DNA from: Zygnema cylindricum
Lineage: Eukaryota > Streptophyta > Zygnematophyceae > Zygnematales > Zygnemataceae
Reading direction: 5' to 3'
DNA: 48,443 nt
Assembly (NCBI GenBank): GCA_037447655.1
Contig: JBBHKE010001162.1
Coordinates: 137,264 to 185,706, forward strand
The position numbers and the translations under genes were made by a program. Positions 1-48,443 of this stretch are shown here, piece after piece; the first letter of the stretch is position 1, and each line of letters opens with the position of its first letter. The notes beneath the pieces are model-generated. The model was not told the DNA's origin and ran no database searches. It saw only the letters and a list, made by a program, of their open reading frames with translations.

Positions 1-338
1 ATTTGAGTATCGTTCTCCGCGGTCTTCACGATCGCCGCTCCCGGTACTGTGGCAATAGAAGTGAGGGGTGTCTCCTTCCCTTTCCCCTTTTCGGACACAC
101 TGTTGTCCCCATCATCTACCTCCTCCGCTGAGGCAGGCGTTGCTGCAGGAAACCTTACTCTTCCAAATCTTGGTGGAGTTCCCGAAGGTGGACGTTTCAC
201 TTGTCCACTAACGATACCCCAGTATCGTTTTTCGCACAAAGCTTCCATCATCATGGCTTCCCAATAGATGAACCCAAATCCATTAAAGGTGGGCACCCTA
301 GAGGGTGGGCCCATAACCTGGAATTGTGTGTCCTCCAT
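1..338 (-). pseudogene. Copia gag, 5' end, cut by window edge
   Basis: Minus-strand reading frame starting at an ATG at 338 and running off the left edge. It opens with the conserved start of the copia gag seen elsewhere here (QVMGPPSRVP near residue 7), followed by a Tyr-Trp-Glu segment and a Tyr-Trp-Gly-Ile segment typical of the N-terminal DUF4219/UBN2 gag region. No stop occurs in the visible 112 codons, so this may be a better preserved copy, but zinc knuckle, protease and pol lie outside. Its first 20 nt (338-319) are the last 20 nt of the LTR, so the start codon lies inside the LTR. Copia gag forms the virus-like particle; here only the N-terminus can be judged. Confidence 0.8.
304..318 (-). 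other. Primer-binding site, half-tRNA iMet type
   Basis: GGTTATGGGCCCACC directly follows the LTR end. It is complementary to the anticodon stem-loop of plant initiator tRNA-Met as I recall that tRNA. Drosophila copia and yeast Ty5 are known to prime from the same region of tRNA-iMet. The site is translated as part of gag. Confidence 0.8.
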
Positions 339-1327
339 TAGACTACAGAATATAGGAAGCCTCTAGATAGTTTTTAACTAACCCACTTCAAGCCACAACC
401 ACTGCTGCCAAAAAGGGCAAACTAACAATTTGAGTGCACCCCTATGCAGCTTGGACTCCTCTGAGTCTGTAGCAAAAAGAATCACTGAAAACGGCCAACC
501 AGCGGATAAGTTATGAGTCGGCAAAAATGCCAAGTTTATACAAACTCTCAAAGGGAGAGAGGTTCCTATCTACTAAATTCTCTAAGTCTTGAATCCCTCT
601 CACAACCCCTATCTATTGAAGTACGAACTAATAAGATCACTGTAGGGTACAGAAAAGTATTATGGCCGATGTACTTTCTGTATGGCCCATGTACGGCAAC
701 GACATTAAGTGGACGCGTGTTCACTTTTCACTTGTCCTTATGTTCGCCAGAATTCTTGCGACCAAATGCCATCCGTCCGCGTGGCGCCTCGTCATGCCAC
801 GTCCATAAACGCCAAGAGTGACCATTCCGCGATCTCGGCATTGATGTACGCTGTCGGATTAGATTCGATATTGAATGTCCGCCGTAAAAAACAAATGTCC
901 GATTCATTTGTTTTCGTGCAAGATAATGTTCGCACTGTATAATACTTGGTTCCATGTTCTTTCGTTCGCAATTCTGTTAATCGAATTCATGGTTGTAACA
1001 CTGTTTAAATAAATATCAAACCTATCATATGCTAATGGACTTCTACGACAGACTGGTTAGAACTAACGGCTAAGCCGCGCTCTACCGGTCAGAGGTTCGA
1101 GTCCTGTCGGACTCAACCTTTTGTTGAGAGTGACATAAGTCACTCTTTAGCCCAACCTGCTTAAGCTAGGACAGCCATGGCTCAGCCACCCTCTCCATCC
1201 CTCAGTGACTACGATAAGTATGGTGTGTAAGAGAGGAGGCGGAGGCAGGTTGTCCGTCTTTTTATTTTTTCTTATTTGTACTAAATTCAGACCTAGATAA
1301 TACCAAATAAAACTACTAATTTCAACA
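319..1327 (-). mobile_element. Copia 5' LTR, 1009 bp, minus strand
   Basis: Begins TGTTGAAATTAG (at 1327) and ends CA (at 319), immediately before a primer-binding site and gag. The boundaries agree with six other LTR ends in this window. On the LTR strand it holds a tRNA-like block in antisense (1046-1114), a decayed G-box region near 780-804, four GTAC cores (621-624, 647-650, 671-674, 691-694), an A/G stem region near 555-570, and the gag ATG 20 nt before its end. The flank at 1328 onward is non-coding, presumably the insertion target. Confidence 0.88.
1046..1114 (+). repeat. tRNA-like block antisense within LTR
   Basis: Contains an A-box-like TGGTTAGA...AACGG and a B box GGTTCGAGTCC (1094-1104), about 40 nt apart as in tRNA genes. 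It is closest by eye to tRNA-Asn/Ile. The anticodon loop is shortened and the acceptor stem does not pair cleanly, so this is not a functional tRNA gene. The same block recurs at 19197-19266. It is antisense to the LTR it sits in. Confidence 0.6.
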
Positions 1328-1764
1328 GCAAGTGCTCAATACAATTAGGTTCAATGAGACCCAATCCACGCACAAACCCTCTAAACTGTCAACTAGCTAT
1401 CTTTACACGCTCACGCGCCCACAAGGCATCGTAATACTTACAGAACACCTTTAATAATCTGGTGATTATCAAAAGTGAGCCGCTGCAGGTCGTTGTTGAT
1501 GGGGCTTTGCAGAGCGCCAAAGTGTGAATTCGCTCCACAATCCGCTCTCAAATTTTTTTTTAAAAGGGGTCTCCTCCAATTGTCCTCGGACCACGCGGGC
1601 CCTCACCTTGTGAATGTCCACACCCAAAGTAAAAGGAAAAGAAATACGGAAACAAAGAAAAGAAAGGCAAATAAACTTGGAAGTGAGTTAGGATTACGAA
1701 AAAGGGGTTGCCCAAACATTAGGTTTTTGGCAAACCTTAGGCTTGAAGACTCTCTAATTCTGTA

Positions 1765-1852
1765 GGAAACCCTAATTCTGCAAAAAAACCTCAATTCTGC
1801 AGAAAAACCCTAATTTCTGCAAGAAAACCCTAAAATATGCAAAAAATTCCTA
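1765..1852 (+). repeat. Short tandem repeat with telo-box-like units
   Basis: About five degenerate units of 18-20 bp based on AAACCCTAATTCTGCAAAA. The core AAACCCTAA matches the plant telo-box (one and a bit telomere repeats), though units are separated by CTGCAAAA and are not a true telomeric array. Confidence 0.65.
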
Positions 1853-2951
1853 ATTTGACAACCAAGAAAAAACTAAATTTTCAGCATAAATAGGTGTAAA
1901 TGTGCAGCAAAGATAAAGAATAGGATAAGGTTAGAGGAAAGCTCTTAAAGAAATATATTGAAAAAACCAAATAAAAGTATTTCAAATGTATAAATTTTAG
2001 ATATATATAAATTTTTATAATTTTTCTTCAAAAGCAGGCTGAAAAAGAAACTTAAAGTGGAGATGAAATAATATTAAAACAATGAAAAGATAAAACCGGA
2101 TCAAAAGGAAGAAACCGGACTAAAAATAGGTGACTGAAAATTTAGAAATGGATAGATAGATTTCATATGGTAAATAATGTTTAAAATATATATTTTTCTT
2201 TAAATTTTTGTACTCACACCAAACTAAGAAGCAAAAATAAAAATGACAGGTTGATTAGACTGAAAATGGAAAAGACAAAACCAAGAATCAAAACTGAAAA
2301 TGAAAAATAATATATTTTTTTTATGTTTTTTCAACAAAAAACAGAAAATGAAATATAACAATTTTTTGATTTTTTAAACAGATAACAAGAGAGAGAAGAA
2401 TGATAATTTAAAAGTACAGGAATACTAAGCCGTTTTTTTGTATAACCACCGTTGCAGGAGGAGAACTAGCAATAGTAGTGGAAGTAGACATGTAAAACAA
2501 CATAAACTATCAAAATACCGACTTAACAGCCAACTTTTAACTAACACAAAATATGACTCAAAAAGCCAATATGCCTCAAATTTGCCACAGTGACACACAA
2601 TGTAGTAAACTGATAATTCCCAATCTTGCAGCCTAAATGACCCTGTAAACCATAAGATATGATGTTTGGAAGTCTCCTAAAAATTGCCCTTAGAAACTCA
2701 TATTCCCAAAACTGAATGCTACAAAATTGGCAAAGTCCTAAGTTATATGCTCATACTGTGTATCTTTTGATCTAAACTAATTTGGGTAGCCCTTACTACG
2801 ATTATTATCCTGACTAACAACAAAGCATCCTACCTGTACGTCACTCTACCCTAAAACCTTAATTAGTATTTTCTAAAAACCTGATTAATGGAACACTATT
2901 TTTTATTACACTAAACTACAAAACAATGTTATTTAGATATTTCCAGATATT

Positions 2952-2993
2952 GAACCGTACACAAAACGTTCCAACCGTACACAAACGTTCCAA
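2952..2993 (+). repeat. Direct duplication of about 20 bp
   Basis: Two copies of AACCGTACACAAA(A)CGTTCC in tandem, differing by one A. It lies in the copia LTR or its flank. Confidence 0.7.
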
Positions 2994-3068
2994 ATGCTTA
3001 GTCAACGGTAATCGCTAAAGTCCAGCCGAATGTGGTTGTATAGTACGAAGCACCTGAGTGCTTTGTCA

Positions 3069-3138
3069 CTTGTGGTCCCAGGCGAATCACGCTTGTGGTC
3101 CGTCGTGAATCACGTTTGTGGTCCCACGTGAATTGCGT
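3069..3138 (+). repeat. Three 23-bp direct repeats
   Basis: Three consecutive units of the type CTTGTGGTCCCAGGCGAATC followed by ACG, the middle and last ones diverged. They lie in the presumed U3 of the minus-strand copia LTR starting at 3445, where short repeats often serve as enhancer elements; no such role can be shown here. Confidence 0.65.
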
Positions 3139-3445
3139 CCGTTGGAACAAATTCAATCGATGATGGTACCGTCGGACTGTACCACTTATTTCATGAATAC
3201 CTAGTTCAGCTCTTATGAATCAAATCGTCAACTACGTGACGCGTGTGGCTGACTGTCGGCGCCACTCCGAAAAACCTGCATACGTTCTTTTGCCAACACG
3301 TGTCCTAGTAAAAGTATAATACAATCTACTGTAATTTTTGCTTCTTTAACGCTATTTAAGGTAAGTATTACAGTAGACTAATTAGAAAATATTCTAAGTT
3401 ATTTTTAACCATATTTACTGAAATAAAGATATATAAATTACAACA

Positions 3446-3455
3446 CTCCCTTAAA
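3446..3455 (-). other. Polypurine tract
   Basis: TTTAAGGGAG on the minus strand, immediately upstream of the LTR beginning TGTTG. It is the plus-strand priming site of the element and fixes the LTR start. Confidence 0.75.
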
Positions 3456-3456
3456 T

Positions 3457-4372
3457 CTTTAGACTCTGTTACTCACTTAGTCAAATAGCATTTCTGCAAA
3501 ACTGTAACTTAGGAGCAGGAAGGGCTTTTGTTAACATATCAGCCACCATTTTCTCATCCGGTAAATAAAACAATTTAACGACTTTTGCAAGTACTTTTTC
3601 TCTAACAAAGTGAAGTCTAACATCCATGTGTTTGCTCTTAAAGTGATGGTTGGGGTTAGAGGCAATTGCAATGGCTGCCTCGTTGTCACACGAGATAGCT
3701 TGAGGACCACCAGTATATACCCAAGTTCTCAAAATGGATTGACCCATAGATAGAGGGCGAAAGTGTTGCCATATATTCCCCATTGTGGATTGAGTGAACC
3801 TTTCAATTTGCACTCTAGCAGAAGTTCCATCTTCAATCTTCAAAACAAAGTCTTCATAATTTCCGGCTTGGCATTTCTCTAGCTAGATTGCTCCATGTTT
3901 GTATTTTCACTTCCTCCCTCCGGGAGCAAGCTTGAGATTTCGAGTACCTGCAAGATATCTCAACACCTTTTTGCTGCTTCCCAATCTGCCTTTTAAGGAT
4001 CCTGCAAACTTCTACTCATGACTCTCACAACTGCTGTAACGTCGAGTCTCGTGCAATTCATAAAATATATAAGACTTACAACTACCTGTCTATATGGCTT
4101 TGAAGCCATAAACTCTTCCTCCCCTGTCTCTAGACTCTCACAAACCATTATGCATGACTATGACTCAATTCCTTCCAATTTCTACCTGAATTCCATGGGA
4201 GTTATAGATCCTTTCACATCTCTTATTTGAAATCTTTCCACCATGTTACCTATTGCTTGTTTCTGAGTCAACATAATTAGCAATTTTGTTTCTATCTCTT
4301 TCTACCTGTATACCTAAGATATACTTGGCCTCTCCAAGGTCCTTCATCTTAAACCTAGACTTGATGAGTTGA
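3457..4372 (-). pseudogene. Copia RT C-terminus and RNase H relic
   Basis: Minus strand, several frames. From 4372 it reads the RT C-terminal block MKDLGEAKYILGIQ, then the connection with SLIYFMNCTRLD, then a copia RNase H segment including the ISCDNEAAIAIASNP motif (Asp-Asn of the DNQ/SAI motif) and the terminal HMDVRLHFVREKV, MVADMLTKALP. Frameshifts and stops separate the blocks, and the 5' side (gag, protease, integrase, RT core) is missing, cut where the gag-only element begins. The last block, 3843-3481, is the longest open part. It is a non-functional fragment of a subfamily close to, but distinct from, the copia at 26809-33029. Confidence 0.85.
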
Positions 4373-4399
4373 GGTGATGTGTTGAAACTGCAACATCAT

Positions 4400-4510
4400 T
4401 CAACTCAGGTTGATGAGGTGATTTTGTTTATTGTATAATCGTAATCGATGACCAAAGTCGGTTTATGGTAACGGTTGCTTTGAGCGTAATCCATGCAAAA
4501 TAGTCGGAAA
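4400..4510 (+). mobile_element. Possible 5' LTR end of a gag-only element
   Basis: About 100 bp here share two blocks with 7965-8080: GAGGTNATTTTGTTNATT and GTAATCCATG followed by an AAATAG. This places related sequence on both sides of the gag-only unit, as expected for LTR ends, but the match is short and the LTR boundaries are not proven. Confidence 0.35.
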
Positions 4511-5229
4511 AAATTAGCGCCCCCACCCATACCCATATTTGATGGATCTAAATATCACTAATGGAAGAGTGTGCTCGAGAGCTACTCAGAGATGATGGAG
4601 CTAATGGATGTGGTGGACGGTACCTTGGCCGAAACATCAAATGGATGGAAAAAAAAAATCATGAGTATCTAAGGGTTATCAAGAACTCTTTGACTTCGAA
4701 TTTGGTTTTGACATACATAAGTTTTAAAAAGGCAGCAGAATTATGGAAGTGCTTAGAATGTACGAATGCAAAAACATCTTTATATCATTGGCTTAGTAGT
4801 GTTACCAAAATAGTTGAATACAAGTATGTAGGAGGCAGTATGGAGAAACATTGTATTGACTTACAAGTATTATTTGCAGAAATTGATTTGGCAGAAGGAA
4901 ATTTTACTGATGCTCAACAAGTTCTCTTGTTAATGAGAAGCCTACCTAAAGAATATAACAGTGTATTAGATCGAATGACTTTAATTGATAAAAAGGATTG
5001 GAGCTTAACTGTAGCTAGACGAGTTTTTCTAGATGAAGAGGCTAATAGAAAGGTCTTATCAAATGAGAGCAATCTAAAGGAATCTAAGTCTAAGTTTCAG
5101 AAAATTAAAAGTAATAGTGAGTTCGGTGATCAACCTTATAATTGTTTTTACTCTAATGATTTAGGACATACCTTCAGGGTATGTCCGTCGTATAAAAGTG
5201 CACGTGTTACAAGGAATTTCGGAGTTTAA
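4510..5229 (+). pseudogene. Copia-type gag (UBN2 family)
   Basis: An open stretch from the ATG at 4561 encodes 222 residues. Upstream sequence from about 4527 encodes the familiar gag N-terminus (PIPIFDGSKY) in another frame, so the true start is lost by frameshift. The body has the UBN2 gag pattern: an A-x-E-x-W segment, YVGGSMEKH, and the LPKEYNSVLDRM helix region. Near the end is a degenerate CCHC knuckle, CFYSNDLGHTFRVC, with the second Cys replaced by Ser. It ends at a TAA, after which the same frame continues for 1.1 kb as a charged tail instead of protease/pol. Confidence 0.8.
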
Positions 5230-6363
5230 TGGGACAACAACCTAGTTCGACCCTCAACAAGAAGGGATTCAAGTGCTTTAGTGAGTGAGAGAAAAGACTC
5301 GACCGATGACAAAAGGCATACACTGTGTGTTGAAGAATTTATTTACTTATCAAACTTCTATGTTGTTCGGAATGATGTGAAAGAGGTGACAAAAAAGGAT
5401 TCGGTTGATGTTGATATTTCCTATGACAGATTGGTGAGTAACACAAACTTACTAAAGGAAGAGGTAACTAAAATAAGAGAATTTGATGGAAGTGAAGGGC
5501 ACATTTAAGTGGAAGAGACTGAAAATATTATTGTCACCGAAGATAGTGTGGAGGCAGAAGAGAGCCAAAAAGACTCGGTTTTTGTGACCCTTTCTTGTAA
5601 TAGATTAGTGTATGAGAATGACTTAAAAGGAGAGGAGATTCTTGATGAAAGGGGAATTAGAGAAGAAAAATTGGCTGAAGAATATTCTTTAGATATAGAG
5701 AACACTGAACTGAAAACAAAACTTAGAGAAAGGATAAGAGAAGATAATGAGATAGAAAATAGTTAATTCACACAAAATGGGAAACTATCATCAGAAGTGG
5801 AAAATACTGTTGATTTAAAAATTATTGAACTCAGCAAAATTCCGGTAGAAATTGTTTACGAAATGAGGCTAAGGAAGGAGGTTAATGAGAGCGGGAAAGG
5901 TCATAAATATGGAGGAATATGGAAAATAAAAAAGAATAATAGGAAGAGGAAAGAGCAGCTAAATGAAAAAGGGATCAGAATGAATATATTGAGAATGCAT
6001 AAACTTAAGGGAAGTGGCAGATTAATAGAAAAGCAAAAATTAGTGAGAAAAGCCACACTTTATAGAGGTAATGGGAAGGCAAAACATGGAAAAACTACAA
6101 AGTCTATGAACAGATTAGGAAGTCATAAGAAAACATGAAAAAGATACAGATTGCGAAAAAACAGTTGGAGAAGAAACATGTTACAAAATCGATCATACCG
6201 AAGAACGCAACCAGCAACGTTAAGAGGATGTGTGACGGGAAAATGGAGGGACTTTAAGAGAATTTGGTGCGGTAGCTTAAATAACATTAAACGAAAGAAG
6301 CAGAAGGCGTGGAAGTATTTAATAGGGGAGAAGGTGCAGGGATTGTTTGATAAAAGTGTGTGA
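5230..6363 (+). pseudogene. Charged tail in frame with gag, unknown
   Basis: Four open segments (5281-5508, 5509-5766, 5797-6138, 6151-6363) lie in the same frame as the gag before them, split only by single stop codons. The first half is Glu/Asp-rich with repeated K/Q-DSV and RLV motifs, so it looks internally repetitive; the second half is Lys/Arg-rich and Trp-containing. No protease, integrase or RT motif is present. Together with the gag this resembles plant TR-GAG elements, non-autonomous LTR elements that keep only a gag-like gene. The function of the tail is unknown; the acidic-then-basic layout would suit nucleic-acid packaging, which is inference. Confidence 0.55.
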
Positions 6364-8092
6364 GAGATAGCTTTTCAACAAATTTGATAACATGGCTAAG
6401 TGACGAATACGGTTGGAAATTTAGAGTAACTAGAGAGGTGTTATAGCATTAGTGAAATGACAGTTTGGCGTTTATGGCATAGGGGGAGCTGTTACAGGAC
6501 GAATTTTGCAAAGGGGCAAATTTCAAGAAAGCGAAGGTTGGGAAATGGCAAGGGGCAGTAGGAGCAGTGGCGACGTTAGCAGATATACTGGTGATGTGTT
6601 GTTTTTTCTAAGTTTTTTAATGTTAAGTAGTGGAGGTTGTGAAAGAAAATCTTCGATCTCTAAATAATTTTTACGTCCTTGTGTTTTTATGTACCTCCAT
6701 TATAGTAGAAAGATTTGCATATAGAGTGGAGTACTGAGTCTAAAGCTTTAAGAGAGTGTTGAATTTGAAAGCTTTAGTTCTCAATAGATGAGGCTGTGAG
6801 GGGAAGTTGAGGGTAGAATGGAGCAGCTGCTGGGGCTGTGATTTCAAACTAGCGCAACATAGCAGTAAACGCTACATATTGCATTCAAACAGGGCTGCGA
6901 TGTCAAACTGGAGCAGCATCGCAGCATAGCAGTACACGCTGCATATTGCATTCCGGGTGCACAAAACTAAATTTTTGGAGAAGTGTTGTTTTGAAAAATT
7001 TGTTTCTTCCGTACGCAAAATTTCGTGCGCTTACGACAGTTTGTGGTTAATGGAATTTAATGTGGAGGCTGGAATGGATTCACGGATTGGGGGAGCGAAC
7101 GTACGGATAAAACTAAAGTGACGTAAGGGACTCGGTGAGTGTCGTGAATAAGCATTGAGAAATGGATGGCGGATCGCGAACCGATCCGATGTGAAATGAA
7201 CGAAAAGTTGAAATATATGCTGTTGGAACTACGCAGCTGTGACGAAAACAAGACAATGCAGCGGCGGTTATATTGAATATGATCTGTATAGACAACACAG
7301 GTGACGCAGCTGCGGACAATATAAATATGATCTGGTACGGGACAACGCAACTGCAATTGATATGAATCAAGTCGGTGGACGAAGATTCATAAGAAGATCT
7401 AAAGTAACTAAGCAAGTTGACGCCTAGTATGCGGATTTTGCGGAGGTGTCGATGTAAATATTTTGTACAACAGAGGTTTGTCTTTTTGCTAATTAGTTCA
7501 TTAGTGTAGACTTGATTATTTTGACATACCTCGAATTATTCAGGTATATCACAATAGTTTAGGTAGATGGTAAATAGCGTACAGTTGGTATACCTCCATA
7601 CATTCATTAGTGAACTCTCTGAGTATAACTTGTAGGACTTAGATTATTTTGAGTATCACAGTTAAGCTAATCAAAGACAAGGCAGACTATTTTTTGCAAA
7701 TTTGACCTGTTAGTGTGAACACTCTGATTGATGCTTTGATATGAAACTTTGTGGATGTATTCAATGATTTAGAAAATATATGTGTATGACGTTTTTGTGT
7801 GATCTGGTGTTTTTGTAGAATTCTGTGAGAAGTCTACCTGGTTAGTTTGAGAAGCTATAAGTTGTTATTGGGAAACTCTAAAGCTTATATCTTCTACATT
7901 ACTTAGTGGATTTAGCTGTTACTCTGGGAGTTTAGAGTGTCTATGGTATACTACACATTGGTGCAATTTGAGGTCATTTTGTTAATTATGGAGTATTTTG
8001 TACTTTCTGAAACACAACGAGTTTTGGGGGTAGTCTGTGGTGCTTCTGAGTGTAATCCATGACTGAAATAGGCTATGGACAACAAGCCGGTC
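6364..8092 (+). mobile_element. Non-coding 3' part/LTR of gag-only element
   Basis: 1.7 kb without a gene, AT-rich with many short GTT/ATT tracts. Its end (7965-8080) resembles 4400-4510, suggesting the 3' LTR. A purine-rich GTAGTGGAGG at about 6626 could be the polypurine tract with the LTR starting just after; this is tentative. The 6803-7040 part is homologous, in inverted orientation, to 39560-39850. Confidence 0.4.
6830..6952 (+). repeat. Tandem duplication, two units of about 61 bp
   Basis: Two adjacent diverged units, each running from GGGCTG(T/C)GAT through CATAGCAGTA(A/C)ACGCT to ATATTGCATTC. The unit shares the CATAGCAG/CTGCTATG vocabulary with the array at 39251-39567. Confidence 0.7.
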
Positions 8093-8798
8093 TGTCGTGT
8101 ATCATTAGTATTTAAATATGTTAGAATTCAATAATCTGATTAACGAAATGATGTATAAGTAACAGAGAAACAAAATGAAATATAGTGCGAAAGTAAAACC
8201 ACACGAAACAAATTTACTGGACATTGATTTTCAACGGTTAGCATTAAAAGCCGATTTGGATTTGGCGGCACGCATCATCCCCGAGATCGTGTAGTGGTCG
8301 CTTTGGCGATTGTCGGGCGTGACATGAGCTGGATCCACGTGGCAATATAACATTGGGTAGCAGAAATCCCGAAAAGCATGAGGGCCAGTTCGTGGAGACA
8401 GGCGTCCCCTCTATTGCTGAGTCTTACACAGACCGTATAGAAAGTACACCGGCCACAGTACCTTTCTGAACTTTACAGTTTTTTGATTGGTTTGTACATT
8501 AGTAAATATGGGTTGTGAGAGTGGTTTAAGACTTGAGAGATTTAGGAGGTAGCCGCCTCTCTCCCACTGAGCTTCTATATATTTTGGCATCTTTGCCAGT
8601 TGATAACTAATCCCCTGGTTGGGCGATTTCAGTGATTTCTTTTGCTGTGGACTCAAGGGAACCCACACTCCACAAGGGTGCAGTCAAATTGCTTGTTTAC
8701 CTACTTGGGTATCTGTGATCCTAGCTGAAGAAGGGTTAGCCAAAAACTATCTAGAGGATTAATGAATTATGTAGTCCAATGGGGGACACATAATTGTA
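8093..8798 (+). mobile_element. Copia LTR, 5'-truncated
   Basis: Plus-strand LTR missing its first part: it begins at GTCTGTCGTG, right where the tRNA-like block would end. It contains CACGTG (8336-8341), GTAC cores (8444, 8458, 8491 region) and ends 20 nt after the gag ATG at 8779. The terminal CA has mutated to TA. A primer-binding site follows directly. Confidence 0.8.
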
Positions 8799-10641
8799 GG
8801 TTATGGGCCCACCCTTTAGGGTGCCCATCTTCAACATATCTTGTTTCATTTATTGGGAACCTTTGATGGTAGGGGCTTGTGTGAAAGACGATACTGGGGT
8901 GGGGTATCGTCAGTGGACAACTAAAACGTCCATCTTAGGGATTTCGAACAGGGTTTGGTGGAGTGAGGTTTTCTACAGCAGTATCTGCTCCAACGGAGGA
9001 GGCAGTCAGCGAGGACCATAGTGTGTCTTAAAAGGGGAAAGGGAAGGAGACACCTCTTACTTCTATCGCCACAGTACTCGAAGCGGCGGTCGTGAAGGCT
9101 GAAGAAAACGATATTGAAATGTGGGAATACACAAACATGGCAGCCAGGCACTTTATCCTGAGGCATCTTACTAAATCTTTGGCAACCTCCCATCTCCAGA
9201 TTTTCAAGGAGGAGGAGTTGTGGGAGACCTTAGTGAAGATCTATAAAGTCGGTACCATTCACGAGCGCCAGTTGGCCAAGCAGCGGTTAGAGGACTATAC
9301 TTACAAAAAAGGGGAAAATGCTAGACTATTGTAATGACCTCTTTTGTTTGTTAATGGAGATGGAGAGTGCTAGGTGGACAGGTACAATGAAGATGAAAGT
9401 CAACACCCTCATCATGAAGCTGCCTACTGAGTTTGAGAACATAGTATACCGAGTGCAGGAAATGGATAACAGTTTGTGGAAGTGGAACACAGTGGTCTGG
9501 ATGATACTTATGTAAGAGAACACTATCGAGTTTCGGAGAGGAGGAAAGAGCGTTCAAGCTCTGGCTGCCCGAACGGACCGGTGGGGGAAGGATTCAAGGA
9601 AGCCAAACGACAACTTCAAAGGAGAGAAAGATCAAACTGGAGGACCGAGGCCTCCAAAGGGCCTTTGCCGTTTCTGCAAAAAGCCGAGACACTTCATAGT
9701 TGATTGCACCAAGTTGTCGGAGATGAGGTTTAAAAAAAACCATGGAGGAGGTTCTTCCAGGGGAAAGAAGAAGGCTTTTCTGGTCACACAAGTGAAAGGG
9801 GAGACCAAGGAGGATGAGTCCTCTGAGGAGGAGGATGGAAAGCTTCTTCATGACGAGAATTTGGAGGAAAAGAAGATTCCTCGAAAATAGAAGTGTGCTC
9901 TCGAAGCCATTCGGGAACCTCGACAGGAAGGATGGATCATCGATTCTTGTGCATCCATGCATATGTGTCGTGACATGCACCTCTTTACCAAGCTAAGAAA
10001 GATCTCCACTCTAGAGATAGAGTACGGGACGGGAGAGTAGTTACTACAGATCTAGTTGGATCAATAGATCTAAAAGTCTTTGTAAAGGGTAAGACTACCA
10101 TACTCACTTTCTCATATGTATTTTATATTCCTCAGCTGAGCAAAAATCTTGTCTATACTTCTGTATTAGATGATAAGGAGTTTGATACCTTCACAAGAAA
10201 GGGAGTCTTAACACCTAAATATGGGGATGAATTCCACTTCATAGCAAATAAGGGTAGCCAAAGAATGTTTAGGCTTAACCTCAGTAATGAAAAGAAAAAT
10301 GCTTACTATGTTGGTGTCCCGAACTTGATGATTTGGCATAAGCGTTTGGGGCATGTGCACTTTGATAGGCTGAGGGAAATGGAAAAGGTTGTTGTAGTAG
10401 AAGACATTTGGTTTGGGGATAATGAAATGGTGGATGATTGTAGTGGCTCTGCCCAAGGTAAGGCTCACACACTTCCATTTGCCAAAACTGCCACATATAA
10501 AGGTGAGAAAGTACTAGATCTAGTCCACAAAGATATCTGGGGACTTGCAAAAGTACCTTCGGTAGGAGGTAAGAGGTTCATGATGATAATTACTGATGAC
10601 TGGTCTAAACACTCTAGAGTCTACTTTCTAAAAACAAAGTC
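8779..10641 (+). pseudogene. Copia gag-protease-integrase relic
   Basis: Plus-strand polyprotein relic in at least four frames. Order: gag N-terminus from the ATG at 8779; UBN2 gag helices (9092-9515, for example IMKLPTEFENIV); an intact CCHC knuckle CRFCKKPRHFIVDC near 9664-9706; a Glu-rich linker; aspartic protease with WIIDSCASMHMC (Asp at 9942-9944, the usual Gly replaced by Cys); the GAG-pre-integrase segment LMIWHKRLGHVHFDRL (about 10327); the CSGSAQGK zinc-binding region with one Cys lost; and the start of the integrase core with the first Asp changed to Lys (LVHKDIWG for the usual HTD/HAD). It breaks at 10641 where gypsy sequence begins. Clearly inactive. Confidence 0.88.
8799..8813 (+). 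other. Primer-binding site, half-tRNA iMet type
   Basis: GGTTATGGGCCCACC, identical to the sites at 304-318 and 27707-27721, placed immediately after the LTR and inside the gag reading frame. Confidence 0.8.
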
Positions 10642-10642
10642 T

Positions 10643-11385
10643 ACTTTTGGACTTGCAATATTGACAAAATTTGATGTATAAGGCACTTGGGGTCGAAGGA
10701 GACTGGTTGCTTTTCACTACTGTCTTTTGCGAAAACCCTCAAAAAATTGAACAACCCTTCTTTTGGAGAATCTTGGTGTTGTTTCCTACTCTAGTGCCAT
10801 CTTGGTTTTGGGATTTGTCTTGTGTGGAAATCACAGTCCGGGCGGGTAGTTGGCACTCTCTTCCTTTTTGGGTGATTTTGGACTTTTTGTTGTTTGGAAC
10901 CGGGAAGAGTCTTGTCGGTTCTGAGCTGCGAACACCGAAGGATGCAGGAGTACCATACCTTTGAAGATACTCTCGAAGACGGTTCTCTTTTCTCTAATTG
11001 TCATCGTTGATTGTTGGGGTATGTTAAGCTTGCTTCGCTACATTTCACATTTTTTATCTTTTATTCTCTTTTCTGGGGCAAGGTGATATTGTTAAATCTG
11101 GAAAGCCATTCCTATTTATTCATATATATATCTACGTGATAGTGCATTTGTGTCTTCTTCTAGAGTTCTCTTTGCTTTGGAGTTACGGTTCCGGAGTAAA
11201 TTGAAACCCCCTGTATCAGGACAGTGGGTTTTGAGGGAACAAATGCTATACACTTCCCGTAGACAACCCACATTACTGAAAAGCCACCTTGTCTTCTCGG
11301 ATTAGAGGGGATAGGAGCTTTCCCTTTGGAAGCCCTCTTTTTGGAAGTGCTATTCACGTTTCTTTCCCCCTACACCTCTTTCATC
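10643..11385 (+). mobile_element. Gypsy 5' untranslated leader, copy 1
   Basis: Non-coding sequence upstream of the gypsy gag, matching 23768-24512. The first 350 bp differ at roughly one base in ten from that copy, while everything after about 11116 is essentially identical. A TATA-like GATGTATAAGG occurs near 10673. The left side is cut by junction with a copia fragment at 10641-10643, so the LTR itself is absent. Confidence 0.6.
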
Positions 11386-13292
11386 ATGGGGGGAGGAGAA
11401 ACTCCGGATAACGGATTCGAAAAGAAAGGTCGATTGGAGAGGCCCTTGCCGGAAGGGAAATCTTTGAGGTCCGAGGAGTCGGAGCCCATGGAGACTGTTT
11501 TTGAATCTCCTGCCAATAAACCGGCTGGTGATTCTCATCCTCCTCCTCCGCCTCCAAGTTTGACTCCCGAATATTACCCTTCTTTGGCAGATGGCGCCAG
11601 GGCCCATGATGAGGAAAAGAGGGAAGCTAGGGCCCAAGCCCAGGAAAACGAACATGGTGTTTCCCAGGGCTCGGCCAAAGAGACAGGCGCAGAGGAAGTC
11701 CCATGTGGGTCCTCTTCCCGAGGTCGGGCTTCATACCCGATCCAAGATTCCCCGTGCCGAGATATAGATTGACCGCGTTGTTTTGACGGACCCACGTCGA
11801 CCAGTTCGTAAGGAACTCCTAGCTCTTCACGACCTCCATGAGCTGAAGGTGAAGAAGGAGTTGGTACAAAGAGTGGCTCCGACCGATCGAGTCAGGGTGG
11901 TTAGACCCGTGGAGGGGGTGGTGGAGATTTTGAGTAGTTCATCGGAGAGCAGCTCTTCCCAGTCGGTGCAGGACCGGTCCCAAAGAGCTCTCTAATCTCG
12001 CCCTCCCCCATCTTCCTCTCAGGACACTGCAGCCAACAGACCCACCCACGAAGGTACCTCTTCTCGGGTTCGTAGAGGAGAATGGGGTATCGAGAGGGGC
12101 GCACAAGATCTAGTGAGGGGAAAGAGATTTGACCACCGTGACAGCAAAGGGAGATTTGCACCTTTCCCTAAGGAGGAGACGTCAGTGACTCCCATTCCAC
12201 CCTCCATCGAGAGACCTGCTCCCAATTCACTCGTGTTTGCCCTACCAAAGGGCTCTGGAGATCTAGGTCTACCGATCCCGAGGTTCCGGGTACGGGACCA
12301 GAAGATTTGTCCGAAGGATGGTGGCGGACCAGACCTAATGATCTCGAAATTCCGGGAATAGAGATAGCGGATCTTAACAAAGTAGTGGAAAAAGCCAAGG
12401 AACTAGTGGAGGTTCTGAAATCCCAAGGACAGGCTACGCGGGGGCCGGACCCGCCACTGTAAATTGGGAGGCCTTAGAGGAAGAGAGGCGAAAGGCATGG
12501 GAACAAGAATTGGTGCTCATTAGGGAAGCTCGGCGTAGGACAAGTGGGATTCTTAGCGGGAAGATTCCTCCTACACCAAAGATAATGCCGCATTCAGAAG
12601 CCCCAGTAGCAAAGACCTCTCTTCTGGCCTGCACTCAGCTTGAAATGCCTTCTTCGGAGCCAAGCCAAGAGCCTCTCCTTCAGCGGAAAGGGGAGGAAAA
12701 CAGAGGACCTAATGTGGAGGGTTTGGGGTGGGATCTACCTTTTGGAAACGCTTCGGCTCTTCGGGGAGAGACTACCTTTGTCTAGGTGAAGGTGTGTATT
12801 GCTATGGAGGCTTTAGTGGAGTTACGACCTGACAAGAGGATTCACATCCCCTTGAGGGCTCCAACACCTCCTGTCACTTCTCCCAGAAAATCCTTGGAGC
12901 CCCCATCTTTTGCTCCTCTACCTTATTCCTCTCACTCCCAAGAACACACCACAAAACCCCAAGACTGTCCAGATTCCTCTCCTTCGCCATTTGTTTCTCA
13001 TGTTGTAGTTGTTCGTGGATTAATTGGTCCGCCTCTGTTATCCACCAAATACGACGTACCCGCCTATTCGTCGCATCATCGACGCTCCCCTTCCTCTTGC
13101 TCTGGAACTTCACCTACTGAGACATCTAGGAGGCGAACCAAGAGACAAACACCTTTCCCCGCAAGGGCTTCGCCGTCTCCTTCTACATTCCCTTCTCCGT
13201 CTCCGCCACCAGCAATTCCCGAACGACATCTCGAACGACCCCGATGCTCTCCAATCTATCCAACAAGGGTCACCTCTTCCCCACTTGACTAG
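11386..13292 (+). pseudogene. Gypsy gag N-terminal region, proline-rich, copy 1
   Basis: Starts MGGGETPDNG at the ATG at 11386 and passes through three frames (11386-11772; 11783-12361 with one stop; 12510-13292 with one stop). The protein is low-complexity: a Pro run near residue 55, Ser/Glu-rich stretches, then Pro/Ser-rich sequence. No zinc knuckle is present here; the knuckles of this family lie in the copy at 14384. It is joined directly to integrase sequence near 13220, so capsid C-terminus, protease, methyltransferase, RT and RNase H are deleted. Assignment to gag rests on position, composition and the integrase that follows, not on a recognised domain. Confidence 0.55.
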
Positions 13293-13681
13293 AGTTCCCT
13301 TATCCCGGGAACAGACCAGGATGGCTCCGTATGATTGGGACAGCGGCGTTCTCCTTCAGAAATGGTCATACGGTTCGAGGAAAGTGGTTCCGCCCCCCTC
13401 TGACTGAGAAACTCTGATTTCCAATCTCCATCGGCAATGTGGACATTTCGGGCAAAAGCGGACCACTTCCTTGGTTACGGGATCTTATTGGTGGCATGGG
13501 TTGCGGATCCAAGTCAACCAAATTGTGCAAACTTGCTCCTAAAGCGATCGCGTTAAGGTAGCTTTTGACAAGAAGGGAGGGACTGAGCTTCATTCGTTGC
13601 CTATCCAAGGGATGTTATATCGGTGGTCATTGGATCTTTTGGGACCTCTTCCGACTAGCAAGGGGGGGAACCGCTTTGTGT
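13220..13681 (+). pseudogene. Gypsy integrase N-terminal half, copy 1
   Basis: Frame of 13024-13407 and beyond: reads DALQSIQQGSPLPHLTRVPL, then the zinc-binding HHCC domain (HRQCGHFGQK ... QTCS, last Cys replaced by a stop) and the start of the catalytic core WSLDLLGPLPTS with the first catalytic Asp. It is interrupted at 13681, within the codons for RFVL, by a copia LTR. Two stops are present. Confidence 0.85.
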
Positions 13682-13830
13682 TGTTGAAAAGAGGTAATTA
13701 ATAGTTCACTTCTATATTTTAGTAAGAATATAAAGAGAGAGAAAAAGAGAACCAAAGGCACGCCATCGCTGCTGCGTCATTTAAGAGGGAGAATGAAATA
13801 AAATGTATTTTACTAATTCTATCAAAATAC

Positions 13831-13905
13831 TGCCTCTAGCCGGATTTGAACAATGGTCTACAGAATTTTATTTAGACCTTCGCCTTATCCATTAAGGCGG
13901 TAACG
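13831..13905 (-). repeat. tRNA-like block antisense within LTR
   Basis: On the minus strand: A-box-like CCGCCTTAATGGATAAGGCG with pairing D-arm halves, an anticodon-type stem GGTCT/AGACC around a 14-nt loop, then a B box GTTCAAATCC. It resembles tRNA-Arg. The acceptor stem does not pair. Related blocks are at 26958-27032, 32280-32354, 19731-19803 and 44812-44880. Confidence 0.6.
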
Positions 13906-14107
13906 AAACGATATACGTATTACGTTTCACGCATATTTATCTATTTGTTAAACGGGCTAATTTGCAGCAGACTAACGAAAACACGCATTAATCAATTCAT
14001 GCATGGAAGTAATCGAAGCCGCATAAATACAAATGATCGGACGGCCACAATTGCAGCCGCCACCCACAATAAACTTTTTGCGGCCTTTGGGGATAGCGTC
14101 ACGCGAC

Positions 14108-14252
14108 GCCACGTGGCACCATACTATTGGATATCGGAGAAGATGGGAGGAGGAACCATGGCTCCCGTTTTGACGACGTCACTTTGAAAGCCATGTCGTA
14201 CAATGGCCGTACAATAAGTACACCGCCTAATGTACCTTCTTGTACTATATAG
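14108..14252 (+). promoter_or_regulatory. LTR promoter: G-box, GTAC cluster, TATA
   Basis: Palindromic G-box GCCACGTGGC at 14108-14117, five GTAC cores at 14198, 14209, 14218, 14232 and 14242, and a TATATAG TATA box at 14246. G-boxes bind bZIP/bHLH factors and GTAC is the core of SBP-domain (SPL/copper-response) sites in plants. Spacing is kept in the other LTRs. Confidence 0.6.
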
Positions 14253-14383
14253 TTTTTCTATTGGACTAAGGTTTAGTAGTAGGCAGTCGTAAGTAGGCAG
14301 ACCAGGACTTAGTGAAATTTAGGTACCTCTCTCTAAGAGAGCTTGTAACTATAAAGGTCATCATTGACCAACCATAACTTACT

Positions 14384-15059
14384 AAAGCTTAAGGGGAAGC
14401 AAGTGGCTGACATCGCGTCAGAGCCAGCTATGGGAGCAGATGAGCAGGTATTTCTCTATAATTGCCTGAATTGTCAGCAACCGGGTCATGGGTGGAAGCA
14501 CAGCACAAGAAAACTTAAACCGGAGCTGGCTTTGAAATTTAAAGAATGGGAGAAAAAACGGGCAGAAAGGACCTTGGAATAGCAAAAAAGGCTCAAGGGA
14601 GGAAGGGGAGAGGACAAAACACCGGTAACCAAAGAAACTCACCGTCCAACTCCACGGAGCAAAACCTCTAAGATGTCCCATTCTCAGTTACGGCAAATCA
14701 AACTTCGAAAGTTTGATGACGCCTAAATCTCCAACAAAATCTGGAGTAAATATACTAGCGAGGGCGCCAAGTGCGAAGCTTGTGGATTTCTGGGGCACAA
14801 GGAAGGGCAATGTTTCAGGAAAAATGGAATACCCAAGGAAATGATGCAGTTTGCTTTGTTTACAGGGGAAGGGGACACCGCCGTTAACCCTCTACCCCTC
14901 CAACTCCTTTACCTAAGGGGACGCCAGCTCATGCCAACACCGGAGAGACCTGAGCGAGTTCTGGCTGCTCTAGCAAAGTTTACGCCGGAGATCATTATAC
15001 AGCAACAAAGTGAGCAGTTGGCCACGATGGCTGCACAGTTAGCTGCCCTCCGCCTGTGA
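14384..15059 (+). pseudogene. Gypsy gag C-terminus with two zinc knuckles
   Basis: One frame with scattered stops, continuous with everything down to the protease. First knuckle CLNCQQPGHGWKHS (about 14464) has its last Cys changed to Ser. Second knuckle CEACGFLGHKEGQC at 14772-14813 is a perfect C-X2-C-X4-H-X4-C. Between them lies a Lys/Arg/Glu-rich helix. Zinc knuckles of gag bind the genomic RNA. The N-terminal part is missing because the truncated copia LTR abuts at 14383. Confidence 0.8.
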
Positions 15060-15890
15060 TCTTCTTCACGACCTGCACCTCTTACAACCGCCCAACGACT
15101 CCAAAGGCAAAGACAGGAGTTGCTACAGAAGCTTGTGGAGCTTGAGCTTCAAAGCACAAAGGGTGCCAATGATGAAGACTTATTGGGTTGGGATTTAGAA
15201 CCCCCTAATGCCCACGATGCCCGTAGCTTCTTGGCCGGAGCTTGGAATGTTGGGGTAGGAGACAGTCGTCGCCAACTTCGCAACTCCACCTCGATGCATA
15301 GACAGGACCGACAAAAAATGGGTCAGAGGGATCACAACCGGAAAGCTACAAAGTCTTTGTCATTTACTCCCCGAGCCGTAATGTTGAACAACAACATCGG
15401 CTTAAGAATCAAGCCTAATCACCAGCCATCTCTTCCTCCCAAACCTAAATTGCCTCCCGGTTTTGAAAATTACAAGAACGAGAAACAGCAGCGAGAGAAG
15501 GACGTAGTGGAACAAGAGAAAAATGACAATCAGGATTGGTTTGAGAAATATATGGCCGAATGCCCGGAGAATGGTGCTCCCGAAACACCTCGTATTCCAA
15601 ATTCCGACTCAGAGAGTGAGCAAGAAGGACAACATCAAGATCAGCAGGAACCGAACTCATCTCCATCTTCACCAAACGCATTACTTCCCTCCTCCAAGCC
15701 GACTGTCATGCTATTCCAGCACCTTATGCCCTATGATCTCACACACATGAAGACTCTAGCATCGTCCCACAACCTGCCCGAAGAAATCCTCATTGAGGCA
15801 TTGGGAGAGGAGATCCACTCTGGAAAGGGGGGGGTAGACAAGACCACTCCGCCAACCGCTTTATTTTTGTCCACCGATCCTAAAACCCCT
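15060..15890 (+). pseudogene. Gypsy gag-protease linker, uncharacterised
   Basis: Same frame as the knuckles and the protease, open from 15120 to the stop at 15978. Gln/Glu-rich and acidic, with a predicted helix at the start (ELELQS), a Pro-rich PSLPPKPKLPPGFENY segment near residue 100, and a coiled acidic stretch rich in Glu/Gln/Ser. No domain recognised. Equivalent regions of plant gypsy polyproteins are poorly conserved, so little can be inferred. Confidence 0.6.
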
Positions 15891-16280
15891 ATATTGGATA
15901 GGGACTACAAAGCTTTATCAGTGGCTCTCATACTGAACAGAACCGGGAACTTCAAGCTCAACGGATACGGGGGATACTAGGACGCCGTGGTCAACACCAG
16001 AGCTCTCCCCAACATCATTACCAACTCCGCTTTGCAGAAGATGCCCGAGGAACTCCGGCCCGAAATCTGCCCAAGCAACATCTACTTAAACACTGTAAGC
16101 AGCGGCAGTCATCCTGTCCATGGAATAATCAAGGCCATGGATATCGAGTTTTCGGATGACGGAGGCCAACAGGTGAAAATTGAGCTCCCCTTCTTGGTGG
16201 TGCAAGGGACTCAATTCGAAATTATGTTGGGAATGGCCATCTGCACGCGGCTCAATATGAGTTTGAGCGTGTGGAAATAA
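15891..16280 (+). pseudogene. Gypsy aspartic protease
   Basis: Retroviral-type aspartic protease in the same frame. The active-site block reads AVVNTRALPNIITNSAL where the family has D-T/S-G-A, so the catalytic Asp is Asn and the Gly is Arg: catalytically dead. The flap/C-terminal block FLVVQGTQFEIMLGMAICTR matches the usual I-L-G-M/R signature. A TAG at 15978 and a TAA at 16278 interrupt it. Protease normally cuts the polyprotein during particle maturation. It is followed in frame by the linker to the methyltransferase. Confidence 0.8.
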
Positions 16281-16657
16281 CAGTGTACTGTTTCGGACCC
16301 CAAAAATCAGGAAGGAACCAAAGTGGTGGTTCCTCTGGATTTATGGAACCGGGGAAAGATAAATGTCCCAGTGTCTGGATGCTACGCGGTGTACAGTACA
16401 ACATCTCTGACGGAACTATTTGGCAGTTCCACCGAAATCGCCAAAGAAATCTAGCAATTCCCAATTTCGAAGCGGTGGGAAGAGGAATATAAGAATATAT
16501 TATTACAGGTAGCAAAACTCCGGTGGGGAGTGGATCAGGCATTTTCAGCCTTAACGTTGAAAGAAGCTACCTCACAGTCTAATGCTTCCAAACACAAGAC
16601 CAGTAAAAATGAATTCAATCGACAATTGGTGTCATTGGCAGTTTCGATTCCAGACTG
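16281..16657 (+). pseudogene. Protease-methyltransferase linker
   Basis: Frame continuous with the protease for about 125 codons with a single TAG. It contains a strand-rich start (TKVVVPLDLWNRGKINVPVS) and then a helical Lys/Glu/Ser-rich segment. No stop or LTR separates it from the methyltransferase, arguing that the latter is part of the polyprotein rather than a later insertion. No domain recognised. Confidence 0.55.
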
Positions 16658-17700
16658 CGTATTTTATCTTTATTTTCAGGAATTAGTTCTAATTTGGAAG
16701 CGGTCTTGAAACAGGATATGTAGTGGAGTCATACACAGCCATAGAAGTATCTCCCGACGCAAGGGCTGTCAGCGAAACATGGCCTCCACCAACTTCATCA
16801 CCTATATCCTCAAGAGCTTCCAGTATCCGCCTTCTCCAAAGCTCACCGTAGTCTTCCCCACATTGTAGAGAAAATCATGGCGACCCACATGGCTAGTTTG
16901 GGAAGAGTGGATTTGGTGTTGGCACGCTGGCCTTGTCAGGGATACTCCCTAGGAGGACAAAGAAAGGGGTATCAAGACCGAAGAAGTGGAACCTTTTTTT
17001 GGTTGATCAAATTAATCTCGTGGCTTCAACAGCTCCAGGAAACGCCCGTGGGGTACGTTCTGGAAAATGTCCACCTGGGAGATGATAAACGAAAACCGGT
17101 TGCGGACAAGTAGAATCATATAACCCGAATTTTAAGGGCTCCCTTAGTTTTCGACGCCGCACAGATGGGATCTCGGGCACACTGAGTCAGGGCATATTAG
17201 ACCAATATGATCCCGCTTCTAGTCATCCGACAACTGTTGGAGAAAGAAATCCCCGACCCAAAAAATTCCGTTCAACAAATAATCAGGGAAGGTAGAATAG
17301 CCAGACCTGTGACTCAACCCGATCCCCTACCTTTCTTCCTGTGCAATAGACCGCGATTCCCAAGGAAAGCCCTCCGACATTAGTCTCTTTCCCACACAGT
17401 AACACATATCGGAAAGGAACGGCAGGAATGATTTTTGACAACAAAGCGGGACTCTGGACAACACCAACGATCGCTGAACGGGAAGAAGCAATGGGATTTT
17501 GAGAAGCGAACAACGGCAACACCAGGTATTTTAGACCTTCAAAGGTGCAGCCTTATGGGGCAAATTATGGATTTGAATTCGGTCACATGGGTACTCAAGC
17601 ATGCACTCGCCTTTTCGAGTATTACGTCCTCGGAATCAAGGGCAATTTACCTTCAAGCTCCTCAGTCATTAGCGAGGCACGCAACTTTGCAGCTTGAGGG
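16658..17700 (+). pseudogene. C5 cytosine-DNA methyltransferase domain in gypsy pol
   Basis: A decayed C5-MTase catalytic domain of about 340 codons between protease and RT. Motif I (S-adenosylmethionine binding) is RILSLFSGISSNLEAVLK at 16658-16711; a one-base shift then gives ESYTAIEVSPDARAV (motif II-like). Motif IV with the catalytic Cys is DLVLARWPCQGYS (PCQGYS at 16931-16948), followed by DRRSGTFFWLI. Motif VI is VLENV (Glu-Asn-Val at 17063-17071). A motif VIII-like block FDAAQMGSRAH then a stop then VRAY lies near 17150-17200. C-terminal motif IX/X blocks are TPTIAEREEAMGF and LMGQIMDLNSVTWVL. The enzyme class flips the target cytosine and methylates carbon 5. The SGTFF and AHRVR-type blocks recall DNMT3/DRM more than bacterial enzymes; this is inference. 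Two frameshifts and at least five stops make it inactive. Confidence 0.88.
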
Positions 17701-17892
17701 GGGGAGATAAAGGAGAAGAAAAACCAAACTTCACATTTTACCGCCATAGGTTTTCCTAGTGGGGGGGGACAACGGCTCAGATGGCGACAGCTTAGCGGAA
17801 GTTGTCAGCAGCACTGTCTTAGCCGGAGAGGTAGGGGCAGATCCACCGGTAGGGTTAGAATTCGACATTAACCTCTGGGGTAGACCGCCGGA
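17701..17892 (+). other. Spacer between methyltransferase and RT
   Basis: Short G-rich stretch with a GGGGGGGGG run at about 17761. It encodes an acidic linker in the RT-upstream frame. No independent feature seen. Confidence 0.5.
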
Positions 17893-18981
17893 AGCTTAGG
17901 CTGCCGTTGAGCCAGGGAAAATGGATAGGACCCTGGGGGAGCAGTTGAACCCTTTGTAGAAGGCGGGACTCTTGGAGCTGTTGGCCGAAAACAAAGAGGT
18001 GTTCTCATGGTCAGAAACAGATGTCGGTATCTACAAAGGATCACCTTTCCGACTTGATTTGATCGACGAGACGGCTACTGTTTAGCAGAAGCTGAGTCCT
18101 CTCAATTTCAAGGAAAAGGAATTCATAACGGCTAAAGTCCAAACCTTGGTGGAAGCCGGATTCGTTCATAAAAGTACCGGACTTCATGGGTTTGCTTCCC
18201 CAACAGTCCTCCCTCCCAAAAAGGACTCGTCCGGGAAAACTGTAGATTTCTGAATGTGTGGAGACTATCGCATGATGAACACGACCACCATCTCTGACCT
18301 GTATCTTATGCCGACTCCGGAAGAGATTTTGGACTCTCTTGCAGGCGCTACTATATATTTCACTTTGGACATAAAGAATGGTTTCCACCAGATTGCAATG
18401 GAACCAAAGCATCGGGAGAGAATTGCATTTTGGGCAGGTTCCAGACTTTATGAATGGATTTATATGCCTTTTGGGCTTAAGATGCACCTGCAAAATTCCA
18501 ACGGGCAATGGACGAAGCGCTCCGAGGAGTCGATTGTGCCCGGTGCTATATTGATGATGTTATTATATTCTCAAAGACTTTTGATGAACACCTGGAGCAT
18601 ATCCAGATCGTTCTCCGTGCACTCCAAACAGCGGGCTTGAAATGTCACCCGGGCAAAGGCATTTTTGGGGTGCACTAAATCATTTACCTCGGACATGAGG
18701 TGACTTCCGGGACTATGGGTCCCCACATGGTCAAGGTGGCAGCACTTGACGCTCTTCCCCCACCACAGGACATCTCGGCCCTTAGCACTTTTCTGGGTCT
18801 GGCCAATTACTATCGGCGGTAAATTACTATCGGCGGTTTATCCCAGAGTTCAGCAGTCAGGCCCAGCCCCTTAACCAGCTACTGCGTAAAGACCAAGAGT
18901 GGCACTGGGCCGAAGAACAACAATTCTCCTTCCAGTTCTTCAAGGATGCTCTGAAGCAGCACCCCGTGCTCCGAATGCCTA
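17893..18981 (+). pseudogene. Gypsy RT and RNase H start
   Basis: Plus-strand RT of the Ty3/gypsy type in several frames. Visible blocks: N-terminal KEVFSWSETDVG and PFRLDLIDETATV; HGFASPTVLPPKKDSS; the palm block SLAGATIYFTLDIKNGFHQI containing the first catalytic Asp; MPFGLK; and the catalytic CARCYIDDVIIFS (YIDD at 18547-18558). Thumb/connection GLKCHPGKGIFGV and TFLGLANYY follow, and the start of RNase H before a copia LTR cuts in at 18982. A 17-bp tandem slip (ATTACTATCGGCGGT, about 18806-18837) breaks the frame. This RT is directly downstream of the methyltransferase in one element. Confidence 0.9.
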
Positions 18982-19348
18982 TGTTGAAATTAATAGTTTT
19001 ATTTGGTATTTTCTAGGTTAGAATTTAGTACAAATAAGAAAAAATAAAAAGACGGACAGCCTGCCTCCGCCTCCTCTCTCTTCCCCACCATATTTGTTCT
19101 AGTCACTGAGGGATAGAGAGGGTGGCAGCCATGGCTGTTCTAGCTTAAGCAGGCAGGGCTAAAGCGTGACTTATGTCACTCTCAACAAAAGGTTGAGTCT
19201 GGCAGGTCTCGAACCTCCGATCGGCAGAGCACGGCTTAGCCGTTAGCTCTAACCAGTCTGTCGTAGGAGTCCGTTGAGATACATTAGGTTTTGATTATTA
19301 TTTATACAATGTTACGTGTATGAATTCAGTTAACGGAATTACGAACGG
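18982..19348 (+). mobile_element. Copia LTR 5' fragment, plus strand
   Basis: Starts TGTTGAAATTAATAG at 18982 and is about 80% similar to the minus-strand LTR starting at 1327. It is cut at about 19348, where sequence of an oppositely oriented LTR begins. It carries the antisense tRNA-like block 19197-19266. Confidence 0.8.
19197..19266 (-). repeat. tRNA-like block antisense within LTR
   Basis: Minus strand: TGGTTAGAGCTAACGG as A-box region and GGTTCGAGACC as a B box (19205-19215). It is a sister of the block at 1046-1114 and retains the consensus D-loop better. Confidence 0.6.
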
Positions 19349-19730
19349 ACGACTACCTACTACTAAACCCTAGTCCAATAAGAACACTATATAGTACAAG
19401 AAGATACAATGGGAGATGTACTTATTTTACGGACATTGTACGACATGGTTTACAAAATGACACTTGTCACATCTGGAGCCATGGTTCCTCCTCCGATCTT
19501 CTCCGGTACCAAATAGTGTGACGCCACGTGGCACCGCGTGAAGCTATCTCCGAATGCCGCCAAAAGCTCACTTCGCGTGGCGGCTACAATGCCAGCCGTT
19601 CGATCAAAACATGTTTTACACGGTTCAGATTCGCGTAGATGCATGAATTGTTCCTCTTCGTTAGTTTGGTGTTAATTAGCTATGACGTTAATGTTTATTA
19701 ATCTTTGAAACCCGTCACGTGTATCGTTTT

Positions 19731-19803
19731 GATAACGCCTTAGTGGATAAGGCGTATCCCTAACAAAAATCTCCATAGACTTAGGTTCAAATTTGGTCTA
19801 CAA
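19731..19803 (+). repeat. tRNA-like block antisense within LTR
   Basis: ACGCCTTAGTGGATAAGGCG as the A-box/D-arm and AGGTTCAAATTTG as the B-box region. Same site in the LTR as 13831-13905, sequence diverged. Confidence 0.5.
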
Positions 19804-19888
19804 CAGCTTTTAGTTATTTGTCAATTTTTTTGGCAATTCTCTACCTGAACACTTTTAAACACCTATTGTACCTAAGGCGTCTCAACGT

Positions 19889-19977
19889 TGAATTGGTATA
19901 ATGGCTAAAGCTAACGGTTACTAAGTATTAAAATGGCGTGTAGGTACCAGGATCAAATCTTTGTTCCGGCGGCCTCT
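19889..19977 (+). repeat. tRNA-like block antisense within LTR
   Basis: TTGGTATAATGGCTAAAGCTAACGG as the A-box region and AGGATCAAATC as a B-box-like region, spaced as in a tRNA with a longer variable part. Related to 42053-42141. Confidence 0.45.
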
Positions 19978-20176
19978 TTTTGGTACAAACTAAGTATTAG
20001 CCTATTCTCTCTCTCCTTGGACATTATAGACACCCATGGCTCTAGCTCTCTCTCCGGTCTTCAGTGACTGCAACAAGTACTGGGACTGGAGAGTTTGAGC
20101 GAGAAACAGGCTCCCTTTGCTACAATACTCTATTTATTTTTCCAATACAGACCTAGAGAATACAGCAATTTTAACA

Positions 20177-20718
20177 ACGGCCACCATCTCTAACCGGTAT
20201 CCGATGCCAACCCCGGAAGAGATATTTGACTCCCTTGCTGGCGCCACTATCTACTCCACTCTGGACATGAAAAATGGGTTCCACCAGATTTTAATGGAAT
20301 AAAGCACAAGAAGAGAACCGCATTTTGGGCCGGTTTAAGACTTTATAAATGGATTTGCATGTCATCCGGGCTTAAGGATGCACCGGCCAAATGCCAACGA
20401 GCAATGGACGAAGCGCTCCGAGGAATTAATTGTGCTCGGTGCTATATTGATGATCTTATTATATTCTTAAAAACTTGTGAGGAACACTTGGAGCATGTCC
20501 AGATCGTTCTCCGGGCACTCCAAGCAGCGGGCTTGAAATGTCACCCATGCAAAGGTATTATTGGGGTACAGAAGATCATCTACCTCAGACAAGAGGTGTC
20601 TCCCGGGACTGTGGGTCCCCACATGGTCAAGATGGCAGCCCTTGACGCTCTTCCCCCACCGCAGGACATCTTGGCCCTTCGCACCTTTTTGGGTCTGGCC
20701 AACACTATCGGCAGTTAA
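20177..20718 (+). pseudogene. Gypsy reverse transcriptase relic
   Basis: Starts within the RT at TATISNRYPMPTPEEIF, just after the copia LTR at 20176. Palm block SLAGATIYSTLDMKNGFHQI; a stop and frame change; then GLKDAPAKCQRAMDEALRG and the catalytic CARCYIDDLIIF (YIDD at 20443-20454). The thumb reads GLKCHPCKGIIGV and TFLGLANT. It is a different copy from the RT at 17893, with which it overlaps in content. Confidence 0.88.
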
Positions 20719-21345
20719 TCCCCAAGTTCAATAGCCACGCTTAGCCCCTCACACAGGTATTGCGGAAGGACCAAGAATGGTAGTGGGCTAAATAACAACA
20801 GATCGCCTTCAAGGTCTTGAAGGATGCTCTAAAGCAACACCCCGTTCTCCGGATGCGTGATCACCAGAGGCCTTTCCTCCTTTACACTGATTGGAGCACG
20901 TTTCGAGAGGTTTTGGCTCAAGTCGATGATGTCGGAGCTGAATATGTGGTGGCCTACACCAAGCGGAGCAACAACAAAGCAGAAGGAAGTTATAGCAGTT
21001 ACCACGGAGAGCTACTCGCAGCGGTTTGGGCAATCCAGCATTTTCGGCCTTATTAGTAGGGAGTCCGCTACTCGCAGCGGTTTGGGCAATCCAGCATTTC
21101 CGGCCTTATTAGTAGGGAGTCCATTTCATTCTGATTACGGATCACCAACCCCTAAAATGGATCATGGAAAGTTAACCGGCAAACTCGCCAGATGGGTTCT
21201 TATCCTGCAGGAATATGATTTCGACATTGTTTATAGGGAAAGGGAGATCCATGGGAATGCTAACGAACTTAGCCAGAATCTTGATCCCTCAACCATGGAT
21301 TCTACCGGGGCTCGGCATGATGAGGACACGGGGATCAGCTTGGGA
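20719..21345 (+). pseudogene. Gypsy RNase H relic
   Basis: Blocks in order: LKDALKQHPVLRM; PFLLYTDWS with the first Asp; VVAYTKRSNN; YHGELLAAVWAIQHFRP with the Glu; DHQP region with the next Asp; GKLARWVLILQEYDFDIVYR. A 56-bp tandem duplication (21011-21122) shifts the frame in the middle. RNase H removes the RNA template strand during replication. Confidence 0.85.
21011..21122 (+). repeat. 56-bp tandem duplication in RNase H
   Basis: 21011-21066 and 21067-21122 are identical except one T/C change. Both start GCTACTCGCAGCGG and end GGGAGTCC. Recent replication-slippage type duplication. Confidence 0.9.
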
Positions 21346-22700
21346 ATCATTCAAGCCTCCTCCGATTTCATCTGGCTTCCCCAATCTGGGGGGGAACTGT
21401 CAATTTTCTCTACCGATGTGGAGGAGCAGGCGCCCATAGGGGCCGAACGGAAGGACATCGTGAACGACCGCGATGCACTGTAATCTATATAGCAGGGGTC
21501 ACCTCTTTCCCACTTGACTAGAGTTCCCTTATCCCGGTGCCGACCAGGATGGCTGCGTATGATTGGGACAGAGGCGTTCTCCTTCAGAAATGGTCAGACA
21601 GTACGAGGAAAGTGGTTCCTTTCCCTTTTGACCGAGAAACTCTGATTTCCAATCTCCATCCGCAATGTGGAGACTTCGGGCAAAAGCGGACAAATTCCCT
21701 GGTTACGGGCTCTTATTGGTGGCATGGGTTGCAAACCCGAGTCAATCGAATTGTGCAAACTTGCTCATGCGATCACGTTAAGGCAGCTTTTGACAAGAAG
21801 GGCGAGATTGAGCTTCATTCGTTGCCTATCCGAAGGATGTTTTATTGGTGGTCGTTGGATCTTTTGGGACCTCTTCCAACCAGCAAGCGGGGGAACCGCT
21901 TTGTGCTGGTCATGATAGAACATTTTTCCAAGTGGATCGAGTAAGTGGTTTTGCTGCGGAAGGATTCCAAGGCAATTGCAGATGCCTTTTTGCAAAGGGT
22001 GTTGGCCCAATTCGGAGCGCCTGCGGAAGTTCTGACCGACCAAGGCTCCGAATTTGCCGAGAATTTTCCAATCTCGTGGAAAAATGCTTGGTTGACCATC
22101 GGCTAACCAGCCGTGACCACCCTCAAGCCGACGGTTATGCTGAAAGGTGCGTACAGACTGTGAAGCGGTCACTACGAAAATATGTCGTGGAAGAAGATTT
22201 GGGTGAGTGGGACAAAAAAGTGCCTAGGATTGCTTTGGGTTACAGATTTAGCAAGCAGGCTTCTCTCCACTCCTATAGCCCTTATTACATTCTATTTGGA
22301 CGACACCCCACCTTGCATGGAGCTGCATCAGCCCAAGCGGTGGTCCAACTAGAGTTGGATGACAAAGGGACAGTCAAAAAACTGATCGCCGACAGGGCCA
22401 AGGTATTCCACCGATAGATGCCTCTCAACATGGGCAATTTGCATGTGGCTCAACACCGAGATCAATTGTGGTATTCTCAGCGCCGGAGTAGGAATTATGT
22501 GCTCCGACAACGACGATTTATGCCAGGAGACTTTGTATATCGAATGCAACAGAAGAAGGACACGTTGGATATTTTTGCAGGGAGAGTAATATTGAAAGTG
22601 GTCGAGGTTTCCAACAAAGGGGTTCTTACATTGGAGGGGAAAGATGGTCGATGAATTAAAGAAAATCATATCAATGTGGCCCCCTACCATCTTCAGGGTT
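21346..22700 (+). pseudogene. Gypsy integrase relic
   Basis: Follows RNase H through an acidic linker (SGGELSIFSTDVEEQAPIGA). HHCC zinc domain: HPQCGDFGQK with the second His changed to Asp, and QTCSCDHVK. Catalytic core: WSLDLLGPLPTS (first Asp, about 21848), VLTDQGSEF (second Asp, about 22030) and ADGYAERCVQTVKRS (Glu, about 22140). After the core come LFGRHP and a GPY/F-type region FMPGDFVYRMQQKKD, VILKVVEVSNKGVLTLEGKDG. No chromodomain. At least three frameshifts or stops. Confidence 0.9.
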
Positions 22701-22916
22701 AAGACGGCGTGCTCACTTAACTTCTTTTTAGATCCTCCTTTTCTGTTAAATCTGTAATTTGTCCTCCCAAATACAAAACTTATTGGTGCCCAATCGCTGT
22801 GGCTGCTCCCATTCAGCTCAGATCCCTCCTCCGGGAGCCACACACCCCCCACCACCAGATCTCGTTCTCCGGGGCAGAAATGAGCGTGTAATTGTTTTCT
22901 ATCTTTAGTCACGGGG
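22701..22916 (+). pseudogene. Degenerate integrase tail with PHD remnant
   Basis: Corresponds to the PHD-type finger of the copies at 33860-34037 and 37110-37298, but only scattered ligands survive (CGCSH-type remnant followed by GATH/EPH). A G-run at 22913-22920 stands where the polypurine tract should be. Confidence 0.4.
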
Positions 22917-23214
22917 GGGGATATCAGCCCGATTACCGAGACCCTAACCCCTTCCCCCGGCCAAGGGAGGGAGGAAGGAAGAGGAGATAACTTTCGCCTT
23001 CCCCGTGCCATCATCCCTATTCCCTGCCTTCATCCCTATTCCCTGCCGATGCCTCTCTCCTATTTTGCATGCATATCAGTGGGAGTGATGCGGGCAGCAG
23101 TTGGTATGATTATCATTTTGGGAAGCATTCGCATTCGGGGATCATTTGAAGGACTCCAATGCAACAAATCCGGGGTGTGGGCCCTTCCCTCACGTTCATC
23201 AGGCACGCTCGACA
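22917..23214 (+). mobile_element. Gypsy LTR, about 298 bp
   Basis: Matches 34082-34380 and 37345-37629. All three begin GGGATA(T/G)CAGC after a G-rich tract and all three end GCACGCTCGACA, after which flanks differ completely, which defines the LTR as TG...CA of about 285-299 bp. Internal landmarks are TTTTGCATGCATATC and CATTTTGGGAAGCAT. Confidence 0.75.
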
Positions 23215-24512
23215 GCTGTCAAACTCATGTGTTTTTCAGGCACGCCTTTAGATCACCAAGGATTCCTAAGCCCTTTTTACCCTGTACGGTCTTCAGAGTA
23301 CGGAGGAGCGAGTACACCAAGCCGGAAGAAATCCTTGTATTTCCTTAATTGACCTAAACGCACTTTATTTGGCGCCAAACGGAGGCCGAATGACAAAGTT
23401 CTACCGTCTCAAAGATTGCAATTTCGTTATAGGGAACCATTTGCCACCAGCCCCCGTGGGGGGTACATTGCGGATTGCCACGTAACTTTCCGAATTTGCA
23501 TTTAGATTATGCTGGTAGCCGCCTGTAGGAATTTAGTTGAGCCTTGGCTGAATTTTTGTCCATTAATTACGTTAGGTCAAAGTCTGGCAAGTTAGTGTCA
23601 TTTTCAGGATTTTGTCTTATAATTGTGGACCGAATAAGTACTTCCGGCCGCGGATCTAGCCGCAGTCCGGAGCAAAACTTTTTGCCCCAAGTGAAGTACG
23701 GATTAATTTGTCTTGTGTCAGTTCAACTACATTTGCTTGCCGCCCATTGGTTAATAGCCTAGCTTTGACTTTTGGACTTGCAATATTGACAAACTTTGAT
23801 GTATAAAGGCACTAGGGGTCGAAGGAGACAGGTTGCTTTTCACTACTGTCTCTTGCAAAAACCCTTAGAAATTCGAACAACCCTTCTTTTGGAGAATCTT
23901 GGTGTTGTTTTCGACTCTAGTGCCATCTTGGTTTTGAGATTTGTCTTGTGTGGAAATCACAGTCTGGGCCGGTAGTTCGCACTATCTTCCTTTTTGGGTG
24001 ATTTTGAACTTTTTGTTGTTTGGAACCGGGAAGAGTCTTGTTGGTTCTGAGCTGCGAACACCGAAGGTTGCAAGAGTACCATACCTTTGACGATACTCTC
24101 GGGAGAGGGTTCACCTTTCTCTAATTGTCATCGTTGATTGTTGGGGTATGTTAAGCTTGCTTCGCTACATTTCACATTTTTTATCTTTTATTCTCTTTTC
24201 TGTGGCAAGGTGATATTGTTAAATCTGGAAAGCCAGTCCTATTTATTCATATATATATCTACGTGATAGTGCATTTGTGTCTTCTTCTAGAGTTCTCTTT
24301 GCTTTGGAGTTACGGTTCCGGAGTAAATTGAAACCCCCTGTATCAGGACAGTGGGTTTTGAGGGAACAAATGCTATACACTTCCCGTAGACAACCCACAT
24401 TACTGAAAAGCCACCTTGTCTTCTCGGATTAGAGGGGATAGGAGCTTTCCCTTTGGAAGCCCTCTTTTTGGAAGTGCTATTCACGTTTCTTTCCCCCTAC
24501 ACCTCTTTCATC
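23215..24512 (+). other. Leader or unknown non-coding DNA before gypsy gag
   Basis: 1.3 kb without a gene between an LTR end and the gag start at 24513. From 23768 it matches 10643-11385. It has a good TATA box, GATGTATAAAGGC (about 23801), and a TATATATAT run near 24250. Either this is the leader of the next gypsy copy sharing the LTR at 22917-23214, or part of it is another element's LTR. No standard primer-binding site was recognised after 23214. Confidence 0.45.
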
Positions 24513-26419
24513 ATGGGGGGAGGAGAAACTCCGGATAACGGATTCGAAAAGAAAGGTCGATTGGAGAGGCCCTTGCCGGAAGGGAAATCTTTGAGGTCCG
24601 AGGAGTCGGAGCCCATGGAGACTGTTTTTGAATCTCCTGCCAATAAACCGGCTGGTGATTCTCATCCTCCTCCTCCGCCTCCAAGTTTGACTCCCGAATA
24701 TTACCCTTCTTTGGCAGATGGCGCCAGGGCCCATGATGAGGAAAAGAGGGAAGCTAGGGCCCAAGCCCAGGAAAACGAACATGGTGTTTCCCAGGGCTCG
24801 GCCAAAGAGACAGGCGCAGAGGAAGTCCCATGTGGGTCCTCTTCCCGAGGTCGGGCTTCATACCCGATCCAAGATTCCCCGTGCCGAGATATAGATTGAC
24901 CGCGTTGTTTTGACGGACCCACGTCGACCAGTTCGTAAGGAACTCCTAGCTCTTCACGACCTCCATGAGCTGAAGGTGAAGAAGGAGTTGGTACAAAGAG
25001 TGGCTCCGACCGATCGAGTCAGGGTGGTTAGACCCGTGGAGGGGGTGGTGGAGATTTTGAGTAGTTCATCGGAGAGCAGCTCTTCCCAGTCGGTGCAGGA
25101 CCGGTCCCAAAGAGCTCTCTAATCTCGCCCTCCCCCATCTTCCTCTCAGGACACTGCAGCCAACAGACCCACCCACGAAGGTACCTCTTCTCGGGTTCGT
25201 AGAGGAGAATGGGGTATCGAGAGGGGCGCACAAGATCTAGTGAGGGGAAAGAGATTTGACCACCGTGACAGCAAAGGGAGATTTGCACCTTTCCCTAAGG
25301 AGGAGACGTCAGTGACTCCCATTCCACCCTCCATCGAGAGACCTGCTCCCAATTCACTCGTGTTTGCCCTACCAAAGGGCTCTGGAGATCTAGGTCTACC
25401 GATCCCGAGGTTCCGGGTACGGGACCAGAAGATTTGTCCGAAGGATGGTGGCGGACCAGACCTAATGATCTCGAAATTCCGGGAATAGAGATAGCGGATC
25501 TTAACAAAGTAGTGGAAAAAGCCAAGGAACTAGTGGAGGTTCTGAAATCCCAAGGACAGGCTACGCGGGGGCCGGACCCGCCACTGTAAATTGGGAGGCC
25601 TTAGAGGAAGAGAGGCGAAAGGCATGGGAACAAGAATTGGTGCTCATTAGGGAAGCTCGGCGTAGGACAAGTGGGATTCTTAGCGGGAAGATTCCTCCTA
25701 CACCAAAGATAATGCCGCATTCAGAAGCCCCAGTAGCAAAGACCTCTCTTCTGGCCTGCACTCAGCTTGAAATGCCTTCTTCGGAGCCAAGCCAAGAGCC
25801 TCTCCTTCAGCGGAAAGGGGAGGAAAACAGAGGACCTAATGTGGAGGGTTTGGGGTGGGATCTACCTTTTGGAAACGCTTCGGCTCTTCGGGGAGAGACT
25901 ACCTTTGTCTAGGTGAAGGTGTGTATTGCTATGGAGGCTTTAGTGGAGTTACGACCTGACAAGAGGATTCACATCCCCTTGAGGGCTCCAACACCTCCTG
26001 TCACTTCTCCCAGAAAATCCTTGGAGCCCCCATCTTTTGCTCCTCTACCTTATTCCTCTCACTCCCAAGAACACACCACAAAACCCCAAGACTGTCCAGA
26101 TTCCTCTCCTTCGCCATTTGTTTCTCATGTTGTAGTTGTTCGTGGATTAATTGGTCCGCCTCTGTTATCCACCAAATACGACGTACCCGCCTATTCGTCG
26201 CATCATCGACGCTCCCCTTCCTCTTGCTCTGGAACTTCACCTACTGAGACATCTAGGAGGCGAACCAAGAGACAAACACCTTTCCCCGCAAGGGCTTCGC
26301 CGTCTCCTTCTACATTCCCTTCTCCGTCTCCGCCACCAGCAATTCCCGAACGACATCTCGAACGACCCCGATGCTCTCCAATCTATCCAACAAGGGTCAC
26401 CTCTTCCCCACTTGACTAG
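24513..26419 (+). pseudogene. Gypsy gag N-terminal region, proline-rich, copy 2
   Basis: Predicted segments identical to those at 11386-13292, with the same frameshifts, stops and the same fusion to integrase. The shared lesions show that the deletion derivative was already dead, or trans-mobilised, before duplication. Composition is Pro/Ser/Arg/Glu-rich; no domain recognised. Confidence 0.55.
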
Positions 26420-26808
26420 AGTTCCCTTATCCCGGGAACAGACCAGGATGGCTCCGTATGATTGGGACAGCGGCGTTCTCCTTCAGAAATGGTCAGACGG
26501 TTCGAGGAAAGTGGTTCCGCCCCCCTCTGACTGAGAAACTCTGATTTCCAATCTCCATCGGCAATGTGGACATTTCGGGCAAAAGCGGACCACTTCCTTG
26601 GTTACGGGATCTTATTGGTGGCATGGGTTGCGGATCCAAGTCAACCAAATTGTGCAAACTTGCTCCTAAAGCGATCGCGTTAAGGTAGCTTTTGACAAGA
26701 AGGGAGGGACTGAGCTTCATTCGTTGCCTATCCAAGGGATGTTATATCGGTGGTCATTGGATCTTTTGGGACCTCTTCCGACTAGCAAGGGGGGGAACCG
26801 CTTTGTGT
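26347..26808 (+). pseudogene. Gypsy integrase N-terminal half, copy 2
   Basis: HHCC domain and first catalytic Asp region as in copy 1 (one residue different: Asp for Tyr in KWSDGS). The reading frame is cut at 26808 by the copia element and resumes at 33030 on its other side, an unambiguous case of nesting. Confidence 0.88.
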
Positions 26809-26957
26809 TGTTGAAAAGAGGTAATTAATAGTTCACTTCTATATTTTAGTAAGAATATAAAGAGAGAGAAAAAGAGAACCAAAGGCACGCCATCGCTGCT
26901 GCGTCATTTAAGAGGGAGAATGAAATAAAATGTATTTTACTAATTCTATCAAAATAC

Positions 26958-27032
26958 TGCCTCTAGCCAGATTTGAACCATGGTCTACAGAATTCTATTA
27001 AGACCTTAGCCTTATCCATTAAGGCAGTAACG
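26958..27032 (-). repeat. tRNA-like block antisense within LTR
   Basis: Minus strand: TGCCTTAATGGATAAGGC D-arm, GGTCT/AGACC stem, B box GGTTCAAATCTGG. Arg-like. Differs from 13831-13905 at several positions. Confidence 0.6.
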
Positions 27033-27234
27033 AAACGATATACGTATTACGTTTCACGCATATTTATCTATTTGTTAAACGGGCTAATTTGCAGCAGACT
27101 AACGAAAACACGCATTAATCAATTCATGCATGGAAGTAATCGAAGCCGCATAAATACAATTGATCGAACGGCCACAATTGCAGCCGCCACCCGCAATAAA
27201 CTTTTGGCGGCCTTTGGGGATAGCGTCACGCAAC

Positions 27235-27380
27235 GCCACGTGGCACCATACTATTGGATACTGAAGAAGATGGGAAGAGGAACCATGGCTCCCGTTTTGA
27301 CTGGCGTCACTTTGAAAGCCATGTCGTACAATGGCCGTACAATAAGTACATCGCCTAATGTACTTTCTTGTAATATATAG
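27235..27380 (+). promoter_or_regulatory. LTR promoter: G-box, GTAC cluster, TATA
   Basis: G-box at 27235-27244, four GTAC cores between 27326 and 27363 (a fifth mutated to GTAA), then ATATATAG. This is the copy driving the full-length element. Confidence 0.6.
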
Positions 27381-27686
27381 TGTTTTTATTCGACTAGGGT
27401 TTAGTAGTAGGCAATCGTAAGTAGGCAGACCAGGACTTAGTGAAATTTAGGTACCTCTCTCTAAGAGAGCTTGTAACTATAAAGGTCATTTTGACCAACC
27501 ATAACTTACTGCTCAGGGGAGCAAATTCAATGATTATTTTTGCGTTTGACTCAAGGGAGTCTTGTCCTCACACGGGTGAGGGTGGTTAGAATATTTGTGT
27601 GCTAGGGTGGCACTTATTCAGTGGGAAAGTAGAAGAGGCAAATATTGTCCTAGAGGCTTTACATAGGTTGCTCATTCTCTGGGTCA

Positions 27687-28669
27687 ATGGAGACCAAAGA
27701 ATTGCAGGTTATGGGCCCACCCTCTAGGGTGCCCATATTTGATGGATCAGACTTTCTTTATTGGGAAAAGATGATGGAGGGAGAACTATTTGAGAAACAC
27801 CTATGGGGCATAGTGTCTGGACAATTTGGATGCCCACCTCCACCTGGTTTTGGAGGAACGAGTTTTTTTGGCACCTCCGCCTCTACAGTAGGTAGAACAG
27901 CTGCCACCGTCACAGAGGATGAAGACGAGGAAGGAGAGGAGATTGTCATGGAAGGAGAAATGGAGGAGTTTCAACTCAAGTGACACCATTGCCGAAGGCG
28001 ATACCGGCAGCAACACCACTAGCAACGGCAACAAGGGTTCAGATCGAAAGATCGGAGTATGAAAAGTATAACTTCAAAGACAAGGTTGTTAAGCTCTTAA
28101 TTCTTACAAGTGTAGCAAAGGGCATTGCCATTTCCCTTATGCACGTCAAATCTTCATCTCAGATTTGGATATCTCTTATTAACAAATATAAGAGCGGATC
28201 ATTGCAGCAGCAACAGTTGGCAAAAAACAACAAGATTGCAGCTTATACTTATAAGGGAGGAAGCATGAATAATTATTGCAGTGATTTAGGAGCATTATTT
28301 GGAGAGCTAGAGAGTGCAGGTAACTCATGGTCTGAGAGACAAAGAGTGAACACATTAATGATGAAACTACCTGAAGAGTATGAGAATATCATTAATCGAT
28401 TGCAGGACATAGGAGATAGCAATTGGAATTGGGATGACACAGTGGGAATGATTTTAGTGAAAGAAAGCACCATAGAGCTTAGGAGAGGGAGTCGAAGTGT
28501 TCAAGCATTGTCTGCAGGAGCTGATTGGCGGAAGCGTGATGAGGAGAGAGAGAAAGATCCTTATCGAAACTTTGGAGGAAGAGGACAAGGAGGTGGCAGA
28601 TTTGATAGACAGGGGAGAGGAACTTCGCGAGGAGGATAATGTCACTTCTGCAAGAAACCGGGACACTAT
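27687..28669 (+). pseudogene. Copia gag
   Basis: Starts at the LTR-internal ATG (27687): METKELQVMGPPSRVPIFDG, then a Gly/Pro-rich segment and an acidic stretch. A frame change near 27980 leads to the UBN2 gag core (VKLLILTSVAKGI, SSQIWISLINKY, YKGGSMNNYCSDL, LMMKLPEEYENII, DTVGMILVKEST) and a Gly/Arg-rich RNA-binding tail. A TAA at 28637 lies immediately before the intact CCHC knuckle CHFCKKPGHYMADC (28640-28681). About 320 residues originally. It forms the particle shell and packages RNA. Confidence 0.9.
27707..27721 (+). other. Primer-binding site, half-tRNA iMet type
   Basis: GGTTATGGGCCCACC begins at the base after the LTR. It is in frame with gag, giving Val-Met-Gly-Pro after the LTR-encoded residues. 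Confidence 0.85.
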
Positions 28670-29290
28670 ATGGCAGATTGTGGCAAACTTACAGATCTTG
28701 GACTAAAAGATGGGCAAGGGAACTCAAAAAATGGAGGAAAGAAAAAGGCTTTCATAACTCAAGTTCATGATGAGCAAGAGAACAAAGAAACCGAACAGGA
28801 AGAGGAGCTTGAGGAGCTTGAGGAGCTTCTTCTTAATCCGAAAAACACTGAAAAGCATGTTGACATTCCACGGAGACAAAAGTGTGCTTTCGGAGGTAAG
28901 AGGGATCCACTTGAAGATGGGTGGATCATAGACTCAGGGGCCTCAATGCATATGTGCAAAGATAAAAGGTGGTTCACTAAATTGAGAAAGATCCCAACAG
29001 TTGAGATAGAGTACGGAGATGGTAGAGTAGAAACCACAAGTCTTGTTGGAACTGTTGACTTGAAGGTTTTAGTTAATGGAAAGGCCTCAATTGTAACACT
29101 CTCACAAGTTTTTTACATTCCACAGCTTAGTAAGAACTTGGTCTCGACAGCTATCCTAGATGAAAAGGAGTTTGAAACAGAAACTAGGAAAAGAATCTTC
29201 ACAACAAGCTTTGATAATGAGGTTTATTTCATAGCTGAGAAGGGCAGTCAGAGAATGTTCAGAATTATGCTTTGCAATGAAAATAGTGTT
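28670..29290 (+). pseudogene. Copia aspartic protease
   Basis: Same frame as the zinc knuckle. After an acidic Glu-rich linker comes GWIIDSGASMHMC with the catalytic Asp at 28931-28933 intact, then the strand blocks VEIEYGDGRVETTSLVGTVD and FYIPQLSKNLVST typical of the copia protease. No lesion inside this domain, so it is among the best preserved parts of the window. Confidence 0.92.
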
Positions 29291-30589
29291 CTCTACTCGT
29301 GTGCAAGTGAGATGATGCTTTGGCACAAAAGGTTGGGGCATGTGCATCTAGATAGATTAAAGAAAATGAAGAAAACTTGAATAGTGGAGGGTATTACTTT
29401 TGAGGATGATGAGACCTTTGATGATTGCAGTGGATGTGCCCAAGGGAAGATTCACAGACTTCCATTTCCAAAGGCAACCATATATAAGAGAGAGAAAGTA
29501 TTGGATCTAATTCACACTGATGTTTGGGGACCTGCTAGATATGCTTCACATGGGGGGAAGAGGTGGATGTTAACTATCATTGATGATTGGTCTAGATACA
29601 CGAAAGTATACTTTCTCAGACATAAGTCTGAGGTATTGAGATGTTTCAAAGAGTAAAAAGTATGGAGTGAAAAACTAAACGAAACCTTAATAAAAGAGAT
29701 AAGAAGTGATAATGGGAAAGAATACACCTCAAGGGAATTTGAAGAATTTCTTAAAGAAGAAGGAATTCATCATGAGAAAACAGTTCCCTATAATCCAGAA
29801 CAAAATGGAGTAGCAGAAAGAGTGAATATAACTTCAGGAGATATGTCCAGAATTATGTTAACTGATAAGAGGATAGGGTTGCAGTTTTGGGCGGAGTCTA
29901 TGAACTATGTTAATTTCATCTTAAATAGAGTTCTAACTTCAGCAAATAAGGAGGAAACTCCGTATGAGAGGTGGACAGGAAAAAAGCCTGATTTGTCTAG
30001 TTTGAGAGTGTTCGGAAGTCAAGTCTACAGTTTGGATTCCGATAAGACTAAATGGAAGTTAGAGGGGAGAGGGAAGCCAAGATATCTTGTAGGATATGAT
30101 GAGAGCACAAAAGGATACCGAGTGTATGACTTGAAAAAAAAAGATATAATTTTGGTAAAACACATAGTGGTGATGAATGAAGAGAAGTCCATTGATCCAT
30201 TCAAATATAATAAGAAAGTCAAAATCAGAATTGAAACGGATCAGTTTTCTGACTTTGACTTTGAAAATGAAGAGAAGGAAGAGGGAGAAAAAGAAAAATC
30301 TGCAGATTTACCAAAGGAGAAGGAGGAAATGACAACATCTGAGGCAACGCCACAATACAAAGTGGAAACCGAAGAGGAACTTGATGAGACACCAGAATTG
30401 GAAGATAGGGGAACTAAAAATCTCCCTAAACGAAACCCAAGGATGCCTTTCATACCGGCGTCCGATTTTGAAGGGGGAAGAAGAAGTAGTAAACGACTTC
30501 AAGAAAGACAAGTAAATAACCAACTCACAAAGATGTCTCACCCAGATGAACCTCAGACATACTTAGAGGCCATAAACTCCAGAAAGTAG
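29291..30589 (+). pseudogene. Copia integrase
   Basis: GAG-pre-integrase/HHCC region MLWHKRLGHVHLDRL ... DDCSGCAQGK, catalytic core with LIHTDVWGPA (first Asp), IRSDNGKEYTS (second Asp, 29708) and NGVAERVN (Glu, 29815), the copia LRVFGSQVYS region and GYDESTKGYRVYD. A long Glu/Lys-rich linker (about 30200-30420) precedes RT. All in one frame with two stops (29378 and 29654). Inserts the cDNA copy into the genome. Confidence 0.92.
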
Positions 30590-31260
30590 CAAGTGGATCA
30601 CAGCTATAAATGAAGAAATGACCTCTATTATGGAAGCCAATACATGGGAGCTGGTAGATTGTCCACCGGACCGAAAACTGATCGGATGTAAGTGGGTTTT
30701 TAAACTTAAATTAAACCCGGATAATGCCATTGAGAGGTACAAAGCTAGGTTAGTTGCAAAAGGATATACTCAGAAAGAGGGGATAGACTACGAAAAAACC
30801 TTTGCCCCTGTAGTCATATTTCCTTCTGTTAGAATCCTTTTAAGTATAGCCACAGCGGAGGATATGGAAATCCACCAGATGGATATTAAAACGGCCTTTT
30901 TGCATAGAGAGTTGGAAGAAGAAATTGACATGAGGCAACCGGAAGGATTCATGGAAAGTGGGGAAGAAAACAAAGTTTGCAAACTGATAAAATCACTCTA
31001 TAGGCTTAAGCAAGCCCCACGACTATGGAATATAAAGCTCGACGAATTTCTGACAGGTTTGGGGTATACCAGAATTAGTTCAGATCACTCCATATATTTA
31101 TTTGAGGATGAGGATGGAGTTTTATTTATTGTTATTTATGTGGATGATTTGTTGGTCTTAAGCAAGTCATTAGATAAAATTAACAAACTAAACGGGATCT
31201 TAGAAGCCGCTTTGACATGAAAGATCTCGGCGAAGCAAAGTACATTTAAGGAATTCAAAT
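30590..31260 (+). pseudogene. Copia reverse transcriptase
   Basis: After a one-base insertion near 30577 the RT runs open from 30618 to 31220: ANTWELVDCP, GCKWVFKLK, ARLVAKGYTQKEGIDY, FAPVVIFPSVR, the palm MDIKTAFLHRELEEEIDM with the first Asp, IKSLYRLKQAPRLW, and the catalytic IYVDDLLVLS (YVDD at 31137-31148). A second frameshift near 31200 precedes FDMKDLGEAKYI. Catalytic residues are all present. Confidence 0.93.
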
Positions 31261-32120
31261 CGAGAGAGATAGAGGGAATAGGATTATAAGACTCACTCAA
31301 AAAGAAGCAATCGGTAATATGCTAGAAAAAATTCAAATGGAGAAAGCAAATGGATGTACTACTCCCATGGATTTGAAGAAAGAGAGTGAGGGGAGTGAAG
31401 AGGGAGGAATATTGATCATAAATGATGAGATAGATGAGATAGAAAGAAGATTTATGGAAAATATCCCTTATCGGCAGATTGTAGGCAGTTTAATATATTT
31501 TATGAATTGTACCAGGCCGGATATAGCTGCAGTCGTAGGAGTCCTCAGCAAGAGTCTAAATGACCCAAGAAAGAGAGACTGGGAGGCCGCCAAAAGGGTG
31601 ATGAGGTATCTGGTGGGGACAAGGGAATTGTGGTTGCATTTGGGAGGGGAGCACACTGACATCACAACCTGGAGTGATGCCAGTTATGGAGATGTGCCTT
31701 TAAGGCGGTGTACGACTGGCAAATTGGATCTGGTGCATGCTATTGGAGTAGCAAGCAACAGAAAGTAGTTGCTCAGTCCACTATGGAGGTTGAATACATG
31801 GCTTCCTGTGCTGCTACCAAAGAATTAAAGTGGGTGAAATCTCTTCTTGAAGAGCTTGGGTTCATGAAGACAAGAACGCAGAATGTTTTTGTGATAATCA
31901 AGTTGCTATCTCTATTTCAGCTTATCCGAAACATCACTTCAAAGCTAAGCATATGGATATTAGACTAAGCTTTGTCAAAGAGAAGGTTGGAAATAAATCA
32001 TTAAACTGGTTCATAAAACTGATAAAGAAATGATTGCAGACATGATGACAAAACCAGTACCTTCCCCTAAGTTTATTTATTGTAGAGAAAACAGTGGATT
32101 AAAATTGAAAAGTGACTAAG
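31261..32120 (+). pseudogene. Copia RT connection and RNase H
   Basis: Connection: YRQIVGSLIYFMNCTRPDI and WEAAKRVMRYLVGT. RNase H: WSDASYGDV (catalytic Asp), then a frameshift, CYWSSKQQKVVAQSTMEVEY with the Glu, and after another frameshift CDNQVAISISAYPKHHFKAK and HMDIRLSFVKEKV. Two late stops near 32030-32050 precede the polypurine tract. Three lesions make it inactive. Confidence 0.9.
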
Positions 32121-32132
32121 AATTAAGGGGAG
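32121..32132 (+). other. Polypurine tract
   Basis: AATTAAGGGGAG directly upstream of the 3' LTR start; the plus-strand primer site. Confidence 0.85.
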
Positions 32133-33029
32133 TGTTGAAAAGAGGTAATTAATAGTTCACTTCTATAGTTTAGTTAGAATTTTAAGAGAGAGAAAGAGAG
32201 AACCAAATGCACGCCATGGTTGCCGCGTCATTGAGGAGGGAGAATGAAATAGAAGGTATTTTACTATTTGTAGCAAAATACTGCCTCTAGCCGGATTTGA
32301 ACAATGGTCTACAGAATTTTATTTAGACCTTCGCCTTATCCATTAAGGCGGTAACGAAACGATATACGTATTACGTTTCACGCATATTTATCTATTTGTT
32401 AAACGGGCTAATTTGCAGCAGACTAACGAAAACACGCATTAATCAATTCATGCATGGAAGTAATCGAAGCCGCATAAATACAAATGATCGGACGGCCACA
32501 ATTGCAGCCGCCACCCACAATAAACTTTTTGCGGCCTTTGGGGATAGCGTCACGCGACGCCACGTGGCACCATACTATTGGATATCGGAGAAGATGGGAG
32601 GAGGAACCATGGCTCCCGTTTTGACGACGTCACTTTGAAAGCCATGTCGTACAATGGCCGTACAATAAGTACACCGCCTAATGTACCTTCTTGTACTATA
32701 TAGTTTTTCTATTGGACTAAGGTTTAGTAGTAGGCAGTCGTAAGTAGGCAGACCAGGACTTAGTGAAATTTAGGTACCTCTCTCTAAGAGAGCTTGTAAC
32801 TATAAAGGTCATCATTGACCAACCATAACTTACTGCTCAGGGGAGCAAATTCAGTGATTCTTTTTGCGTTTGAATCGGGGGAGTCTTGTTCTCACAGGGG
32901 TGTAGTGGTCAGAATATTTGTGTGCCTTGGCGGCGCTTATTCAGTGGGAAAGTAGAAGAGGAAAATATTATCCTAGAGGCTTTACATAGGCTGCTCATTC
33001 TCTGGGTCAATGGAGACCACAGAATTGCA
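32133..33029 (+). mobile_element. Copia 3' LTR, 897 bp
   Basis: Matches the 5' LTR along its full length. tRNA-like block 32280-32354; G-box 32559-32568; five GTAC cores 32649, 32660, 32669, 32683 and 32693; TATATAG at 32697; GGTCATCATTGACC near 32806-32820. A copy of the gag ATG (33010) is again 20 nt from the end, so a transcript initiated here would open a frame into the flanking DNA. Confidence 0.92.
32280..32354 (-). repeat. tRNA-like block antisense within LTR
   Basis: Identical to 13831-13905; Arg-like, B box GTTCAAATCC, anticodon-type stem GGTCT/AGACC. Confidence 0.6.
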
Positions 33030-33859
33030 GTGCTGGTCATGATAGAACATTTTTCCAAGTGGATCGAGTTGGTGGTTTTGCCCCGGAAAGAGTCCAAGGC
33101 AATTGCAGCTGCCTTTTTGCAAAGGGTGTTGGCCCAATTCGAAGCGCCTGCCGAAAGTTCTGACCGACCAAGGCTCCGAATTTGCTAGAGAATTTTCCCA
33201 CCTTTTGGAAAAATGCTTAGTCGACCATCGGTTGACTAGCCGTGACCATCCTCAAGCCAACGGTTTGGCCGAAAGGTTTGTACAACAGTGAAGCGGTCAC
33301 CACGAAAATATGTCGTGGAAGAAGATTTGGGGGAGTGGGACAGAAAAGTGCCTTGGATTGTTATGGGTTACAGATTTAGCAGGCAGGCTTCTCTCCACTC
33401 CTATAGCCCTTATTTCATTCTTTTTGGACGACATCTTATCTTGCCTGGAGCTGCATTAGGCCAAAGCGGTGGTCATACTGGAGATGGATGACAAGGGGAT
33501 AGTCAAAAAACTGATCGCCGACAGGGCCAAAGTATTCCACCGAGAGATGCCTCTTGCCATTGACAATTTGCAGGCGGCTCAACACCGAGATCAATTGTGG
33601 TATTCTTAGCGCTAGAGTGGGAATTATGTGCCTCGGCAGCGACGATTTATGCTGGGAGACTTTGTATATCGAATGCAACAGAAGAAGGACACGCTAGATA
33701 TTTCTGCCGGAAGAGTAATATTGAAAGTAGTCAAGGTTTCCAACAAAGGTGTTCTTACATTGGAGGGGAAAGATGGTCGACAAATTAAAGAAAATCAGAT
33801 AAATGTGGCCCCTTGCCATCTTCAGGGATTGGAAGACGAACCCACTTTTCACTTAACTT
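33030..33859 (+). pseudogene. Gypsy integrase C-terminal half, copy 2
   Basis: Continuation of the integrase cut at 26808: VLVMIEHFSKWIELVVLP, a one-base shift, VLTDQGSEFAREFSHLLEKC (second Asp), ANGLAERF (Glu), RKYVVEEDLGEWDRKVPW, YSPYFILFGRH, then MLGDFVYRMQQKKDTLD and VILKVVKVSNKGVLTLEGKDG (GPY/F-type region). Catalytic residues readable across three frames. Confidence 0.9.
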
Positions 33860-34037
33860 ACTTTGTCGATCCTCCCTTCGTTCATCAGCTAGCAATCAAT
33901 CCTCCCAACTGCAAAACTTAATGGTCTGCAATTAGTGTGGTCAGTGTTGGCATTAAGCCTGTATCCCCTCCTCTTAGGAGCCACACCCTCTACCCTCCAG
34001 CATCTAGTTCTGTGTGAACTACGAATGGAACGGGTAA
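33860..34037 (+). pseudogene. PHD-type zinc finger at gypsy integrase C-terminus
   Basis: In one frame: VCN-stop-CGQCWH-stop-AC, 15 codons, then FCVNYE and a terminal TAA. This aligns with the better copy at 37110-37298 and gives the C-X2-C-X4-H-X2-C...C-X2-C half of a PHD finger, with the Trp codon before the last pair mutated to TAG and the last Cys to Tyr. The first Cys pair has become Arg and Ser. Confidence 0.6.
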
Positions 34038-34081
34038 TTGGTTTCTATCTTAGTCACGGTTGACTAAGATGAGGGGGAAAT

Positions 34082-34380
34082 TGGGATATCAGCTCGATTA
34101 TCGACACCCTAATCCTTTCCTTTGGCCAAGGGGGGGAGGAAGGAAGAGGGGATAACTTTCGCCTTCCCCCTGCCCTCATCCCTATTCCCTGCCCTCATCC
34201 CTATTCCCTGCCCACGCCTCTCTTCTATTATGCATGCATATCTGTGGGAGGGATGCGGGCGGTAGTTGGTATGATTATCATTTTGGGAAGCATTCGCATT
34301 CGGGGTTCATTTGCAGGACTCCAATGTGGACGACTCCGGGCTCTGGGCCCTTCCCTCACGCTCATCAGGCACGCTCGACA
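34082..34380 (+). mobile_element. Gypsy 3' LTR, 299 bp
   Basis: Preceded by a polypurine tract GATGAGGGGGAAA (about 34068-34080). TGGGATATCAGC ... CACGCTCGACA. The flank (AGACGGCTATTG) is the RT region of another gypsy copy, showing that this element was inserted into that one. Two tandem CCCTCATCCCTATTCCCTGC units lie near 34172-34212. Confidence 0.8.
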
Positions 34381-35075
34381 AGACGGCTATTGTTAACTAA
34401 AAGCAATATCCTCTCAATTTCAAAGAAAAGGAATTCATCACGGCTATATTCTAGACTTTGGTGGAAGCCGACTTGTTTCAGGAAAGTACTCGACTTCAGG
34501 GGTTCGCTTCCCTAACAGTCCTCCCTCCCAAAAAGGATTCATCCGAGAAAACCGTAGATTTCCGAATGTGTGGAGACAATCGCATGCTGAACACGGCCAC
34601 CATCTCTGACCGGTATTCGATGCCGACCACGAAAGAGATGTTCGACTCTCTTGCTGGCGCCACTATATATTCCACTTTGGACATAAAGAATGGTTTTTGC
34701 CAGATTGCCATGGAACCAGAATTTATGAATGGATTTATATCCCTTTCAGGCTTAAGAATGCACCAGCAAAATTTCAACAGGCAATGGACAAAGCGCTCCT
34801 AGAAATCGATTGTGCTCGGTGCTACATCGATGATGTTATTATATTCTCAAAGACTTTTGAGGAACACCTAGAGCATATCCAGATCGTTCTCCAGGCACTC
34901 TAAGCAGCGAGCTTGAAATGTCACTCGGGCAAAGGTATTTTTGGGGTGCATAAAATTATTTACCTCGGACATGAGGTGACCCCCGGCACTGTGGGTCCCC
35001 ACATGGTCTAGGTGGCCACCCTTGACGCTCTTCCCTCTCCACAGGACATCTCCGCCCTTCGCACCTTTTTGGGTT
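34381..35075 (+). pseudogene. Gypsy reverse transcriptase relic
   Basis: Begins in the RT N-terminus at the insertion point and reads SPLNFKEKEF-like residues, then LTVLPPKKDSSEKTVDF, the palm SLAGATIYSTLDIKNGF, a deletion of about 35 bp relative to other copies, then CARCYIDDVIIFSKTFEEHL (YIDD at 34822-34833). Stops at 34901 and 35008 and frame changes follow. Confidence 0.87.
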
Positions 35076-35760
35076 TGGCCAAGTACTATCCAGAGTTTAT
35101 CCCCGAGTTCATTAGTCACGCCCAGCCCCTTAACAAGCTATTGTGGAAGGACCAAGACCGGCAGTGGGCAGAAGAACAACAGATTTCCTTCTAGTTCTTG
35201 AAAGATGCTCTGAAACAGCACCTCGTGCTTTGGATGCCTGATCACCAGAGACCTTTCCTCCTTTATACCAATTGGAGCAAGTTTAGATTAGGAGCGGTTC
35301 TGGCTGAAGTCGATGATGCCGGAGTATAATATTTGGTGGCCTACGCCAGCCAGAGCATTAACAGGGCATAAAGAAATTATAGCAGTTACCACGGGGAGTT
35401 ACTTGCAGTGGTTTGGGCCATCCAGCATTTTCGACCTTATTTGTACAGAGTCCATTTCACACTGATTATGGATCACCAACCCCTGAAATGGATCATGGAA
35501 AATAGTAAGTTGACCGGCAAACTCGCCAGATGGGTTCTTATCCTGGAGGAATATGATTTTGACATTGTTAATACGGCAAGGGAGATCCATGGGAATGCCG
35601 ACGGACTTAGCCAAAATCCTAATCCCTCCACCATGGATTCTACCAGGGCTCAGCATGATAAAGACCTTGAGATCAGCTTGGGAATCATTCGAGCATCCTC
35701 TGCTTTCATCTGGCTTCCCCAATTTGGGGAGGAACTGTCAACTTTCTCAGCCAATGTGTA
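35076..35760 (+). pseudogene. Gypsy RNase H relic
   Basis: FISHAQPLNKLLWKD, QHLVLWMPDHQRPFLLYT (the usual D of TDWS is Asn), VVWAIQHFRPYLYRVHFTLI, MDHQPLKWIMENSKLTG, LARWVLILEEYDFDIV, IHGNADGLSQNP. From 35408 it is open for 117 codons. Stops at 35193, 35328 and 35370. Confidence 0.85.
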
Positions 35761-37109
35761 GGGGCAAGCACCCATAGGGGCCGGACGGAAAGACATCTGG
35801 AACGACCTTGATGCTCTCCAATCTATCCAGCAAGGGTCACCTCTTACCCACCTGACTGGAGTTCCATTATCCCGGGTACATAACTGGATGGCTGAGTATG
35901 ATTCGGACAGAGGCCTTCTCCTTCGGAAATGGTCAGGCGGTACGAGGAGAGTGGTTACTCCCCCCTCTAACCGAGAAACTCTTATTTCCAATCTCCATCG
36001 GCAATGTGGACACTTTGGGCAAAAGCGGACCACTTCCCTGGTTACGGGCTCTTATTGGTGGCATGGGTTGCGGACCCAAGTCAACCGAATTGTGCAGACT
36101 TGCTCCTCATGCGGTCGAGTTAAGGGAACTTTTGACAAGAAGGGCAGGACTAAGCTTCATTCGCTTCCTATCTGAGGGATGTTTTATCGGTGGTCGTTGG
36201 ATCTTTTGGGACCTCTTCCGACCAGCAAGCGGGGGAACCGTTTTGTGCTGGTCATAATAGAACATTTTTCCAAGTGGATCGAGTTGGTGGTTTTGCCCCT
36301 GAAGGAGTCCAAGGCAATTGCAGATGCCTTTTTGCAAAGGGTTTTAGCCGAATTCGGAGTGCCTGCGTAAGTTCTGACCGACCAAGGCTAAGAATTTGCT
36401 AGAGAATTTTTGAACCTCTTCAAAAAATGCTTAGTCGACTATCGGCAGACCAATCCTGTCCACCCTTAAGCCGACGGTTTGGCCAAACGGTGCCTACACA
36501 CAGTGAAGTGCTCACTACGAAAATATGTCGTGGAAAAAGATTTGGGGGAGTGGGACAAAAAAGTGCCTTGGATTGCTATGGGCTACAGATTTAGCAGGCA
36601 GGCTTCACTCCACTCCTGTAGCCCTTATTTCATTTTATTTGGACGGCATCTCATCTTGCTCGGAGCCGCATCGGCCCAAACGGTGGTCCTACCAGCGATG
36701 GATGACAAGGGGACAGTCGAAAGCGGTGGTCCTACCGGCGATGGATGACTAGGGGACAGTCAAAAAACTGAGCACTGACAGAGCCAAGATATTCCACCGA
36801 GAAATGCCTCTCGCCATGGGCAATTTGCAAGCAGCTCAACACGGAGATCAGTTGTGGTATTCTCAACGGCGGAGCGGGAATTATGTGCCCCGGCAGCGAC
36901 GATTTATGTCGGGGGACTTTGTATATCGGATGCAACAGAAAAAGGACACGCTGGATATATCTGCCGGGGAGTAATTTTGAAAGTGGTGGAGGTTTCCAAC
37001 AAAGGGGTTCTTACATTGGAGGGAAAGGATGGTCGACGAATCAAACAGAATCAGATCAATGTGGCCCCATGCCTTATTCACGGATTGGATGAGGAACCCA
37101 CTTTTCACT
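35761..37109 (+). pseudogene. Gypsy integrase relic
   Basis: HHCC zinc domain intact in sequence: HRQCGHFGQKRTTSL ... QTCSSCGRVK (about 35996-36122). Core: WSLDLLGPLPTS (Asp, about 36196), LTDQG followed by a stop (Asp, about 36380), and DGLAKRC where the catalytic Glu is Lys (about 36480). Then YSPYFILFGRH-like residues, FMSGDFVYRMQQKKDTLD and VILKVVEVSNKGVLTLEGKDG. A 43-bp tandem duplication (36681-36766) breaks the frame. Leads directly into the PHD-type finger. Confidence 0.88.
36681..36766 (+). repeat. 43-bp tandem duplication in integrase
   Basis: 36681-36723 and 36724-36766 both start CGGTGGTCCTACC and contain GATGGATGACAAGGGGACAG with a few differences. Confidence 0.85.
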
Positions 37110-37298
37110 TAACTTACTTTGTCGATCCTCCTTCCTGTTCATCACCTTGCAATCAGCCCTCCCAAGTGCACGATATATTGGTATGCAATCAGTGTGGTCA
37201 GTGTTGGCATTCAGCCTGTTTCCCCTCCACTTGAGAGCCACACCCTTTACCCTTTACCGTTTACACCTGGTTCTGTGGGAATTGCGAATGCACCGGGT
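37110..37298 (+). pseudogene. PHD-type zinc finger at gypsy integrase C-terminus
   Basis: In frame after the integrase tail: SCSSPC (first Cys pair, 37136 and 37148), then VCNQCGQCWHSAC (37181-37219, C-X2-C-X4-H-X2-C), a TGA at 37232, and after a one-base shift WFCGNC (37269-37286, final C-X2-C). The whole gives a C4HC3 arrangement with the Trp two residues before the seventh ligand that is characteristic of PHD fingers. PHD fingers commonly read histone H3 tails; a role in choosing integration sites is inference. Other readings (RING, another zinc finger) are less likely because of the H-X2-C and WFC features. Confidence 0.65.
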
Positions 37299-37344
37299 AA
37301 TTTTTTCTATATCTTAGTCAAGGTTGACTAAGAGGGGGGGGGAT

Positions 37345-37629
37345 TGGGATAGCAGCCCGATTAGCGAGACCCAAATCCCTTTCTCATTCAAGGGGGGGGG
37401 GGGGGGGGAGGGGGAGGGGATCACTTTCGCTTTCCCCCTTCCCTCTTCCCTATTCCTTGACCCACGATTTCTCCTATTTTGCATGCATATCTATGGGAGG
37501 GATGTGGGCAGCAATGGGCATGATCATCATTTTGGGAAGCATCTGCATTCAAGGTTTATTTGTAGGACTCCAATGCTGACGACTCTCGGCCGTGGGCCCT
37601 TCCCTCACGTTAATCAGGCACGCTCGACA
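37345..37629 (+). mobile_element. Gypsy 3' LTR, about 285 bp
   Basis: Follows a polypurine tract AGAGGGGGGGGGAT. It holds an expanded G-run (37391-37408) that probably varies by slippage. Ends CGCTCGACA; the flank is hAT transposase sequence. Confidence 0.8.
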
Positions 37630-38848
37630 AGAGAAAGGAGTTTTTGCGGTGGGGGTCAAGCATGTGGTACAAGTTGTGACAGATTATGCTTCGTGAACAA
37701 GGCTGCCGCCTCAATGCTCATAGAAAAATATCCCTCCATCACGAGGACACCATGCGCTGCCCACGTATTGGACTTAATGTTGGAGGATTGGTGCAAATTA
37801 TCATTTATTTCAACACCTGTCCAAGAAGCGAAGGAGGTGTTGAAATTTATTATGAATCATCACATGACTGCAGCCTTGTTCCACAAAATATCCAAACTTA
37901 GGCTTTTCAAACCGGGAGAGACCAGATTTGCTACAAATTTTATCATGCTACTGGGTTTTTAGAGGTGAAGGATAGCTTAAAGATCTTGATGTTTGATGAT
38001 GCTTACAAACAGTGGTTATTGAAGTCTACATACAAGTTAGAGGGTGCGAAGATTAAAGGCTTTATCCTAAACGCGAAGTTTCGACGAGAGTGACTGAGGC
38101 TATGACAGTTATAGAGCCTGTAGTGTAGCTGATCACGGAGTGCGACAAAGTGAGCCCAACCGTGGGGAAGGTTTATCATGGATTTTACACTATTGGGGAG
38201 TTCTTAGTGAAGTTATCCAGCAATGGAGGAGCGCGAAATTACGAAGGCTTGCTGATTTTAGAGGAGTTGAATGTGTCTTTCATCGCGAGATGGGAGATGG
38301 CACATAGTCCTATATATGCTGCTGGCTTTGTACTCGATCTCGAGTACCAAAGTGACGAGTATGGTCAACTTTCAAATGTGAAAATAATGGAAGGTTTTAA
38401 AATAATGCTTGATAAGATGTTCCCTGATGTGGCGGACCAGGCTGCGGCCTACTCTGAGTTGTCTAAGTTTAAAGGTTTTGAAAGCATATTTGGGAGGGAG
38501 GTGACAAGGACTTGTGCAAAGCAGATGCCAGGGTGGAAGTGGTGGCAGCAGTTTGGGGCTGTCACCCCTATCTTACAATAAGTAGCAATTAGGATCCTTG
38601 CTCACTGCACGGTTGCTAGCTCATGTGAGAGGAATTGGTCAACCTATGACCATATTCACTCTAAAAAAAAGAACCGGTTGACAGCTAAAAGAGCCAATGA
38701 TTTGGTTTGGGTTTTTAGCAATCTCATATTGTTACAGAACACCAAGGATGTTAATTATGAAGAGGAAATGGTAGCATAGGAGGAAGAAGAAGGGGAGGTA
38801 GGGGAAGAGGAGTTTGATTAAGACATGTTTGACGTAGATTTGGAGTAA
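37630..38848 (+). pseudogene. hAT transposase relic (DUF659 and dimerisation domains)
   Basis: DUF659 part: VKHVVQVVTDYAS, then after a frameshift NKAAASMLIEKYPSI, TPCAAHVLDLMLEDW, FIMNHHMTAALFHKIS and LFKPGETRFATNFIML. A middle segment with many stops (37963-38150) is followed by an open 143-codon stretch from 38150, and then the hAT C-terminal dimerisation block with RILAHCTVASSCERNWS, HSKKKNRLTAKRANDLVWV and SNLILLQNT. It ends acidic, as usual for this family. The N-terminal BED finger is absent, cut by the gypsy LTR. It lacks terminal inverted repeats here. Domesticated plant genes of this family exist, but the stops argue for a dead transposon. Confidence 0.88.
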
Positions 38849-38863
38849 AGAGAGATAGGGGAG

Positions 38864-38865
<2 letters not shown>

Positions 38866-38918
<53 letters not shown>
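38866..38918. repeat. (AT)n microsatellite
   Basis: About 26 uninterrupted AT dinucleotides directly after the hAT relic. Confidence 0.95.
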
Positions 38919-38920
<2 letters not shown>

Positions 38921-39065
38921 CCCTACAATGAGTTGCCATATTTTTAATGTCAAAATTAAACCATATCCCTCAAATTAATACGTAGTTTGTTTTGATTTGC
39001 TTCAATGTTAACTTTGTCATTTTTGATTGTGGACATGGTTTTTTTTATCGTTGAGATTTTTTAAC

Positions 39066-39862
39066 AAAGCCATGTTGTACCAACATTGAGGCAGTATGGT
39101 CGCTGGTTCAGCAATCAGACAGTCTGTTCGCTGGTTCAGCCATGTAAAAGGGGTGATGAAATAACTCACAATGGGTGCTACTGTCAGACTAGCAATGCAC
39201 AAAATCAAATTACATCCTGCTACGTTGCTATGCTGCCATAAATATGTTGCGTTGCTATCCTACGCTACGCTATGGCATAGCGTTGCTATGCTGCTGCGTT
39301 GCTATTGCTGCATTGCTATGCTGTCATGGACATGCTGCGTTGCTATGCTACGCTACGCTATAGCATAGCGTTGCTATGCTGCTGCGTTGTTATTGCTGCA
39401 TTTTTTTGCTGCGTTGCTATGCTACGCTACGCTATAGCATAGCGTTGCTATTGTTGCATTGCTATGCTGCCATGGACATGTTGCGTTGCTATGCTACGCT
39501 AGCTATAGCATAGCGTTGCTATGCTGCTGCATTGCTATTGCTGCGTTGCTATGCTGCCATGCTGCGCTAGTCTAACATCCCAGTTGCGCTGCTCAAACAT
39601 CGCACCCATAACAGCTGCTATATTCTACCCTCAACCCACTAAGTCCTTGTATACTAGCCACCAAGCAGTTTGGTCGATGGTTAAGCGACAAGGCAGTCTG
39701 GTCGCTGGTTTGTTGCACGTTTTAGGTTTTAGGGTTTGAATATTTAAATATTTAAATTTGAAAAGTACAAAAAATACGAATTTTACGCACGAATTTTAAA
39801 AGTTTGAAATTGTTTTATGCGCACGGAACGTAGTATTCGTTAGTTTACTCCGTGCGTTTTAT
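39066..39862. repeat. Repeat region with GGTCGCTGGTT boxes
   Basis: Four related boxes of the type GCAGTCTGGTCGCTGGTT occur at about 39092, 39119, 39665 and 39693, flanking the hairpin array. The part 39560-39850 is homologous in inverted orientation to 6803-7040 (shared GTTGAGGGTAGAAT and AGCAGCTG blocks), so the region belongs to a dispersed repeat, possibly the LTR of the gag-only element. No gene seen in 38919-39862. Confidence 0.55.
39251..39567 (+). repeat. Four tandem units with internal hairpins
   Basis: Units of 71-88 bp begin at 39251, 39339, 39413 and 39484, each starting GTTGCTATGCTACGCTA. The best unit contains 9-bp inverted arms GCTATGCTA/TAGCATAGC around CGCTACGCTA, able to fold as a hairpin, plus many CTGCTGCGTTGCTATTG submotifs. 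Units differ in internal length. Confidence 0.85.
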
Positions 39863-40110
39863 GCGTATAGGACATCTATGGTGATGATCAAGCTGCCATT
39901 GCCATTTCTGCCAATCCTAAACATCACTTTAAAGCCAAACACATGGACATTGGACTTAGCTTTGTTAGGGAGAAAGTAGAAAACAAGATAATCAGTTTGG
40001 GGTATAAAACAAGTAGTGAAATGGTAGCAGATATGATGACCAAACCTGTTCCTTCCCCTAAACTAATTTTCTACCGAAAGAATTGTGGTCTTAAATTAAA
40101 GAGTGACTAG
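39863..40110 (+). pseudogene. Copia RNase H C-terminal fragment
   Basis: One clean frame to a natural stop: DDQAAIAISANPKHHFKAKH, MDIGLSFVREKVENK, EMVADMMTKPVPSPKL. It matches the end of the copia RNase H and is followed directly by polypurine tract and LTR. Everything 5' is missing. No lesion in these 80 codons. Confidence 0.88.
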
Positions 40111-40123
40111 AAAATAAGGGGAG
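40111..40123 (+). other. Polypurine tract
   Basis: AAAATAAGGGGAG before the LTR start at 40124. Confidence 0.8.
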
Positions 40124-41155
40124 TGTAGAAATAAAAGGTTATTTTAGTATTTTCTAGGTTTTGTAAAATGCAGAAAAGAAGCAGAGGCAGTCTGCCTCTA
40201 ACTCCTCTCTCTAGCTCCCACAATTGTCGTGGTCACTGAAAGATGGAAAGTAGATAGAGCCATGGCCGCCTATGCTATCCCGACGGAGACACATATTAGG
40301 TTGGTAGATTTTACCAAAATGAACTTGGCGGACCCAGGATTTGAAACTTGTACCTACCGTTCGTCAAGGATGCCGGTAGCCGGTAGCCTTAGCCATCTAG
40401 TCTAAACCGGAGATATATGATATACGGTTTGATAGTTATTTAAATGGTAACAAGTAGGTTATTTCATTCAACGGGATATTTAGACATAGATACTGTTTGT
40501 AATGTACGGCGTACGGAAAATCCGAAACGTATATCGCGCATTTTGTTTCGAAGGCGAAACAAATATTGCGCAGGTATTTATGACGGCCACGATTCTAATC
40601 CGGCTTAATTGGACGCCCACGAAGCATGCCGAGATCGCGGAATGGGTTTTCGGCGGTTTGCGGATGACATCATTTCAATCGCCACGTGGCGCATTCACAT
40701 TGGATTATGGCATCTCCGGGAATTCCAGGAACAAATCAAAAATGACATGTGTCGACTTGTTGGCCAAGTCCTACAATGGTCGTACAGAAAGTACACCGGC
40801 ACCTGTACTTTTATGTACAATACACTATTATGATTGGTGCCGTACTTTAGAAGAAAGAGTTTTAGAGAGAGATAGGACATAGAAAAATTTTATAGAATGG
40901 ACCCTCTTTCCCAGAGAGCTTCTACACAAAAGGTCAACTTTGACCCTTCATAACTTACTGCTCAAGGGAGAAAATTCATAGATTCTTTTTGCTATCAACT
41001 CAGGGTAGTCTTCCCTTCACATGGGTGAAGATAATTAGAGTTTTTGTCTGCCAGGGTAGTATTAATTATTGCTGAAACACAAAAGGGTCAGGGTTATCCT
41101 ACAGGCTTTGTGTGAGCTGCCTACTCTGAGGTCCTATGGAGGTCTCAGAGTTGCA
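40124..41155 (+). mobile_element. Copia 3' LTR, 1032 bp
   Basis: TGTAGAAATAAAAGG ... GAGTTGCA. Antisense tRNA-like block 40326-40410; G-box GCCACGTGGC 40681-40690; GTAC cores 40782, 40791, 40805 and 40815; GGTCAACTTTGACC (about 40938-40951); gag ATG at 41136, 20 nt before the end. It abuts gag sequence of an oppositely oriented element at 41156. Confidence 0.88.
40326..40410 (-). repeat. tRNA-like block antisense within LTR
   Basis: Minus strand: TAGACTAGATGGCTAAGGCT as the A-box region and AGTTTCAAATCCTGG as the B-box region with a long middle, like class II (Leu/Ser) tRNAs. Related to 42053-42141. Confidence 0.5.
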
Positions 41156-41344
41156 ACCTGGTCCTTACAAACCCTTGAGCGAAACCCATGTTGGATGGAC
41201 GTCTCACTCCTCCATTCACTATCCCCCAAAATATTTTCTCACATAGAGCTCCTATCATCATACTTTCCCATTATATGAAGCTAGTTTCATAAAAGATGGG
41301 CATTCTAGATGTGGGCCCATAATCTGTAACTCTGACACCTCCAT
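41156..41344 (-). pseudogene. Copia gag start fragment
   Basis: Minus strand from the LTR-internal ATG at 41344: MEVSELQ, then Ile-Met-Gly-Pro from the primer-binding site, and, with frame changes, ALCEKIFWGIVNG-like residues. It is cut at 41156 by the end of the plus-strand LTR, so the plus element landed in this gag or the two were joined by deletion. Confidence 0.7.
41310..41324 (-). other. Primer-binding site, one-base variants
   Basis: GATTATGGGCCCACA on the minus strand directly after the LTR end; differs from GGTTATGGGCCCACC at the second and last positions. Confidence 0.7.
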
Positions 41345-42340
41345 TGGTCCTCATAGTAGACAGCCCACATAAAGGTTGTAGGATAACCCTGACCCCTTTG
41401 TGTTTTACCAAAAATAACGGTCACCCTAACAGACAATAACTCTAACCACTTTCACCCCTATGAAGAGAAAACTTCGCTTAGTTGGTAGTAAAAAGAATCT
41501 TCGAATTTGCTCCCTGGAGCAATTAATTATAAAGGGTCAAATATGACCTATTTGCACAAAAGCATTGTGGGAGAGAGGTTGCCTACCTCAAATTTTACTA
41601 AATCTAAAACCCCTCTCTAATCCCTCTACTACTAATGTACGGCACCAATCAAAAGAATCTGTCGTAGAGAAAGGTAGTGGTGTCGAAGTACTTTCTGTAC
41701 GGCCATTGTACGGCATGGCCAAAGAGGTGACGCCTGCCATATCCTGACTCGCTCTAAAATTCTACGGAGATGCTCCAAGAGAATGAGATATTGCCACGTG
41801 TCCCTTGGTATGGTGGCGACCGAAAACTGCCAAAAAGTCCACTTGATATCGGCTGTTATCGCGGTCGTCTGATTAGAACTGGCTTTTAACTACTTCCGTC
41901 AAAACAAATGTGCGATATTTTTATTTCGTGTGGTACTTTAATCCGTACTATACATAACCAATTCAATGTTCTACGAATCCGTTCATTTTGTTAAAAGAAA
42001 TTCCTAACTTATTTTTGTTAAGGTAGTTATCGTACCCTGTATATCTCAGCACTAGTCCTAGACTATAGGACAAAGCTAACGCTACTTTAACATACGGCAG
42101 GTAGTAAGATCAAATCCTGGATCCGTCAATCTTTTTGGTAAATCTTCTTAAGGTCGATTGTCTGTCTCTCTAGGAAGCTTAGGCAGCCATGGCTCTAACT
42201 CCCTTTCTAGCTTTCAGTGACTAAGACAAGTGTGGGAGCTTGAGAGAGGAGTTATAGGCTGACTGCCTTTGCTATTTTCCTTTATTTATTTTACAAGTTT
42301 TAAATCTAAAAACTACCAAAAGAAAACATTAATTTCCACA
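41325..42340 (-). mobile_element. Copia 5' LTR, 1016 bp, minus strand
   Basis: TGTGGAAATTAATG at 42340 to CA at 41325. tRNA-like block 42053-42141, CACGTG 41795-41800, GTAC cores 41637, 41688, 41697 and 41708, GGTCATATTTGACC-like pair near 41537-41552, gag ATG at 41344. Its outer end abuts the gag of a plus-strand copia relic (42341). With the LTR at 40124-41155 it forms an inverted pair. Confidence 0.88.
42053..42141 (+). repeat. tRNA-like block antisense within LTR
   Basis: Plus strand: CTAGACTATAGGACAAAGCT as the A-box region, AGATCAAATCCTGG as the B-box region, followed by ATCCGTC as in 40326-40410. Confidence 0.45.
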
Positions 42341-44140
42341 CTAATTACTTAACCGGGTTATTTATAGACTTAGGGAGTGTCCGGAAAAGTGAGACCAAGA
42401 AAGAAAAGGTGAATTACTCTATTAATGAAACTTCCACATGATTATGAAAACATTGTTAACATGGTTCAGGAATAGCCAAAACATCGATGGATCTGAAACT
42501 CCGTTGATGGAATTATTTTGGTTCGACAAAGTACAATTGAGATTCGAAGAGGAGGGAAGCATTGGTTGTTGGAATTAACTGGAGGGATAAGGATTCTCGT
42601 ACACCTTATGGCAACTTTGGTGGAGGAGGTAGAGGAAAACAATCGGACAAATCTGGATCAAGGCCTCTAAAGGGCCTTTGTCATTTTTATAAGAAGCCGG
42701 GACATTACATGGCGGAATGTACTAAATTGACAGAGTTGAGATTGAAGGAGGGGCAGATCGGTAAATAAGAGGCAGGAAAGAAGAAGGCATTTGTGGCAAC
42801 CGAAGTCATGGGAGAGGATTCTGTTGAGGACGATAGAGAACTTCTCCTAAACAAGCAGCTTGAGGTGAAAGGTGAGCTGGAGATTCCAAGGAGGCAAAAG
42901 TGTGCTTTCGGTGGAGTAAAAAACACTCATGAAGAAGGATGGATTATTGATTCAGGTGCCTCTATGCATATGTGTAGAGAAAAACAATTGTTTACCAAAA
43001 TGAGAAAGATCCCTACTGTAGAGATAGAGTTTGGCGATGGGAGAATAGTAACCACTAGTTTAGTGGGATATGTGGATCTGAAAGTCCTAGTTGATGGTAA
43101 GACATATATAATCAGTTTCTTTGATGTTATTTTCATTCCAGAGTTGAACAAAAATCTTATCTCTACGTCGGTCTTATATGATGAGGGTTTTGAGACTACT
43201 ACTAAAAAATGAGTCTTTGTTGCTAGCTATGAGAATGAAGTGTAATTCACAGCTGAAAATGGTAACTAATGAATGTTTAGGTTGAATTTGAGTAATGGAA
43301 AGATAGGGGTTTACTATGCTAGTGTAAGTGACTTAATGATTTGGCATAAAAGATTGGGGTATGTGCATCTAGATAGATTGAAAGAAATGAAGAAAAAGGG
43401 AGTAGTTTAGGGGACTCATTTTGGAGATAATGAGACCTTGGATGACTTTAGTGGATGTGCTCAAGGGAAGGCCCACAGATTGCCTTTCCCAAAAACCGCA
43501 ACATACAAAGGTGGAAATGTCCTAAATCTAGTTCATACTGACATATAGGGACCGACGAAAGTGCCATCAATTAAAGGGAAAAGATTTATGCTTAGTATCA
43601 CTGATGATTGGTCTAGATACTCTACAGTATATTTTTTGATAAACAAATTTGAGGATTCAGCTTATATTAACGAGTATAAACCATAGATTGAAAAGCTTCA
43701 TGAGACACCTATAAAGAGAGTGAGGAGTGATTATAGGGGGGAATACACCTCTAATGAGTTTGAGGATTTTTTGAAAGAGGGAAGGGTTCAACACCAAAAG
43801 ACTGTTCCAAAGAACCAGAACAAAATGGTGTGGCCGAGAAACAAAATCGGACATTATGTGATATTCGCCTTAGTATGTTATCAGATAAAATAATAAGAAA
43901 AAACTTTTGGGAAAAACCTTCGAATTGTGCTAACTATATTAAAACTAGATTCCTAACCTCGGTATTAAAAAGACAAACACCTTATAAAAGAGGGATCGGG
44001 AGAAAACCTAATATTTCACACCTAAAGGTTTTCGAAAGTCAAGTGTTTAATCTAAATACAAAAAAATCTGATTGGAAGTTAGATGCAATGGGAAAGTCGG
44101 GATACCTATTTGGATGTGATGAAAATGTAAAGGGATATAG
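42341..44140 (+). pseudogene. Copia gag-protease-integrase relic
   Basis: Begins within gag (LLMKLPHDYENIVNMVQ and IEIRRGG in shifting frames). Zinc knuckle CHFYKKPGHYMAEC with one Cys changed to Tyr (about 42678). Protease GWIIDSGASMHMC with intact Asp (42949), FIPELNKNLISTSVL. Pre-integrase LMIWHKRLGYVHLDRL, SGCAQGKAHRLPF; integrase core HTDI followed by a stop, VRSDYRGEYTS (second Asp kept, Asn lost), MAEKQN-type Glu region, and HLKVFESQVFNL. At least eight stops or shifts. It is cut at 44140 by insertion of a minus-strand copia. Confidence 0.88.
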
Positions 44141-45203
44141 TGCAACTTAGAGACCTCCATAGGTCCTCAAAGTAGGCAGCTCACACGAAGCCTCTATGAT
44201 AACCGTGACCCCTTTATGTTTCAGCAAGAATAACTGTCACCCTCACAAACAAAAAATCTGACCGCCTTCACCGCTATGAAGGCAAGACTTCTCTAGGTCT
44301 ATAGCAAAAAGAATCTCTGAATTTGCTCCGCTGAGCAGTAAGTTATGGTTGGTAAAAAATGACCTTTTATATTTACAAGCTCTCTTAGAGAGAGGTACCT
44401 AAATATCACTTACTCTTAGTCTGCCTACTCACGATTACCTACTACTAAACCCTAGTCCAATAGGAACACTATATAGTACAAGAAGGTACAATGGTCGATG
44501 TACTTATTGTACGTCTATTGTATGACATAGTCTACAAGGTAACACCTCTCAAATTGGGAGCCATGGTTCCTCCTCCCATCTTCTCCAGTATCAAATAATG
44601 CGGCACCACGTGGCACCGCGTGAGGCTATCTCCCAATGCCGCCAAAAGCTCACTTCAGGTGGCAGCTACAATGTTGGTCGTCCGATCAAAACATATTTTA
44701 CACGGTTCAGATTCGCGTACGTGTATGAATTGTTCCTCTTCTTTAGTTTGGTGTTAATTAGCCATTGCTTTAATGTTTATATATCTTTGAAATCTGTCAC
44801 GTGTATCGTTTCGTAGTGCCCTAATGGTTTTGGCTATATAGAATTCAAAGTTTGCAGGTTTAAATCCCGACTTAGGCAACATTTTGGTAAAATATCATCT
44901 ACTTCAAAATCTGTCACTTTCTAAATATGGCGGCAGCCATGGCGTACCTTTGATCCTCACTCTCTCTCTATTTAAAGAATAACTAAAATAGAGAGGTGAA
45001 CTATTAATTACCTCTTTTAAACAACAACAACCTGTCTCTCTCTGGACAGCACAGGCAGCCATGGCTCTAGCTCCCTCCTCAACCTTTAATGACTGCGAGA
45101 AGTGTGGGAGTTGAATATAGAAGTTAGAGGCAAACTGCCTCAGCTTCTTTTCTACATTTCATTTTAGACCTAGAAAATACTAAAAGAACCATTAGTTTCT
45201 ACA
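44141..45203 (-). mobile_element. Copia 3' LTR, 1063 bp, minus strand, composite
   Basis: TGTAGAAACTAATGG at 45203 (after a polypurine tract) to CA at 44141, with the gag ATG copy at 44160. At about 45022 it contains an internal TGTTTAAAAGAGGTAATTAA, which is the start of the other LTR subfamily (compare 26809), so the LTR is a fusion of two subfamily modules. tRNA-like block 44812-44880; CACGTG 44607-44612; GTAC cores 44476, 44486, 44500 and 44509; CTATATAGT 44469-44477. Flank TATAG (44136-44140) is a candidate target duplication. Confidence 0.85.
44812..44880 (+). repeat. tRNA-like block antisense within LTR
   Basis: GTAGTGCCCTAATGGTTTTGGC as the A-box region and GCAGGTTTAAATCCCGAC as the B-box region. 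Same LTR position as 13831-13905. Confidence 0.5.
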
Positions 45204-45213
45204 CTCCCCTTAT
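45204..45213 (-). other. Polypurine tract
   Basis: ATAAGGGGAG on the minus strand just before the LTR. Confidence 0.8.
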
Positions 45214-46107
45214 TTTTTAGTCACTTTTTAATTTCAGACCACACTTCTCCTTGCAAAAAATTAGCGTCGAGGAAGGCACAAGTTTGGTCATCATGTTTGC
45301 TACCATCTCGCTATCTAGTCTATACTCTAAACTGATTTTTTTTTTCTACCTTATCTCTAACAAAGCTAAGTCTTATGTCCATGTGTTTAGCTTTAAAATG
45401 ATGTTTAGGATTGGCAGCAATAGCGATTCCTACTTGATTATCACAAAAAAAAATTTGCACACCACTCTTAAGGTGATCAAGCTCACCAAGTAAACACTTG
45501 ACCCACAACAATTCTTTTCCGCAGAGCAAGAAGCCATATACTCAGCCTCCATGGTGGACTGAGCAATAACCTTTTGTTTTTTACTACTGTAGCTACAAAC
45601 TCCATCACCCACATACAATACATATCCGGAAGTACATCTTCTCATCGGAGCATCACCATAACTGGCATCACTCCAAGTAGTGATGTCAATATTCCCTCCA
45701 CCCAAATGCAACCATAGATCCCTAATTCCTATCAAATATCTAAGGACTCTCTTAGCTGCCTCCCAATCTCTCTTAGTGGGAGCATTTGGACCTCTACTCA
45801 ACACTCCTACAGCTGCAACCAAATCCGGTCGGGTACAATTCATAAAATAGATTAGGCTTCCCACTATTTGCCCGTAAGGAATAGTCTTTATGAACTTCTG
45901 TTCTTCCGGACCTAATTCCTCGTCTAAGATTATGACTCCTTCTTCCACACTCCCATCACGTCCCTTATTCAGCTCCATTGGAGTTGTACAACTATTAGCC
46001 TTATCCATCTGAAACTTTTCCAACATATTCCCTATTTTTGAGTTAGTCTTATAATCTTTCTTTCTCGGTCTGTTTCTATTTGAATTCCCAAAAAACATCT
46101 TGCCCAC
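45214..46107 (-). pseudogene. Copia RNase H and RT connection
   Basis: Minus strand, mostly open from 46107 to 45430: YGQIVGSLIYFMNCTRPDLV, WEAAKRVLRYLIGI, TTWSDASYGDAPMRR (catalytic Asp), VCSYSSKKQKVIAQSTMEAE (Glu). A frame change near 45520 leads to CDNQVGIAIAANPKHHFKAK and MDIRLSFVRDKV. The C-terminal TKPVPSPK-type end is decayed. Better preserved than most copies here. Confidence 0.9.
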
Positions 46108-46768
46108 CCCATATCCTTCATCTCAAATATTCTTTTAAGATCAGTTTTCAGTTTATTAATTTTGTCCATTGATTTACTTAGAACAAGCAAATCATCAACA
46201 TAAATTGCAATAAAAATAATTCCATCCTCATCTTCAAAAACATATATTGAATGATCTGAGCTAATCCGAATATATCCCAGACCGGTAAGAAACTCATCAA
46301 GTTTCTTATTCCACTGTCAAGGCGCATGTTTCAAACCATAAAGAGATTTAATCAGCCGGCATACCTTACTCTCCTCTTTTTGCTCCACAAATCCTTCGTG
46401 TTGTCGCATGGAAATCTCCTCTTCTAATTCTCCATGCAAAAAGGCTATCTTGATGTCCATCTAGTGCACTCCATGTCTTTCGCTGATGCCGAACTGAGAA
46501 GTATGCAGACGGAGAGAAATCTGACGTCCGAGGCAAAGGTTTTCTCGTAGTCGATTCCCTCTTTCTGTGTGAATCCTTTAGCCACTAACCGGTTTTTGTA
46601 GCGCTCAATGGTGTTATCTGGGTTTAGTTTTAATTTGAACACCCACTTACAACTGATTGGTTTTCGATTAGGTGAAAAATCCACCAGCTTCCAAGTATTG
46701 GCTGCCATAATTAAGGCCATCTCCTCATTGATGGTTGTCTTCCACCGGTTCTTTTCTGGACAATTCAT
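46108..46768 (-). pseudogene. Copia reverse transcriptase
   Basis: Minus strand: AANTWKLVDFSPNRKPISCK, WVFKLKLNPDNTIERYKNRL, VAKGFTQKEGIDYEKTFA from 46768; a stop at about 46463 just before the palm MDIKIAFLHGELEEEI; LIKSLYGLKHAP then a stop; and the catalytic IAIYVDDLLVLSKSMDK (YVDD at 46191-46202). Catalytic Asp residues are all present; only point stops and one or two shifts disable it. Confidence 0.92.
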
Positions 46769-47359
46769 TGCCTCTCCATAAGTCTGAGGTTCATCCGGAT
46801 GAGATAGTTTTGTTACCTTGTTATTAACCTATTTTTCGTGCAACCTTTTGCTACTTCTCTTTCCTCCCTCAAAATCTGTGGCCAGAATAAATGGTTCTCG
46901 TGGGTACTTTCGAACAATCTCGGCTTCTCCCCTATCCCTCGATTCTGAATCAATTTCCACCACGTCTTCTGTTTCGGGTAGAGTTGTCTCTAGAATTTCC
47001 ACGACCGAATCCTTCTCGGTCTGATTTGTACATGTAAGAATGTCATCTTTTTTGAAACAATAATAGTTACGAAGCTCAAAGTCATCCGAATTTTTTGACT
47101 CAAATCTGATTTTTATTGACTTTGTATACTTAAAGGGATCCACAAAGTTTCCATCATCCATAACTACTAGATGCTTTACTAAGATTATATCTTCCCTTTT
47201 TAGATCATAAACTTTTTATCCTTTTACATCCTCTTCATATCCTAATTAGTACCATGGTTTTACTTTAGGATCTAGCTTCCAATTAAACTGATCTATATCT
47301 AGACTGAACACTTGACTGCCGAAAACCTTAAAGTAAGATATGTGTGGTTTCTGGCCGGT
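46769..47359 (-). pseudogene. Copia integrase C-terminus and acidic linker
   Basis: Minus strand: LKVFGSQVFSLDID, then decayed ILVKHLVVMDDGNFVDPFKY, an acidic Glu/Asp/Ser-rich linker, and REPFILATDFEGGKRSSKRL before the RT. Matches the linker of 26809-33029 in position but not in detailed sequence. Confidence 0.8.
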
Positions 47360-48225
47360 CTATCTCTCATAAAATGTTTGGCCTTTTACCGCTGAAGTAA
47401 GAACTCTATTTTTGAGGTAATTAGCACAGTTCATTACTTCGACCCAAAACCTTTTTCCTATTTTCTTATCCGATAACATACTTCTAGCACTATCACTTAG
47501 TCTTCTATTTAATCTTTCAGCTACCCCATTCTGTTCCAGGTTTTTTTGAACTATCTTTTGGTGTTGAACCCCATCTTCCCTCAAAAAATCCTCAAACTGG
47601 TTAGAGGTATACTCTCCACCATTGTCACTCCTTACTCTCTTGATTGGGGTATCATGGAGTTTTTCACTCCATGCTTTATATTGTATAAAACATTCTTGAG
47701 CTTCAGACTTATTTTTCAAAAAATACACCCTGGAATACCAAGACATATCATCAATGATAGTCATCATAAATTTCTTCCCCCATGTGAAGGCACATTGGCC
47801 GATCCCCAAATATAGGTGTGTACTAAATCTAGAATCTTTACTCCAAGATAGGTGGTTGTTTTTGGAAAGGGTAACCTGTGTGCTTTACCTTGAGCACATC
47901 CACTACAATCACTTAGATTCTCACTTTCACCGAACTGAATCCCTTCCACTACTCCCATCTTTTTCATCTCTCTTAACTTATCTAGATTCACATACCCAAG
48001 CGTCTTATGCCACAACATTATATCATGAACACCAGCATAATAAAGCTTCTTCTTTTCATTGCTTAAAATCAGCCTAAACATCCATTGGCTACCATTTTCA
48101 GCAGTAAAGTAAACTTCCTCCTTAAAACTATGAGTAAAGACTCCTTTCCTAGTGTTAGTATCACAACCCTTTTCATCTAATGCAGGTGTAGAGATGAGGT
48201 TTTTGTTCAGCTTCGGAATAAACAA
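47360..48225 (-). pseudogene. Copia integrase
   Basis: Minus strand, two long open stretches with one frame change near 47800. Pre-integrase MLWHKTLGYVNLDKL (His of LGH replaced by Tyr), SDCSGCAQGKAHRLPF; core LVHTYIWGSA (first Asp replaced by Tyr), VRSDNGGEYTSNQFEDFL (second Asp), NGVAERLNRRL (Glu), FWVEVMNCANYLKNRVL. Missing first Asp would abolish activity. Confidence 0.9.
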
Positions 48226-48443
48226 TACATCGGAGAATGTAACTATAGATGTCTTTCCTTCTACTAACACTTTCGCATTTACCGATCCTACAAGAGTAAT
48301 AGTGACTATCCTCCCATCCTCGTATTCTATCTCTACGGTGCGAATCTTTCTTATCTTAGTGAACAGGTGTTTATCCTTACACATGTGCATGGAGGCACAT
48401 GAATCTACAATCCAGCGTGCTTCACCTTTGAATTCACTGAAAG
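48226..48443 (-). pseudogene. Copia protease, cut by window edge
   Basis: Minus strand, enters from the right edge: WIVDSCASMHMCKDKHLF with catalytic Asp at 48403-48405 and the following Gly changed to Cys, RTVEIEYEDGRIVTITLVGS, LFIPKLNKNLIST. Open and in frame with the pre-integrase. gag and the 5' LTR lie beyond the window. Confidence 0.88.

What the first reader, a model, noticed from the sequence alone, without database searches (positions are those of the whole stretch)
16658..17700. Cytosine-5 DNA methyltransferase embedded in a gypsy polyprotein between protease and RT
The sequence shows the ordered C5-MTase signature: LSLFSGI (motif I), WPCQGYS with the catalytic Cys (IV), VLENV (VI), DAAQMGSRAH (VIII-like) and EREEAMGF ... 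LMGQIMDLN (IX/X). It lies downstream of the zinc knuckles and protease and upstream of a matching RT, with the linker in frame with the protease, so it was part of the element. Retrotransposon capture of DNA methyltransferases has been reported in dinoflagellates and charophyte algae; a copy in this position with a PHD finger at the far end of the same family would be a new or little-described architecture. Such an enzyme could methylate the element's own cDNA or silence competitors; that is inference.
Basis: partly seen in the sequence, partly recalled or inferred. Interest (0 to 1): 0.95.

Follow-up and report, generated by a model that had tools for sequence, protein, structure and literature searches.

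The report
Jumping gene carrying a DNA methyltransferase
A decayed copy of a retrotransposon (a jumping gene that copies itself through RNA) carries its own DNA-methylating enzyme; the same genome holds further copies, some uninterrupted, so the enzyme is a standing part of the element and may mark the element's own DNA.

Summary
Confirmed and extended. Window 16658-17630 encodes a degraded DNMT3-type cytosine-5 DNA methyltransferase (PF00145, 3.2e-6 in one raw frame) between protease and reverse transcriptase of a truncated Ty3/gypsy fragment (14384-18981). It is not a one-off insertion: database relative P0002 aligns collinearly from methyltransferase through reverse transcriptase, and the window's own genome has 39 other places at 79-89% DNA identity. 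One genome copy has a single 2,394-aa frame: zinc knuckle and protease (both weak), methyltransferase, reverse transcriptase, RNase H, integrase, PHD finger. Trees of the two enzymes agree on three large groups; close pairs show purifying selection (dN/dS 0.13-0.39, 8 of 45 pairs). Two copies have split repeats A-ORF-B-A-B with 4-5 bp target duplications. DNMT3 in gypsy Pol with DIRS-like repeats is published for Klebsormidium nitens (PMC5890265), so the kind is known. Added here: domain order with PHD finger, clade breadth, target duplications, a circle-junction-like site, a Glu-Cys catalytic variant. Function (methylating its own cDNA) is inferred. Host not identified.

The parts
14384..18981 (+). 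Truncated Ty3/gypsy fragment, gag nucleocapsid to start of RNase H, carrying the methyltransferase; left edge abuts a copia-LTR fragment, right edge is cut at the start of RNase H
   Evidence: 14385-18979 aligns in one piece with genome copies L045, L055 and L056 at 68% (L046 in two pieces); 15158-19130 is 87-88% identical to L071, L073, L078
14464..14812 (+). Two gag zinc knuckles (CLNCQQPGHGWKHS, degenerate; CEACGFLGHKEGQC, canonical CCHC spacing)
   Evidence: Read from the sequence; P0003 residues 217-745, which begin just before its second knuckle, align with 14736-16346, E 6.7e-31
15894..16346 (+). Aspartic protease, decayed
   Evidence: tblastn with the P0003 protease region, 35% identity, E 3.7e-22 on L070, which equals window 15158-19130
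16347..16657 (+). Linker protease-methyltransferase, in frame with the protease
   Evidence: Frame 0 runs on to about 16650; spacing kept in relatives
16658..17630 (+). DNMT3-type C5 DNA methyltransferase domain, motifs I to X, with stops and frame changes
   Evidence: PF00145; PDB best DNMT3A; 39 other places in the own genome at 79-89% DNA identity
17631..18058 (+). Linker methyltransferase-RT, same frame as RT
   Evidence: Frame 2 across 17538-18660 with 7 stops; continuous alignment to P0002
18059..18981 (+). Reverse transcriptase and first part of RNase H, cut at 18981
   Evidence: RVT_1 2.8e-6, 27.6 bits, just under the cut-off of 29.6; P0002 and P0007 tblastn; RNase H start
20171..23214 (+). 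Copy A of the family: part of RT, RNase H, integrase, tail, ending at a B1|A2-type junction (...GCTCGACA-GC-TGTCA)
   Evidence: P0002 tblastn; 74-75% DNA to L045/L046; junction at 23211
26348..26810 (+). Copy B, integrase part left of the nested copia element
   Evidence: self-blast, P0002 tblastn
33030..34383 (+). Copy B, integrase to 3' end, right of the nested copia element; abuts the start of copy C
   Evidence: self-blast, P0002 tblastn
34374..37632 (+). Copy C of the family: RT to PHD-like tail
   Evidence: P0002 522-636 and 647-1488 in two segments, 60% and 54%; integrase zinc domain 4.6e-16

Best explanation
The window holds a dead, truncated member of an old, multi-copy lineage of Ty3/gypsy retrotransposons whose Pol carries a DNMT3-type DNA methyltransferase between protease and reverse transcriptase and a PHD finger after the integrase. 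Shown here: domain order, many copies, uninterrupted frames, purifying selection in close pairs, shared history of RT and methyltransferase in three large groups, and, in two copies, split terminal repeats with target duplications. Inferred mechanism: the methyltransferase is packaged with RT as part of Pol and methylates the new cDNA, so that the element enters the genome already marked; the PHD finger helps to place integration in chosen chromatin. The terminal plan A-ORF-B-A-B suggests that the cDNA first closes into a circle and that integrase then uses the internal B|A junction as its two ends, so a circular DNA would be the natural substrate of the methyltransferase.
For: Domain. DNMT3 type: profile of six relatives against the PDB, DNMT3A 7.7e-22; 4onj (named only DNA methyltransferase; a DRM as I recall) 1.5e-12 and chains named DRM2 6.3e-9, both over about positions 2-129 only; HhaI 3.3e-9. 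AF2 model of P0001 (whole-model mean pLDDT 65.9) is confident over most of the methyltransferase domain; the 50 Foldseek matches shown all come from DNMT3 entries. Part of the element. Of 20 loci fetched from the 123 PF00145 rows, chosen mainly for long open frames, 19 have RT downstream on the same strand and 16 a PHD-type match there. Selection: methyltransferase dN/dS 0.13-0.39 in the 8 of 45 pairs with usable dS; within subfamily II the other pairs have dN 0.11-0.18 with saturated dS. History: trees of 30 shared rows agree on three large groups. Recent activity: repeat A identical over 931 bp in L042, 99.6% over 1,388 bp in L047. Ends: A-B-A-B, duplications TTGG (L042) and AAAGG (L047). 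G-run directly before B1 in the five loci looked at.
Against: No activity was measured. In the published yeast assay the K. nitens gypsy methyltransferase gave no methylation (inconclusive by the authors; PMC5890265 section 10). The methyltransferase is less constrained than RT (RT 0.02-0.17 in 8 of 66 pairs; integrase 0.08-0.45 in 4 of 36 pairs), and only undamaged segments were compared. Subfamily II and the 8 Closterium rows that span motif IV have Glu instead of Pro before the catalytic Cys, and my ERE..AMGF-type patterns for motif IX/X found that motif only in subfamily I, so activity in subfamily II is uncertain. The terminal structure was read fully in only two copies, both of subfamily II; flanks of two subfamily I copies (the window's own subfamily), L045 and L046, showed no terminal repeats.
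Confidence: 0.8

Rival explanations
1. A single host methyltransferase gene or retrocopy happened to be inserted into one dead gypsy copy.
For: The copy in the window is degraded and truncated, and inside the window no second stretch matches 14384-18062 at DNA level.
Against: 39 other places at 79-89% DNA identity; collinear protease-methyltransferase-RT in relatives; uninterrupted 2,394-aa frame; trees agree.
Confidence: 0.01
2. The methyltransferase acts in trans on the host genome, for example to silence rival elements or to hold back the element's own copy number, rather than on the element's cDNA.
For: Many copies; de Mendoza and colleagues discuss host-wide effects and slower retrotransposition (PMC5890265 discussion).
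Against: It is fused into Pol upstream of RT in several uninterrupted frames, which ties it to the particle; nothing here measures methylation.
Confidence: 0.2
3. The domain acts on RNA or only binds nucleic acid, as a structural part of Pol, and DNA methylation is not what is selected.
For: Glu-Cys motif IV in subfamily II, Closterium and P0004, P0005, P0010; motif IX/X pattern not found in subfamily II; no activity of the K. nitens domain in yeast.
Against: In the 20 fetched loci the catalytic Cys and the LEN of motif VI are present in 20, AHRVRxxW of motif VIII in 17 (missing in L052, L060, L061); the window's subfamily keeps Pro-Cys; closest folds are DNMT3. Among database rows P0008 has LEHL at motif VI and P0012, P0015 lack AHR.
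Confidence: 0.15
4. The A-ORF-B-A-B ends come from rearrangement of ordinary LTRs after insertion, not from the element's own replication cycle.
For: Fully read in only two copies; no repeats seen around L045 and L046.
Against: Same plan in L042 and L047, the B pair also in L043; target duplications lie exactly outside A1 and B2; the B1|A2 junction GCACGACA-GC-TGTCATG recurs in 8 of 20 loci, and a related junction in window copy A; same plan published for K. nitens.
Confidence: 0.07

Closest known systems
KnitGypsy-Dnmt3 of Klebsormidium nitens (de Mendoza et al. 2018, PMC5890265; abstract, passages and sections 9, 10, 11 read)
   Same: DNMT3 in unrearranged order inside the Pol frame of a gypsy element; no introns; purifying selection; repeats arranged as in DIRS although the domains are gypsy
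   Different: Domain order relative to protease and RT, a PHD finger and target duplications are not stated in the text I saw (figures not held). Here: many copies in one larger genome, a clade reaching Closterium and metagenome contigs, Glu-Cys variants. Sequences of K. nitens were not in hand, so common origin is untested
SymbioDIRS-Dnmt3 and SymbioLINE-Dnmt of Symbiodinium (same paper)
   Same: Methyltransferase in retrotransposon coding region; SymbioDIRS shares the A-ORF-B-A-B repeats
   Different: DIRS has a tyrosine recombinase, the LINE no LTR-type repeats; here a DDE-type integrase with target duplications
Plant DNMT3 genes (Yaari et al. 2019, PMC6453930; passages read)
   Same: DNMT3-type catalytic domain
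   Different: The host genes carry a C-terminal DUF3444 domain; here the domain is part of Pol
Orchid gypsy elements with an AlkB m6A demethylase (PMC9289625; abstract and passages read)
   Same: Gypsy element that took up a nucleic-acid-modifying enzyme
   Different: Other enzyme, in an additional open reading frame, reported from Phalaenopsis orchids

Membership tests
Ty3/gypsy LTR retrotransposon | Order protease, RT, RNase H, integrase | tested here: met
   L042 single frame: Asp_protease_2 (0.012, below cut-off), RVT_1, RT_RNaseH, Integrase_H2C2, rve in this order; window fragment plus copies A and C
Ty3/gypsy LTR retrotransposon | 4-6 bp target duplication and TG...CA ends | tested here: met
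   L042 TTGG, L047 AAAGG; ends TGTCATGCC...GCACGACA. Only these two copies had both termini found
Ty3/gypsy LTR retrotransposon | Two plain identical LTRs | tested here: not met
   A1-ORF-B1-A2-B2 instead in L042 and L047. So gypsy by domains, irregular by repeats
DIRS | Split direct repeats A-ORF-B-A-B | tested here: met
   L042 and L047
DIRS | Tyrosine recombinase, no target duplication (the latter recalled) | tested here: not met
   DDE integrase (rve) and target duplications; no tyrosine recombinase family among the Pfam matches of L042 and L046
DNMT3 | Unrearranged motif order I-X and best match to DNMT3 | tested here: met
DRM | Rearranged motif order | tested here: not met
   Order I-IV-VI-VIII-IX-X; DRM2 matches cover only positions 2-128 of the profile
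MET1/CMT | BAH or chromodomain and DNMT1-type catalytic domain (recalled) | tested here: not met
   No BAH or chromodomain among Pfam matches of the L042 or L046 frames; no chain named DNMT1 or CMT among 57 PDB matches
KnitGypsy-Dnmt3 | DNMT3 inside gypsy Pol frame | tested here: met
KnitGypsy-Dnmt3 | DIRS-like repeats | tested here: met
   against the legend of Fig. 4
KnitGypsy-Dnmt3 | Groups with the K. nitens sequences in a tree | not testable with these tools

The most novel reading that the evidence does not exclude
Integrase-bearing elements that integrate from a circle: reverse transcription makes linear DNA with LTR = B-A (a G-run stands directly before B1), the ends join, and integrase opens the internal B|A junction (GCACGACA-GC-TGTCATG), giving A-ORF-B-A-B with 4-5 bp target duplications. 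DNA methyltransferases would recur in elements with this circular stage (adenine type in DIRS, DNMT3 in SymbioDIRS, KnitGypsy and here), because circular cDNA must be marked before it enters the genome.
Probability: 0.35. Interest if true: 0.85.

Novelty: new variant of a known kind. Interest (0 to 1): 0.72.

Why it matters
Elements that carry the enzyme normally used to silence them are a puzzle. This lineage has several uninterrupted frames, at least two very young copies, two catalytic-loop variants (Pro-Cys and Glu-Cys), a PHD finger and readable target duplications, so it is a good place to ask what the methyltransferase does. The joint occurrence of split repeats and methyltransferases in several different elements gives a testable link between methylation and a circular intermediate. 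It also bears on a published statement that transposons with DNA methylases are absent from land plants (PMC6338049, passage seen), if the host proves to be a land plant.

Tried and rejected
One-off insertion: rejected. DRM, CMT or MET1 type: rejected. DIRS membership: rejected on recombinase and target duplications. Bacterial or phage origin: the viral-contig scan with the profile gave 28 loci, best segments 28-46% identical and short, not followed up; genome contigs gave 5 loci, of which one, L029, matches over the whole domain (45%), in a contig labelled as a cyanobacterial MAG; its PR-DNMT and RT-RH-IN-PHD frames make it a eukaryotic contaminant in my reading.

Led nowhere: two protein searches scored on the methyltransferase alone found nothing; single-sequence viral-contig scans found nothing; a search for the 5' end of window copy B next to its expected target duplication found none; no tRNA in the window; host identification: PF11926 and PF02309 did not complete. 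In one search the row WINDOW_dnmtcopy was out of frame (my mistake); its place there is void and was redone. L045 and L046 showed no terminal repeats.

Dropped rows: one search used the first 100 of the 145 RT rows, and left out the window's own row and three short side rows. One search used only segments without stops that cover at least 93% of the probe. One search used 30 rows for which both domains could be cut out. One search used the first 62 of 120 proteins. The 20 loci were picked from 123 rows, mainly for long open frames, so their intactness is not typical.

Full report
What is in the window. One raw frame of 16283-17950 with stops as X matches PF00145 (3.2e-6; 27.2 bits against a cut-off of 22). 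The methyltransferase domain read alone gives 7.1e-7. Its best PDB matches are DNMT3A chains (5.3e-6). The fragment 14384-18981 runs from the gag zinc knuckles through protease (about 15894-16346), linker, methyltransferase (16658-17630), linker and RT to the start of RNase H, where it is cut. Frame 0 carries gag, protease and linker; methyltransferase and RT are mostly in frame 2.

It belongs to an element. The last protein search (397 proteins with E up to 1 among 7,992 scored, 120 listed) returned relatives with PF00145 and RT in one protein. A profile of the domain matches 18 of the 120 listed; most other close rows begin at or just before RT and say nothing. P0002 (1,494 aa) aligns from residue 29 to 661 with window 16643-18481 in one piece (40.7%, 442 bits), and its later part aligns with window copies A and C. 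P0003 has two zinc knuckles, an aspartic protease motif, methyltransferase and RT in one protein, and its gag-protease part aligns with 14736-16346 (24.7%, 6.7e-31).

The own genome. The window lies in contig C870 of a 352,776,454-base assembly of 2,689 contigs. PF00145 gave 123 scored rows out of 782 candidates; 12 of the 123 rows sit in open frames of at least 900 aa. Rows of host methyltransferase genes may be among the 123; I did not separate them. The window's methyltransferase DNA matches 39 other places at 79-89% (40 candidates scored of 493). Among the 9 nearest fetched besides the window itself, RT lies downstream in 8 (not in L072) and protease upstream in 6. Pairwise, 15158-19130 is 87-88% identical to L071, L073 and L078 (77-79% to L077 and L072), and 14385-18979 aligns in one piece with L045, L055 and L056 at 68%.

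Intact architecture. I fetched 20 of the 123 loci, mainly those with long open frames. RT lies downstream on the same strand in 19 (in L060 only on the other strand) and a PHD-type match in 16. L042 has one uninterrupted 2,394-aa frame with zinc knuckle (weak, 0.0086), aspartic protease (weak, 0.012), DNA_methylase (44.4 bits), RVT_1, RNase H, integrase zinc domain, rve and PHD (38.1 bits against 24) in this order. In the L046 frame PHD is below its cut-off (17.5 bits). Two subfamilies are present: I (L045, L046, L052, L055, L056, with the window) and II (the other fetched loci). L029, from a contig labelled as a cyanobacterial MAG, splits the same order into two frames: PR (weak)-DNMT and RT-RH-IN-PHD.

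Is there a family copy without it? An RT search scored 145 of 3,332 candidates. Of the first 100 rows, 35 have a listed methyltransferase row within 2.5 kb upstream, at clustered distances (758-946 or 388-418 bp); the methyltransferase lists are incomplete, so this is a floor. Four further RT rows without a listed match were tested by fetching 1 kb upstream: 4 of 4 carry it. I found no own-genome copy with a clean protease-RT junction, but 61 of these 100 rows and the other 45 are untested. Outside this genome, P0041 and P0020 have a protease motif and RT with no methyltransferase between. In the RT tree they lie inside the same 49-row clade (100/99) but outside the 42 rows that hold every methyltransferase carrier; that fork is not firmly supported (87/80, a tree that also held one row out of frame).

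Selection and history. In ten undamaged methyltransferase segments, 8 of 45 pairs have usable dS and give dN/dS 0.13-0.39; two pairs are nearly identical; the rest have saturated dS, with dN 0.11-0.18 within subfamily II and about 0.6 between subfamilies. RT is more constrained (0.02-0.17 in 8 of 66 pairs), integrase gives 0.08-0.45 in 4 of 36 pairs. The domain is therefore kept, though less strictly than RT. Trees of the same 30 rows from the two domains agree on three groups: {P0003, P0001, P0002, own subfamily I with the window}, {P0018, own subfamily II}, {P0010 with the Closterium rows}; relations among the groups and of P0004, P0005 and L029 differ or are unsettled. The simplest reading is one early capture and vertical inheritance; that is inference.

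The enzyme. A profile of six relatives finds DNMT3A at 7.7e-22, 4onj (a DRM as I recall) at 1.5e-12 and chains named DRM2 at 6.3e-9 over about positions 2-129 only, HhaI at 3.3e-9. The AF2 model of P0001 has mean pLDDT 65.9; over residues 31-360, the methyltransferase, the ten-residue blocks lie mostly at 77-94, lower at 131-140 (65), 261-270 (55) and 281-300 (65-70). The 50 Foldseek matches shown all come from DNMT3 entries. Motif IV is Pro-Cys in the window, subfamily I and P0001-P0003, but Glu-Cys in subfamily II, in the 8 Closterium rows that span it, and in P0004, P0005 and P0010. LEN of motif VI is present in 20 of 20 fetched loci, AHRVRxxW of motif VIII in 17; the ERE..AMGF form of IX/X was found in four subfamily I loci and by my patterns in none of subfamily II. 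In C5-methyltransferases Pro-Cys is the rule (recalled), so the Glu-Cys form needs a test.

The ends. L042 reads A1 (931 bp), coding, B1 (242 bp), A2 (931 bp, identical to A1), B2 (243 bp). Target duplications stand just outside A1 and B2: TTGG in L042, AAAGG in L047. L047 has the same plan (A 1,388 bp at 99.6%, B 190 bp at 99.5%), and L043 shows the B pair (97.8%, cut by the end of the stretch). The B1|A2 junction, GCACGACA-GC-TGTCATG, recurs in 8 of 20 loci, a looser form in L052, L056 and window copy A at 23211. A run of G stands directly before B1 in the five loci looked at. I infer that RT makes an ordinary linear DNA with LTR = B-A, that its ends join, and that integrase uses the B|A junction, whose halves are near inverted repeats. 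The primer site was not identified. L045 and L046 gave no terminal repeats in the flanks fetched, so subfamily I is unproven, although window copy A carries the junction.

Decay of the window copy. C-to-T differences against L071, L073 and L078 are about twice as frequent at CG and CHG sites (0.11-0.13) as at CHH (0.06); the reverse direction shows the same contrast at lower rates, and against the more distant L077 and L072 the contrast is weak (0.14-0.17 against 0.11). It fits a host that methylates CG and CHG, as plants do; this is a hint, not an identification.

Compared with what is known. De Mendoza et al. 2018 (PMC5890265) describe DNMT3 in the Pol frame of K. nitens gypsy elements with DIRS-like repeats and purifying selection, and an inconclusive yeast assay for it. 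A 2025 survey says that some DNMT3 members sit in retrotransposons, as reported for streptophytes and dinoflagellates (PMC12344493, passages; it names LTR Copia where the 2018 paper says Gypsy). A 2019 opinion states that transposons with DNA methylases are absent from land plants (PMC6338049, passages). A plant LTR survey does not use the words methyltransferase, methylase or PHD in its main text (PMC6317226, word search). In nine full-text searches no listed title or abstract opening described another DNMT-bearing gypsy lineage; most listed papers were not opened, lists were cut, and subscription papers, preprints and figures are not covered.

Verdict. Observation confirmed, interpretation supported. 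Known kind; new variant by breadth, order and PHD finger, target duplications and the Glu-Cys form. The function remains inference.

Noticed in passing
window 10643-14383 and 23768-27510: A 3.7-kb direct repeat at 98.5% that flanks the methyltransferase fragment and copy A; the right copy continues into an adjoining copia element while the left one is cut in that element's LTR, so it looks like a segmental duplication rather than LTRs.
   Followed up: partly
window 26809-33030: A fairly well kept copia element with 93% similar LTRs, inserted in gypsy copy B.
   Followed up: no
window 37630-37962: hAT-like DUF659 transposase piece directly after gypsy copy C (1.3e-9; hAT link recalled).
   Followed up: no
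L042, L047 and window 23211: Split repeats A-ORF-B-A-B with target duplications in an integrase-bearing element; junction GACA-GC-TGTC looks like joined DNA ends.
   Followed up: yes
P0020: A related RT protein with about 1,200 aa between protease motif and RT in which no methyltransferase was found.
   Followed up: no
G000:C961:71776-72564: An RT copy of the family reported in an open frame of 5,743 aa, with the methyltransferase upstream.
   Followed up: partly
L029: Contig filed under a cyanobacterial MAG that carries a eukaryote-type gypsy element with methyltransferase and PHD finger; probably contamination.
   Followed up: partly
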